Shown: positions 1 through 51,252 of the stretch, one piece after another
Layout: every line of letters begins with the position of its first letter
Position numbering within the stretch: position 1 is the first letter of the stretch
Source: a virus
Virus record (IMG/VR): IMGVR_UViG_3300025616_000416
Location: 1-51,252 of that record
DNA: 51,252 bases
Reading direction: 5' to 3' (one strand)
Notes under the pieces: generated by a model
Seen by the model: only the letters and a program-made list of their open reading frames with translations
Database searches by the model: none
What the model was told of the DNA's origin: nothing
Program-made: the position numbers and the translations under genes

Positions 1-195
1 GAGTCTGATCTTGATATAGCAGGAGGTTTGGATTTTACTATAGATTTAAATGGTAAACTTCTTATCCAGACTATTGATTCTATAAAAGATAATTATATTC
101 TATTTAAGTTTTCAAATTCTAATGGCTTTGCTATATTTGATTCAAGTACATATAATAATCAAAAATCCCTTATTTCTTCAATAAAAAAGAGGTAA
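1..195 (+). CDS. C-terminal fragment of a protein cut by the window edge; possible DNA polymerase sliding clamp
   Basis: An open frame runs from base 1 to a TAA at 193-195, giving the last 64 residues of a protein whose start lies outside the window. The tail alternates hydrophobic and polar residues in a beta-strand pattern (NGKLLIQTIDSIKDN, then YILFKFSNSNGFAIFD). This resembles the last domain of a beta-type sliding clamp, where a helix is followed by two strands. The phage encodes a DnaX-type clamp loader at 35385, so a clamp gene is expected somewhere. The identification is inference from pattern and context only. The fragment ends four bases before the next start codon, so it is probably the first visible gene of the replication operon. 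Confidence 0.55.
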   Translation, partial: ESDLDIAGGLDFTIDLNGKLLIQTIDSIKDNYILFKFSNSNGFAIFDSSTYNNQKSLISSIKKR

Positions 196-199
196 AACT

Positions 200-793
200 A
201 TGACAGATGATGAATTTATTAGTAAATTGAAATCTACTATTACTATGTCTGAACAAATTAATATATTTAGTAATAATAATTATATTGATAAGATAATAGA
301 AGATAGTGTTAATTATTTAAGATATAAAGGCTTTAAAATTACTTCACCTAAGAAATTTACTATGAATATACATAGTGTTGATGATCTTATAAAATATTTT
401 TATTTATTGTTAAACTCAAACACTTTAAATGCTTTTATGACATCTAGTAATGTTAATAGAGATAGAATGATTGCTAGAACTTTTATTAATAGTAGAATGG
501 AAATTACTGGTAATAGCCAAGAATATGCTTTAAACGAATGTGGTGAAATAATAAAAACAATTTTCGAGCGCAAAGAAGAGTTTAAATTTAAATACGCAAT
601 TAATTTTTCTATTTTTGGGCAGAAGAATCTTAAATGGGTTACAGATAAAGCATTACAATTAATGAATATAGAAGTAATAAAAAAAGAAGAGGAGGAAGGT
701 GAATTATTAAGACAACAAATGATTGACGCTCAAGATACTAGTAATCTTGGATTTAATGATTTAGACGCACTATTAGCAAATATGGAGGATTAA
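200..793 (+). CDS. hypothetical protein upstream of recA
   Basis: A 197-residue protein I do not recognise. The start is ATG 200 with AAGAGG a few bases upstream. It is Asn/Ile/Lys-rich and looks mostly helical, with no signal peptide or membrane segment. The C-terminus carries a charged run (KKEEEEGE, about residues 160-167) and an acidic end (DLDALLANMED). Such acidic tails are common in phage replication accessory proteins that contact partner proteins, but that is only a suggestion. It is separated from recA by two bases, so the two are almost certainly co-transcribed and translationally coupled. A role in replication or recombination is inferred from position alone. Confidence 0.8.
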   Translation: MTDDEFISKLKSTITMSEQINIFSNNNYIDKIIEDSVNYLRYKGFKITSPKKFTMNIHSVDDLIKYFYLLLNSNTLNAFMTSSNVNRDRMIARTFINSRMEITGNSQEYALNECGEIIKTIFERKEEFKFKYAINFSIFGQKNLKWVTDKALQLMNIEVIKKEEEEGELLRQQMIDAQDTSNLGFNDLDALLANMED

Positions 794-795
794 AC

Positions 796-2967
796 ATGAG
801 TAAATCTAACAAAGATAGAGAAGACGTAATAAAAACAAGAAATATGTTCGTTAATGAAGAAGACGCTAAAGCAGCCCTTATCTTAGCTAAAAAAGCTATT
901 ACAAAAAAGTATGGTAATATCATTTCTACATTATCTGACCATGGTGATCTGCACATTCCTACTATAAGCACAGGATGTTTAAGTCTAGATTGTGCTCTAG
1001 GTAATGGAGGAATGGGTATAGGTAGAATATATGAAATATATGGACCAAACAGCGGAGGAAAGAGTACTCTTGCTACTAATATTATTATTCAAGCCCAGAG
1101 AAGGGGGTTTATGTGCTGCTACATCGACGCTGAACAGGCGGTTGACCCTAAGCTATTTAAAGATTATGGTGTCGATACAGACAGTCTGGAGCTAGTACAG
1201 GGGTGTGATGGAGAAGAAAACCTAGACTCTTTGGAAAAACTTATAAAAACTGGAGCATTTAGGGTAGCAGTTATAGATTCAGTAAGTGCCTTAGTGCCTA
1301 GGGTAGAAGCTGAAGCAGACTTAGATAAAGATAGTATGGCACTTCAGGCTAGGTTAATGAGTAAAGCTTTAAGGAAGATTACTCCAATAGCTAATCAGAC
1401 TAATACACTATTGATATTCATAAATCAATTAAGAATGAAGATAGGTGGATATGGTTGTTTTCATTACGATACTCTTGTTAATTTTTCAGACGGTAGAAGT
1501 ATTTCTATAGGTAAAGTTGTAGATGAAAAAATAAAAGGAAATGTATGGTGTTTAAATGAAATAACAGGAAATATTGATAATAAACCCATAAAAGAATGGC
1601 ATGATAATGGGGCAATCAATACCAAAGAGGATTTTATTCATATTCAAACAACATCTATTGATGGAGGAGGTAGATTTGGATTTACCTGTACACCAAATCA
1701 TAAGATTCTCACAGATTCTGGGTGGCTGGAATCAAAATATATCTCTTTTAATACTAAACTAGTATCTAAATACACTGAAACCATTAATGGTACATATGGT
1801 GATTTTTTAAGAGGGTGCTTGATTGGAGATAGTTATATTTATATAAGAAATGAAAATACTGGTTCTTTAAGATTTCAAGATAATGAAAATGAAGAATATA
1901 TTAACTGGAAAATAAAAAAACTTTCTCTATTTATAAAGTTAAGTAGAGTAGATTCTGGCAGATCTAATAGTTTTAGATATCAAAGTGATTTTACTTATGA
2001 ATTATCTAAAGTAAAGAAAGATCTAAATAATAGAGATCCTATGTATTTATTAAATAACTATACAGATCTTGGCTTTGCTATATGGATAATGGATGATGGC
2101 AATTATGATAGTAATGATGGTCATAATAGATACTCTTTATCAGTAAAAAGATATAAAAATAATAATGATAAATTAAATATTATAGTTAATAAATTACAAG
2201 ATTTAGATTTCGATTGCAAATATGATTTAAAATCTGGGACTATATATTTCAAAACATCGGCTACTGATATGATAGCCAATAGTATTTGTAAGTATATTCC
2301 AGATAGTATGCAATATAAATTACCAGAGCAATACAAGAATAAATATGAAGAATTTGAATTAAATAATTTTGAAAAGATAGTTATAGACTATGTAAATGTA
2401 AAAGAAATAAGGATAGCCTCAGATAGACAGATGAGAAATAAAAGAAAATTTGACATTAGTATAGAGAATAATCATAATTATATGGTTGGTGGGCTTCATA
2501 ATGGTGTAATAGTTCACAATTCACCAGAAACAACCAGTGGAGGAGAGGCATTAGCATTCTATGCAACAGGAAGGATTTCTGTACGTGGACCTGAATCTAA
2601 AGCTAGACGTTTGATTGATGAAGCTTCAGGTGAGGTATATGGGCATAGAGCTGAGTTTGAGGTTATCAAGAATAAACTATCCGCTCCATTTAGGAAGGCT
2701 AATGTAAATCTTATTTATGGGAAGGGTTATGATTTCCATTGGGAAATTCTAGATATGGCTGTAAGTTTAGGAATTATAGAAAAAAGTGGAGCTTGGTTCA
2801 AGTATGAAGGAGAGAATATAGCTCAGGGTGAATCTAGGGCTATAGAGTTCATGAAGGCTCCTAAAAATGCAGATATTTTTGATAAAATAAAGGATCAAGT
2901 TATAGATCAGACCGGATTGAGGCAAGCATATGAGTTACACATCAGCCCAGGTTTTTTGTCTTCTTAA
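796..2967 (+). CDS. recA: RecA-type recombinase precursor containing an intein
   Basis: The host part is a RecA recombinase, an ATPase that forms filaments on single-stranded DNA and catalyses strand exchange. It has Walker A GPNSGGKST (residues 83-91), Walker B-like VAVIDS, and the L2-region sequence FINQLRMKIG. The reading frame is 723 residues. Removing the intein (residues 221-575) leaves about 368, normal for RecA, and joins KIGGYG to SPETTSGGEAL, which is the usual L2 loop. The insertion therefore lies in the DNA-binding loop and the precursor should be inactive until spliced. The gene starts two bases after the previous stop, and its 3' end overlaps the following nuclease gene by 38 bases. 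The C-terminus is short and lacks a long acidic tail. Confidence 0.95.
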   Translation: MSKSNKDREDVIKTRNMFVNEEDAKAALILAKKAITKKYGNIISTLSDHGDLHIPTISTGCLSLDCALGNGGMGIGRIYEIYGPNSGGKSTLATNIIIQAQRRGFMCCYIDAEQAVDPKLFKDYGVDTDSLELVQGCDGEENLDSLEKLIKTGAFRVAVIDSVSALVPRVEAEADLDKDSMALQARLMSKALRKITPIANQTNTLLIFINQLRMKIGGYGCFHYDTLVNFSDGRSISIGKVVDEKIKGNVWCLNEITGNIDNKPIKEWHDNGAINTKEDFIHIQTTSIDGGGRFGFTCTPNHKILTDSGWLESKYISFNTKLVSKYTETINGTYGDFLRGCLIGDSYIYIRNENTGSLRFQDNENEEYINWKIKKLSLFIKLSRVDSGRSNSFRYQSDFTYELSKVKKDLNNRDPMYLLNNYTDLGFAIWIMDDGNYDSNDGHNRYSLSVKRYKNNNDKLNIIVNKLQDLDFDCKYDLKSGTIYFKTSATDMIANSICKYIPDSMQYKLPEQYKNKYEEFELNNFEKIVIDYVNVKEIRIASDRQMRNKRKFDISIENNHNYMVGGLHNGVIVHNSPETTSGGEALAFYATGRISVRGPESKARRLIDEASGEVYGHRAEFEVIKNKLSAPFRKANVNLIYGKGYDFHWEILDMAVSLGIIEKSGAWFKYEGENIAQGESRAIEFMKAPKNADIFDKIKDQVIDQTGLRQAYELHISPGFLSS
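1456..2520 (+). mobile_element. intein in RecA with LAGLIDADG (DOD) homing endonuclease
   Basis: A 355-residue intein runs from Cys221 to Asn575 of the RecA frame. It has the standard ends: Cys at position 1, the block B motif TPNH (intein residues about 79-82), and VVHN-type C-terminus (VIVHN) followed by Ser as the +1 residue. The middle holds a DOD endonuclease with LAGLIDADG-like segments FLRGCLIGDS (about 117-126) and AIWIMDDG (about 208-215). The second copy is of the WxMDDG form. Removing it restores an uninterrupted RecA L2 loop. All key splicing residues are present, so splicing is expected. Confidence 0.93.
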
Positions 2968-3298
2968 TAATATTTTTCCTGCTAATCCACATAGACGAGT
3001 ATTTTCAGAGCATTATGTTAATTTTCATAATACTCGTCTATTTTTTGATTTCTATGTTCCTGAATCATTATTATTTGTCGAATGCCAAGGTGAACAACAT
3101 AATAAATTTGTTAAACACTTTCATGGTATGGCAGAAAATTTTAGATCTCAGAAACATAGAGATAATTTAAAAATTACTTATGTTCAGGAAAATAATTTAT
3201 ACTTAATTAGGTTATATGATGGTGAGGATATAACTAAAGAAATTATTTATGATAGGATATATAAAGCGTTTGCTAGTGATTATAACTTTAGTGATTGA
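2930..3298 (+). CDS. small PD-(D/E)XK-type nuclease, Vsr/Hjc-like
   Basis: A 122-residue protein starting at ATG 2930, inside the recA 3' end, with TGAGG upstream. The segment LFFDFYVP followed by LLFVECQGEQHN (about residues 37-58) matches a PD-(D/E)XK fold: Asp40 and Glu51 are candidate metal ligands, Gln53 takes the place of the usual Lys, and the G-x-x-H ending resembles Vsr-like and phage resolvase-like nucleases. A later strand with LIRLYDGED fits the end of the fold. It may cut mismatched or branched DNA during recombination, given its overlap with recA, or be a homing-type enzyme, given the HNH gene next door. Family assignment is by motif only. Confidence 0.75.
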   Translation: MSYTSAQVFCLLNNIFPANPHRRVFSEHYVNFHNTRLFFDFYVPESLLFVECQGEQHNKFVKHFHGMAENFRSQKHRDNLKITYVQENNLYLIRLYDGEDITKEIIYDRIYKAFASDYNFSD

Positions 3299-3313
3299 CA
3301 TAAAGGGGATGTT

Positions 3314-4195
3314 ATGGCAAAGAGAATTACATATGAGTTTATGAAATCAGAATTTGAGAAAGAAGGTTACATATATTTAGATACAGAATATAAAAATTCT
3401 AAATCTAAAATGAATTATCAATGTTCTGAAGGTCATGAACATAGTATTATATGGGATAGTTGGAAAAATGGTAATAGATGCCCTTCTTGCTATGGTAATA
3501 CTAAACCAACTTTTGAACATGTTAAGAAATCTTTCGATGAAGAAAATTATAGTCTTTTAGTCAATGAATATATTAATAGTCATATTAAATTAGACTATAC
3601 TTGCCCTAACGGGCATAAACATAGTATTAGATGGAATAATTGGCAACAAGGTCAAAGGTGTCCATATTGTGCTGGTTTAGTAAAACTTACTGTAGAATAT
3701 GTAAGACAATCATTTGAAAAAGAACATTATATTTTATTGTCTGAAGAGTATAAAGGAGCTTTTACTAAATTAAATTATACTTGTCCTAAAGGTCATAATC
3801 ATAGTATTAAATGGAATGATTGGCAACAGGGATATAGATGTCCATATTGTGCATATATAAATTTTTCTTTAAATCAAACAGGAAATAAAAATCACCAATG
3901 GAAAGGTGGTGTGTCTTACGAACCCTATTGCCCAATCTGGAGTGATAAAGAATACAAAAAAGATATTAAACTTAGAGATGATAACAAATGTTTAAATCCT
4001 TACTGCTGCTCTAATAAACCAAATGATCTAGCAATACATCATATAGACTATAATAAAAAGAATTGTAATCCTTATAACTTGATAACAGTATGTAGAAGTT
4101 GTAATTTTAAAGCCAACACAGACCGTGAATGGCACACAGCCTGGTATCAGGCATTAATCTATAAAAGATACTTGGAGAACAAACATGCTAATTAA
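3314..4195 (+). CDS. HNH homing endonuclease with three tandem zinc-ribbon-like modules (copy 1 of 6)
   Basis: A 293-residue protein with AAAGGGG before ATG 3314. The N-terminal part is three tandem modules of about 58 residues (roughly 4-62, 63-120, 121-178). Each has the form S-F-x-x-E-x-Y-x-L-L ... E-Y-x-N ... K-L-x-Y-x-C-P-x-G-H-x-H-S-I-x-W-x-x-W-x-x-G-x-R-C-P-x-C. The Cys/His set looks like a treble-clef zinc ribbon of the DUF4379 type. The C-terminal part is an HNH nuclease: YEPYCPIW, CLNPYC, IHHIDYNKKNC, LITVCRSCN and REWHTAWYQAL. It overlaps the next gene by 11 bases and supplies its ribosome site (TTGGAG). Role inferred: a selfish homing nuclease whose modules read the DNA target. 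Confidence 0.9.
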   Translation: MAKRITYEFMKSEFEKEGYIYLDTEYKNSKSKMNYQCSEGHEHSIIWDSWKNGNRCPSCYGNTKPTFEHVKKSFDEENYSLLVNEYINSHIKLDYTCPNGHKHSIRWNNWQQGQRCPYCAGLVKLTVEYVRQSFEKEHYILLSEEYKGAFTKLNYTCPKGHNHSIKWNDWQQGYRCPYCAYINFSLNQTGNKNHQWKGGVSYEPYCPIWSDKEYKKDIKLRDDNKCLNPYCCSNKPNDLAIHHIDYNKKNCNPYNLITVCRSCNFKANTDREWHTAWYQALIYKRYLENKHAN

Positions 4196-4469
4196 AAAAT
4201 ATAATAGTGAACCTAATAAGTACAAGAAAGATTGTGAAGATTTTCAGCCTTTGGATGATGGAACTTTAACTGGTGAACATCGTTATTGTAATTTAAGTTT
4301 ATTTTGCAGACAAATTGGTTTTCTAATTAATTTAGACCCAATAGGTATGGAAGCTAATTATCTAACCATGATTGGTAGGGACGGTGAAGAATATCATGAA
4401 CTTTTTTGTACTGGTATGCATGATCTAAGACCACACAATGAACGAATGGAAGATAATAAAGTTTCATAA
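4185..4469 (+). CDS. hypothetical Cys-containing protein
   Basis: A 94-residue protein I do not recognise, starting at ATG 4185 within the tail of the upstream HNH gene, whose sequence contains the TTGGAG ribosome site. It has four Cys (CEDF, CNLSLFC, FCTG) and several His in the second half, which might bind a metal, but no clear C-x-x-C pair is present. It has no signal peptide or membrane helix. It sits between an HNH gene and the helicase operon. It may have been directly downstream of the nuclease gene at 2930 before the HNH gene inserted. No function is assigned. Confidence 0.75.
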   Translation: MLIKKYNSEPNKYKKDCEDFQPLDDGTLTGEHRYCNLSLFCRQIGFLINLDPIGMEANYLTMIGRDGEEYHELFCTGMHDLRPHNERMEDNKVS

Positions 4470-4481
4470 GGGGGTTGACAA

Positions 4482-4949
4482 ATGAATAAAGATGTATTAT
4501 CTTTTACACGTATTGAGTTAAACAGTAATTTGTTGGATGAAGTTTGGAAGTTTGATCCTAGAAAATTAGATGAGTTAGATGGATCAAAACTTAGTTCTTA
4601 TGCAGTATGTTTAGCACAGTATTTAATCTATTTCACCTACCAACGAAACCTGACAAGGGCTGAGCAACATAAGTTAGATCGATATATAGATAGAACTGTG
4701 TCAATAATTATTACTTCGGATACAGATTATTTAAAGAAGTACAAAACTAAAGCCGCTGCTACGGACTTTATTGTTTCCATGAATGAGTCTTTAATGGATG
4801 CTCAGGCAAAGTTGGATAATTTACATACAGAATTATTGCAGACCGAAGGTATCGATAAGTGTATAAGTGAACTTGTAGCTACCCTGAAAAGGGAATTAAC
4901 TAGGCGAGAGAATGAGTTATATCAAGTGAGGGTAGAGAGGAAGAATTGA
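4482..4949 (+). CDS. hypothetical helical protein upstream of the replicative helicase
   Basis: A 155-residue protein starting at ATG 4482 after AAGGGGG. It is predicted mostly helical: a charged N-terminal half, then a likely coiled-coil region from about residue 95 to the end (NESLMDAQAKLDNLH and ELVATLKRELTRRENEL). No catalytic motif is visible. Its stop overlaps the helicase start as TGATG, so translation of the two is coupled. Position directly before a DnaB-type helicase would fit a helicase loader or helicase-binding accessory protein, but nothing in the sequence proves this. Confidence 0.8.
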   Translation: MNKDVLSFTRIELNSNLLDEVWKFDPRKLDELDGSKLSSYAVCLAQYLIYFTYQRNLTRAEQHKLDRYIDRTVSIIITSDTDYLKKYKTKAAATDFIVSMNESLMDAQAKLDNLHTELLQTEGIDKCISELVATLKRELTRRENELYQVRVERKN

Positions 4950-6364
4950 TGCCAGATATAAAAGTAAAAGAAATGTTCTGTAGACCTACAGATGAGCGAG
5001 CATTAATAGCTTACTGTATGAAGGATATAACTAATTATTTTTCCGTGCGAACAAAATTAGCACCTTCAGATTTTTTATATTCTCAACATGAACTAACTAT
5101 GCTTTTATTTGAAGCTTTAGTTGCTAAAGGAGCAGAAAAATTTGAAACTAATCTTATAATTTCAGAAGCTAATGCTAATAACATAATTGACCTACTTGGT
5201 GGCATTAAATACATAAAAACGATCTCTAGTATGGAAGTAGATGATGGTAACTTTGATATATATTTTAAGGCAGTAATTGAGGCATCAACTAAATGTAAAC
5301 TATATACCATTCTAATAGACAAGCTAAATAATATAGAAAAAAATTCTAAGGAAGGTTTGGAAAGTGCTGATTTATTAAGTAATGTAGAAACGTCTATCCT
5401 AGATTTGTCAATGTCAGGTTTGAATATAGATGAGCCGATAAATCTAGGTGATGGTTTAGAAGATTATATAAATTCATTAAGAGAAAATAGAATACCACTA
5501 AGTGGGTTATCTACAGGATATCCAATTCTTGACAGACAGATAGATGGTATGGTGCCTGGAACTCTATTAGTTATAGCAGCCCGTAAAAAACAAGGAAAGA
5601 GTACTTTATTATCTAATATAGCAGTCCATGTTGCTTATAGACTTAAAATACCAGTATTATACGTTGATACAGAATTATCATTTCCTGAGTGGAGATCACG
5701 TGCTTTATCCACAATTTCCGGCGTAAAAGAACGTGATATTAAACATGGTGGATATACTGACGCACAGTATGAGAAGTTGATGAAGGCCAAAACTCTCATT
5801 GATAAAGGTAAACTTTTTCATGAATATATGCCTGGATATTCTGTAGATAAATTAGTTGCACTCTATAAAAAATATAAACATAAAGAAAAAATAGGTCTTA
5901 TAGTATTTGATTACTTAAAAGAACCTGATAGTTCGTCAATTGACAGTCAAAGAAAAGAGTATCAGATTTTAGGAGATGTTACTACAAAACTTAAAGACTT
6001 AGCTGGGCAATTAAATATCCCAGCATTAACTGCAGTTCAACTTAATAGATCAAATGATATAGCTGATAGCGATAGAATTGCTAGGTATGCAGATGTTGTG
6101 TGTTTTTGGGGAAATAGAGATGCAGAAGAAATAAAGACTGGTGGTGGTAATTGTGGAACGCATAAACTAGTTATTAAAGATACCAGACGTGGCGGAGCTA
6201 CAGATAAAGAAGGTATTGGGTATATGTTCCATAAAGAATTTTTACAGATAACAGAAGTTCCAATAGATAGACAGTATTTTGCTAATTTTGATAAAGTAAT
6301 TAACGCTGATAGTGTCTCTGAAGGAGAGAATTATGTTGGCTTTGAAAACAAAGAGCTATCTTAA
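4949..6364 (+). CDS. dnaB: DnaB-type replicative DNA helicase
   Basis: The start is placed at ATG 4949, in the TGATG overlap with the previous gene; a TTG three bases upstream is in frame but less likely. The 471-residue protein has a DnaB N-terminal-like helical domain (DERALIAYCM..., about residues 15-75) and a RecA-like motor domain. It shows GLSTGYPILDRQIDGMVPG (about 186-204), Walker A ARKKQGKST (211-219), YVDTELS and Walker B LIVFDYLK (Asp321), followed by a QLNRS strand. DnaB hexamers unwind DNA at the fork. The primase gene follows with a 32-base overlap, as expected for partners that act together. Confidence 0.93.
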   Translation: MPDIKVKEMFCRPTDERALIAYCMKDITNYFSVRTKLAPSDFLYSQHELTMLLFEALVAKGAEKFETNLIISEANANNIIDLLGGIKYIKTISSMEVDDGNFDIYFKAVIEASTKCKLYTILIDKLNNIEKNSKEGLESADLLSNVETSILDLSMSGLNIDEPINLGDGLEDYINSLRENRIPLSGLSTGYPILDRQIDGMVPGTLLVIAARKKQGKSTLLSNIAVHVAYRLKIPVLYVDTELSFPEWRSRALSTISGVKERDIKHGGYTDAQYEKLMKAKTLIDKGKLFHEYMPGYSVDKLVALYKKYKHKEKIGLIVFDYLKEPDSSSIDSQRKEYQILGDVTTKLKDLAGQLNIPALTAVQLNRSNDIADSDRIARYADVVCFWGNRDAEEIKTGGGNCGTHKLVIKDTRRGGATDKEGIGYMFHKEFLQITEVPIDRQYFANFDKVINADSVSEGENYVGFENKELS

Positions 6365-7400
6365 TTATAAAGACAAAGATAAAAAGTGGGAAAACTTTAA
6401 AGAAAAATTAGACTATTTAAAAGCTTCTATAGACCCTAAATATCTTTTAGAGAATCTTGGTATATCTTTTGAACATGATAACTATAAAGAAATAAGATGT
6501 GGCTGTCCTGTACATCATGGTGATAACAAAACAGCATTTAGATTTAATAAAGATAATAAAACTTGGGTATGTTTTACACATAAATGCCATGAAACATACG
6601 GAAATGATATAGTAGGACTTATAAAGGGAGTTACTGGTAAAGATTTTACTGAGTCTGTTGATTATTTAAAATTTCTAATGGGGGATACTAATGAAATAGA
6701 TTATATAGAATCCAAAAGAAAACGTGAAATGTCTAGTTTTATGCAGTCATATGACCATATTACTTCAAAACATAAATCAGTTAATGAAACTTCTTTAGGA
6801 AAATTTAAGTACCTTAGAACTAATTATTTTTATAAAATGGGATTTAAGAATTCAACATTAGATTATTTTGAAATTGCTGGAGGATGGACTGATAAGCAGA
6901 ATTTAGCACGAGAAATTATTCCTATTAGAGATCATAACCATGTTCTTGTAGCTTATAGTTTACGTGATATTAGAGAAGACGCAGATGAAGATGATTTTAA
7001 ATATATTCTTACTACAGGATTTGATAAACAAAATTGTTTATATAACCTAAATAATGCCAAAGAGTTTTGTGACGCTTTACCTATTATAGTAGTAGAGGGT
7101 TTTAAGAGTGTATGGAGACTTCATGAGTACGGTATTAAAAACGTAGTTGCGTCTATAGGAGCAGGTATAACAGAAGGTCAACGGTCGCTATTATGTAGAT
7201 TTGCTTTAAAAGGTGTAGTAATATTATATGATAATGATAAAGCAGGTGTAGAAGCAACAATAAAATCTTACAATGATTTAAATGGATTATTAGATGTAAG
7301 ACCAGTTTTTATACAAGAATTAGATAAGAATGGTAAGGGATTAGATCCTTCCGATCTTACACAACAACAAATATATGAATATTTGGAAACTTATTTTTAG
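6333..7400 (+). CDS. dnaG: DnaG-type DNA primase with TOPRIM domain
   Basis: ATG 6333 is chosen over the GTG at 6312 because AAGGAG (6321-6326) is well placed for it. The 355-residue protein has an N-terminal zinc site of CHC2 type (Cys58-x2-His61 ... Cys80-x4-Cys85, with Cys56 nearby). A TOPRIM domain follows, with Glu255 in IIVVEGFKS and the DxD pair Asp300/Asp302 in ILYDNDKAG. It makes the RNA primers for DNA synthesis, working with the helicase encoded just upstream. The first bases overlap the helicase 3' end. It is short beside bacterial DnaG (about 600 residues) and lacks an evident C-terminal helicase-binding domain. Confidence 0.92.
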   Translation: MLALKTKSYLNYKDKDKKWENFKEKLDYLKASIDPKYLLENLGISFEHDNYKEIRCGCPVHHGDNKTAFRFNKDNKTWVCFTHKCHETYGNDIVGLIKGVTGKDFTESVDYLKFLMGDTNEIDYIESKRKREMSSFMQSYDHITSKHKSVNETSLGKFKYLRTNYFYKMGFKNSTLDYFEIAGGWTDKQNLAREIIPIRDHNHVLVAYSLRDIREDADEDDFKYILTTGFDKQNCLYNLNNAKEFCDALPIIVVEGFKSVWRLHEYGIKNVVASIGAGITEGQRSLLCRFALKGVVILYDNDKAGVEATIKSYNDLNGLLDVRPVFIQELDKNGKGLDPSDLTQQQIYEYLETYF

Positions 7401-7412
7401 GAGGAACACATT

Positions 7413-7724
7413 ATGGATGGAGAAAATTTTGTAAGTTTAAAGGGTACGATTCAATGGCCAGAATTTAAAATTGTGGGCGAAAAAAATAGCAAACTTTTCA
7501 AAGGAAAACTTGTTATCACAATTGGAGAAAAATCCCAGTATATAAAAATAGCAGGTTGGGGAGATATTGCTGAAGGATTAAACGAATTACCAAAAGATGC
7601 TTTTATTCACATACACGGTCATGTAGAGGAACGTTCTTATGATGGTGCATGTAAGCATTGTAAAGGATTAGAAAAAAAATATTGGACTGAAATACTGATT
7701 GATAATTTTACTCAACTTGGTTAA
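7413..7724 (+). CDS. SSB-like OB-fold protein
   Basis: A 103-residue protein with AGGAGG before ATG 7413. The pattern FVSLKGTIQWPEFKIV, then GKLVITIGEK, YIKIAGWGDIAEGL and FIHIHGHVEERSYDG, ending WTEILIDNFTQL, is that of a single OB fold like bacterial single-stranded DNA binding proteins: the KIAGWGDIAE and HGHVEERSY parts match the SSB strands 3-4. It lacks the usual acidic C-terminal tip. A CKHCKG motif near residue 80 is unusual for SSB and could be a lone metal or redox site. Its place after the helicase and primase supports a role in coating single-stranded DNA at the fork. Confidence 0.75.
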   Translation: MDGENFVSLKGTIQWPEFKIVGEKNSKLFKGKLVITIGEKSQYIKIAGWGDIAEGLNELPKDAFIHIHGHVEERSYDGACKHCKGLEKKYWTEILIDNFTQLG

Positions 7725-7736
7725 ATAGGAGGATTT

Positions 7737-8111
7737 ATGGAAAACAAAATTATGAAGGGTACACCACCAATGGCAATGTTGCCAGCAAAAGATTATTTCT
7801 TTAAAGTTAATAGTGAAGGTTTTGAAGCTATAATGCCTAGAAGAGGTAATTACCATGCTTTAGCCCCAGATTTTTTTTCTGAGGACGCTGGAGATTTTAA
7901 TATATATGATGAAAAATCTAAAATATTATACTTACCTTCTATTACTAAAGTACTTTTTGCTATTAGTAAGTATCCAGCTTTAGATCTAGATCAATTTTTA
8001 ATTCCTTATATTGTAAAATTTGAGGATGATGAAGTAGTTTTAATTGGTCAAATTGTAACTATTGTAGCTGTTAATGATAATAGTAAAAGTACTACTAATA
8101 AAGAGATATAA
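7737..8111 (+). CDS. hypothetical protein in the replication operon
   Basis: A 124-residue protein not recognised. AGGAGG just before ATG 7737 decides the start over in-frame ATGs further in. The sequence suggests a small mixed alpha/beta fold with several beta-like stretches (ILYLPSITKVLFAI, QFLIPYIVKFEDD, VVLIGQIVTIVAVN) and no membrane helix of the usual length or catalytic motif. It lies between an SSB-like protein and DnaJ, twelve bases after the former. A replication accessory role is only a guess from the neighbours. Confidence 0.75.
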   Translation: MENKIMKGTPPMAMLPAKDYFFKVNSEGFEAIMPRRGNYHALAPDFFSEDAGDFNIYDEKSKILYLPSITKVLFAISKYPALDLDQFLIPYIVKFEDDEVVLIGQIVTIVAVNDNSKSTTNKEI

Positions 8112-8139
8112 TTATGTGTTTGAATTGGAGGTTATATAA

Positions 8140-8955
8140 ATGAGTGATCACTATTCTACATTAGGAGTTGAACGTTCTGCTTCACCAGAAGAAATAAAAA
8201 AAGCTTATAGAAAACTTTCTATGGAACATCATCCTGATCGTAATTTTGGTAATAAAGAATCAGAAGATAAATTTAAAGATATAAGTGCTGCTTATACTGT
8301 TTTATCTGATTCAGATAAAAAGCAGCAGTATGATAATCCAGATCCTTTTGGTGGTATGTTTGGTGGATTTGGATTTCCAGGATTTCCAGGATTTAATGGT
8401 AGGCAGAAACCACAGAAACCAGATTTAAATAGTCCTAGAGATGGTAGTGCTATGAGTATAGAAACTTTAATACCACTTAAAATTTTTATTTTTGGGGGAA
8501 ATTTTAAAATAAAATTCTCATATCATGAAGGATGTGATTCTTGTGGAGGAAAAGGATTTACACATGGTACTGAATGTGATTTATGTGATGGAGTTGGTTA
8601 TAAACAACATGTCGAACGAAGACAAGGGTTTGTGTCATCTTCAACACAACCTTGTCCTAAATGCCAAGCTAAGGGTATTATGGGTACTGATACATGTGCG
8701 CCATGTAAAGGAACTGGTAATGTAACCATTGAAAATAGAGAACTTGAAATTAATATACCAGCAAATACATCTTTAAATTCCAGATTTATTTTAAATGGTG
8801 TTGGAAGAACTGGTTTAAATGGTGGAAGGCGTGGAGACGTAGTAGTAATGGTTGTTGGAATTGAGCCAATTGACATAAATAAACTTAATAGTTCTCAGAT
8901 AGCTGAATTAAGATTTTTATCTGAGCTACTTGACAATGCCAATAAGAGTACTTAG
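8140..8955 (+). CDS. dnaJ: DnaJ-like co-chaperone, shortened
   Basis: A 271-residue Hsp40. The N-terminal J domain has [20 protein letters not shown] and the HPD tripeptide in [10 protein letters not shown] (about residue 31), which activates Hsp70. A Gly/Phe-rich linker ([15 protein letters not shown]) follows at about 70-86. Then come four CxxCxGxG-type zinc repeats: [24 protein letters not shown] and CAPCKGTG. The third has Ala in place of the first Gly. The C-terminal client-binding part is short compared with cellular DnaJ (about 375 residues), so the dimerisation region is missing or reduced. A phage DnaJ may recruit the host DnaK to remodel replication complexes. Its end overlaps ruvC by 20 bases. 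Confidence 0.92.
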
Positions 8956-9460
8956 TTTAGATATATCGGCATCCTCTACTGGATGGTCTTTTTGTCCAGT
9001 AAAGGATGATAATATAATATCTGGAGTAATAACTACATTACCTAAATATAGTAGAGCAGAAAGACTAGTTAAATATAGGATCGAATTAACTAAGCTATTA
9101 AAAGACCTGCAACCTACACATGTAGTAATGGAAGATGTGTTTGCAGGTCTTAATCCTAAAACATTAGTCCTTCTTGCTAAATTTGCAGGTGTTACTGAGG
9201 AATGTTGTTTATCAGAGTTTGGAATAGAGCCATATATTATACACACTAATACAGTAAAATCCTATTTTAAAGTTAAAACTAAAGAACAGCTTTTTGATTT
9301 TGTGGTTACTTTATTAGACTGGCAAAAATTTAATTTTAAACGAGACAATGATATAGTAGATGCCATTTCTCAACTATTAGTTTACTATGACCAAATATTA
9401 AATGCTAAAAAGTTTAGGGAAGAAAAAGATTACGGATTTTTATATGAGGTTAATGGATGA
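8936..9460 (+). CDS. ruvC: RuvC-like Holliday junction resolvase
   Basis: A 174-residue protein if started at ATG 8936 (a TTG six bases upstream is also in frame). It has an RNase H-like fold with the acidic RuvC set: Asp9 in [16 protein letters not shown], Glu66 in HVVMEDVF, and a C-terminal Asp139/Asp142 pair in [13 protein letters not shown]. RuvC cuts four-way junctions left by recombination and replication, needed before packaging. It overlaps dnaJ at its 5' end, and its stop overlaps the start of the second HNH gene. A bacterial-type RuvC beside recA-like functions fits the recombination theme of this block. Confidence 0.9.
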
Positions 9461-10326
9461 ATAAAAAGAAATTAAACATAGCGTTTGTTAAATCATCGTT
9501 TGCATCTAAAAATTATATTCTTTTGGAAAATGAATATATAAATAATAGCACAAAGATGAATTATATCTGTCCTGATGGACACGAACATAGTATTACTTGG
9601 GGAAATTGGATACATGGTGTTGGTTGCCCTTATTGTGCTAAGTGCGCTATATATACTTATGATAATATTTTATCCGCATTTGAAAAAGAAAATTATATTT
9701 TATTATCAAAAGAATATATAAATAATATGAGTTATTTATATTATACTTGTCCAAAAGGACATAATGGAAATACAAAGTGGCATGCTTGGAATATACTTGG
9801 GCAACGTTGTAAAATGTGTTATAATGATTCCAAAAGAATTGATTTTGAACTAATTAAGAATAGTTTTATGGTTGCAGGATATTTATTATTAAGTGATAAA
9901 TATGTAGATTCTAATGCATTGTTGGATTATGAATGTTCATTAGGGCACATACATAAAATTACTCGGGGACATTGGAGTCAAGGAGTTAGGTGTCCTACTT
10001 GCCATAATTTAAGCAGATTTGGGTCTGGACATCCAAATTGGCAAGGAGGTATTTCATATGAACCATACTGTCCTATCTGGAAGGACAAAGAATACAAACA
10101 TGATATTCGTGAACGAGATGGTAATAGGTGTTTAAACCCTTACTGTGATTCTAAAAAGTCAAATGACTTAGTTATCCATCATATTGATTACAATAAAAAG
10201 AATTGTGGACCTAATAATCTAATTACTGTATGTAGAAGTTGTAATTTTAAAGCTAATATTGATAGAGAATGGCATACAGCATGGTACAATGCAATAATAT
10301 ATAACAGGTATAAAAGGAGTAAATAA
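9457..10326 (+). CDS. HNH homing endonuclease with three tandem zinc-ribbon-like modules (copy 2 of 6)
   Basis: A 289-residue member of the family, and the most diverged copy. Module 1 keeps CPDGHEHSITW and GCPYC. Module 2 is irregular: GHNGNTKWHAW has lost the second His, and the last pair is CKMC. Module 3 reads CSLGHIHKITRGHW and CPTC, with Arg in place of the first Trp. The HNH part is intact: YEPYCPIW, CLNPYC, IHHIDYNKKNC, CRSCN and REWHTAWYNAI. ATG 9457 overlaps the ruvC stop. The gene ends one base into the next start and contributes AAAGGAG as its ribosome site. Divergence of modules with a conserved nuclease suggests a different DNA target. Confidence 0.9.
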   Translation: MNKKKLNIAFVKSSFASKNYILLENEYINNSTKMNYICPDGHEHSITWGNWIHGVGCPYCAKCAIYTYDNILSAFEKENYILLSKEYINNMSYLYYTCPKGHNGNTKWHAWNILGQRCKMCYNDSKRIDFELIKNSFMVAGYLLLSDKYVDSNALLDYECSLGHIHKITRGHWSQGVRCPTCHNLSRFGSGHPNWQGGISYEPYCPIWKDKEYKHDIRERDGNRCLNPYCDSKKSNDLVIHHIDYNKKNCGPNNLITVCRSCNFKANIDREWHTAWYNAIIYNRYKRSK

Positions 10327-11486
10327 TGAGTAAAGACATCAAAGTAAGTTCTACTAGAATTTCATCTTTTCTAGCATGTAAACAGAAGTATTTCTTTAAT
10401 TACTTTAGCAAAATGCCTAAATTATCTAATCCATCTTTTAAATTAGGTACAGCAGTACATGAGTCATTAGAATTAGCAGGTCAAATTTGGAAAAATAAAG
10501 AAAAATTTTCAGATGAAGATATTAAAAGTATACTTGCTAAGTATGATAGTGTATCAATAAGTGAAGGAATAGAGGATTATGAAGTGCATTCTGAAGGTAG
10601 AGAATTAGTAAGTAAGAGATTAAGAAAGTTCTTAACTGGTAGCAAAATTATCGGGCTTGAAATTAAATTTGGTTTCTGGGGTGCTGATAGTGGTAACGAT
10701 ATTACCTCTAAATATGGAGTTCCGGTAATGGGCGCGATTGATAAGGTTGAAGTTTTGAACGACGAAACTATAATAATAATTGACTACAAGACCTCTAAGA
10801 CCGCACCTACTGGATCCCAAATGCAAAATGATATACAGCTATCACTTTACGATATGGTTGCAAGACAGATGTACCCACAGTACAAGAGGATAGTATTAGC
10901 ACTAGATCTATTAAAGCATGATATGATATTTACATATCGAACCGATAAACAGAGAGAAGATTTTGAACTTTATCTTAAAAGTGTGTATGATCAAATGTTA
11001 GCTTTAAAGGAAGAAGACGTAAAAGCATCTTTGAATATGTTTTGTCCTTGGTGTGATTTTAAAGACTTATGTAGTTCATATAAAAAGGTATGTGAGAAGT
11101 CTGATTATACTTTTTTGCCTCTTATGGGTTTTGATAATGATCAATTAATTAGTGAATGGGAAACAGTTAAATCAGTTAAAAAGATTTTAGAAAGTAGGGA
11201 AAGAGAATTAGGTATGGTTATGATGGAGAAAATTAAAGTCAATGCTAGTAATTTAAAGGGCGCTGAAAAAGAAATATATGTTAAACAAAATTCTAGTACC
11301 AACTATAACTTAAATACAGTATACGATTCTGTACCATCAGAAGATTTTCCAAGTTTAGTTAACTTAAATAAGAAGGCAGTTGAAACTTATATGAGTATGA
11401 ATTCATCGGTTAAGGATATGATAACTAACTCTGCTACTACTAACCACACGTCGCCATTTTTGGCGTCAAGAAAAATTAAAAAATAG
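10326..11486 (+). CDS. PD-(D/E)XK exonuclease of the Cas4/RecB family with iron-sulphur Cys set
   Basis: A 386-residue protein. It begins with the family signature STRISSFLACKQKYFFNY (Cys18) and has a GTAVHESLELAG helix (about 41-52). The nuclease core shows Asp139 in VMGAIDKVE, the Asp153-x-Lys155 pair in IIIIDYKTSK, and the QxxxY motif as QLSLY (171-175). Three further Cys (240, 243, 249 in FCPWCDFKDLC) with Cys18 form the four-Cys arrangement that holds a 4Fe-4S cluster in Cas4 and AddB. It probably resects DNA ends for RecA-dependent recombination. The ATG overlaps the HNH stop by one base. The C-terminal 120 residues are not assigned. Confidence 0.88.
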   Translation: MSKDIKVSSTRISSFLACKQKYFFNYFSKMPKLSNPSFKLGTAVHESLELAGQIWKNKEKFSDEDIKSILAKYDSVSISEGIEDYEVHSEGRELVSKRLRKFLTGSKIIGLEIKFGFWGADSGNDITSKYGVPVMGAIDKVEVLNDETIIIIDYKTSKTAPTGSQMQNDIQLSLYDMVARQMYPQYKRIVLALDLLKHDMIFTYRTDKQREDFELYLKSVYDQMLALKEEDVKASLNMFCPWCDFKDLCSSYKKVCEKSDYTFLPLMGFDNDQLISEWETVKSVKKILESRERELGMVMMEKIKVNASNLKGAEKEIYVKQNSSTNYNLNTVYDSVPSEDFPSLVNLNKKAVETYMSMNSSVKDMITNSATTNHTSPFLASRKIKK

Positions 11487-11488
11487 GC

Positions 11489-11519
11489 TTGACAAATAGA
11501 AATTAATGCTTACTATACT
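11489..11519 (+). promoter_or_regulatory. possible promoter before HNH copy 3
   Basis: A perfect TTGACA (11489-11494) lies in the short gap between the nuclease and the third HNH gene. Two -10 candidates exist: TATACT at 11514-11519 (19-base spacer) or TACTAT at 11511-11516 (16-base spacer, as in the three better promoters here). The HNH start at 11523 has no clear ribosome site, and the expected transcript would begin at or inside that codon, so the element may serve downstream genes instead. Moderate to low confidence. Confidence 0.35.
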
Positions 11520-11522
11520 GAT

Positions 11523-12587
11523 ATGAAGAAAATAACTATAGAATATATAAGAGAACAATTTGAGAGCGAAGGGTATACTCTTCTGTCGGAAGAGTATATC
11601 GGAGCTCATACTAAATTAGATTACAGGTGTTCAAATGGGCATGAGCATAGTATTAGATGGTACGACTGGAAATATGCGCATAGATGTCCTTCATGTGCAG
11701 GTTTATCTAAACCTAGTTTGGAAGATATTAGTAAATCATTTAAAGATAATAATTGTATTCTTTTATCTAAAGAGTATATTAATAATAGAACTAAGTTATA
11801 TTATATATGCTCTAATGGACACGAACATAGTATTAGATGGCGTGATTGGAGTAGAGGTCAAAGATGTCCAACTTGTTATGGAAATGTTAAACATACTATT
11901 AATATGATAAAGGAGTCCTTTAGTAAAGAAAATTATATACTATTGTCTAAAAATTATATTAATAATAGATCAAAACTAAATTACGAGTGCCCAAATGGGC
12001 ATAAACATTCTATTTCATGGCATGGTTGGGATGGTGCTGGTAATAGGTGCCCTTATTGTTCTATGAAAATAAAGAAAACTATAGAAGATATTAAAATTTC
12101 CTTCGAAAAAGAAGGTTATATTTTATTAACAACTGAGTATAAAAATTCAACTACTTATTTAGATTATATTTGTCCAGTAGGTCATAAACATAGTATAAGG
12201 AGATATAACTGGAGTAGTGGTATTAGATGCCCTGTTTGTGCAAATATAAATAATTCTGGAAGTAATAATTCATCATGGAAAGGAGGTATATCTTATGAGC
12301 CTTACTGTCCAATATGGAGTGACAAAGAGTATAAAAAAGATATTAAATTAAGAGACGGTAATAAATGTTTAAACCCAACATGTAATAAAAGGGATTCAAG
12401 ACTTAATATTCATCATATTGATTATAATAAAAAAAATTGTGAATATAAAAATGTAATAACTTTATGTGGAAGTTGTAATTCTTCAGCTAATAAAGATCGT
12501 GAGTGGCATACTGCTTGGTATCAAGCGCTTATGTACATGAGGTATAACTATAAGTATTCAAAATTAAAAGGAGAACTAAATGAGTAA
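11523..12587 (+). CDS. HNH homing endonuclease with four tandem zinc-ribbon-like modules (copy 3 of 6)
   Basis: A 354-residue family member with four modules (about 3-60, 61-118, 119-177, 178-235), one more than copies 1, 2, 4 and 5. Each ends in a C-P-x-C type pair (CPSC, CPTC, CPYC, CPVC). The HNH part differs from copies 1 and 2 by LHN-type segments: CLNPTC, NIHHIDYNKKNC and LCGSCNSSAN, the form also seen in copies 5 and 6. ATG 11523 has no good ribosome site; a TTGACA promoter-like element lies just upstream. A perfect 10-base inverted repeat lies at 11574-11598. The end overlaps the next gene by eight bases and supplies its AAAGGAG. Confidence 0.9.
   Translation: MKKITIEYIREQFESEGYTLLSEEYIGAHTKLDYRCSNGHEHSIRWYDWKYAHRCPSCAGLSKPSLEDISKSFKDNNCILLSKEYINNRTKLYYICSNGHEHSIRWRDWSRGQRCPTCYGNVKHTINMIKESFSKENYILLSKNYINNRSKLNYECPNGHKHSISWHGWDGAGNRCPYCSMKIKKTIEDIKISFEKEGYILLTTEYKNSTTYLDYICPVGHKHSIRRYNWSSGIRCPVCANINNSGSNNSSWKGGISYEPYCPIWSDKEYKKDIKLRDGNKCLNPTCNKRDSRLNIHHIDYNKKNCEYKNVITLCGSCNSSANKDREWHTAWYQALMYMRYNYKYSKLKGELNE
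11574..11598 (+). repeat. perfect inverted repeat inside HNH copy 3
   Basis: TATACTCTTC and its exact reverse complement GAAGAGTATA flank a five-base loop (TGTCG), about 50 bases after the start codon. The same stem with a one-base loop change occurs at the equivalent place in copy 4 (23909-23933). It codes for YTLLSEEY and has decayed in the other copies. It could form an RNA hairpin that slows translation, or a palindromic DNA site. Confidence 0.6.
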
Positions 12588-15585
12588 ATACAAAAATGTA
12601 GTAAAAGGAAACAGTACACAGAAAAAGATTAAGGTTGTTGCTTACTGCGATTCGCCCACATGTGCAACTGGTTTTGCTACAGTTTCGCGTAATATTTTGG
12701 ATGGGTTGCACAATACTGGTAGGTTTGATATCGATATTATAGCAATAAATTATTGGGGAGATCCCCACAATTTTCCTTATCGAATTTGGCCCGCTGGTAC
12801 AAATTCAGATAAGGATCCTTATGGACGAAAAAAAGCATTTGCTATGATCCAGCAAATGGATTTCGATATTTTATTTTGTCTTCAGGATACATTTATTCTA
12901 GAATTTTTACCAGAACTTCATAATAGTTTGAGAGCCAAAGGTAAAAAATTTAGATCAATATGTTATTTTCCAATTGATGGTACTCCTAAAGTACCATGGA
13001 TTCATAATGTAAATGCCTGTGATCATCTTATAGCTTATTCTGATTTTGGAAAAAGAGAGTCTATGGGTGTTTTACCTATTATGAAAGAGCCTATGGTAAT
13101 TCCACACGGTGTTAATACTAAAGAATATTTTCCAGTTGATAAGAAAGAAGTAGAAGCTTTTAGATCTCATTTTTTTGGCGCCCAGGCAAATAAATTTATA
13201 TTCACTAATGTAAATCGCAATCAACAAAGAAAAGATATACCTAGGACTATTGTAGCTTTTTCAGAGTTTCATAAACAAGCTCCAGATTCTATTTTATATT
13301 TGCATTGTTTTAGTGAGGGTACAGAAATTAGAGTATTTAATGGTATAAAAAATATAGAAGATATTACTAAAGGAGACGTAGTTCTTACTAAAAATGGAGT
13401 GTTTAAGGAAGTGTATGAGACATCTTGTAGAGAACTTAAAGAAGAAGAGTCTATAATGGAAGTATGTGTGACAGGAAGAAATAATAGTATATTGGCTACA
13501 TCAGATCATAGATTTATGGCTATAAAGCCTATGACAACTTTATGTGCTCATGATGAATGTTTGCCTATGTGCAAGAATAGATGGATTTATAGAAAAGAAA
13601 ATTGGATTTCAAATTGTGATAGAAGTATTTCTGAAAATTATATCCCAGAATGGGTAGAAACTAAAGATTTAAAAGAGGGTGATTATCTTCTTATTCCTAT
13701 ACCTAAAAATAATATAGGTAAAGTCCCAGATTACTTATATATTTCAGATGTATTTAATTTGGCATCTATAAATTATATAGAAGATGGTATATTTATAAAA
13801 ACTTCTAATCATCCTAGAACAATTAGTATTCCAAATAAGTTAAACATTACTAAGGAATTAATGAAATTATTTGGTTATTATTTGTCTGAGGGTTGTGTAC
13901 GTGGAACTATGGATACTGTACAATTTACTTTTAATATAAAAGAAGTTAAGTATGTAGATTTTGTAGTTAGTAATATAAAAAATATATTCGGTCTTACTAC
14001 TATAGTTAGACATTTTCCTGAAAAAAATACTACACAACTTACAGTATGTAGTTCTACTTTAGCAAAATTTTTTAAATCTTTATTTGGTCATTCAGCTCAT
14101 ACTAAAAAATATCCAGAATGGTTCAATTTTTTATCTGATGATAAATTTTTTGGGTTAATTACTGGAATGTTTGATGGTGATGGTCACTACACAGATAGAT
14201 TTATTGCATACAGTTCAGTATCTTTAGATTTAATAACGTTAGTAAGAGATGGTCTTCTTAGAAGAAAATTTTTCATGTCGATACGAGATACGTATAGACC
14301 AGACGGAAGTAGTTTTAATGGTTTTATGGCTACCATACATTCAGATTTAGAAAGACTATACTTAAATTTAGAGATTGATGATTTTAAACTTACTAAAGTA
14401 AATAAAGAATATTATCATTTTTTTATAGATGGCTACGTTGCTTGTAGGATACACTCAATAAAACCATCTGATTACACTGGATCTGTATACAATATGTCAG
14501 TAGTAGACGATGAGTCTTACTGCGTTAATGGTGGTTTTATAGCTCATAATTGTGCTAAAAAAGATCAGGGTTGGGATCTACCAGAGATTGTTAAATCTTA
14601 TGGGCTTAGTACAGTAAATGATGTTATTTTTCCTGAAAATTTCGGACCTAACCAAGGTTATCCAAGGAATATCGTTAACTTGATATATAATGCTAGTGAT
14701 TGTGTTATCAGCACAACTTTAGGTGAAGGTTTTGGGTTTTGCCTTCATCCTGAAACTAATATTTATACTGATTCTGGAATAAAGTGTATTAAAGATTTAA
14801 CGGTTATGGATAAAGTATTATCATCTAATGGTACTTATAACGAAGTTCAAGCCATAATGTCCAAATATCATGATGATAGTTTATATAATATTACTACTTG
14901 GATGTCTAATATCCCAATAAAATCATCACCTGAACATGGTTTTCTTACTTTAGATAATGGTAATTACACATGGAAAAAAGCTGAAAATCTTTTAGTAGGA
15001 GATCAACTTTTATTTCCTAGAAACTGTGATAAAAATTATGATTTAAATATAGATAATGAGTCAGCAAAAATTAATGATGATTATTTAATTTTACCTATAA
15101 AGAAGATAAAAGTAGAAAAATATTGCGGTAAACTAATTGATATACAGGTAGCTAATACTAACGATTTTATTGCTGAAAATGTAGTTGTGCATAATTCATG
15201 GATTGAGTCCATGGCTACTAAAACTCCAGTTATTATGCCAGGAAATACTATGATGCCTGAATTTATTACAGAAGATCGTGGATGGCTAGTAAAGAGTGGG
15301 TCAAATCCAAGTTTATTTACTGTAGTACCAAATGATAATGAGGTTGTACGACCTTTAGTTGATGTTGAAGATATGATTAGAATAATGAAAGAAATATATT
15401 CAAATTCTGAGGAAGTTAAAAGACGTACAGAAAATGCATATAGTTGGGCTACTACGCAAATGGATTGGTCTTCACACATTGTTCCTAAATGGTTAACTAT
15501 ATTTGATTCTGCTTATAAAAGTTTAATGGCTGGTGAAGTAGTTAAAGCTGAAACTAATAAGATAATTGAAACAGAAAGTTTTTAG
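12580..15585 (+). CDS. GT4-like glycosyltransferase precursor with two inteins
   Basis: The 1001-residue frame becomes about 434 residues after removal of inteins at 243-657 and 721-872. The host part is a GT-B glycosyltransferase: KVVAYCDSPTCATGFATVSR at the N-terminus (start of the first Rossmann domain), VIPHGVN (a typical acceptor/donor junction strand), FTNVNRNQQRKDI, and a C-terminal donor-binding site that reads TTLGEGFGF joined to SWIESMATKTPVIM. It probably moves a sugar from a nucleotide-sugar donor to a phage or host acceptor. AAAGGAG from the end of the HNH gene precedes ATG 12580. The second intein splits the E-x7-E type donor motif, so activity must depend on splicing. Confidence 0.9.
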   Translation: MSKYKNVVKGNSTQKKIKVVAYCDSPTCATGFATVSRNILDGLHNTGRFDIDIIAINYWGDPHNFPYRIWPAGTNSDKDPYGRKKAFAMIQQMDFDILFCLQDTFILEFLPELHNSLRAKGKKFRSICYFPIDGTPKVPWIHNVNACDHLIAYSDFGKRESMGVLPIMKEPMVIPHGVNTKEYFPVDKKEVEAFRSHFFGAQANKFIFTNVNRNQQRKDIPRTIVAFSEFHKQAPDSILYLHCFSEGTEIRVFNGIKNIEDITKGDVVLTKNGVFKEVYETSCRELKEEESIMEVCVTGRNNSILATSDHRFMAIKPMTTLCAHDECLPMCKNRWIYRKENWISNCDRSISENYIPEWVETKDLKEGDYLLIPIPKNNIGKVPDYLYISDVFNLASINYIEDGIFIKTSNHPRTISIPNKLNITKELMKLFGYYLSEGCVRGTMDTVQFTFNIKEVKYVDFVVSNIKNIFGLTTIVRHFPEKNTTQLTVCSSTLAKFFKSLFGHSAHTKKYPEWFNFLSDDKFFGLITGMFDGDGHYTDRFIAYSSVSLDLITLVRDGLLRRKFFMSIRDTYRPDGSSFNGFMATIHSDLERLYLNLEIDDFKLTKVNKEYYHFFIDGYVACRIHSIKPSDYTGSVYNMSVVDDESYCVNGGFIAHNCAKKDQGWDLPEIVKSYGLSTVNDVIFPENFGPNQGYPRNIVNLIYNASDCVISTTLGEGFGFCLHPETNIYTDSGIKCIKDLTVMDKVLSSNGTYNEVQAIMSKYHDDSLYNITTWMSNIPIKSSPEHGFLTLDNGNYTWKKAENLLVGDQLLFPRNCDKNYDLNIDNESAKINDDYLILPIKKIKVEKYCGKLIDIQVANTNDFIAENVVVHNSWIESMATKTPVIMPGNTMMPEFITEDRGWLVKSGSNPSLFTVVPNDNEVVRPLVDVEDMIRIMKEIYSNSEEVKRRTENAYSWATTQMDWSSHIVPKWLTIFDSAYKSLMAGEVVKAETNKIIETESF
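13306..14550 (+). mobile_element. intein 1 of glycosyltransferase with LAGLIDADG endonuclease
   Basis: A 415-residue intein, from Cys243 (CFSEGTEIRV) to Asn657 (GFIAHN) with Cys as +1 residue. Block B is TSDH. The DOD endonuclease motifs are FGYYLSEGCV and ITGMFDGDGHY. Its removal joins SILYLH to CAKKDQGWDL, restoring a smooth GT4 strand and loop. All standard splicing residues are present. Confidence 0.92.
14740..15195 (+). mobile_element. mini-intein (intein 2) of the same glycosyltransferase
   Basis: A 152-residue intein, from Cys721 (CLHPETNIYTDSG) to Asn872 (ENVVVHN) with Ser as +1. Block B reads SPEH. No LAGLIDADG motif is present, and the length matches the splicing domain alone. It sits inside the donor-binding motif GEGFGF/SWIESMA. 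It is either an element that lost its endonuclease or one fixed by its place in an active site. Confidence 0.92.
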
Positions 15586-15593
15586 GAGGTATA

Positions 15594-17186
15594 ATGAAAG
15601 TAAGAATAATGAAAGAATGTGGGTATGAAGAATCACTTTATGGGTTATCATTATCTTTTAAAGATAGAGAAATAACTTTCAAGGACTGGTGGACAGCAGA
15701 ACGTTTTAAAAAGTTGAGTAGTAAAGCTACTATACAGCATAAAATGGATGGAGGACATAATAAATTTTTAGAATCTATTCAAATGTGGGTTGAAGTTGAG
15801 GCTCCTAGAGGATGGTGGAGTGAATTTGATACTTATCGTTTAGCTACAAAACAAAGTGAATGCTATGATGATATTACAGAAATTCTTACGAATAGCGGTT
15901 GGAAATTATTTAAAGATGTGCACATGGGAGATAAAGTATGTACTTTAAATATGACTAATAAATTTATAGAGTATCAATATATTACTAATTATATATCATC
16001 TTTTTATCAAGGTGATATGATTAGGTTTAAAGGACGTAGTTATGATTTAAAAGTTACTCCTAATCATAATATGGTAGTTAAAAATAGAAGGGGGTCTAGT
16101 TTAAGACTACTAAAAGCTGTTAATTTTACACATAATCATGCTATACCGAAAGGCGGTATATGGGCTGGTAACAATATAAATCAGATATGTATACCAAAAA
16201 TAAAAAATCATCTTGGTTCTGAGGATATATTTATAAATACCGATGTAATGTTAAAATTTATGGGTATATTTATTTCTGAAGGGTATTTATATAACTATTT
16301 AAAAAAAAGTAATTATATTATAGGCGTATGTCAGTCTAAAAAATCAATTAATTATAATGAAATAGATGAATTTTTTAAAGTATTTCCTTTTAAAGTGTGT
16401 AAACAAAGTAAAGGTAATGATGTAAAGTGGCTTATACATTCAAAACAATTATATAGGTATTTAGAAAATCAAAAAGGAGCACTTCATAAATATATACCTA
16501 CTTGGATACTTAATCTTCCAGTAGATAAATTAATTTTGTTTGAGAAGTGGATAATGATGGGTGATGGATGTATAACTAACGGTCATCATATTTACATATC
16601 TATAAGTAAGACACTTATAGATAATATGCAAGAATTATGGTTAAAGATAGGGTCTAACTCTAATATAAGAGTGCATCAGAAAATGATAGGTAAGAGAAAT
16701 ATTGTATGGAGTATTTCAAAACATAAAACATTATATTCATATGTATTAAAAAATAATATATTAAAAGAACCATATAGTGGTAATATTTATTGTGTTGAAG
16801 TTCCTAATCATGTAATAATGGTAAGAAGAAATAATAAAATAACTTGGTCTGGTAATTCAACTATGCATACTATTCAAAAGAGACAACTTTTACCATATGA
16901 TTTTGAAGATGGGACAGACAGCCGACAAATAGATATTTTTAATGAAATACTTAAAGAAGAAACAAGTAATTTCACTGAAAAAGGTTTACTTATAGGTGAT
17001 AGTTTAGAGAGGGTAAAATGGAATTTACCTGAGGGATTTTTGCAGACTAGATTGGTTTGCGTTAATTACAAGACATTAAGAAATATGTTTATACAAAGAC
17101 ATAGACATAGATTAAAACAATGGCACACTTTTATAGACAGTGTTATTGAACAATGTGAGCACCCAGAGTTATTGCCAGAAGTATGA
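15594..17186 (+). CDS. ThyX-like protein precursor with intein
   Basis: The 530-residue frame gives about 198 residues once the intein (90-421) is removed. The spliced sequence contains GGHNKFLESI, WWSEFDTYR, then LATKQSE joined to STMHT, and later CVNYKTLRNMFIQRHRHRLKQW. These match a phage/prophage family related to ThyX, the flavin-dependent thymidylate synthase. The ThyX signature RHR-x7-S appears as TYR-x7-S, so two of the three basic/aromatic positions differ while Arg, Ser and spacing are kept. It may be a divergent dUMP-binding enzyme or a modified-base synthase; standard ThyX activity is uncertain. AGGAGG precedes ATG 15594, nine bases after the glycosyltransferase. A terminator follows the stop. 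Confidence 0.75.
   Translation: MKVRIMKECGYEESLYGLSLSFKDREITFKDWWTAERFKKLSSKATIQHKMDGGHNKFLESIQMWVEVEAPRGWWSEFDTYRLATKQSECYDDITEILTNSGWKLFKDVHMGDKVCTLNMTNKFIEYQYITNYISSFYQGDMIRFKGRSYDLKVTPNHNMVVKNRRGSSLRLLKAVNFTHNHAIPKGGIWAGNNINQICIPKIKNHLGSEDIFINTDVMLKFMGIFISEGYLYNYLKKSNYIIGVCQSKKSINYNEIDEFFKVFPFKVCKQSKGNDVKWLIHSKQLYRYLENQKGALHKYIPTWILNLPVDKLILFEKWIMMGDGCITNGHHIYISISKTLIDNMQELWLKIGSNSNIRVHQKMIGKRNIVWSISKHKTLYSYVLKNNILKEPYSGNIYCVEVPNHVIMVRRNNKITWSGNSTMHTIQKRQLLPYDFEDGTDSRQIDIFNEILKEETSNFTEKGLLIGDSLERVKWNLPEGFLQTRLVCVNYKTLRNMFIQRHRHRLKQWHTFIDSVIEQCEHPELLPEV
15861..16856 (+). mobile_element. intein in ThyX-like protein with LAGLIDADG endonuclease
   Basis: A 332-residue intein, Cys90 (CYDDITEILTNSG) to Asn421 (KITWSGN) with Ser as +1. 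Block B is TPNH. The endonuclease motifs are MGIFISEGYL and WIMMGDGCIT. The penultimate residue is Gly rather than His, and the end segment EVPNHVIMVRRNN is like that of GT intein 17833-18888; the two form a related SGN-ending group. The +1 Ser is the Ser of the ThyX-type motif. Confidence 0.92.
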
Positions 17187-17193
17187 AATGATT

Positions 17194-17226
17194 AAAATAA
17201 GGGTCATATTATTGACCCTTATTTTT
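17194..17226 (+). terminator. Rho-independent terminator
   Basis: A perfect 13-base stem (17194-17206 with 17213-17225) around a six-base loop TATTAT, with GGGTCA/TGACCC at its top and a run of T at the base (17222-17226). It begins eight bases after the ThyX-like stop. It should end the upstream operon; a promoter follows 15 bases later. This is the best terminator in the window. Confidence 0.92.
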
Positions 17227-17240
17227 ATTTAAACTTAGTA

Positions 17241-17268
17241 TTGACAAATTGATATTATGTATTATATT
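17241..17268 (+). promoter_or_regulatory. sigma-70-type promoter
   Basis: TTGACA (17241-17246) and TATATT (17263-17268) with a 16-base spacer. It lies between a strong terminator and the next gene, about 50 bases upstream of ATG 17320, which has its own GGAGGAGG-like ribosome site. The spacer end ATGTAT before the -10 is identical to that of the promoter at 48486. The host vegetative RNA polymerase is the likely reader. Confidence 0.85.
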
Positions 17269-17319
17269 AGTTGTATCAGTGATTAAATAGAGTAAATGTT
17301 AAATGGAGGAGGAATATAG

Positions 17320-20300
17320 ATGGAAATAAAAGGCATAAAATTTATTTCGTGTGTAGAAGACGGTAGTGGATATGCTGCGGCGGCTAGGAAAAATATAATT
17401 GCACTATATAAACTAGGAATACCACTTACTATTAAAACTGTATCATTTGAACCAGCTAGACCAGACTTAGGTGAAGATGGAAAAATTATTAGATCTCTTA
17501 TAGATAAAGATATTGATTATAATATTATATTTTGTCAACTAACTCCTGAATGGTGGGCTCAACATAAAGAACGAGGAAAATTTTTTGCAGGATTTACTAT
17601 TTGGGAAACTAGTAAATTACATCATTCGTGGGCTAAATATATTAACGATACTGCTGATCTATGTATGGTAGGATGTGATTGGAATGTTGGTGTGTTTAAA
17701 GAAAGTGGTGTTACAGTTCCAATTGTTAATGTTCCACATGTTATGGATATAAATGAATTTAAAGATATAGAACCTTATAATATTAATGGTGTTGCTGATG
17801 AAACATATATGTTTTATTTTATAGGTCAGTGGTGTTATGATGAACAAACTAGAGTTTTAACTAAAGGAGGTTTTAAATATTTTAAAGATTTATTATATGA
17901 AGATGAAATTGCAACTTTAAATAAAGAAAATGATAAATTAGAATATCATAAACCTGATAAAATAGTAAAATTTAGAAGAAAAGATAAAATGCTACATTTA
18001 AATAGTGGTGGTCAATATGATGTGTGTGTAACACCAGATCATAAAATGGTTGTTAAAACTAAATATGATGAATCATGGCAACTTAAACCTTTAAATGAAC
18101 TTTTAGCAAAAACTACAGATGGTAAATTAAAAGTTAGTAATATATATAGATCCAAAAAGAATTGTATTTGGGAAGGTCAAGAAGAAGAATTTTTTTATCT
18201 TTGCAATAAAGAAGATGTTACTATTGATTCAAAAAAGATTCGGATGGATGATTTTTTAGAATTTTTTGGATGGTATTTATCTGAAGGTTCACTCGAAAAA
18301 TCTACTAATTATTATAGAGTAGTAATAACTCAGTTAAAGAGTGAGCAGTATAAAAAAGAAATTTGGGAATGTATAGAAAGAATGGGTTTTACTCCAGTAA
18401 ATCATAACAATAAAGACATTTTATTTAATTCAAAATATTTATATTTTTATTTACTTGAATTTGGTAAATGTTATGAAAAATTTATTCCTACATGGTTAAA
18501 GGATTTAAGTTCTGACCAGATTAAGATTTTTCTTAATTCATTAATTAAAGGCGATGGTAGTTTTTCAAAGAATGGTAGTTGGATGAAATACACTACTACT
18601 TCTAAAAAATTAGCAGAAGATGTTCAAGAGTGCTTATTAAAAGTTGGATTTTCAGGGTCTATTTCTACTTGTGACCCAACTAAGAACAAATATGGAATGA
18701 TAGATGGAAGATTAATAAAAGGTACAAGGTTACAATATACGATATCTGTTAATAAACACCAAAATGAACCTTCTTTAAGTCGTGCAAGATTAGATGAAAT
18801 TGATTATGATGGTTATGTTTATTGTGCTTCTGTTAAGAATCATACAATGCTAGTGGAAAGAAATGGTAAAATACTTTTTTCTGGTAATACTGAGCGAAAG
18901 AATGTCTTATCTACAATAAAAACATATTGGAGAACTTTTAGGAGAGGTGAAGATGTAGCTCTTGTAATGAAAACACATAGAAGTGATTATAGTGATGGAG
19001 AAAAAGATGCAATACGAACCACTATTAGAAGATTAAAACATGCTTGTCCTATGGAAGGGTATTCATATCCACCTATTTATTTAGTGCTAGATATGCTAAG
19101 TGATGACGAGATGAAAGGTTTACATGCTAGAGGAGATTGTTATATAACTTTAGATAGAGGTGAGGGATTTGGTTTATCAACTGCTACTGCTGGTGCTGCA
19201 GGTAACCCAGTAATTGCTACTAATTTTGGTGGCTCTACTGAATATTTGAAGGAAGATAATAGTTATTTGGTAGATTTTGTAGAAGTATGCTGTCACGGTA
19301 TGCCGTGGTGTATGTCTTTGAATTCATTAGTAAAAACAGAAAGTGGCTATCTAAAAGCTAGTAGTTTACAGGAAGGTATTAGTATTTATAATAAAAATCT
19401 TAAACTAAAAAATATAAATAAAGTAGAATTTAGACCTATAAAAGAAGAAGAAGATATGTATTCTATAAAATATTACTCTATGTCCGACCCAGTAGAACTT
19501 ACTGGGCAACATAAACTTTATGTAGTGGAAAATAGTATACCAGTTAATAAAAAAGTTTGTGATATAAATGCAAATGATTATTTATATGTACCAACACCAT
19601 CAAAATTAGATATATTCGATAGTAAAATAAATATAAATGGAATTGAATTTGAAGGCGAGTCTTTAAGTAGATTATTATATTTATGTGGATTATACCTAGC
19701 AGAAGGTTATGTTTCTAAACATAGAACATATATTGGATTTTCTTTTAATATAAATGAAAAATTTACTTTAGCTAATAAATGTAAAACATATATGGAGGAA
19801 TTTTTTGGAAAACATATAAGCCATATATATGAACGAGATTTAGTTGACAGAAACGGGTGTGAAATTATTTTTTATGGTAAAGAATTAATTGAGTTTTTTA
19901 TGAGTAATTTTGGTACAGGAAGTCATGATAAATTTATATCTAATAAAATTAAATATAATTTTTTTAATATAGATCTTATTCGTGGTTATTGGGATGGGGA
20001 TGGGCATATTAGAAAGGAAGGATATAAAAATAAAAGTTTGAATATGAAAAGAATAAATCCAGAATGTTCTGCTGAAACAGCTTCATTTTCTTTGTCTACA
20101 GATTTGAGAGATGTATTACTTTCATTGAATATTGTACCATCTTTAAGAAGAAGTAAAAGAACCGATGGTAGGATTAGTTATATATTTTCAATTTCTGATG
20201 AGGAGTTTGATACTATTTTAGATGTTAAAGCTAAAAGAGTTAAGAGTAGGTATAAGAAAAAAATAACAGGTGGATTTGGTGTTTTAATAACTAAAAAAGA

Positions 20301-20601
20301 AATTATCGAGGATTATAAAGATCTTGTATGTAGTATTTCAGTTGATATAGATGATGAGTTTGTAGAAGATGGTGGTAGTTACATATTGAATGGAATAGCT
20401 TCAAGTAATTCAAGATGGTATAGTTTAGACCAGTATTGGGCTTTTCCTAGCGAAAAACATGCTTCTCAACTTATGAGATCTGTTTATGATGATCAGAATG
20501 AATCTATTGCACGTGGAAAAAAATTACAAAAATATATCGGTGAAACTTTAAATTGGAAAGTAATAGGTCAAAGAATTATTGATGGAATAAGGAGTGTGTA
20601 A
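17320..20601 (+). CDS. GT-B glycosyltransferase precursor with two inteins
   Basis: A 1093-residue frame reduced to about 374 residues by removing inteins at 172-523 and 664-1030. The host part starts DGSGYAAAARKNIIAL and has FAGFTIWETSKL and VNVPHVMD. The spliced strand FYFIGQW-TERKNVL begins the C-terminal domain, followed by the donor site YITLDRGEGFGLSTATAGAAGNPVIA with FGGSTEYL. This is a GT4-like transferase related to the one at 12580 but without an intein at its GEGFGL motif. The second junction joins HGMPW to SRWYSLDQYWAFP. GGAGGA precedes ATG 17320. The promoter at 17241 makes it the first gene of the long modification operon. The acceptor is unknown. Confidence 0.9.
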   Translation: MEIKGIKFISCVEDGSGYAAAARKNIIALYKLGIPLTIKTVSFEPARPDLGEDGKIIRSLIDKDIDYNIIFCQLTPEWWAQHKERGKFFAGFTIWETSKLHHSWAKYINDTADLCMVGCDWNVGVFKESGVTVPIVNVPHVMDINEFKDIEPYNINGVADETYMFYFIGQWCYDEQTRVLTKGGFKYFKDLLYEDEIATLNKENDKLEYHKPDKIVKFRRKDKMLHLNSGGQYDVCVTPDHKMVVKTKYDESWQLKPLNELLAKTTDGKLKVSNIYRSKKNCIWEGQEEEFFYLCNKEDVTIDSKKIRMDDFLEFFGWYLSEGSLEKSTNYYRVVITQLKSEQYKKEIWECIERMGFTPVNHNNKDILFNSKYLYFYLLEFGKCYEKFIPTWLKDLSSDQIKIFLNSLIKGDGSFSKNGSWMKYTTTSKKLAEDVQECLLKVGFSGSISTCDPTKNKYGMIDGRLIKGTRLQYTISVNKHQNEPSLSRARLDEIDYDGYVYCASVKNHTMLVERNGKILFSGNTERKNVLSTIKTYWRTFRRGEDVALVMKTHRSDYSDGEKDAIRTTIRRLKHACPMEGYSYPPIYLVLDMLSDDEMKGLHARGDCYITLDRGEGFGLSTATAGAAGNPVIATNFGGSTEYLKEDNSYLVDFVEVCCHGMPWCMSLNSLVKTESGYLKASSLQEGISIYNKNLKLKNINKVEFRPIKEEEDMYSIKYYSMSDPVELTGQHKLYVVENSIPVNKKVCDINANDYLYVPTPSKLDIFDSKININGIEFEGESLSRLLYLCGLYLAEGYVSKHRTYIGFSFNINEKFTLANKCKTYMEEFFGKHISHIYERDLVDRNGCEIIFYGKELIEFFMSNFGTGSHDKFISNKIKYNFFNIDLIRGYWDGDGHIRKEGYKNKSLNMKRINPECSAETASFSLSTDLRDVLLSLNIVPSLRRSKRTDGRISYIFSISDEEFDTILDVKAKRVKSRYKKKITGGFGVLITKKEIIEDYKDLVCSISVDIDDEFVEDGGSYILNGIASSNSRWYSLDQYWAFPSEKHASQLMRSVYDDQNESIARGKKLQKYIGETLNWKVIGQRIIDGIRSV
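17833..18888 (+). mobile_element. intein 1 of second glycosyltransferase with LAGLIDADG endonuclease
   Basis: A 352-residue intein, Cys172 (CYDEQTRVLTKGG) to Asn523 (KILFSGN) with Thr as +1. Block B is TPDH, and the endonuclease motifs are FGWYLSEGSL and LIKGDGSF. Its SGN terminus and the preceding VKNHTMLVERNGK match the ThyX-like intein, so the two share ancestry although their hosts do not. The insertion follows the strand GQW at the start of the donor domain. Confidence 0.92.
19309..20409 (+). mobile_element. intein 2 of second glycosyltransferase with LAGLIDADG endonuclease
   Basis: A 367-residue intein, Cys664 (CMSLNSLVKTESG) to Asn1030 (NGIASSN) with Ser as +1. Block B is TGQH and the DOD motifs are LCGLYLAEGYV and IRGYWDGDGHI. 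The penultimate residue is Ser rather than His. Two other Cys lie just upstream (VCCHGMPW), but the GMPW-W junction and intein homology favour Cys664 as the first residue. Confidence 0.88.
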
Positions 20602-20602
20602 T

Positions 20603-21442
20603 ATGGGATTTTTTAGATACCCTGGCGGAAAAAATAAATTGTCCACATTAATATTACCTAAAATACAAGAAGTTTTTAATAATAATGATGAAATAAAGGA
20701 ATATAGAGAACCATTTTTTGGTGGTGGAAGTATAGGATTAAAAACACTTGATTTTAACATTGATAAATTTTGGATAAATGATTATGACTGTGGTATTGCT
20801 AGTATATGGTATAGTGTCATTAATAGACCAGAAGAATTAAAAAAATTAGTTATGTATTTTAAACCTTCAGTAGAAGCATTTTATCATATAAAAAATGTTT
20901 TAATGAATAATCTACCCAGAGATTTAACAGACGATGAAAAAGTTTTACATGGGTTTTATAAAATAGCTATCCATCAAACTTCTTATTCTGGATTAGGAAC
21001 TAAATCTGGAGGACCTTTAGGTGGAAAGAAACAGAAATCTATTTATGATATAGCATGTAGATGGTCACCAGAATACATATGTAAGAAGATAGATTTTTAT
21101 AATAAATTATTTTCTAAAAATATTCTTAGACATTCAACATGTACATGCTTTGATTACTCGGCTTTAATTTTGGATGATAAAGAAAGATCGTTTTTATATT
21201 TAGATCCTCCATACTATGTAAAAGGAAATGACTTATATCAGTTTGGATTTTCTAACGATCAACATTATAGATTAGCTAATTTACTAAAAAGAACACATCA
21301 TTTATGGTTATTATCATATGATTTTTGCGATGAAATAGAAAACATGTATAAAAGATGGGCTAATATAGAATATTTAAATGGTGTTAACTATTCTATAAAT
21401 ACATCTCGCGGTAAACAAGAACTTTTAATAAGCAATTTTTAA
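20603..21442 (+). CDS. Dam-type (D12 class) DNA adenine methyltransferase
   Basis: ATG 20603 is chosen because AAGGAG (20589-20594) is eight bases upstream; a GTG at 20594 is in frame but abuts the ribosome site. The 279-residue enzyme has the SAM-binding motif FFRYPGGKNK at the very N-terminus, REPFFGGGSIGL, and the catalytic DPPYY motif (about residues 204-208). This class methylates N6 of adenine in double-stranded DNA. The target site cannot be read from the sequence, and GATC is common in this window. It may protect phage DNA from host restriction or pair with the nuclease-like protein encoded next. Confidence 0.92.
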   Translation: MGFFRYPGGKNKLSTLILPKIQEVFNNNDEIKEYREPFFGGGSIGLKTLDFNIDKFWINDYDCGIASIWYSVINRPEELKKLVMYFKPSVEAFYHIKNVLMNNLPRDLTDDEKVLHGFYKIAIHQTSYSGLGTKSGGPLGGKKQKSIYDIACRWSPEYICKKIDFYNKLFSKNILRHSTCTCFDYSALILDDKERSFLYLDPPYYVKGNDLYQFGFSNDQHYRLANLLKRTHHLWLLSYDFCDEIENMYKRWANIEYLNGVNYSINTSRGKQELLISNF

Positions 21443-21453
21443 GGAAATTTATT

Positions 21454-22074
21454 ATGTACCTTGAAGATAATATACAATTTTTTAATACCATTGTAAAAAT
21501 AGAGGACTCTTTATTTAAAAATACTCTTACTACAAGTGTTAATTTTGCCCATACACTAATGGTTGATAGAGGACAATCTATAGATTACTATACTAAAAAT
21601 AGAAATGCTTCTAAACCTATAGATGATACGATAATGGGTAAGATGGGAGAATTATTTGTAGCTTATTTTCTAACAGAGTATTTAAACTATCCATTCATAT
21701 TACCAGACTTTACTATTTATAAATCTAGGAAGAAAGACTGGTCTGAAGATCTACGTTATAGCCCTATCAACAAAGATTTATTAGACTTCCACGTCAAAAC
21801 ATGTAACTCATTTACAAAAAATTATTGTGGTATAAGTTGGACATTTCAAAAATCTAATAAAAATACTAAAGGAGGTATAGATTCCATATACAATAGTGTA
21901 AAGAATGATATAGTATTCTTTATTTATATGGAGTCATATAATAAAAATGAAGCTTTAATAAGTTTTTCGGCGCCATTTAAAAAAATACAACCTATGTTAA
22001 AACCACCTAAAAAGAAGGAATTATTTGGATTAAAAGAATGTATATATTTAAATGATATTATGAGTAATTACTAA
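21454..22074 (+). CDS. putative restriction-like nuclease next to the Dam methyltransferase
   Basis: A 206-residue protein after AAGGAAAT and ATG 21454. A helix with KMGELFVAYFL (Glu66) is followed by ILPDF (Pro84-Asp85), then NKDLLDFHVKTCNSF (Asp108, Asp111, His113, Lys115). This order resembles a PD-(D/E)XK core, with His in place of Asp/Glu in the last motif (HVK). A SWTFQKSN segment and a strand DIVFFIYME come after. The gene lies 11 bases behind a methyltransferase, the usual layout of a type II restriction-modification pair. No close family is recognised, so nuclease activity is inferred, not shown. Confidence 0.65.
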   Translation: MYLEDNIQFFNTIVKIEDSLFKNTLTTSVNFAHTLMVDRGQSIDYYTKNRNASKPIDDTIMGKMGELFVAYFLTEYLNYPFILPDFTIYKSRKKDWSEDLRYSPINKDLLDFHVKTCNSFTKNYCGISWTFQKSNKNTKGGIDSIYNSVKNDIVFFIYMESYNKNEALISFSAPFKKIQPMLKPPKKKELFGLKECIYLNDIMSNY

Positions 22075-22082
22075 GGAGGATT

Positions 22083-22601
22083 ATGCTATTAACTTTAAAC
22101 ATAGGATCAGGAAATAGAACCTATAAAGAATATCCACCAGGATATAAATGTATAAATTTTGATATAAGAGAAAATCTTGTACATATAGATGAAGTAGGAG
22201 ATGTAAAAGATTTATCTAGATTTAACGATGAACACTTTGATTATATTTTAGCATCAGATATTATAGAACATTTTAAAATTTCTGAGGTAGATTTAGTGCT
22301 TAAGGAATGGGTACGTGTTTTAAAAACTGGAGGCGCTATAGAATTTAGACTTCCTAATTTAGAAGCCATAGCCACCGATTACATAAAAAGAAAAGATGAA
22401 AATAGGACTGATATGTTTGACGTACCTATAACTCACTACTTTAATTGGCTTTTGGGTGGTGGTCAGGATTATGATTATAATATACATTATACTCAATATG
22501 ATAGAAGACTTTTTAAATATGTCTGTGAAAAGAGTGGTTTGAGTGAGATGAGTTGGACAAGAGATGGTTATAATATGACAGTAAAATTCATTAAATTTTA
22601 A
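22083..22601 (+). CDS. SAM-dependent methyltransferase (type 11-like)
   Basis: A 172-residue class I methyltransferase with AAGGAGG before ATG 22083. Motif I is LNIGSGNRTYKEY at the very start, the acidic strand is INFDIREN, and the motif DYILASDIIEHF is typical of the family, as is the EWVRVLKTGGAIEFRLP strand. It resembles predicted methyltransferases found next to glycosyltransferases in surface polysaccharide loci. It could O-methylate a sugar. The acceptor is not known. Its distance from the second methyltransferase at 22620 is 18 bases. Confidence 0.88.
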   Translation: MLLTLNIGSGNRTYKEYPPGYKCINFDIRENLVHIDEVGDVKDLSRFNDEHFDYILASDIIEHFKISEVDLVLKEWVRVLKTGGAIEFRLPNLEAIATDYIKRKDENRTDMFDVPITHYFNWLLGGGQDYDYNIHYTQYDRRLFKYVCEKSGLSEMSWTRDGYNMTVKFIKF

Positions 22602-22619
22602 TAAAGAGGAGAACTAATT

Positions 22620-23210
22620 ATGGAATTAAAAGGAACATACAATGTTTGGACAGACGCTACTGAAATTAATGCACCAAAAGAAATATTAACTGGTACAGCT
22701 AGCAGTATTCATAGTCTATATAAGGAATATGATAAATTCATAAACGTTATAACAGAAAAGGGAACAATTCTGGATTTCGGATGTGGAGTGGGCAGGAACA
22801 CAATACAGTTAAGTAAGAAATTCGAGAAAGTATATGCTTTTGATTTTGAAAATATGATTAATATGCTTAGGTCTACTAAAGCTTATCGGAGACGTACCAA
22901 CATTGAATGTTTTACAGACTGGGATGAGCTTGCTACTAAAAAAGTAGATGTTATATTCTGTTCAATTTGTTTGCAACATATTTATACAGTCGATCTTTTA
23001 AATTATTTACACGCATTTACAAAAATGTCTAATGCACTATATGTTTTTACTCGTTCTTACAATGATCATAATGGTCATAATATGTTTTCAATTCTTACTA
23101 GATTCTGGCAAGTTGCTGATATGTATAGTACAACGCTAGAAACACTTAAAAATGCTTCTGGTGAAGACCATTATTTGATTAAACTATCCTGCGATAAGGT
23201 AGAGGAGTAA
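22620..23210 (+). CDS. SAM-dependent methyltransferase
   Basis: A 196-residue class I methyltransferase. The SAM-binding motif is TILDFGCGVGRNTIQLSKKF (about residues 49-68), followed by VYAFDFENMIN and a strand VIFCSICLQHIY in the motif IV place. AGAGGAG is positioned before ATG 22620. Small-molecule or sugar methyltransferases of this shape are usual in glycan loci. It differs enough from the neighbour at 22083 to be an independent gene rather than a tandem duplicate. Confidence 0.88.
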   Translation: MELKGTYNVWTDATEINAPKEILTGTASSIHSLYKEYDKFINVITEKGTILDFGCGVGRNTIQLSKKFEKVYAFDFENMINMLRSTKAYRRRTNIECFTDWDELATKKVDVIFCSICLQHIYTVDLLNYLHAFTKMSNALYVFTRSYNDHNGHNMFSILTRFWQVADMYSTTLETLKNASGEDHYLIKLSCDKVEE

Positions 23211-23214
23211 TTTT

Positions 23215-23865
23215 ATGAAGCATAGATTAATACACAGTGTATTTGTAAAGAATGAGGCTCATTGTATAAGTAACATGTTAGAATCTATATTACCCTACGT
23301 TGGTGATAGCTACATACTTGTGGATAATACTACAACTGATAATACCAGAGAAATAGCTAAAGCACATGGGTGTCATGTTAAAGATTTTAAATTTGAAAAC
23401 TTTGGCAAAGCTCAAAATACTCTATTTTCATGGGTAAAGGATTTTTCAGATTGGAGCTTCAATATGGCACCAGATGAAACCATATCAAAAGAGTTTGGTG
23501 AAAACTTATTGAAACTTATAGACGATAATCAGAATAGTAAAGTAGATGGTTTTCACTTTCCAAGAAGGCACTGGTTAGATTTAGAAATGAAAAATGAGTA
23601 TACAGAAGTTAAGTGGTATCCTGATGTACAATTAAGATTACTAAGAAATGATTATCCACGAATACATACTGTTAAATATGTTCATGAACCCATTATAGGT
23701 CTGCGTGGATCTGTTGTTTGTATGAAATTTGATCTGAATCATTTCAATTTATATTGGAAAGGAAGGATGGAGTATACTTTGGATAAGATGAATACTCTTT
23801 ACAATAGTTTGATGGCTTTAGAAAAACAGGAAGGAGGCAAAAATATCTGGCCAGATGGGGACTAA
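23215..23865 (+). CDS. family 2-type glycosyltransferase (GT-A)
   Basis: A 216-residue protein with a GT-A start: HSVFVKNEAHCISNMLESI, then YILVDNTTTDNTREIAKAHG (nucleotide-binding strand and loop) and NMAPDETISKEF, where the Asp-Glu pair takes the place of the DxD metal site. AGGAG precedes ATG 23215. Its last 11 bases overlap the start of HNH copy 4, so the C-terminal residues (EGGKNIWPDGD) may have been altered when that gene inserted. It likely adds one sugar in a glycan built by this cluster. Confidence 0.85.
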   Translation: MKHRLIHSVFVKNEAHCISNMLESILPYVGDSYILVDNTTTDNTREIAKAHGCHVKDFKFENFGKAQNTLFSWVKDFSDWSFNMAPDETISKEFGENLLKLIDDNQNSKVDGFHFPRRHWLDLEMKNEYTEVKWYPDVQLRLLRNDYPRIHTVKYVHEPIIGLRGSVVCMKFDLNHFNLYWKGRMEYTLDKMNTLYNSLMALEKQEGGKNIWPDGD

Positions 23866-24709
23866 ACTTAATATAGAATATATAAGATCAGAATTTGAGA
23901 AATATGGGTATACTCTTCTATCGGAAGAGTATACCGGTAGTAAAAATAAACTATACTATAGATGCACTTATGATCATGAGCATAGTACTGTTTGGGATAG
24001 TTGGAAACAAGGAAAAAGATGTCCAACTTGTGCGGATATTAAATTAACTTATGAATTTGTAAAACAATCTTTTGAGAGTGAAGGTTATACTTTAGTTTCT
24101 AAGGAATACATTAATAGTGGAAGCAGGCTAAATTATGAATGCCCTAAAGGTCACAAACATAGTATAGTATGGGATAATTGGAAACAAGGTAGTCGATGTT
24201 TAACTTGTGCTGGTAATGTTAATCTTACTATAGAGTATGTAAAACAATCTTTTAATAAGGAAGGTTATATTCTTTTATCTAAAAAATACATTAACAACCA
24301 TACTAAGTTAGATTATATATGTTCTAATAATCATGAACATTCTATGGTTTGGATTAATTGGAAAAAGGGTAAAAGATGTCCAACTTGTGCTGATATAAAA
24401 TTTTCAGGTTCAGGGCATCCAAACTGGAATGGTGGAACTTCTTATGAGCCATACTGTCCAATTTGGAGTGACAAAGATTATAAGGAAGATATAAAATTAA
24501 GAGATGGAAATAGATGTCTTAATCCTGGTTGTTGGAAAAAAGATAATATTATTGCTATCCACCACATAGACTACAACAAGAAAAGCTGTAGTCCTAAAAA
24601 TCTTATCACAGTATGTAGGAGTTGTAATGCTAGGGCAAATAAAGATCGTGAGTGGCACACAGCATGGTATCAAGCACTGATGTATAGGAGATATAAATAT
24701 GAATACTAA
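23855..24709 (+). CDS. HNH homing endonuclease with three tandem zinc-ribbon-like modules (copy 4 of 6)
   Basis: A 284-residue family member with three modules ending CPTC, CLTC and CPTC, then the HNH part with YEPYCPIW, CLNPGC, IHHIDYNKKSC and LITVCRSCNARAN. The second module (24041-24199) is nearly identical in DNA to the first module of copy 5, about 16 differences in 159 bases by eye. A perfect inverted repeat lies at 23909-23933. The nearest AGGAGG is about 20 bases before ATG 23855, so translation probably depends on ribosomes ending the upstream gene. The tail carries AGGAG for the next gene and overlaps it by 11 bases. Confidence 0.9.
   Translation: MGTKLNIEYIRSEFEKYGYTLLSEEYTGSKNKLYYRCTYDHEHSTVWDSWKQGKRCPTCADIKLTYEFVKQSFESEGYTLVSKEYINSGSRLNYECPKGHKHSIVWDNWKQGSRCLTCAGNVNLTIEYVKQSFNKEGYILLSKKYINNHTKLDYICSNNHEHSMVWINWKKGKRCPTCADIKFSGSGHPNWNGGTSYEPYCPIWSDKDYKEDIKLRDGNRCLNPGCWKKDNIIAIHHIDYNKKSCSPKNLITVCRSCNARANKDREWHTAWYQALMYRRYKYEY
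23909..23933 (+). repeat. perfect inverted repeat inside HNH copy 4
   Basis: TATACTCTTC and GAAGAGTATA flank the loop TATCG, at the same position in the gene as the repeat in copy 3 (11574-11598). The stems are identical and the loops differ by one base. It encodes YTLLSEEY. Whether it is kept as an RNA hairpin or only reflects recent shared ancestry is not clear. Confidence 0.6.
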
Positions 24710-25712
24710 AATAGTTCAAGTAGGATGCGGCATATGGGGAAAGAATTTGTTAAGAACTTTAAATAGTCTTAATGTTCTTTCTGGAGTTTTTGACTTAGAC
24801 AAAGAATCTTTGATAAATTTTACAAAGCAGAAGATCTATAGGGGAGTTTATTTTGATACAGATTGGGAAAAGTGTCTTGATAGAGACGAAGTTAAAGGTG
24901 TTGTTATTGCTACACCACCGAAAAATCATTTTGAAATAGCAATGAAAGCTCTTCAACATGATAAACATATATTTGTAGAAAAACCTATTGCTACAAGTTT
25001 GGAAGAAGCAGAAGCTATAGTTAAGTATGCTAAAAGTAAAAATTTAATAGTTATGGTGGGTCATATTTTTTTGTACGCACCGGAAATTTTAAAGCTAAAA
25101 GAAATTATAAATAGTGAAGCCTTTGGAAAGGTTCATTATGTTTACACACAAAGATTAAACCTTGGTCAAATACAATCTTGTGGGGTTCTTTCGGATCTTT
25201 TACCACATGATATTTCTATCATAGATTTTCTTTTAGATAGAACATGTAACAGTGTATCAGCATTTGGAATGAAGAATGTATTAACCAATGTTGAAGATGT
25301 AGCATTTGTAATAATGGATTATGGTGATGATATCAAAGCTCATCTTCATCTTAGTTGGCTAGATCCTCATAAAGTAAGGAGTACTGTTGTAGTAGGCGAT
25401 AAACAAATGGCTGTATGTGACTCTATTAACAAAACAATAGCTATATACAATAAAACAGTGGACTTAAGCAAGCTTCAGTCTGAAACCTATTTGGATTATT
25501 CAAGACATCTTTTAAGCTATAAGTATGGAGATGTAGTCTATCCTTATATAGAAACATGGGAGCCATTGGTTAAAGAGTGCCAAGAATTCATTTCGTGTAT
25601 AGAAGAAAATAGACAGCCTCTAAGTAATGGTGATGTTGGGGTGAACGTAGTTAAAGTTTTAGTCGCGGCTCAAAAATCATTATCTGACAATGGCTGGTGG
25701 AAAAAAGTATGA
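24699..25712 (+). CDS. Gfo/Idh/MocA-type oxidoreductase
   Basis: A 337-residue NAD(P)-dependent sugar dehydrogenase-like enzyme. The Rossmann motif is KIVQVGCGIWGKNLLRTL (residues 4-21), followed by VVIATPPKNHFEIAMKAL and the family signature VEKPIATSLEEAEAIV, whose Lys is catalytic in relatives. LLPHDISIIDFLL matches the His-bearing motif of the C-terminal domain. Enzymes of this family often act on UDP- or dTDP-sugars to make 3-keto intermediates for later transamination, which fits the DegT gene at 31308. The start lies inside HNH copy 4, which supplies the ribosome site. Confidence 0.9.
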   Translation: MNTKIVQVGCGIWGKNLLRTLNSLNVLSGVFDLDKESLINFTKQKIYRGVYFDTDWEKCLDRDEVKGVVIATPPKNHFEIAMKALQHDKHIFVEKPIATSLEEAEAIVKYAKSKNLIVMVGHIFLYAPEILKLKEIINSEAFGKVHYVYTQRLNLGQIQSCGVLSDLLPHDISIIDFLLDRTCNSVSAFGMKNVLTNVEDVAFVIMDYGDDIKAHLHLSWLDPHKVRSTVVVGDKQMAVCDSINKTIAIYNKTVDLSKLQSETYLDYSRHLLSYKYGDVVYPYIETWEPLVKECQEFISCIEENRQPLSNGDVGVNVVKVLVAAQKSLSDNGWWKKV

Positions 25713-26527
25713 TATCCGCGCATCTAATAACTCATCAGTGTGTTATACTCGACTATTGTGTAGAATCTACTATAAGATGTATGATGGGTCTATGTGATGA
25801 CATATACATTAATGATGGAAGTTCTACGGATGGAACTTTAGATATTTTGTATTCTCTTCAGAATGAATATGGTAAAGGTAGAATAAAGTTATTTGTAAAG
25901 GATTGGCAACATAATAGACAAATGTGGGCAAATGAAAAGAATTTCCTACTTGACAAAATGCCAATCGATGCTTATATTCTCGCTATAGATGCTGATGAGG
26001 TTCTAAATGAAAACGACTTTGACCAGATTAGAAAAGCAGTTAGTATGGAGATTCCGGCTATTGCGTTTAATGTTATTCACTTCTATGGAGTTCCAACTCA
26101 TTATATTGAGGGACCTGCTTGGTATAAACAGCATACACGCCTCTGGAGGCACTCTACCGGCATTAGACTTTTACACAGGAATAATGGTTGTGCTGATGAT
26201 TTAGTGTGGGCAGATGGTTTTCCAGCTCATTCAGGACGCAATATTAATTGTGGAGCCAGTATTTATCATTATGGTAATTGTAGAGATCCAAAAGCATTGG
26301 GTATGAAAGCTAAAAAAGCCGATGATCTATATCAGTATAGTAATGTATATGAGGGTGGTAAGATAGCATCTCCTAGATCTTTTACATACGCATTTGATTC
26401 TGTTGGTGCTAAAATTTTTAGTGGTGCCCATCCAAAATATATTGCGGACTGGTATAATAGACATGTTAATCAGGATACGTATTTTAATGCTCAAGATGGT
26501 GAAACTAATAAACTTTGGTGTTTTTAA
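25709..26527 (+). CDS. family 2-type glycosyltransferase (GT-A)
   Basis: ATG 25709 overlaps the previous stop (ATGA), and this is preferred over an in-frame GTG at 25697. The 272-residue protein has the GT-A elements AHLITHQCVILDYCVEST, IYINDGSSTDGTLDIL and the DxD-type motif ILAIDADEVL. A His/Trp-rich middle (WYKQHTRLWRHSTG) resembles lipopolysaccharide-type glycosyltransferases that act on surface glycans. No membrane helix is evident, so it probably works in the cytoplasm. Its partner genes suggest it uses the modified sugar made by this cluster. Confidence 0.87.
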   Translation: MISAHLITHQCVILDYCVESTIRCMMGLCDDIYINDGSSTDGTLDILYSLQNEYGKGRIKLFVKDWQHNRQMWANEKNFLLDKMPIDAYILAIDADEVLNENDFDQIRKAVSMEIPAIAFNVIHFYGVPTHYIEGPAWYKQHTRLWRHSTGIRLLHRNNGCADDLVWADGFPAHSGRNINCGASIYHYGNCRDPKALGMKAKKADDLYQYSNVYEGGKIASPRSFTYAFDSVGAKIFSGAHPKYIADWYNRHVNQDTYFNAQDGETNKLWCF

Positions 26528-26539
26528 AAGGAGAGGAAT

Positions 26540-27163
26540 ATGGTTAGTACTTACAATACATTTATTCATCCAACATCAGTGGTAGAGACAACAGATATAG
26601 GTTATGGAACTTACATAGGTCCGTTTACATATATATCTGATAGAGTTAAAATAGGAAATAATTGTAGAATATATTCAGCATCTATAGGACTACCTGGAGA
26701 ACATCCTAATGGGGCTAAGGATGGAGGTGGTATTATTGAGATAGGTGACAATGTGGAAATAAGAGAGTATGTTACTATTAATACACCACTTTTTACTGAT
26801 AGAACTTTAGTAAGTAAAGGTTGTTATCTTATGGCTAAGTCTCATGTAGGTCATGATGCCAAGCTCGCTGAAAGAGTAGTTCTTCATACTGGGGCAATTA
26901 TAGGTGGGCATTCTGAGATAGGACGTTACTGTTATATGGGTCTTAATTGTTCTACTCACCCATTTGCTAAGCTAGGAGATTTCTGTATAGTAGGAGCAAA
27001 TGGTGTTTATAAAGGTGAATCACCTGCAGCTATAGTATGGGCAGGAGTTCCATGTAAGCCATTAAAAGTTAATAGGGTAGGTTTAGATAGACATGCTTTA
27101 CCTAAAGAGAAATATTTATTAACTGAAATAGCAGAAACTTTTTTAGCATCGATTAAAAAATGA
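26540..27163 (+). CDS. LpxA-like hexapeptide-repeat acyltransferase
   Basis: A 207-residue left-handed beta-helix protein with AAAGGAGAGG before ATG 26540. Hexapeptide repeats run from residue 8 to about 160 (IHPTSVVETTDIGYGTYIGP, VKIGNNCRIY, VEIREYVTIN and so on). The GHDAKLAERVVLHTGAIIGG segment contains the His usual at the acyl-CoA/ACP site. The order is like that of UDP-GlcNAc acyltransferase LpxA and sugar N-acetyltransferases. In a sugar cluster with an aminotransferase, the likely role is N-acylation of an amino sugar. The start of the following gene overlaps its stop. Confidence 0.88.
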   Translation: MVSTYNTFIHPTSVVETTDIGYGTYIGPFTYISDRVKIGNNCRIYSASIGLPGEHPNGAKDGGGIIEIGDNVEIREYVTINTPLFTDRTLVSKGCYLMAKSHVGHDAKLAERVVLHTGAIIGGHSEIGRYCYMGLNCSTHPFAKLGDFCIVGANGVYKGESPAAIVWAGVPCKPLKVNRVGLDRHALPKEKYLLTEIAETFLASIKK

Positions 27164-28161
27164 ATAAAAAGATTAAACTACTGTATATATTTTCCAAATC
27201 TGAACTATGTGTTAATGCCCATATAATTAAATTTTTACAGTCCAAAAATATAGAAATAATACCGCAGGCTATTCAAGCAGTAAATAGTTATGGTATAGAT
27301 GCAAAGCAGTTTATGAACGCAGGATTCTGTAAAAGACATATATTTGAAAAATATGATTATATTTTATGGGCTACACATAGCGCTACGATGCCTGAATTTA
27401 GATATTTTCAAAAGAATGTGAAGCCTAGAGTAGGATTCATAGACATAGAGCATGATTTATTTGCTAATGATTTACCTGAAAATTGTTTAACTTATGGTAA
27501 GTCATTATTGGTAACTTTTCAAAAACGTCATTATGAAAATGCTATAAAATTACTTAATGATGGAAGAAGTATTATAAATGCTAAGTGGCCAAAATTAAGT
27601 ATTATGTATTATAGTATGTCTTTTAATGATATAGATAGATGGAATGATGTTATTTTAATAGGTACTGGTATTTGGAATGGTATAAATATACCCTTAGACG
27701 GAATATTTATACCGTTTCATAAAGTATGGTATAAAAAATATACTAGTGATTGGCATGTTAATGGTATAGAAATGCTTCCAGAACAATTTAATGGACCTAT
27801 AGGTAGTAAGTATTGTACTGATGTTTGTAAATTTTTTATGACTATGGGTAGTAGTTGTTACCAAGACGCATTATTATTTGGAAGCATTCCTATACTTATG
27901 CCTGGAACTATTACTAAAGATTCCATGATAGATGATATACTATCTCAGGTTGAAGTTAGACTATGGCAACCTCCTGGTATAAAGTCGTTTAAATGTGTAA
28001 CAACTAGTAATTTAACAGAGAAAATAGCATTTCTTAAAAATGATTATGATTTATATAAAAAAATTCAAAGAGAACTTTTTTTAGAGTGGTTCGATGAAGA
28101 TTATTATTCATTGCCACATGCATACAATGTTATTTATAATTTTATTAAGGAGACAGCATGA
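27160..28161 (+). CDS. putative GT-B fold glycosyltransferase
   Basis: A 333-residue protein starting at ATG 27160 in an ATGA overlap. It begins KIKLLYIFSKSELCVNAHI, like the first strand and loop of a GT-B fold. Near the C-terminus FFMTMGSSCYQDALLFGSIPILMPG resembles the donor site of GT-B enzymes, where a Ser-rich loop and helix precede a strand ending in Pro. The middle is not recognised. Two facts support a glycan role: fold hints and the position between an acyltransferase and a nucleotidyltransferase. It could equally be a polyol-phosphate or other GT-B-like transferase. Confidence 0.6.
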   Translation: MNKKIKLLYIFSKSELCVNAHIIKFLQSKNIEIIPQAIQAVNSYGIDAKQFMNAGFCKRHIFEKYDYILWATHSATMPEFRYFQKNVKPRVGFIDIEHDLFANDLPENCLTYGKSLLVTFQKRHYENAIKLLNDGRSIINAKWPKLSIMYYSMSFNDIDRWNDVILIGTGIWNGINIPLDGIFIPFHKVWYKKYTSDWHVNGIEMLPEQFNGPIGSKYCTDVCKFFMTMGSSCYQDALLFGSIPILMPGTITKDSMIDDILSQVEVRLWQPPGIKSFKCVTTSNLTEKIAFLKNDYDLYKKIQRELFLEWFDEDYYSLPHAYNVIYNFIKETA

Positions 28162-28553
28162 TAGATAAAACAGTATTTTTTCCTGGAAAATTTCATCCAC
28201 CGCATCTTGGACATGCTAGAACTATTTTAAATTTAATGTCTAAGTATGAAAGAGTTATTGTAGGTGTTAGTGAGGATATACCAGATAATCCAGTCACTAA
28301 CCCAGATATAGTACTTAATATATTAAAGGATTTATTTTCATTACATAATAATGTAAAAATTTATAGAATTTTTGGGGTATTAACTAAAAAAATAGACTTA
28401 CTTGGTTTACCAGAATTTGATATGTTAGTATCAGGAAATCCAGATGTTTTAAATTGGGCAAAAAAATTTAATATAGAAACCGAGTTTATACCACGATCTG
28501 AAGGTTATCTATTTAGTGGAACGGAAATAAGAGATGAGTTACAACGTAGCTAA
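28158..28553 (+). CDS. HxGH-type nucleotidyltransferase (cytidylyltransferase-like)
   Basis: A 131-residue enzyme with ATGA overlap to the previous gene. The N-terminal HPPHLGHA contains the HxGH motif (His16, His19), which binds nucleotide phosphates. The C-terminal FSGTEIRDEL is the ISSTxIR-type motif that completes the active site. The small size fits glycerol-3-phosphate or sugar-phosphate cytidylyltransferases, or NMN adenylyltransferases. Context (sugar genes, DegT, KdsC-like protein) favours activation of a sugar or polyol as a CDP derivative. Substrate not provable from motif alone. Confidence 0.85.
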   Translation: MIDKTVFFPGKFHPPHLGHARTILNLMSKYERVIVGVSEDIPDNPVTNPDIVLNILKDLFSLHNNVKIYRIFGVLTKKIDLLGLPEFDMLVSGNPDVLNWAKKFNIETEFIPRSEGYLFSGTEIRDELQRS

Positions 28554-29169
28554 AAATTTTTGGAAGAGTAGAGGCGCTTATCCTAAATACCCTAATGTTA
28601 AGCAACGTAGATTAATTGATTTTAATTTTATTATGAATAATATAGATTCTATAAAATCAGTAATAGACATAGGTTGTGCAGATGGTTATTTATTAATAGC
28701 TCTCAGAGAATTTACAGACATAGAATTATTCTATGGGTATGATATATCGCAACCATTATTACTAAAACTTGAAGATAGGTGGGGCGAACAGAGAAATTTA
28801 ATAACAAAGGTTCAAGATTTTACTACATTAATAGATTTTCCTTGTACTGATTTAACTATTTCATTGGGCATGTTTCCTTATATATTTGAAAGTAAAGATT
28901 TATGTAATTTATTAAGTAAAATAAAATCTAAAGAATTAATAGTAAGAACTCCATGTTCTATGAGTGGTAGTGATGAGTATATAAATGTTTATTCAAATGA
29001 ATTAGAAAGTGAATACTCTGCTATATATAGAACTGTGAATAATTACGTGGAAATTTTAAAATTATTTTTTAGAGATATATCAGTAGAAAGTTCTTATCCA
29101 GACGTAATAGAAAGTAAATATGGAACTAAACATTTTTTCTTTGTGTGTAGAGAAAAAAAATTAAATTAA
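28534..29169 (+). CDS. SAM-dependent methyltransferase
   Basis: A 211-residue class I methyltransferase starting inside the end of the nucleotidyltransferase gene (20-base overlap). Motif I is SVIDIGCADGYLLIALREF (about residues 42-60), the acidic strand FYGYDISQPLLLKLE follows, and DLTISLGMFPYIFES takes the place of motif IV. It is the third of four small methyltransferases in the cluster. The C-terminal region has no recognised domain. It probably methylates a sugar or its carrier, inferred from context. Confidence 0.82.
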   Translation: MSYNVAKNFWKSRGAYPKYPNVKQRRLIDFNFIMNNIDSIKSVIDIGCADGYLLIALREFTDIELFYGYDISQPLLLKLEDRWGEQRNLITKVQDFTTLIDFPCTDLTISLGMFPYIFESKDLCNLLSKIKSKELIVRTPCSMSGSDEYINVYSNELESEYSAIYRTVNNYVEILKLFFRDISVESSYPDVIESKYGTKHFFFVCREKKLN

Positions 29170-29184
29170 TTTGGAGGTAATATT

Positions 29185-30471
29185 ATGTTAGCTATGTATA
29201 TAAATTCTAATTCTTTTTCTATTTGTGGAGATTTAACTAATACTTTTAATTTCGGAAGTCAAATAAAAGCTACTTGTTCTGGTATTGATTATTATGGGTC
29301 TGTAGAAAATTCTTTATATAATGATGGTAATACTTTAGTTGAGCTTGCAATAGGCAGTGATATTTTATATGGAGATATTATGGATGTAAAATATAGTGTT
29401 ATAGCTTATACTGATATTCCAAAACATTTTCATATTGATGACGATATCATTGGGGGAATAAATTCTCATGTAACATTTGAAACACTATATAATAATGGTG
29501 ATGTAGGAGAAACAAATGATAAATTAGCGATGGGAAATCATATACACTCCTTAATAAATAAAGATGACTCTTCTATAGAAATATATGACAATGGTTCCGA
29601 TGCTTATATTCAATTCAATATAGATGGCGTTCAAAAAGTAAAATTTTTTAATAATAAGTATTGTTATTATGTGCAAAATGATTGGGGTGGACTTCAAATA
29701 TGGTATGCTGGTTCAGTAGCCGATAACTGTCCTATGGTAGATACTTATAAGTCTAGAGGTAGTTTAAGTAGTCCAACAACAGTTTATGATGGTGATAGAT
29801 TAGCCCAACTTGAGTGGTTTGCATATACTACAAATTGGAAACAGCCATGTAACATTATTGCTAATATAAAAGGAGTAAGCGGTGCTAACTGCGGGGGAGA
29901 AATTAATTTTTATACAGCTAATGTGTCTAATGGTTCTCCAGTAGTAACTATGAAATTAACTGAAGGAAGAAATATTTGTCCTGGAGCAGATAATATTACA
30001 GATTTAGGAACATCTTCTTTAAGGTATAATGATATTTATGCTACTAATGCTACAATACAAACTTCTGATGCTAGAGAAAAAGAAAATATTAAAGAATCAG
30101 ATTTAGGATTATCTTTTATATGTGAGCTTAAACCTGTATCATATAAACAAAAAGACTATACTTCAGTTGAAGAAATTGTTAAAGTTGAAGTAAATAATAA
30201 TGGTGAAAGAAGTGAAATAAAGCAGAGCATAGAGCATAAACATATGCATAATAGGACACATTACGGACTACTTGCTCAAGATGTTGAAGATGCAGTATAT
30301 AAATTTAATAAAACTACCAATGATTTTGCTGGAATAATTTACGATAAAGACTCAGATAAATATGGTTTAAGATACTGTGAATTTATATCATCTATGATAA
30401 AAGCTATACAAGAATTAAAATTTAAAAATGATGAATTAGAATATAGAATAAAATCATTGGAGAAAATATAA
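29185..30471 (+). CDS. tail fibre-like protein with C-terminal S74 chaperone peptidase domain
   Basis: A 428-residue protein with TTGGAGG before ATG 29185. Residues 1-285 are Ser/Thr/Asn/Gly-rich and beta-prone, as in phage fibres. The C-terminus from about 290 matches the intramolecular chaperone of endosialidases (peptidase S74): TSDAREKENIKESDLGL, ELKPVSYKQ, THYGLLAQDVE, LRYCEFISSMIKAIQEL and a final coiled coil. Ser294-Asp295 are the expected catalytic residues; autocleavage just before Ser294 would release the chaperone after trimer folding. It is odd to find a virion fibre inside a sugar gene cluster, which suggests that the cluster modifies this fibre. Confidence 0.9.
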   Translation: MLAMYINSNSFSICGDLTNTFNFGSQIKATCSGIDYYGSVENSLYNDGNTLVELAIGSDILYGDIMDVKYSVIAYTDIPKHFHIDDDIIGGINSHVTFETLYNNGDVGETNDKLAMGNHIHSLINKDDSSIEIYDNGSDAYIQFNIDGVQKVKFFNNKYCYYVQNDWGGLQIWYAGSVADNCPMVDTYKSRGSLSSPTTVYDGDRLAQLEWFAYTTNWKQPCNIIANIKGVSGANCGGEINFYTANVSNGSPVVTMKLTEGRNICPGADNITDLGTSSLRYNDIYATNATIQTSDAREKENIKESDLGLSFICELKPVSYKQKDYTSVEEIVKVEVNNNGERSEIKQSIEHKHMHNRTHYGLLAQDVEDAVYKFNKTTNDFAGIIYDKDSDKYGLRYCEFISSMIKAIQELKFKNDELEYRIKSLEKI

Positions 30472-31151
30472 TGTCAATAAACATAAATAGTTTAGAAAAT
30501 GCCATGGAATTAATACATAAAGGTTTTAATAAAGAAATTTGGCAAGAAGTTCATAATTTTAGTGCCAATAATAATGACTGGTGTATATCTAAAAGTAAGA
30601 TATTAGAAAAAGATACTGATTTTTGTAAAAGTATTACTAATATTGAATGGCACGAATTACTATGTGAAAAAGAATTTCCATTAACTTATGGTGAAGTGTT
30701 AGAGATAGGAGGTCATTTTGGTAGATTTAGTTTATATAAAGCATTAAATTTTCCAGAAATGAGGTTATCTGTAACGGATATATCAACTGATATAACAAAA
30801 CTTACAATAAAACATTTAGAATTACTTAATATAAAAAATATTAAACGCTACACAATGTTTTCAGAAGATATAGAATTTAAAAATGATATCTTTGATAGAG
30901 TATATGCACTGGAAACTATTGAACATGTAGGTGATTTAAATAAATCTTTATTAGAAATAAAAAGAGTTTTAAAAATTGGTGGTGATTTTATTTTTGCATT
31001 ACCTTTTAATGACTGGGCTGATGGTGGATTTCATACTCAGAAACATTCTGAGGAATTTTGGAAAGATAAATTAAAAGAATATTTTACAGTAACTAACTGG
31101 ATATTGATGGAAAATGGTAATAGCGTCTGTGGAAGAGGAGAAAAAATATGA
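30471..31151 (+). CDS. SAM-dependent methyltransferase
   Basis: A 226-residue class I methyltransferase, starting one base before the fibre gene ends and using TTGGAG as ribosome site. It shows YGEVLEIGGHFGRFSLYKAL (motif I region), LSVTDISTDITKL (acidic strand), and RVYALETIEHVGDLNKSLLEIKRVLKIGGDFIFALP, typical of type 11 methyltransferases. The N-terminal 70 residues are unassigned. It overlaps the small zinc-ribbon gene that follows by four bases. Confidence 0.85.
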   Translation: MSININSLENAMELIHKGFNKEIWQEVHNFSANNNDWCISKSKILEKDTDFCKSITNIEWHELLCEKEFPLTYGEVLEIGGHFGRFSLYKALNFPEMRLSVTDISTDITKLTIKHLELLNIKNIKRYTMFSEDIEFKNDIFDRVYALETIEHVGDLNKSLLEIKRVLKIGGDFIFALPFNDWADGGFHTQKHSEEFWKDKLKEYFTVTNWILMENGNSVCGRGEKI

Positions 31152-31318
31152 AGACATTTAAAGAATCAACTTTGGATTATAGATGTATTGGTGGCTGTGG
31201 TATGGAAATTTATAATGCTGATCATGATTATGGTACGAAATGTTCAGAGTGTGGAGGCAAGTTAATAAAAGTAGTCAATAAAAAAAATAAATTGCGGGGT
31301 AAAAATAATGAAAATTAA
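31148..31318 (+). CDS. small zinc-ribbon protein
   Basis: A 56-residue open frame starting in an ATGA overlap with the methyltransferase and ending inside the start of the aminotransferase gene. It has RCIGGCG (Cys-x3-Cys) and KCSECGG (Cys-x2-Cys), the knuckle pattern of a rubredoxin-like or zinc-ribbon fold, then a very basic tail (KKNKLRGKNN). The tight overlaps on both sides, the ribosome site and the Cys pattern make it a real gene despite its size. It may bind nucleic acid or act as a subunit of a neighbour; function unknown. Confidence 0.75.
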   Translation: MKTFKESTLDYRCIGGCGMEIYNADHDYGTKCSECGGKLIKVVNKKNKLRGKNNEN

Positions 31319-32420
31319 TTTTGTAGATTTAGAAAAACAATATGAAAATTTAGATGTTACTCCTTTAATTGATCTTATTAAGCATGGTCAATTTGTAGGT
31401 GGTAAAGCTCTAGAAGAATTTGAAGATAGTTTTGCTAAATACTGTGGTACTAAATACGCAGTAGGAGTAGGATCAGGTACAGATGCTTTATGGTTATCTT
31501 TAAAAGCTTTAGGTATAGGTGTTGGAGATGAAGTTATAGTTCCAGCTAATACATATATTGCTACTGCATTTGCAGTATCTCATACTGGGGCTAAACCAGT
31601 GTTTGTTGATCCTAATCCAGAAACATACACTATCGACGCAGAAAGCATAGAAGATGCAATTACCACTAAAACTAGAGCTATTATTCCGGTACATTTATAT
31701 GGTTATCCTGCTGATATGGATGGGATAATGGGTCTTGCTGAAACTTATGAATTATTTATAGTGGAAGATTGTGCTCAGTCTGCTGGTGCTATTTATAAAG
31801 GTAAGCGTACTGGATCTTTTGATGCAGTAGGATGTTATTCTTTTTACCCGACAAAAAATTTGGGTGGTTTAGGTCAAGGTGGAGCAGTAGTTACTAATGA
31901 GGAATTTATAGCTAACTATGTCCGCGAGATGGGCAATGTAGGTAGATCATCTGGTTCATGGTTTGACTACTCTCATGTTGGACTCAATTCTCGTTTAGAT
32001 ACAATTAACGCTAAGTTTTTGTCTTATGGTTTAGCGACTTTAGATTACTGGAATAATCATCGTGTAAAAGTAGCTAATTGGTATTACCAACAACTTAAGG
32101 ATGTAGCTAATGTTAAAACTCCGCTTATGAAAACTGATGAAATAAAACCAGTATTTCATTTGTATGAATTAAAATGTGAAGATAAAATTACTAGAGATTT
32201 ATTAAAAGATTTTCTCAATAAAAATAATATTTCTACTAGTTTGCATTATCCAAAACCATGTCATCAACAAACTATGTACAAAAATTTTTATTCCATTTGC
32301 CCAATTTCAGATAACCTTTCAGATACTTTATTATCTTTACCAATGCATCCTACATTATTGGAAGAAGAAGTTACATTTATATGTGATATTATAAAGGAAT
32401 TTTTTAATACTAAAAAATAA
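31308..32420 (+). CDS. DegT/DnrJ/EryC1/StrS-family sugar aminotransferase
   Basis: A 370-residue PLP enzyme. It begins INFVDLEKQYENL, and has the glycine-rich VGSGTDALWLSLKALG, AQSAGA (with the Asp of EDCAQ contacting the PLP nitrogen) and Lys183 in FYPTKNLGGLGQGG as Schiff-base lysine. TLLSLPMHPTL near the end is typical. This family transaminates keto-sugars bound to dTDP or UDP, giving 3- or 4-amino sugars. With the oxidoreductase at 24699 and the acyltransferase at 26540 it forms the core of an N-acyl amino-sugar route. The 5' end overlaps the small zinc-ribbon gene. Confidence 0.95.
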   Translation: MKINFVDLEKQYENLDVTPLIDLIKHGQFVGGKALEEFEDSFAKYCGTKYAVGVGSGTDALWLSLKALGIGVGDEVIVPANTYIATAFAVSHTGAKPVFVDPNPETYTIDAESIEDAITTKTRAIIPVHLYGYPADMDGIMGLAETYELFIVEDCAQSAGAIYKGKRTGSFDAVGCYSFYPTKNLGGLGQGGAVVTNEEFIANYVREMGNVGRSSGSWFDYSHVGLNSRLDTINAKFLSYGLATLDYWNNHRVKVANWYYQQLKDVANVKTPLMKTDEIKPVFHLYELKCEDKITRDLLKDFLNKNNISTSLHYPKPCHQQTMYKNFYSICPISDNLSDTLLSLPMHPTLLEEEVTFICDIIKEFFNTKK

Positions 32421-32446
32421 TTTATAGTGGAAAAGGAGAAACACAT

Positions 32447-32935
32447 ATGGATTTTGGTAATATTAAACTTATTATCAGTGAAATTGATGGGATAATTACT
32501 GAACACCTAGTAGGTTATGGTGAATTAAATACCGTTATGTTTAAGCAATTTTACATGAAAGATTTTGAAGCTATAAATCTTATTAAGAAGGATTGGGGAT
32601 TTGCTTTTTTATCATCTGATGCTAATATTAATGCTTCACTTAGTAAAAAAAGAAATATACCTTTTTTCTTTGCTGAAAAAAATAAAAAAGAAGTTTACAA
32701 TCAAATTCTTCAACGATATAGTATAGCCCCAGATAATGTTTTATATATAGGAAGTAGTTATTCTGATATTAGTTGTATACAAATGTCAGGTTTTTCTATG
32801 TGCCCAGAAGATTCAGTTCAGCAAGTAAAAGCTATAGTTAATTATATAATTCCTGTTTACAGTGGTGCAGGTGTTTTATGCCATGTTTATGAATTACTTA
32901 ATAATTTTAAACTTAATAGGAATAGGGAGGAATAA
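32447..32935 (+). CDS. KdsC-like HAD protein, probably without phosphatase activity
   Basis: A 162-residue protein with AAAAGGAG before ATG 32447. The layout is that of KdsC-type HAD phosphatases (as in Kdo-8-phosphate phosphatase or the C-terminal domain of some CMP-sialate synthetases): LIISEIDGIITE, GFAFLSSDAN, KKEVYNQILQRYSIAPDNVLYIG, and SGAGVLCHVYELL at the end. The nucleophile Asp of the DxD motif is Glu12 (EID), and the second acidic motif GDDxxD is GSSYSD. These changes argue against normal catalysis. It may be a structural or regulatory remnant, or bind a sugar phosphate. Its stop abuts the TTG start of the next gene. Confidence 0.75.
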   Translation: MDFGNIKLIISEIDGIITEHLVGYGELNTVMFKQFYMKDFEAINLIKKDWGFAFLSSDANINASLSKKRNIPFFFAEKNKKEVYNQILQRYSIAPDNVLYIGSSYSDISCIQMSGFSMCPEDSVQQVKAIVNYIIPVYSGAGVLCHVYELLNNFKLNRNREE

Positions 32936-35338
32936 TTGGCATTAACAGATATTGACGGTTATGTAGAAGTTTTAGTAGTTGCAGGTGGTGGGTGCGGCGG
33001 TGCCACACTTTACCATGGAGCAGGTGGTGGTGCTGGTGGTGTTACTTATGTAAGCGACTATTTAGTGCATGTTGCTGAATATTATGTGTTTGTAGGTATA
33101 GGAGGAACTACCCATCATATAAACGGTCAATACTCATATTTTGACAATATAGTATCTTTAGGTGGCGGTGCTGGAGGAGATGATAGTAATTTTAATGGTA
33201 ATAATGGTGGTTCTGGTGGTGGTGCTACAAAAACAGGTTATCCTGGAGTAGCACTTAGAGTGGGAGGTAATAAGGGCGGAACTGGATATTCTTCATCATA
33301 TTATGGTCAAGGTGGCGGAGGTGGGGCTGGAACTGATGGAGTAAATGGTACATATAATGCTGGTGGTAAGGGTGGTGATGGTACAAATTTATATTCTGAT
33401 TTATTGATATCATCAAATGCTGGAGTAGATATAGACGGTGTTCGTTGGATTGGTGGTGGAGGAGGTGGCTCTACATATTACTCTGGAACTCCTGGAATAG
33501 GTGGTAAAGGAGGTGGAGGTAATGGATCCAAAGCTAATGCTACACCTGGAATAGCTAATACTGGTGGTGGTGGAGGTGGATCAGAGAGAAGTGGTTCTGG
33601 AGTTACTGGTACTGGAGGATCTGGTATAGTCATTATTAGTTATAAAACTGAAGATATTATGGCTACCGGTGGTATAATTACTATATCTGGAAGTAAGACA
33701 ATACATAAATTTATAGTACCTGGAATATTTAAAGTAATATCAACTTTTTATTCAAATAGAAAAAGAAATATATGGTACAACGACCCATATATCTATAAAG
33801 CTACAAAACAAGGTGTAGAAATATATAATTCATCCTCAGAAATATTAACAAATTCTATATCACTTGTTGATGGTGCAAACTCTATATGGGCTAATAGTGA
33901 TTATTTTTATGTCGCTACAACTAATTCAGGTATATACAGAGGTTCAGTAGATACTATTAGTGGAACATTATTTTTAGAAGAGTATAGAAGTTATCCATTT
34001 ATAACAGCTAACGATGTTAATTATTTGCATGGAAGTGGTGATTATCTATGTGCGTCTACAGTATCTGGCGTTGATAGATATAAATTTTCTGACGGGGCAA
34101 GAGAATATATAATTAAAGATGATATAACAAAATGTTTTCAGACTTCAACTGGTGATTATTATTATACAGTAAATCCATTTAATAATGTAATAGGACTGGA
34201 TGACAATATTTTTGGTTGGGAGTATAATAGACTAGTAGAATTGTTATCTCCTATACCAGAAAATAATTACCAATTTTTGTTTGAAATACCCATGACACAA
34301 CCTGATGAAATATATAGACAATCTCAAAAAGAAGGTGCTGATATAAGAATAGTTGACGATAAAGGCGTAGCTGTATTTTACTATATTGAATCTTGGAATT
34401 ATATTACTCCTCCTAAAATATGGGTTAAACTTTCTAAAGGCACCGAAAAATTTTATATTCTTTATGGTAATCCTGATGTTAAAACTAAATCTAGTCAAAA
34501 AGATACTTTTACTTTATTTGATGATTTTAATGAATCTACTTTATCTAACAATTGGACATTTGCTAATAGTGGATATGCTAACAATACGTATACTATTTCT
34601 AATAGTATACTTAGACTAAATACTTATAGTAATAGTTATCCTATATCTTTAATAAGTTCAGATGTATTTAGTAATAGTGTTATTGAATATAGTTTTAGAA
34701 CAGTTCCTCCTGCTACTGGGCATAATTATGATTCAGATTTAGATTGGGAAGTTGGTTTTAATGGTGGTGCTATGGTTTATATAGGTTGCCCTACGGAAAC
34801 TCCTCATTATTTATCATCTGCTTCAAATCAAGGTATAAAATATGGAACCAAACTTACTAGTTATTCCTTTAAAACTCATACATTTGTTGAAACTCTTAAC
34901 TACCAAATGTCTAATTATGATGGAGAAACTTTAGTTTCATCTGGAATATTAACTGATCCTGCTTATAGGCAATTAATATTTACTTTTTGTAATGACTATT
35001 ATCAGCCAAAGATTGAAATAGATTGGATTAGAGTACGACATTATGATCCTTCACCTTCCACATATACTGTAAGTAGAGGTGCCAGTATAAATGACATATT
35101 TCAAGCAGCTAAATTATGTGCTGTTTATAATAGCGGCGGGGGCTATGAATATATATCTAAAAAATATAGTGTATTAAGATCATCTTATATATCTGATATT
35201 TATGTAACAGAAGGAACATCTAAGCATAATAATGGAAATGTAATATTCATAGCTACTCCATGGGGAGCGATTATAATAGAAGAAAAACGTGGTGATGAAA
35301 TTAATAGTGAAAAAAGAATTTATTTACTAGCATCTTGA
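32936..35338 (+). CDS. glycine-rich fibre or adhesin with DUF2341-like domain
   Basis: An 800-residue protein starting at TTG 32936; AGGGAGG (32924-32930) five bases upstream decides this start. Residues about 10-235 are Gly-rich (GGAGGD, GGGGGGAG, GGGGGG repeats), similar to tail fibre tips that fold as polyglycine helices. The region about 435-530 resembles DUF2341: ADIRIVDDKGVAVFYYIESW, KIWVKLSKGTEKFYILYGNPDVK, then TFTLFDDFNES leading to a concanavalin/LamG-like part. It is probably a virion surface protein that binds carbohydrate or a host receptor. Its last bases contain the promoter for the clamp loader. Confidence 0.8.
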   Translation: MALTDIDGYVEVLVVAGGGCGGATLYHGAGGGAGGVTYVSDYLVHVAEYYVFVGIGGTTHHINGQYSYFDNIVSLGGGAGGDDSNFNGNNGGSGGGATKTGYPGVALRVGGNKGGTGYSSSYYGQGGGGGAGTDGVNGTYNAGGKGGDGTNLYSDLLISSNAGVDIDGVRWIGGGGGGSTYYSGTPGIGGKGGGGNGSKANATPGIANTGGGGGGSERSGSGVTGTGGSGIVIISYKTEDIMATGGIITISGSKTIHKFIVPGIFKVISTFYSNRKRNIWYNDPYIYKATKQGVEIYNSSSEILTNSISLVDGANSIWANSDYFYVATTNSGIYRGSVDTISGTLFLEEYRSYPFITANDVNYLHGSGDYLCASTVSGVDRYKFSDGAREYIIKDDITKCFQTSTGDYYYTVNPFNNVIGLDDNIFGWEYNRLVELLSPIPENNYQFLFEIPMTQPDEIYRQSQKEGADIRIVDDKGVAVFYYIESWNYITPPKIWVKLSKGTEKFYILYGNPDVKTKSSQKDTFTLFDDFNESTLSNNWTFANSGYANNTYTISNSILRLNTYSNSYPISLISSDVFSNSVIEYSFRTVPPATGHNYDSDLDWEVGFNGGAMVYIGCPTETPHYLSSASNQGIKYGTKLTSYSFKTHTFVETLNYQMSNYDGETLVSSGILTDPAYRQLIFTFCNDYYQPKIEIDWIRVRHYDPSPSTYTVSRGASINDIFQAAKLCAVYNSGGGYEYISKKYSVLRSSYISDIYVTEGTSKHNNGNVIFIATPWGAIIIEEKRGDEINSEKRIYLLAS

Positions 35339-35362
35339 CAAATAAGTAATAGGTCTTATATT
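35335..35362 (+). promoter_or_regulatory. sigma-70-type promoter
   Basis: TTGACA (35335-35340) and TATATT (35357-35362) with a 16-base spacer, the same architecture as the promoters at 17241 and 48486. The -35 overlaps the stop codon of the fibre gene. It lies 23 bases before ATG 35385, which has AAAGGAGG. It should start transcription of the polymerase operon. Confidence 0.8.
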
Positions 35363-35384
35363 TAGTAAAAGGAAAGGAGGTATT

Positions 35385-36467
35385 ATGATTATTAGACGCG
35401 AAACTAAAATGGGGTCTAATGACTTAAATGTTGTTTATAGACCTTGCACAATAGATGAACTTATAGGCAATGATACAAATAAAAGAATTATTAAAAATTC
35501 ATTGGACTCTAATAAAGTTCCACATACTCAATTATTTACAGGCGGATCAGGATGTGGTAAAACAACTGCAGCAAAGATTATAGCTCTAGGATTAAATTGT
35601 GAGACTAATGGTATAAGTTCTAATCCATGTTTACAATGTAATTCTTGTCGAACTATTCTTGAAGGAAATAATATTGATGTAAAAGAAATTAATGTAGGTC
35701 AATCTGGAGGAAAAGATTACGTAGACTCTATAGTCAGGGATTTACCTATGGCTCCATTTAATACTAGGTTTAAAATATTAATATTTGATGAAGCTCATGA
35801 ACTTACAACTGCAGCAAAAGATCTTTTGTTAAAACCCATAGAGTATGGATATGAACATGTTTATTTTATTTTCTGTACAAATCAACCCGAAAAATTAAGA
35901 AGTAAAGCAAAAGATGCTGGAGAAGCTTTTTTAAGAAGATGTTTTTCTTTAGAATTTAAAAGAGTAGAAACTACAATTATGAATGATCTTTTAAAAAATG
36001 TATGTGAGTTTGAAGGATTTCAATATAATCAAGATATTTTAAACCTTATTTCAGAAGAGGCAGATGGTGCTCCAGGAAACGCTTTAGTTTGTTTAAGCCA
36101 AATAGCTATAGAAGGCTCTTGGACCTTAGCTGCAGGAAAAGAAATTTGTCAATCTGGAATTAACGATGCTGATCCACAAGTAATTGAATTATTTAAGTCT
36201 TTAAATAATGGTAATTTTAAAGAATCTATAGATATATTTGTTAATATTAAATCAGTACCAGTAGAAAGTATGCGTATAGGTATCACAGGTCTTTTTGTAG
36301 GATGTATTAAACGTGCAAAAAAAGTTGGCGAAGCGCGTAAATATTCAAAAGTACTTGACGTGTTAACAGTTCCTATATATGAACAAGGTAAACTTGCTGA
36401 GCATAAATGGTATAATTATATGTTCAAAGTTTCAGATATTATAGCAGAATCAAATGGGAGAAACTAA
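35385..36467 (+). CDS. dnaX: DNA polymerase III gamma/tau-like clamp loader ATPase
   Basis: A 360-residue AAA+ protein. VYRPCTIDELIG opens the domain as in DnaX; Walker A is GGSGCGKTT (about residues 54-62). A zinc-binding insert with four Cys follows (NCETN and CLQCNSC), and Walker B is ILIFDEAHELT. The FLRRCFSLEFKR segment is the sensor/arginine-finger region. It loads the sliding clamp onto primed DNA. Cellular DnaX is longer; the tau tail that binds the replicative helicase and polymerase III is missing, as expected beside a PolA-type polymerase. Start fixed by AAAGGAGG. It overlaps the polymerase gene by one base. Confidence 0.93.
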   Translation: MIIRRETKMGSNDLNVVYRPCTIDELIGNDTNKRIIKNSLDSNKVPHTQLFTGGSGCGKTTAAKIIALGLNCETNGISSNPCLQCNSCRTILEGNNIDVKEINVGQSGGKDYVDSIVRDLPMAPFNTRFKILIFDEAHELTTAAKDLLLKPIEYGYEHVYFIFCTNQPEKLRSKAKDAGEAFLRRCFSLEFKRVETTIMNDLLKNVCEFEGFQYNQDILNLISEEADGAPGNALVCLSQIAIEGSWTLAAGKEICQSGINDADPQVIELFKSLNNGNFKESIDIFVNIKSVPVESMRIGITGLFVGCIKRAKKVGEARKYSKVLDVLTVPIYEQGKLAEHKWYNYMFKVSDIIAESNGRN

Positions 36468-39400
36468 TGCCATCTATTATAGAACAAAATCAAGCAACAC
36501 TTCCTATTCCAAATTATACTTATGTCACAAATGAGGACGAGGCGCGTAAGGCTATGTCCTTTTTGAATAACTACCCTATCCATGCTATAGATACTGAAAC
36601 CACTGCCTTAGATCCATACGAGGCTAAATGGACCCTATTACAAGTTGGTGTTACAAATAAAGTTTTTGTCTTTGATGTTAGACATGATACTGAGCATAGT
36701 AGTCTACACCCAGAAGTTTTAGACCCTCTATTGACAGACCCTACAAAGATGCGTATATTACAAAATGCAGCATACGATATGAAAATAATTAAGAGGAGTA
36801 GAGGGTACTACTTAACTAATATATATGATACTATGTTAGTAGAACAACTGTCTACACTGGGTCTTCCATTTACTAAGGCTAGTTTAGCAGCTATAGTACT
36901 TAAACATTTAGGATTATATATGTCTAAAGAACCAAGAACTACTTTCTCAGATTATGGTCAAAAGTATGAAGACTTCCAGTTAATATATGCAGCAAATGAT
37001 GTTACTCCTTTACATCTAATTAGAGATCTTCAATGGTCTACGGTCATAAAGGAAGGTTTAGAAAATGCGGCGCGGCTAGAATTTGAATTCATTAAACCCT
37101 TATGTGAGATGGAATTAAATGGTATCCATATTGATACAGAAAAATGGCGTATTATTATGAAAGATGTAGAAAAAGAACGAGTTGAAGTAGGTGGTATTAT
37201 AAGAAATATATTAGCTAAAGTAGAAGATCAAAATACCTTATTTGGAGTATCACTAGTCAATATAGATAGTAATGCGCAATTGAAAAAATCTTTAGTCAAA
37301 TATGGATTAAATATTGAGAAAACGGATTTTGCCTCTCTAGAAAAACATGCTGGTCTTCCTATAATTGACGCAATATTAGATTATAGAAAAGCTAATAAAT
37401 TAATTTCTACTTATTCAGAAACTTTATTAGCTAAGATTAGTAAGTATACTGGAAGATTACATACTGATTTCCGTCAAATGGTATCGACAGGTAGAATGAG
37501 TTCTTCAAGTCCTAATCTTCAGAATATACCTAAACAACAAAGATATAGATCATGTTTTATTGCAGCACCAGGGTACTCCTTAATTACAGCTGATCAAGCT
37601 GGTGCAGAACTAAGAATTCTTGGAAATCTTTCTAAAGATCCAGTATTTATTGACGCGTATGCTACAGGACAAGATCTTCATACTAGAACTGCATCTGAAA
37701 TTTTTGATGTTACTTATGATAAAGTTGATAAGAATATGAGGAATGCAGCCAAGGCGATCAATTTTGGTCTGTGTACAATAGAAGATACAAATATAATAAC
37801 AAATCACGGTATAAAAATAATAAAAGATATTAAATTAGGTGAAGAAGTTGCACATGATATAGGTAAAAATATAGTTATTGATAAACAATACATGGGAGAA
37901 AAAGAAGTATTTGAAATTATAACTAAATATGGTTACTCAATGGAAGTTACCGAAGACCATTTAGTTAAAGTTGTAAATTATTTAGGAGAATATGTTGATA
38001 CCAAATTAAAAAATTTAGATATAACTAAAGATTCAATATGTATAAAAAAAGGTTCTAATTTATTTCCTAAAAATGATGTTTACTTTGATAATTTTGAAAC
38101 TTATAAAAATACTAATTATAAAGCTTTAGTATTACCTAAAAAATTAACTATAGAGTGGGCAGCTTTTTTAGGGCTTTTTATAGCTGAAGGTTGTGTTATT
38201 AAAGTAAGAAATAGAGAAACTTATAGTGTGGTATCATTTGGCTTTAGTAAGTCAGATAAAGAATTTATACATAAAATAGATACATTATTATATAATTTAT
38301 TTGGTAATAGAGTTTCTAAACCTAATGATAAATACGCTAGATACTCAATAAATTCTATATTGTTTTCAGAGTGGTTGGTAAATATTTTAAATATAAAAAA
38401 TATTGATAAAACAAAAGAAATAAGTATTCCTAAATGCATTAAAGAATCTAAAATGGAGTATCAAATAGAATTTTTAAAATGGTTATTTGAAGGTGATGGT
38501 ACCATAAAATCAAGGGGAAATAGCTATGTAATCCAATATAGTAGTAAGTCCAAAATATTAGTTAAGGATATACAATTAATGTTATTAAATTTTGGAATAT
38601 TATCCTCTATAACATCAGAGAATAGAAATGGGTATCCAGATAAATATTATTGTTTATCCATTGTATCTAATGAAGGAAGTTTTACTTTTATGGACCGAAT
38701 AGGATTTTTAACTAATAGAAAAAATAATTTGGCGATTAATAAAAATATTTATAATAGCTCAGCATATTTTATAAATAGTAATGTAGATAGAATGAAGAAT
38801 ATAATGAGTAATCGTAATACAAGTAAACAGCTTAAAGATAGATTTTATAGTAGTAGATATTCTGATCATGTAGGTAATGTATATTTTAAAGAGCTATCAG
38901 AATATGATGATTTTTTTAATCTTATTTATAAAAATGGTATAGTACCTTTACCAATAGAGTCTATTACATCAAAGGGGATTAAAAAGGTATATGATTTATC
39001 TATAGAAAACCATCAATATTTTTTGGCTAATGGTTTTATTGTTCATAATTGTTATGGAATGTCTTCTATGGGTCTTTCTAAAAGATTAAAAATTGGGAAG
39101 CGTGAGTCAGAAATCATGATAAATAAGTATTTCAATAGATATAAGGGCGTTAAGAAATACTTAGATAAAGCTGGTCATGATGCTGTTGTTAATAGATATA
39201 GTACTACTGTAAGTGGTAGAAAGCGTTATTATAATATGCCAGAGTTTAATCATCCTGATAGGAAAATGATTCAAAGTGGTATTGAAAGACAAGGTATGAA
39301 TTCAGGTATACAGGGTGCCGATGCAGATACGATAAAAGAAGCTATGATTTTAGTGGTAGATAGACTTAAAGATTATGATGCAAAACTTTTGTTATGTGTG

Positions 39401-39667
39401 CATGATGAAATTATAGTTGAAGTTAGAGATGATCAAAGATATGAAGTTTCAGAAATAATAGTTAAATCAATAAAAGAAGGATTTGGTAAGTATTTTACTG
39501 AAATTCCAATGGAAACAGAAGCTTTAATCGGTAAATCGTGGCTTAAAGGCTTATGTGAAAATAAAGTCAATGAACAAAAATGCGGTCATAATGAAATGAA
39601 ATTTGTTTTTGATGAAAAATATGGATCAAAGTTGATATGTAGTAAATGTGGAGGTGGTCAAGAATGA
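36467..39667 (+). CDS. polA: PolA-type DNA polymerase precursor with intein
   Basis: The frame of 1066 residues yields about 640 after removing the intein (436-861). It has a 3'-5' exonuclease domain (AIDTETTALD with the DxE pair, and NAAYDMKII), then a family A polymerase: STGRMSSSSPNLQNIP, motif A ADQAGAELRIL, motif B RNAAKAINFGL joined to CYGMSSMGLS, and motif C CVHDEIIVEV. There is no 5'-3' exonuclease domain. The C-terminus has an extra zinc-ribbon-like tail (KCGHNE and ICSKCGG), not usual in PolA. Motif B, the O helix that contacts the incoming nucleotide, is split by the intein, so replication depends on splicing. The stop overlaps HNH copy 5. Confidence 0.95.
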   Translation: MPSIIEQNQATLPIPNYTYVTNEDEARKAMSFLNNYPIHAIDTETTALDPYEAKWTLLQVGVTNKVFVFDVRHDTEHSSLHPEVLDPLLTDPTKMRILQNAAYDMKIIKRSRGYYLTNIYDTMLVEQLSTLGLPFTKASLAAIVLKHLGLYMSKEPRTTFSDYGQKYEDFQLIYAANDVTPLHLIRDLQWSTVIKEGLENAARLEFEFIKPLCEMELNGIHIDTEKWRIIMKDVEKERVEVGGIIRNILAKVEDQNTLFGVSLVNIDSNAQLKKSLVKYGLNIEKTDFASLEKHAGLPIIDAILDYRKANKLISTYSETLLAKISKYTGRLHTDFRQMVSTGRMSSSSPNLQNIPKQQRYRSCFIAAPGYSLITADQAGAELRILGNLSKDPVFIDAYATGQDLHTRTASEIFDVTYDKVDKNMRNAAKAINFGLCTIEDTNIITNHGIKIIKDIKLGEEVAHDIGKNIVIDKQYMGEKEVFEIITKYGYSMEVTEDHLVKVVNYLGEYVDTKLKNLDITKDSICIKKGSNLFPKNDVYFDNFETYKNTNYKALVLPKKLTIEWAAFLGLFIAEGCVIKVRNRETYSVVSFGFSKSDKEFIHKIDTLLYNLFGNRVSKPNDKYARYSINSILFSEWLVNILNIKNIDKTKEISIPKCIKESKMEYQIEFLKWLFEGDGTIKSRGNSYVIQYSSKSKILVKDIQLMLLNFGILSSITSENRNGYPDKYYCLSIVSNEGSFTFMDRIGFLTNRKNNLAINKNIYNSSAYFINSNVDRMKNIMSNRNTSKQLKDRFYSSRYSDHVGNVYFKELSEYDDFFNLIYKNGIVPLPIESITSKGIKKVYDLSIENHQYFLANGFIVHNCYGMSSMGLSKRLKIGKRESEIMINKYFNRYKGVKKYLDKAGHDAVVNRYSTTVSGRKRYYNMPEFNHPDRKMIQSGIERQGMNSGIQGADADTIKEAMILVVDRLKDYDAKLLLCVHDEIIVEVRDDQRYEVSEIIVKSIKEGFGKYFTEIPMETEALIGKSWLKGLCENKVNEQKCGHNEMKFVFDEKYGSKLICSKCGGGQE
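37772..39049 (+). mobile_element. intein in the O helix of DNA polymerase with LAGLIDADG endonuclease
   Basis: A 426-residue intein, Cys436 (CTIEDTNIITNHG) to Asn861 (FIVHN) with Cys as +1. Block B is TEDH. The DOD motifs are LGLFIAEGCV and LKWLFEGDGTI. Insertion after NFGL and before YGM is a conserved polymerase site. All splicing residues are standard. Confidence 0.94.
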
Positions 39668-40548
39668 GAGGGGTAAAATTAACTTATGAATTTGTAAAAC
39701 AATCTTTTGAAAGTTGTGGTTATACTTTAATTTCTAAAGAATATATTAATAGTGGAAGCAGGCTAAATTATGAGTGCCCTAAAGGTCACAAACATAGTAT
39801 AGTATGGTATGCATGGAAACAAGGTCAAAGATGTCCAACATGTTCCGGTTTAGCTAAGCCTACTATAGACCACATTAGGAAATCGTTTAGTAAAGAAAAT
39901 TATGTATTATTATCTGAACATTATATTAACAATAGATCGAAATTAGATTATAGGTGTTCTGAAGGTCATGAGCATAGTATTGGGTGGAGCAATTGGCAAA
40001 AAGGACAGAGGTGTTCATACTGTATTAATAATAATATTAAACTTACCATAGAGCAGGTTAGAGCACTCTTTGAAAAAGATAATTATATTTTATTATCTAA
40101 TATATATATTAATGGTAAGAGTAAATTAGATTACCAATGTCCAGAAGGTCATAATAATTCTATGATATGGAATAGCTGGCAACAAGGAATAAGATGTCCT
40201 ACTTGTGCTGATATTGAATATTCTATCAAAGTTTCTGGTTCTGGCAATCCACAATGGAAAGGTGGACTTTCCTATGAACCTTATTGCCCAATTTGGAGTG
40301 ATAAAGAATACAAGCAGTATATTAGGGATCGAGACGGTAATAAGTGTCTTAATCCAACATGTAATAAAAAGGATCATAGACTTCATATTCACCATATTGA
40401 CTACAACAAAAAAAGTTGTAGTCCTAGTAACGTAATAACTTTATGTGGTAGTTGTAATAGTAGAGCAAATACTAACCGTGAGTGGCATACAGCCTGGTAT
40501 CAAGCGTTAATGTATAGGAGATATAAATATGAGTATAGAAAATTTTAA
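39664..40548 (+). CDS. HNH homing endonuclease with three tandem zinc-ribbon-like modules (copy 5 of 6)
   Basis: ATG 39664 is chosen: it overlaps the polymerase stop (ATGA) and follows GGAGGTGG, whereas an upstream ATG at 39646 lies before that site. The 294-residue protein has three modules ending CPTC, CSYC and CPTC. In module 3 the second His of GHxH is Asn (GHNNSMIW). The HNH part has CLNPTC, IHHIDYNKKSC and LCGSCNSRAN. Module 1 is nearly identical in DNA to module 2 of copy 4. The end carries AGGAG and overlaps the next gene by 20 bases. Confidence 0.9.
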   Translation: MRGVKLTYEFVKQSFESCGYTLISKEYINSGSRLNYECPKGHKHSIVWYAWKQGQRCPTCSGLAKPTIDHIRKSFSKENYVLLSEHYINNRSKLDYRCSEGHEHSIGWSNWQKGQRCSYCINNNIKLTIEQVRALFEKDNYILLSNIYINGKSKLDYQCPEGHNNSMIWNSWQQGIRCPTCADIEYSIKVSGSGNPQWKGGLSYEPYCPIWSDKEYKQYIRDRDGNKCLNPTCNKKDHRLHIHHIDYNKKSCSPSNVITLCGSCNSRANTNREWHTAWYQALMYRRYKYEYRKF

Positions 40549-41437
40549 AGAGGATATTGACAAACTTGAAATATGCTTTATAGTTAATGAGTCAGGGGAT
40601 ATTTTGATAGAAGATAGGAAACTAATATTCGAGTATTGTGTATTTAAGGATTTCTGTGATGCTGCTTCAGGGTTGCATAGAACACATCATAAAGTAAAAC
40701 AAGAAAAATATTTAGCAGAGGGATATAAATTCTATGTTATCTTTGAGGATGAATATATGAATAAGAAAGACATAGTGATATCTAGAGTAAGAAATCTGTT
40801 AGGAAAAAATGAAGGTGAGAAAGTTTTTGCTAGGAAATGTGTCATTAGAGAAATACCTACTAGGAGATCATCGGATTTTGTAAACAAATTTCATATACAA
40901 GGTAACGGGGGGTCTAGAGTTAAGCTAGGATTATTTAAAAAAGACTCAGATGAACTTATTTCAGTCATGACTTTTGGTGTATTATCCAGAGCTAAAGGAA
41001 ACAAAATTCGTACAGAAGGAAATTTTGAACTGATACGATTTTGTACTGATAGCAAATATCGTTGTATAGGTGCAGCAGGTAAGCTTATGAGCTACTTTGA
41101 AAAGAATTATGAATGGACTACGATACTTACATTTGCAGATAAGCGCTGGAGCCCGACAGGTAATTTGTACAGACAAATAGGATTCGAATTAGAAAAGATT
41201 ACAGATCCTAATTACTTCTATTTAAAGGTTCCTGGGTTCACAAATAGAGTTCATCGTTTCGCTTTTCGTAGAGATGTTTTAAGACTCAGAGCCGCTAAAG
41301 AAACGGATCTTGGCGTAGAGAAAATAAATACGATGACTGAGTTTGCGCTAGCCCAGGCGCTAGGTTTTGATAGAATTTTTGATTGTGGTAACTTTAAATT
41401 TATGAAGTACAAAGAGGCATCATGCCAGAAAAATTAA
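40529..41437 (+). CDS. nuclease/GNAT-like two-domain protein of the phage Hef-like type
   Basis: A 302-residue protein. Residues about 1-90 look like a worn Vsr-like nuclease domain: RKLIFEYCVF stands where relatives have an E-x-N-G motif, and FYVIFEDEYMNKKDIV is the usual last strand. From about 100 to 240 there is a GNAT/Mom-like domain: FARKCVIREI, FVNKFHIQGN, KLGLFKKDSDELISVMTFG, FELIRFCTDSKY, AAGKLMSYFEK and TFADKRWSPTGNLYRQIGF. Relatives in phages are often called Hef-like homing proteins, but the role of the second half is unsettled. The conserved NG of the nuclease is missing, so cutting activity is doubtful. It is flanked on both sides by HNH genes and overlaps both. Confidence 0.65.
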   Translation: MSIENFKEDIDKLEICFIVNESGDILIEDRKLIFEYCVFKDFCDAASGLHRTHHKVKQEKYLAEGYKFYVIFEDEYMNKKDIVISRVRNLLGKNEGEKVFARKCVIREIPTRRSSDFVNKFHIQGNGGSRVKLGLFKKDSDELISVMTFGVLSRAKGNKIRTEGNFELIRFCTDSKYRCIGAAGKLMSYFEKNYEWTTILTFADKRWSPTGNLYRQIGFELEKITDPNYFYLKVPGFTNRVHRFAFRRDVLRLRAAKETDLGVEKINTMTEFALAQALGFDRIFDCGNFKFMKYKEASCQKN

Positions 41438-42471
41438 CTTATGAGTTTGTAAAGGAGTCTTTTGAGAGTGGAGGGTATACTCTTTTATCAGATGACTATA
41501 TTAATAGTAGTACAAAATTGGATTATAGATGCTCTAAAGGTCATGAACATAGTATGATTTGGACTAATTGGAAAAAAGGAAATAGGTGTTCAACTTGTGC
41601 TGGAAATACTAAGCTTAATTTAGAATATATTAAGGAATCTTTTGAAAATGAAGGATATACTTTATTGTCTACGGAGTATATTAATTCTCTAATGAAGTTA
41701 GATTATAGATGTCCTAAAGGGCATGAACATAGTATTTCATGGAGTTGTTGGCAACGTTGTCATAGATGTATCACTTGCTTTGGAAATACTAAGCCTACGT
41801 TTGAACAAGTTAGAGAATCTTTTGAAAGTAAAGGGTATACTTTATTATCTACAGAATATGTTAATAGTACTACTAAATTGGATTATAGATGCCCTAAGGG
41901 GCATGAACATAATATTATTTGGAACGCATGGCAACGAGGTCATAGATGTTTTATGTGTTATGGTACAATTAAACTTACTTTAGACCAGGTAAGAGAATCT
42001 TTTAAGAATGAAGGTTATACTTTGTTGTCTGAAAAGTATGTTAATAATAAAACTAAACTATATTATAGATGTTCTGAAGGTCATGAACATAGCATTACAT
42101 GGCATGATTGGTCTCACGGATATAAGTGTCCATTTTGTTCTCGTATTAGACAGTCTATAAGACAAACTGGTCCAGGAAATCCAGTTTGGAACGGAGGAAC
42201 TTCTTACGAACCTTACTGTCCAATTTGGAGTGATAAGGAATACAAGAAAGATATAAGACTTAGAGATGGTAATAAGTGCTTAAATCCTACTTGTAATAAA
42301 AAAGATTCAAGACTCCATATTCACCATATTGACTATAATAAGAAAAGTTGTAGTCCTATTAACGTAATAACCTTATGTGGTAGTTGTAATACTATAGCAA
42401 ATACTGACCGTGAGTGGCACATAGCCTGGTATCAGGCGTTGATGTACATGAGATACAAATACAAATATTAA
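41422..42471 (+). CDS. HNH homing endonuclease with four tandem zinc-ribbon-like modules (copy 6 of 6)
   Basis: A 349-residue family member with four modules of about 58 residues. The last Cys pairs are CSTC, CITC, CFMC and CPFC, and the GHEH motif is the same in all four. Modules 2-4 resemble each other strongly, as after internal duplication. The HNH part has YEPYCPIW, CLNPTC, IHHIDYNKKSC and LCGSCNTIAN, then REWHIAWYQAL with Ile in place of Thr. ATG 41422 overlaps the preceding gene by 16 bases. The stop lies within the AAGGAGAG ribosome site of the dUTPase gene. Confidence 0.9.
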   Translation: MPEKLTYEFVKESFESGGYTLLSDDYINSSTKLDYRCSKGHEHSMIWTNWKKGNRCSTCAGNTKLNLEYIKESFENEGYTLLSTEYINSLMKLDYRCPKGHEHSISWSCWQRCHRCITCFGNTKPTFEQVRESFESKGYTLLSTEYVNSTTKLDYRCPKGHEHNIIWNAWQRGHRCFMCYGTIKLTLDQVRESFKNEGYTLLSEKYVNNKTKLYYRCSEGHEHSITWHDWSHGYKCPFCSRIRQSIRQTGPGNPVWNGGTSYEPYCPIWSDKEYKKDIRLRDGNKCLNPTCNKKDSRLHIHHIDYNKKSCSPINVITLCGSCNTIANTDREWHIAWYQALMYMRYKYKY

Positions 42472-42482
42472 GGAGAGACAAC

Positions 42483-42926
42483 ATGAATTCAAATGGCTTA
42501 AAGATTTTTTGTGTAAAGACACACGTAGATGCAGTGTTCCCTGTTTATGAAAAATTTGGGGACTGCGCATGCTCTTTGAGGACAATCGAGGATTATACAA
42601 TCAAGCCAGGACATAGGGTCCTAGCTAAGACTGGACTGAAGATAGCTGTTCCTGATGGGTTTGAGGCACAGATTAGACCTAGGAGTGGTCTGGCTTGGAA
42701 GAAAGGATTAACAGTTTTAAATACTCCAGGCACTATTGATTCTCAATATAGAGGAGAATTAATGGTCATACTTGTTAATCTAGGTGATGAGGATATCAGT
42801 ATAGTAAAGGGAGACGCTATAGCGCAGATGAAGTTCTCTCCTGTATATACTGGTTATTTTATGGAAACAGATTCTCTTGATACTACAGATAGAGGAACTG
42901 GTGGGTTTGGACATACTGGTAGATAA
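42483..42926 (+). CDS. dut: dUTP diphosphatase (trimeric dUTPase)
   Basis: A 147-residue enzyme started at ATG 42483 because AAGGAGAG lies just upstream; a longer frame from 42414 runs inside the HNH gene. It carries the dUTPase motifs: AKTGLKIAVPDG, RPRSGLAWKKG, NTPGTIDSQYRGELMVIL (with the catalytic Asp), GDAIAQMKF, and the C-terminal glycine-rich arm RGTGGFGHTG. It hydrolyses dUTP to dUMP and pyrophosphate, keeps uracil out of DNA and supplies dUMP for thymidylate synthesis. It sits next to the ribonucleotide reductase, with a hairpin between. Confidence 0.95.
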   Translation: MNSNGLKIFCVKTHVDAVFPVYEKFGDCACSLRTIEDYTIKPGHRVLAKTGLKIAVPDGFEAQIRPRSGLAWKKGLTVLNTPGTIDSQYRGELMVILVNLGDEDISIVKGDAIAQMKFSPVYTGYFMETDSLDTTDRGTGGFGHTGR

Positions 42927-42935
42927 GATTGATAT

Positions 42936-42959
42936 GAGCCACTACTAATGTGGTGGCTC
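42936..42959 (+). terminator. hairpin between dut and nrdJ, possible terminator
   Basis: A ten-base stem (42936-42945 with 42950-42959) with one G-U pair and a TAAT loop: GAGCCACTAC against GTGGTGGCTC. No T-run follows (TAAATATAA), so it may be a weak terminator, attenuator or RNA-stability element. The CCACTAC arm also occurs in the hairpin at 49207. Confidence 0.5.
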
Positions 42960-42982
42960 TAAATATAATTAATAGGAGAACT

Positions 42983-45900
42983 ATGAATACATTAATTGAT
43001 CCATTTCAGAGAAAAATATGGTCTGATAAATACCAGTATAAAGATGAATCTTATAAAGAATTTTGTAGTAGATTATCAAATAATATATTTAAAGATGAAA
43101 AAATAAAAAACAAAAAACTTTTTGATATGCTGATGGATTTTAAAGTACTTTTTGGTGGGAGAATAAATGCTAATATTGGAGTTTCTGAGGAAGGGTTAAC
43201 TTTATTCAATTGTTTCATAGAGTCGGTTACAAAAAATCCAGACTCTTTAGAGGGTATTCTGGATATGTTAGGCAAATTCTCTTATACTCTGAAGAGTGAA
43301 GGTGGAGTGGGTTTTTGCGCTAACTTTTTTAGACCAGCAAAAACTTTGATTAGGAAAATAGGAGTAGGGAGTCCTGGTAGTATCAAATTCCTTGAAATTT
43401 TTGACAAGGTATCTGAGGTTATAACGTCAGGAAGTGTGGACAAGAATGATAGTTATCAGGGAATTCCAACAAAGAAGTCCATTCGTAAGGGTGCTACAAT
43501 GGTTACAATGAGTATTAATCACCCAGACATTGAGAGTTTTATTGTTGCTAAAGCTACACCGAATAAACTAACCAAGATGAATATGTCAGTGTTAATTTCT
43601 GATGCGTTCATGTATGCAGTACAGAATGATATGGATTGGGACTTATGGTTTCCAGATATTAATTTTGAAAGGTATGATGAATTATGGGATGGTAATTTTG
43701 AGAAGTGGGCAGAAAAAGGATTCCCAGTTGTTATTTATAAAACAGTAAGAGCTGATTATCTATGGGAGCTTTTACTTAGAAATAGCTATACTCGGAATGA
43801 ACCGGGGATCTTGTTTATAGATAATGCTAGAAAGATGAATAATATTAGCTATCTAAATGGTGATATGTTATCAACTAACCCATGCTTTACTGGAGATATG
43901 TTACTACACACATCTAAAGGTATGGAAAGAATACATGATCTTTATATTGATGGGAAAGATAATATAGTTTATGTTGACAATAGAAAAATTAATGGTAATT
44001 TAGGAACTACAAGATTATTAGCTTCTAATGTATACAAGACTGGTAATAAAGATGTATATAAGATCACAACTAATTCAGGATATGAAATTAAAGCTACAGA
44101 ATATCATGGATTTTCTACAGATATTGGTGATAAACAATTAAAAGATTTAATTGTAGGTGATAAATTAAGAATTTGTTCGGGTGAGTGTGGCTTTGGAGAA
44201 AATGGTAATTATGATTTTGGTAGATTAATCGGATTAATTACTGGAGATGGTACTATTTATAATGGCTGGAATAAAATTGATAATTGTAAAAGTAATGTTG
44301 TTATTGCAAGATTATGGGGAAAGGATAACTGTTTAATCGATGAAATTACTAATACCATTAATAGTTTAATTCTTCAATATGGCGGTGATTATTCAAACGT
44401 AATTATATCTAAACAATACATTAAACAAAAAGATATGTTTGAAGTAAGATCAGCTGTTTTATACAGAATTTTTGATAGTTTTAATTTACTTAATATAAAA
44501 AAGAATGTTCCAGATTATATTTTTAAAGGCAGTAAAGAAATGGTTATTGGATATCTACAAGGATTATTTCAATCTGATGGTACGGTTGCAGTGGATATTA
44601 AATCTAGGTGTTCTATAAGACTTAGTAGTTCTGAACCGACATTATTGAAAGATGTACAAATTTTATTATCTAATTTTGGTATACGTTCTAGTATATATTT
44701 TAGACGTAAAGCTGGTTATAGAAAACTACCTGATGGTAAAGGTGGTATGAAGGAATATTGGTGTAGAGATCAATACGAATTAATACTTTGTAGTATTAGT
44801 CGCGATATATTTATGAAAGAAATTGGGTTTATGTTGCCTTATAAAAATAATAAATTTGATAGTTGGAGAGAACACCATGAACCTTATAAACAATCATTTT
44901 ATGATCCTATAAAATTTATAGAATTTGTTGGTAAAGAAGATGTATATTGTTTAACACAAAAAGATTATGGATCTGTTATATGCAATGGATTAAGTACATT
45001 ACAATGTGGAGAAATCTTCGGACATACAGGAATTGAATATGTAAATGGTAAAGCTATAGAATTGGGTGATGTATGTAATTTAGGATCTCTTAATCTTACT
45101 AAATTTTTTGACGTGGACAAAAATAAATTCTGTTTAATTGAATTTAAAGAAGCCATTGATATTATGGTAAATGCTCTAGACAATGTTATAGAAATTTCAT
45201 CATATCCATTACCAATGTATGAACAAGCTGCCAAGTTAAAAAGAAAGATAGGTATAGGATTGATGGGCATAGGTTCGTTAATGATGATGATGAATCTTCG
45301 CTATGGTGGAGAGGAATGTTTAGATGTTCTTGATGTTATTTTAAAGGAATTTATTAACCAAGCGTATAAGAGTTCTGCTTTATTGGCTAAAGAAAAGGGT
45401 CCTTTTGAATTATATAGTCCAGAATTAATTGAGTGTGGGTATGTTAAAAATGGTACACTATCCAAAGAAGTAATTGATTTAATAAAGAAGCATGGATTAC
45501 GTCATTCAGCACTGAGTGCAATTGCTCCGACTGGTTGTTTGGTTGACGATACTTTAATATCAACTTCTAAAGGTTGTTTGGAAATAAGTGATTCTAAGGA
45601 AATATCACTATATACAGATAGTCTTGAATTATCTTCAGATTTTAAAAATTCATCTTTTAAAGGATGGTATGATAAAGGGTACTCAAAAACTGTAAAAATA
45701 ACTACTCATAATGGATATAGTATAGAAGGAACATTACCACATAAAGTAAGAACTATAAATAATAATGGTGAATATATATGGAAGGAATTAAAAGATATAT
45801 TAGTAGATGATGTTGTTGTTATGAAAAAAGATTTTATATTTAATGACATTAATACTACAGACATGAACGAGAATTTAGCTGAACTTTTAGGTTTTTATAT

Positions 45901-47845
45901 GGCAGAAGGATGGTTTTGTAATAATAGATTATATTTTCAAATACATACTGATGAAGAAGAATATATAACAAAATTAATAACATCTTGTTTTAGTGATAAG
46001 TATACTAGAATTATAATTAGAAAAAGAGATGATACTAATAGTTTACGTATCGAAGTAAATTCTAAAGAAATTAGAGAGTGGTTTGATAAAAATATATGTG
46101 TAAAAAATGGGTCATCAAATGCTTTTATACCTAAAATTATTATGTGTAGCAATAGAAATATAATTTATAGTTTTATTAAAGGTTATTTTTTAGGTGATGG
46201 TGGATTTAATATCTCTAAACAATGTGTTAGATTTACTACAGTATCAGAAAAAATGGCTAATCAATTACACACTATCCTTTTAGGTATAGGAATACCTTCA
46301 CATATATATACTGAACAAACTGTAGGAAAAGAAATAGAAATATTACATAGAAAAACTAAATCTAATTTTAATGCTATAAGAATAGAATTAAGTGTTTTTA
46401 ATTCTAGAAAACTATGTAAATTAATGGGTGTAGACTCAAAAAAAATAGATATAAAATATGTTGGAAGAAATTTTGAACCTGTTCTATTATTACCAAAGGA
46501 ACATCATATTTTTTCACGAGATACTTTTATTAAAAAATATCTTGATAAAGGTATTATTTGTGTTACTAATAGTATTTATAGAAGAAAAATTAAAAAAGAT
46601 AATTATAATTGGTTTATAGAAAATAATATGTTTTTAGATACCATTTCTACTATAAATAATAGCAATATATTAAAACACGTGCAGGACATCTCTGTTAATG
46701 ATTCTTCTCAAACATATGTAGCCAATGGATTTATTACACATAATACTTTGTCTATTGTAGCAGGTAATATATCTGGAGGAGTTGAACCGGTGTTTGCTCG
46801 TGAATTTACTAGGTGGAATAGGTCAGAAGGTAAAGCAGTAGATTTTAAATATCCTAATGTTCATATAGGAGAATGGTTTGAAACTGAATACTTTAAAGAA
46901 GAAAAGGTAGCTGATGAGGTAGTACTTATTTCAACAGATGGTAAATTCAGAATAGATAGTAATACTGGTCTATGTGAAAAAATAACTATTATGGATTATG
47001 GTTATAAAATAGCACTTGAGCGTGGTTTTACAGAAACTGCTACAGCGATGGAATTAAGTGTGGAAGAGCATCTTAAAGTATTGAAGCTAGTATCGTCATA
47101 TACTGATCAAGGAATATCTAAAACTATAAACTTACCTAATGATATTTCTTTTGATAGTTTCAAATCATTGTATGGTGATATTCATTCTTATGGAGTTAAG
47201 GGATGTACTACTTATAGAGAAGGAACATCTATAGCAGTATTGGAAATACAGAAAAAAGAACAAGAAAAGTCTGTAGAAAAGCAACAAACTGAATTTTTAG
47301 AAGTTTTTGAAGAACAAAAAAATGGTGATATTATAACTAGTGATATACAATTACCTGAAGAATATCCAGCTAAAGGATATATTTTAAAATCCGATGGAAA
47401 AAAATATTATCTTCATGTAGCTTTTAAAGATAGAGCATGTACTAGACCGTTTGCGATATTTGTAAATACTAATAATAGAGAAGATAATGTTTTGACTTTT
47501 AATGCTCTTGAAAAACTAGAGGAAATAGCGGTATTCAAAAATATAAATAATTATTTTGTAGAAGAGACGAAAAAGAAGTATGCAGGGCAAAAAAATCCTG
47601 TTAAAATTTGTCGTATGCTTGGATTACTTCTTAGACATAATGTAGATGTATTTACGATAGTTAAAGGATTAAGTGAATTAGAGGCTATAGTTGGTACTTT
47701 TGTATTTCATATTACAAAATTTTTAGGTAGATTTGTTAAAGAACATGATGTACATGGTATGGTCTGCCCAGAATGTGGTGAAAAATCTATGAAATTTTAT
47801 GAGGGTTGTATAAGTTGTACTTGTGGATATAGCCGATGTGGATAG
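42983..47845 (+). CDS. nrdJ: class II (B12-dependent) ribonucleotide reductase precursor with two inteins
   Basis: ATG 42983 is chosen for its TAGGAG ribosome site. The 1620-residue frame becomes about 843 after removing inteins at 301-674 and 852-1254. The host part shows LTLFNCFIES, SEGGVGFCANF, MLSTNP joined to CGEIFGHTG (active-site Cys and Glu), DVCNLGSLNLT, and AIAPTG joined to TLSIVAGNISGG. A C-terminal Cys-rich tail (CPECGEKS, CISCTCGYSRC) is typical of NrdJ and delivers electrons. It reduces ribonucleotides with adenosylcobalamin and needs no oxygen or small subunit; no NrdB gene is seen. Both insertions lie in catalytic loops. Confidence 0.93.
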   Translation: MNTLIDPFQRKIWSDKYQYKDESYKEFCSRLSNNIFKDEKIKNKKLFDMLMDFKVLFGGRINANIGVSEEGLTLFNCFIESVTKNPDSLEGILDMLGKFSYTLKSEGGVGFCANFFRPAKTLIRKIGVGSPGSIKFLEIFDKVSEVITSGSVDKNDSYQGIPTKKSIRKGATMVTMSINHPDIESFIVAKATPNKLTKMNMSVLISDAFMYAVQNDMDWDLWFPDINFERYDELWDGNFEKWAEKGFPVVIYKTVRADYLWELLLRNSYTRNEPGILFIDNARKMNNISYLNGDMLSTNPCFTGDMLLHTSKGMERIHDLYIDGKDNIVYVDNRKINGNLGTTRLLASNVYKTGNKDVYKITTNSGYEIKATEYHGFSTDIGDKQLKDLIVGDKLRICSGECGFGENGNYDFGRLIGLITGDGTIYNGWNKIDNCKSNVVIARLWGKDNCLIDEITNTINSLILQYGGDYSNVIISKQYIKQKDMFEVRSAVLYRIFDSFNLLNIKKNVPDYIFKGSKEMVIGYLQGLFQSDGTVAVDIKSRCSIRLSSSEPTLLKDVQILLSNFGIRSSIYFRRKAGYRKLPDGKGGMKEYWCRDQYELILCSISRDIFMKEIGFMLPYKNNKFDSWREHHEPYKQSFYDPIKFIEFVGKEDVYCLTQKDYGSVICNGLSTLQCGEIFGHTGIEYVNGKAIELGDVCNLGSLNLTKFFDVDKNKFCLIEFKEAIDIMVNALDNVIEISSYPLPMYEQAAKLKRKIGIGLMGIGSLMMMMNLRYGGEECLDVLDVILKEFINQAYKSSALLAKEKGPFELYSPELIECGYVKNGTLSKEVIDLIKKHGLRHSALSAIAPTGCLVDDTLISTSKGCLEISDSKEISLYTDSLELSSDFKNSSFKGWYDKGYSKTVKITTHNGYSIEGTLPHKVRTINNNGEYIWKELKDILVDDVVVMKKDFIFNDINTTDMNENLAELLGFYMAEGWFCNNRLYFQIHTDEEEYITKLITSCFSDKYTRIIIRKRDDTNSLRIEVNSKEIREWFDKNICVKNGSSNAFIPKIIMCSNRNIIYSFIKGYFLGDGGFNISKQCVRFTTVSEKMANQLHTILLGIGIPSHIYTEQTVGKEIEILHRKTKSNFNAIRIELSVFNSRKLCKLMGVDSKKIDIKYVGRNFEPVLLLPKEHHIFSRDTFIKKYLDKGIICVTNSIYRRKIKKDNYNWFIENNMFLDTISTINNSNILKHVQDISVNDSSQTYVANGFITHNTLSIVAGNISGGVEPVFAREFTRWNRSEGKAVDFKYPNVHIGEWFETEYFKEEKVADEVVLISTDGKFRIDSNTGLCEKITIMDYGYKIALERGFTETATAMELSVEEHLKVLKLVSSYTDQGISKTINLPNDISFDSFKSLYGDIHSYGVKGCTTYREGTSIAVLEIQKKEQEKSVEKQQTEFLEVFEEQKNGDIITSDIQLPEEYPAKGYILKSDGKKYYLHVAFKDRACTRPFAIFVNTNNREDNVLTFNALEKLEEIAVFKNINNYFVEETKKKYAGQKNPVKICRMLGLLLRHNVDVFTIVKGLSELEAIVGTFVFHITKFLGRFVKEHDVHGMVCPECGEKSMKFYEGCISCTCGYSRCG
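43883..45004 (+). mobile_element. intein 1 of ribonucleotide reductase with unusual Gln terminus
   Basis: A 374-residue intein, Cys301 (CFTGDMLLHTSKG) to Gln674 (CNGLSTLQ) with Cys as +1. Block B is TEYH. The DOD motifs are LIGLITGDGTI and LQGLFQSDGTV. The last residue is Gln instead of Asn and the residue before it is Leu instead of His. The junction is fixed by the invariant NPCGE motif of the reductase. Splicing, if it occurs, must use a Gln cyclisation or a slow route. Confidence 0.88.
45536..46744 (+). mobile_element. intein 2 of ribonucleotide reductase with LAGLIDADG endonuclease
   Basis: A 403-residue intein, Cys852 (CLVDDTLISTSKG) to Asn1254 (FITHN) with Thr as +1. Block B is TLPH. 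The DOD motifs are LGFYMAEGWF and IKGYFLGDGGF. Removal joins APTG to TLSIV, the conserved phosphate-binding loop of the reductase. Both ends are standard. It is not a close relative of intein 1 in the same gene. Confidence 0.93.
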
Positions 47846-47873
47846 ACTAAATACAAATTATGGGGGATAAAAA

Positions 47874-48470
47874 ATGAGACTAGGATTCGATCTAGACGAG
47901 GTAGTTGTAGATTTAACTTCTGAATTTGAAATACATTTAGAAAGTACTTATGGTATAGAATGGCCAATAGGTTGTTTTATTCATTACGGATTTGCAAAAT
48001 GTCTTTTTAGCCGCGATGAAGAATTAAATGCCAAAATAATTGAGGATATGGATAACATTGCCAATGATAAAGATTTTCAATTTAAAGCCAAACCTATAGA
48101 AGGTGCAGTAGAAGTTTTGCATAAACTTAGAAGAGCAGGTCATAAATTATACTTTATAACATCTAGACCTAAACAAAATCAATCAATGACTTTTAAGTGG
48201 TTAAGAAAAAATAATGTACCTTTCGACGAACTTGCTGTGGTAGGGCATACTCAACCTAAAGGTATTTTAGGTAGAAGATATAGTTTAGATATGTATGTAG
48301 ATGATCTTCATAGTCATTTAGAATCTATGTTACGTTACAAAAAACGTTGGAGAAAAGGTCTTCTATTAATGGATAAACCTTGGAATACTGATTATATAGA
48401 CGGTAGTAAGTTTAAACGTGTGTATGATTGGTATGATATTTTAAGACATGTAGGTGTTGCTAATAGATAA
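47874..48470 (+). CDS. HAD-family 5' nucleotidase-like protein
   Basis: A 198-residue HAD-fold protein with GGGGG before ATG 47874. Motif I is GFDLDEVVVDL, where the two Asp are nucleophile and acid/base; motif II is LYFITSRPKQ with Ser/Thr and Arg; motif IV is LDMYVDDLHSHL. The helical insert and GAVEVLHKLRRAGHKLYF match 5'(3')-deoxyribonucleotidases and related phage nucleotidases. It probably removes phosphate from a (deoxy)nucleotide monophosphate and tunes the nucleotide pool. It follows the reductase after 28 bases. Confidence 0.85.
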   Translation: MRLGFDLDEVVVDLTSEFEIHLESTYGIEWPIGCFIHYGFAKCLFSRDEELNAKIIEDMDNIANDKDFQFKAKPIEGAVEVLHKLRRAGHKLYFITSRPKQNQSMTFKWLRKNNVPFDELAVVGHTQPKGILGRRYSLDMYVDDLHSHLESMLRYKKRWRKGLLLMDKPWNTDYIDGSKFKRVYDWYDILRHVGVANR

Positions 48471-48485
48471 ATATTACAATAGCAC

Positions 48486-48513
48486 TTGACAAACTGATTT
48501 TATGTATTATATT
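48486..48513 (+). promoter_or_regulatory. sigma-70-type promoter
   Basis: TTGACA (48486-48491) and TATATT (48508-48513) with a 16-base spacer. The last bases before the -10 (TATGTAT) are the same as at 17241. The first gene downstream starts at 48555 with AGGAGG, about 35 bases after the expected start of transcription. It should drive the small Cys-rich genes and possibly the ligase. Confidence 0.83.
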
Positions 48514-48554
48514 ACGTTCAACAAGGAATAAACAACTATAAACTAGGAGGAATT

Positions 48555-48932
48555 ATGGCTAAAGTAAAATGTAATGTGTGTGGTAATATGAAAAATCATA
48601 TATGTACGGTTAAAAATATAGGTGTTGCAATTAATAAACCACGTATTTGTGAAGAGTATCTTTATGATAAAGATAAATTAAAAATTAAGTATGCTGTTTC
48701 TACTATTAAAATTGGTTATGAAGACCAACAGAAATATAAACAAAATTTAAAAAGAGAACTTAAGGTACTTAAAAATTCTATGGGTAAAGATACTGCTCAA
48801 ATTAATTCAAATTCAAATGAGTTTAAAACACCTTCATTAGAGGATTATAAAGCTTATGCTAGAACAACAGATACTAAACATCCTTTAACAGGCGATTTAA
48901 GTAGGTTTTTAACTACTGCCAATAAGGAATAA
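48555..48932 (+). CDS. hypothetical protein with N-terminal zinc-binding motif
   Basis: A 125-residue protein with TAGGAGG before ATG 48555. The first 35 residues have four Cys (CNVCGNMKNHIC and CEEYL), the pattern of a small zinc finger. The remainder is charged, with a helical region (QQKYKQNLKRELKVLKN) and a Ser/Asn/Thr-rich end. No family is recognised. It is the first gene after a strong promoter, as often seen for abundant early phage proteins that bind host factors. That role is inference. Confidence 0.8.
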   Translation: MAKVKCNVCGNMKNHICTVKNIGVAINKPRICEEYLYDKDKLKIKYAVSTIKIGYEDQQKYKQNLKRELKVLKNSMGKDTAQINSNSNEFKTPSLEDYKAYARTTDTKHPLTGDLSRFLTTANKE

Positions 48933-48936
48933 TATA

Positions 48937-49197
48937 ATGGAAATTAAACTACGTTGTTTTTCTTGTAGAAAAAACTACTACTGTCATAAGTCTAATACAA
49001 AAATGTTTGGACCGTTGATAGAAACTGTATGCCCTAATTGTAAAAATTTAGTAATGAAAAATACTTCTGCTTTTTTAGCAGACCAAACTAATTATATTGA
49101 ACTTAAACTTAGCCAAACTTGTGCTATGTTGTCCTTGGGTATAGCAATAGAAAATACTGTAGGTAATGAAGAAGCTTATAAAAAGAAAAAGAAGTAA
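48937..49197 (+). CDS. hypothetical zinc-ribbon protein
   Basis: An 86-residue protein four bases after the previous stop with AAGGAAT as ribosome site. It has RCFSCRKNYYC and ETVCPNCKNL, two Cys-x2-Cys knuckles spaced as in a zinc ribbon. A helical second half follows and it ends in a run of Lys (KKKKK), which suggests nucleic-acid or acidic partner binding. No function is assigned. A hairpin after the stop may end this two-gene unit. Confidence 0.78.
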   Translation: MEIKLRCFSCRKNYYCHKSNTKMFGPLIETVCPNCKNLVMKNTSAFLADQTNYIELKLSQTCAMLSLGIAIENTVGNEEAYKKKKK

Positions 49198-49206
49198 TAT
49201 ATTAAT

Positions 49207-49240
49207 TTAAATACCACTACTTTTAAGTGGTGGTATTTAA
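49207..49240 (+). terminator. hairpin between the zinc-ribbon gene and ligase, possible terminator
   Basis: A 14-base stem (49207-49220 with 49227-49240) with one G-U pair and loop TTTTAA. The arm ATACCACTAC pairs with GTGGTGGTAT. There is no long T-run after it. It begins nine bases after the stop at 49197. The CCACTAC / GTGGTGG core is shared with the hairpin at 42936, which suggests a common origin or factor. Confidence 0.6.
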
Positions 49241-49265
49241 TAATGTTCTAAATAAGGAGTATGCT

Positions 49266-50543
49266 ATGAAATTTGAAAATCTTCTTAGTGATTTAAGGAA
49301 TACAACTAAACCTTCTGAAAAGCAAGATGTACTCATTAGTTATGATTGCCCAGAACTTAGAGAGCTTTTAAGATTAACATATGATAATTTTGTTTTATTT
49401 AATGTAAGTATTAAGCCTAAAGATATGCCTCTACCATCTGAGCTTGATCTTGGAGAATTATTTTACCAAGCTCAGTCTGTACTTACATTCTGTGAACATT
49501 CTAACTCAGCTAAACAAAATAGGGAATTAGTAGTTGCATTACTTGAAAAATTGAATGCCGGTTCTCAAGAATTATTGGTAGGTGTAATAAATAAAAACTG
49601 GAAATCTGGTATAAGTTCTAAAGCTGTATTAAAATTACTTCCTGGAATAATAAAACAATTTAATGTTCAACTTTCTAATACTTATGATCCAACTAAGTCA
49701 GGGCATAAATTACCACAATGGTATGTATCGTATAAACTAGATGGTTTAAGGTGCGTAGCTATAAGAAATGGTGATGGTAAGTGGACTTTATACTCTCGTA
49801 AAGGTAAGGAACTTCTTACAGTTGACCATATAAAACCTCAACTAGAACTTATATATAATAGTAAAGGGTGGACTTTCTTTGATGGTGAATTATATAAACA
49901 TGGATTAACATTTGAAGAAGTTCAAGGTCCTGTTATGGCTTTTACTAAGGGGCAAGTTCCTGAAATGGAATATCATTTATTTGTAGGTGGTAATGCTGAA
50001 AATTTTTTGGCAGGCGAAAAACCAAATTATGTAGAAGTTATAAATGAAATAACAGAATTAGAAGCTACTCATATTAAAGTTGTTAATAGAGGCATTATAA
50101 ATTTTTATGAAATTATAGATAAAGTAGAAGAAGCTTTTGAACAAGGATATGAAGGTATAATGCTAAGAGATCCTAATAATCTTTATGACTATAAGCGGTC
50201 TAATGCCCTACTTAAACTTAAACGAAGTTTGATTGGAGAATTGTCTAATCAAGTAGAAGTTATTTCTGATTGTGTAGTTACAAAAATAGAGTATAATGAT
50301 AATTTCACTGTTGTAAAAGATGGTAAATTATGCACTGAAAAATTACTTAATAAAATATGGGTTATGCAAGAAAATGGTATAGAATGCAAAGTTGGTTCTG
50401 GTTATTCATTAGATTTTAGACGAGAATATACAGATAATCCATGGGAATTAATGGGAAGTACGGTAGAAATTAAACATCAAGAATGGGGAGCCAATGGAAG
50501 AATGAGATTTCCTAGGCTTTTTAGACTTAGAAAAGATCTGTAA
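49266..50543 (+). CDS. lig: ATP-dependent DNA ligase
   Basis: ATG 49266 is chosen because AAGGAG lies at a good distance; a GTG start further upstream would lie in the hairpin. The 425-residue enzyme has the helical N-terminal DNA-binding part (to about 130) and motif I YVSYKLDGLRC with the AMP-binding Lys157. The other motifs are LYSRKGKE, FFDGELY, YEGIMLRDP and LLKLKR. An OB-like domain follows, ending EWGANGRMRFPRLFRLRKDL. It seals nicks between Okazaki fragments and after recombination. It is a little shorter than T4 ligase. It completes the phage's own replication set. Confidence 0.93.
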   Translation: MKFENLLSDLRNTTKPSEKQDVLISYDCPELRELLRLTYDNFVLFNVSIKPKDMPLPSELDLGELFYQAQSVLTFCEHSNSAKQNRELVVALLEKLNAGSQELLVGVINKNWKSGISSKAVLKLLPGIIKQFNVQLSNTYDPTKSGHKLPQWYVSYKLDGLRCVAIRNGDGKWTLYSRKGKELLTVDHIKPQLELIYNSKGWTFFDGELYKHGLTFEEVQGPVMAFTKGQVPEMEYHLFVGGNAENFLAGEKPNYVEVINEITELEATHIKVVNRGIINFYEIIDKVEEAFEQGYEGIMLRDPNNLYDYKRSNALLKLKRSLIGELSNQVEVISDCVVTKIEYNDNFTVVKDGKLCTEKLLNKIWVMQENGIECKVGSGYSLDFRREYTDNPWELMGSTVEIKHQEWGANGRMRFPRLFRLRKDL

Positions 50544-50574
50544 TTAACTAACCTTGTTATAGTAAGGAACTACT

Positions 50575-50841
50575 ATGATTAAAATTAAAAAACACGAAAA
50601 TAATATTATACATTATGAATGTGACTGTGGAGCTATGGGTATGTGTTCATTTAAGCCAATGAATAAAGAAGCTACTATAGTAATAGATATTAAATGCTTA
50701 GCTTGCCAAGATGCAGATAGAATGATTTTAATGCAGTATAATGATGAATACAGTAAGCAAGTAATGCTTGATAATATAGACAATATAGATTTATCATGGG
50801 TTCCTTCTATCAATGAAGAAGAACTTAATAATGGAGAATAA
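50575..50841 (+). CDS. hypothetical Cys-rich protein
   Basis: An 88-residue protein, ribosome site TAAGGA before ATG 50575. It has ECDCGAMGMC and IKCLACQD, a Cys arrangement close to a zinc ribbon in the first 50 residues, and an acidic helical tail (SINEEELNNGE). Nothing in it allows a function. It follows the ligase after 31 bases and probably shares its transcript. Confidence 0.75.
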   Translation: MIKIKKHENNIIHYECDCGAMGMCSFKPMNKEATIVIDIKCLACQDADRMILMQYNDEYSKQVMLDNIDNIDLSWVPSINEEELNNGE

Positions 50842-50845
50842 TCTA

Positions 50846-51252
50846 ATGGAGTTAATTATAGATGATGAATTTAAACAAACTTATGATTTTTATTATGGTG
50901 ATTTAAGAGATAAGCTCATTATGGAGGAAATAAATAATATATTTGTTACTTACAGTGTAGAATTAATAACTGATGCTATTAATATTATAAAGACATCATC
51001 AGCGTTAGGATCATCATATACTGATTGTTCAGATAGAGTTATTAAAACAATTCTGCACAAATTTCCAGTTGATGATAATATAGATAAATTTGTTATAAGC
51101 TTAGTTATAAAAGTTATGATAGCTTCTGGAACATCTTCTTTTAATGACCTTATTAGATCTCCTAGAGATATACATAAAGAAGTAGCTGCTAAGTATTTTA
51201 GAACCTCACTTAATAAAGTAACTGATCAAATGGTTATTGACACTTTGTCTAT
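50846..51252 (+). CDS. hypothetical protein, 3' end beyond the window
   Basis: An open frame starts at ATG 50846, with ATGGAG nearby in the end of the previous gene, and stays open to the window edge, giving 135 complete residues. It begins MELIIDDEFKQTYDFYYG and looks mostly helical. No motif is recognised. The tight spacing to the upstream gene (four bases) supports it as a real gene of the same operon. Confidence 0.7.
   Translation, partial: MELIIDDEFKQTYDFYYGDLRDKLIMEEINNIFVTYSVELITDAINIIKTSSALGSSYTDCSDRVIKTILHKFPVDDNIDKFVISLVIKVMIASGTSSFNDLIRSPRDIHKEVAAKYFRTSLNKVTDQMVIDTLS

What the first reader, a model, noticed from the sequence alone, without database searches (positions are those of the whole stretch)
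12580..20601. Four inteins in two glycosyltransferase genes
Known inteins are mostly in DNA metabolism and terminase proteins. Here both GT4-like enzymes carry two each, at the first donor-domain strand, in the GEGFGF/SWIE donor motif, and after GMPW. This implies that the glycosyltransferases are conserved and important enough in this phage group for elements to persist in their active sites.
Basis: partly seen in the sequence, partly recalled or inferred. Interest (0 to 1): 0.65.

Follow-up and report, generated by a model that had tools for sequence, protein, structure and literature searches.

The report
Four inteins in two phage glycosyltransferases
Two neighbouring sugar-transfer enzymes of an uncultivated bacterial virus are each interrupted by two self-splicing mobile elements (inteins), and relatives show that the enzyme pair is a repeated target with six insertion sites, a kind of host protein in which phage inteins do not seem to have been described.

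Summary
ORF 12580-15585 (1001 aa) carries inteins of 415 and 152 aa; ORF 17320-20601 (1093 aa) carries inteins of 352 and 367 aa. IMG/VR relatives prove the insertions: the 72%-identical homologue L008 lacks both GT1 inteins and GT2-b, with flanks joined exactly.

Across 89 distinct GT1 and 81 GT2 sequences, 30 inteins occupy six sites (two in GT1, four in GT2), mostly at conserved donor-site motifs (random-site P = 3e-4). Each site has its own intein family, except GT1-b, which holds two. Occupancy is sporadic on the extein trees, and several inteins are more alike than their host genes. GT1-b of the window is a mini-intein that lost its endonuclease. This is a normal homing cycle; the inteins are ordinary.

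What is new is the host protein. Homologues in deposited phage genomes are uninterrupted at these sites, and the phage-intein survey I could read lists only nucleic-acid proteins. Fungal chitin-synthase inteins are known, so a glycosyltransferase host is not unprecedented. 'Conserved' is supported; 'important' is only inferred. Splicing was not tested.

The parts
12580..15585 (+). GT1: GT-B/GT4-like glycosyltransferase precursor, 1001 aa; spliced product 434 aa
   Evidence: intein-free homologue L008 72% identical over 1-434; GT-B model of the L008 protein, pLDDT 91.7, best PDB match 3OY2
13306..14550 (+). Intein GT1-a, 415 aa, Cys1...His-Asn|Cys+1, two LAGLIDADG motifs (LFGYYLSEG, ITGMFDGDG)
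   Evidence: C-terminal 59 aa match the solved intein PI-PkoII; allele at the same site in L029/L169, 49% identical
14740..15195 (+). Intein GT1-b, 152 aa mini-intein without endonuclease, Cys1...His-Asn|Ser+1, inside the E-x7-E donor motif
   Evidence: aligns at 60-69% with 380-383 aa endonuclease-bearing inteins at the same site
15594..17186 (+). ThyX-like thymidylate synthase gene lying between GT1 and GT2
   Evidence: Pfam Thy1 E 5e-4 (below cut-off), phrog_85 thymidylate synthase
15861..16856 (+). ThyX intein, 332 aa, same intein clade as the GT2-a and GT2-d inteins
   Evidence: clade support 100/100
17320..20601 (+). GT2: GT-B/GT4-like glycosyltransferase precursor, 1093 aa; spliced product 374 aa
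   Evidence: intein-free homologues 40-57% identical; GT-B model of a homologue, pLDDT 95.5, best PDB match 3OY2
17833..18888 (+). Intein GT2-a, 352 aa, Cys1...Gly-Asn|Thr+1, LAGLIDADG endonuclease
   Evidence: alleles at the same site in L008, L037, L013, L177, L189, L190, L196; endonuclease dN 0.071, dS 0.88 against L037
19309..20409 (+). Intein GT2-b, 367 aa, Cys1...Ser-Asn|Ser+1, LAGLIDADG endonuclease
   Evidence: alleles at the same site in L021/L144, L151, L152
11523..12587 (+). Free-standing CapR/HNH-type endonuclease gene overlapping the GT1 start by 8 bases; candidate intronless-homing neighbour
   Evidence: Pfam CapR E 8e-9; clusters with other free-standing endonuclease genes of the window; the family directly precedes GT1 in several relatives

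Best explanation
GT1 and GT2 are conserved, paired GT-B/GT4-like glycosyltransferase genes of a group of uncultivated large phages. Each is invaded by two class-1-type inteins. The precursor is translated in one frame, then each HINT domain joins the flanking exteins through Cys1, the terminal Asn and the Cys/Ser/Thr +1 residue, giving the 434- and 374-aa enzymes (inferred; not tested). The intact LAGLIDADG endonucleases of GT1-a, GT2-a and GT2-b cut intein-free alleles of co-infecting relatives and spread the element by gene conversion (inferred from sporadic, site-specific, partly horizontal inheritance). GT1-b is at a later stage of the same cycle: it lost its endonuclease but kept the splicing domain (shown by alignment). 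Persistence needs no function beyond a conserved target sequence at the active site, where loss must be exact and mutation of the target is costly.
For: Junction residues, open frames and exact extein lengths. HINT and LAGLIDADG matches and solved-intein matches for three of the four. Empty sites in the close relative L008 for GT1-a, GT1-b and GT2-b, with flanking DNA joined exactly. Thirty inteins at six sites among 89 GT1 and 81 GT2 sequences. Site-specific clades: 33-88% identity within a site (mostly above 49%), about 22-34% between sites. Sporadic occupancy: GT1-b 9 filled needs 9 changes, GT2-a 8 needs 6, GT2-c 4 needs 4, GT2-b 4 needs 4. Inteins more alike than exteins at GT2-a, e.g. 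88% vs 74% for window/L037, with lower dS too (0.61 vs 1.19 and 0.85). L132/L026 and L169/L029 have 92%-identical exteins, yet the first is filled at b and the second at a. The GT1-b mini-intein aligns with endonuclease-bearing alleles. Purifying selection covers both splicing and endonuclease parts of GT2-a (dN/dS 0.14 and 0.08). Related inteins sit in ordinary hosts elsewhere: RecA, NrdA, ThyX, terminase, portal.
Against: No splicing or cleavage was shown. GT2-a and GT2-b lack the usual penultimate His (Gly-Asn, Ser-Asn), although relatives at those sites share this. Most intein-free GT1 genes have Met, not Cys, at the GT1-a +1 position (81 of 93 rows, some duplicates), so that site can be invaded only with co-conversion or in the few Cys/Thr alleles. 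Sampling favours contigs long enough to hold the genes.
Confidence: 0.93

Rival explanations
1. The inteins have become regulatory: splicing is conditional (redox, metal, temperature or time in infection) and delays activity of the glycosyltransferases until late in infection.
For: Insertion at donor-site motifs would keep the precursor inactive; both neighbouring enzymes are interrupted; the GT1-b mini-intein persists without an endonuclease; conditional splicing is reported for other inteins (abstracts of PMC6195587, PMC7360933).
Against: Occupancy is sporadic: 79 of 89 GT1 and 66 of 81 GT2 sequences have no intein, and close relatives differ in which site is filled. A conserved switch should be conserved. 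Inteins in general prefer active sites.
Confidence: 0.04
2. The insertions no longer splice and the genes are dead or give split proteins.
For: Two of the four lack the penultimate His; no expression data exist.
Against: Frames are intact across all four insertions, exteins on both sides stay conserved, and dN is far below dS in exteins and in the GT2-a intein. Splicing residues are kept in alleles of distant relatives.
Confidence: 0.02
3. The insertions are assembly chimeras.
For: The window is a metagenomic contig.
Against: A near-identical contig from another record carries GT1-b, GT2-a, GT2-b and the end of GT1-a, and other contigs carry diverged alleles at the same codons.
Confidence: 0.01

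Closest known systems
Phage inteins surveyed in mycobacteriophages (Kelley et al. 2016, PMC5050341)
   Same: HINT splicing domain with optional endonuclease, insertion at conserved functional motifs, several sites per gene, sporadic distribution.
   Different: That survey lists 13 host-protein groups, with no glycosyltransferase, and states that all the phage intein-containing proteins bind nucleic acid. Here the hosts are a pair of glycosyltransferases with six sites.
Fungal chitin-synthase inteins (CHS, Green et al. 2018, PMC5784728)
   Same: Inteins inside a glycosyltransferase.
   Different: Chitin synthase is an unrelated GT-A-type membrane enzyme (background knowledge), in fungi; here GT-B/GT4-like enzymes in phages.
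ThyX inteins of phages (e.g. Corynebacterium phage P1201)
   Same: GT2-a, GT2-d and window ThyX inteins form one supported clade (100/100); P1201 ThyX is among the matches to the GT2 precursor.
   Different: A different host gene and insertion site; about 30% identity between the sites.
Chlorovirus glycosyltransferase B736L (PDB 3OY2)
   Same: Best solved relative of both GTs by sequence (E 1e-22, 2e-16) and by fold.
   Different: 17-18% identity, eukaryotic virus, no intein.
Tetrasphaera phage TJE1 and Synechococcus phage S-CBS4 glycosyltransferases
   Same: Homologues of GT1, 38% and 31% identical.
   Different: Uninterrupted at both GT1 sites; no GT2-like partner is annotated directly beside them.

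Membership tests
Intein (class 1) | In-frame insertion in a conserved host protein, with intein-free alleles of the same protein | tested here: met
Intein (class 1) | HINT splicing domain | tested here: met
   Intein_splicing E 3.7e-8 (GT1-a), 2.2e-14 (GT1-b), 3.3e-7 (GT2-a), 6.6e-5 (GT2-b); only GT1-b passes the curated cut-off
Intein (class 1) | Cys or Ser at position 1, terminal Asn, Cys/Ser/Thr at +1 | tested here: met
   All four in the window and the alleles listed
Intein (class 1) | Block B T/S-x-x-H | tested here: met
   TSDH, SPEH, TPDH, TGQH read directly from the sequences
Intein (class 1) | Penultimate His (usual, not universal) | tested here: inconclusive
   Present in GT1-a and GT1-b; Gly in GT2-a and Ser in GT2-b, shared by alleles in relatives
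Intein (class 1) | Protein splicing activity | not testable with these tools
   Needs expression
LAGLIDADG homing endonuclease (intein-borne) | Two LAGLIDADG motifs with acidic residues | tested here: met
   Met for GT1-a, GT2-a, GT2-b (LAGLIDADG_3 above cut-off; motifs read); absent in GT1-b
LAGLIDADG homing endonuclease (intein-borne) | Site-specific DNA cleavage and homing | not testable with these tools
   Only the distribution pattern was tested
GT4-like glycosyltransferase | GT-B fold | tested here: met
   Models of intein-free homologues match GT4 structures at Foldseek prob 1.00
GT4-like glycosyltransferase | E-x7-E donor motif | tested here: inconclusive
   GT1 met (EGFGFSWIE after splicing). 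GT2 of the window keeps only the first Glu (EGFGLSTAT); several GT2 relatives have both. GT2 is therefore only called GT4-like.
GT4-like glycosyltransferase | Sugar-transfer activity, donor and acceptor | not testable with these tools
   Acceptor unknown

The most novel reading that the evidence does not exclude
The interrupted glycosyltransferase pair is a timed switch: inteins at donor-site motifs of both enzymes hold them inactive until a signal in infection releases splicing, so that glycosylation starts late.
Probability: 0.05. Interest if true: 0.75.

Novelty: new member of a known kind. Interest (0 to 1): 0.5.

Why it matters
It widens the range of phage proteins known to host inteins from nucleic-acid enzymes to sugar-transfer enzymes, and offers a natural data set (six sites, 30 alleles, full-length to mini, with matched empty sites) for studying homing. 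It suggests that a conserved active-site target is what inteins need, not a role in DNA metabolism. It also warns that annotation of such genes will go wrong unless inteins are recognised.

Tried and rejected
Nucleotide search of deposited phages with 12 kb of the window: no match. GT1 homologues in 84,980 prokaryote species genomes: one distant hit (32%), on a 4.5-kb contig of a metagenome-assembled genome, so GT1 looks virus-borne (the pattern search reaches a limited distance). phrog_36001, which matched across the GT1-a junction, was considered as a known intein-bearing GT family; it also matches the PolA intein, so the match is probably to the intein and was not counted. The idea that site GT1-b was invaded twice independently was tested: its two intein types are about 24-34% identical and type II groups with GT2-c, the homologous position in the paralogue, but support is 88/79 and the AU test does not reject one GT1-b clade (p 0.288), so this stays a suggestion. 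The first extein trees counted duplicate loci as empty and inflated the changes; they were rebuilt without duplicates. Terminase searches found no match in six relatives; two 296-kb relatives carry one. The host was not determined.

Full report
OBSERVATION. Both ORFs are present at the stated coordinates. The four inteins are nt 13306-14550 (415 aa), 14740-15195 (152 aa), 17833-18888 (352 aa) and 19309-20409 (367 aa); the joined exteins are 434 and 374 aa. Taken alone, all four match the Pfam intein splicing domain, the three long ones also match LAGLIDADG_3, and three match solved inteins by sequence (GT2-b does not). All start with Cys, end with Asn and are followed by Cys, Ser or Thr. The penultimate residue is His in GT1-a and GT1-b but Gly in GT2-a and Ser in GT2-b, and alleles in relatives share this.

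EMPTY SITES. Relatives were sought with the spliced proteins and with profiles of intein-free relatives. L008 is 72% identical in GT1 and lacks both GT1 inteins; its GT2 has the site-a intein only. The DNA flanks of the window, joined, align without gap to the empty sites of L008 at GT1-a, GT1-b and GT2-b. A near-identical second contig carries the same inteins where it overlaps.

A HOT SPOT WITH SIX SITES. After removal of duplicates, 89 GT1 and 81 GT2 sequences were compared, window included. GT1 has sites a (LYLH|C; window, L169) and b (GEGFGF|S, inside E-x7-E; window and eight others). GT2 has d (FDG|SGY; three), a (QW|TERK; window and seven others), c (GEGFGL|C, inside E-x7-E; four) and b (GMPW|S; window and three others). 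That is 30 inteins. Four in one GT pair, as in the window, is the highest load seen in this sample, the next being three (L151, L196). The counts are rough: contigs are fragments, truncated intein-free genes were filtered out, and near-identical contigs may remain.

WHERE THE SITES LIE. AlphaFold2 models of intein-free homologues are confident (pLDDT 91.7 and 95.5) and match GT-B/GT4 enzymes, best 3OY2, the chlorovirus enzyme B736L (by sequence). From the secondary structure of the models: GT1-a and GT2-a follow donor-domain strands, GT2-a just before the ERK residues; GT1-b and GT2-c sit at the start of the E-x7-E helix; GT2-d is at the start of the first helix of the N-terminal domain; GT2-b is in a C-terminal loop. 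No coordinates were available, so distances to the donor were not measured. The six sites are more conserved than random sites (P = 3.4e-4).

DYNAMICS. In the intein tree each site is a clade except GT1-b, which has two. GT2-a, GT2-d and the ThyX intein between the two GT genes form one supported clade, so one intein lineage has reached several genes. GT1-b type II lies nearest GT2-c, the homologous position in the paralogue, with modest support. On the extein trees occupancy is scattered: GT1-b needs 9 changes for 9 filled, GT2-a 6 for 8, GT2-b and GT2-c 4 for 4 each, GT2-d 2 for 3, GT1-a 2 for 2. At GT2-a the window and L037 inteins are 88% identical while the exteins are 74%, and synonymous divergence is lower in the intein (0.61 vs 1.19 and 0.85). 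L132 and L169 have 92%-identical exteins with different sites filled. The window GT1-b intein aligns at 60-69% with 380-383-aa inteins at the same site but lacks the whole endonuclease. The GT2-a endonuclease itself is under purifying selection (dN 0.071, dS 0.88).

SETTING. GT1 and GT2 are mostly adjacent and follow a block of primase, DnaJ, RuvC-like and PD-(D/E)XK genes in many relatives. Downstream in the window lie genes of sugar metabolism (oxidoreductase, hexapeptide transferase, DegT aminotransferase, two family-2 glycosyltransferases), methyltransferases and a tail-spike-like gene. The acceptor is unknown: virion, host surface and DNA all remain possible.

LITERATURE AND NOVELTY. Kelley et al. 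2016 (PMC5050341) list 13 groups of intein-containing mycobacteriophage proteins, none a glycosyltransferase, and state that all bind nucleic acid. Searches for papers holding intein and glycosyltransferase found no phage case, within an open-access library that lacks Novikova et al. 2016. Green et al. 2018 (PMC5784728) list four chitin-synthase inteins in fungi. In 50,697 phage records the spliced GT1 and GT2 proteins match homologues in single uninterrupted pieces in the rows listed (all 18 GT1 records, 40 of 126 GT2 records). If GT1 or GT2 acts on DNA, the rule of nucleic-acid-binding hosts would not be broken.

JUDGEMENT. Shown: insertions, junctions, empty sites, distribution, selection, endonuclease loss. 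Inferred: splicing, cleavage, homing, inactivity of the precursor, importance of the enzymes. The elements are ordinary inteins in an unusual host.

Noticed in passing
window 1456-2520, 15861-16856, 37772-39049, 43883-45004, 45536-46744: Five more inteins, in RecA, ThyX-like, DNA polymerase I and the B12-type ribonucleotide reductase (two): nine inteins, 3176 aa, in 51 kb. The first reductase intein ends in Gln before Cys, not Asn.
   Followed up: partly
window 3314-4195, 9457-10326, 11523-12587, 23855-24709, 39646-40548: Free-standing CapR/HNH-type endonuclease genes, several next to intein-bearing genes (after RecA, before GT1, after PolA).
   Followed up: partly
G001:21497-21928 (record of L030): A further intein match in an 836-aa ORF of the near-identical 72-kb record, apparently outside the window.
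   Followed up: no
window 17320-20601, extein EGFGLSTAT: GT2 of the window has Thr in place of the second Glu of E-x7-E; several relatives keep Glu.
   Followed up: partly
window 23215-32420: Sugar-metabolism cluster (GFO/IDH/MocA oxidoreductase, hexapeptide transferase, DegT aminotransferase, two GT family-2 enzymes) around a tail-spike-like gene with an S74 chaperone domain.
   Followed up: no
G002 (record of L008, 105 kb): One intein-domain match only, against seven in the 72-kb sister of the window: intein load varies widely in this virus group.
   Followed up: partly
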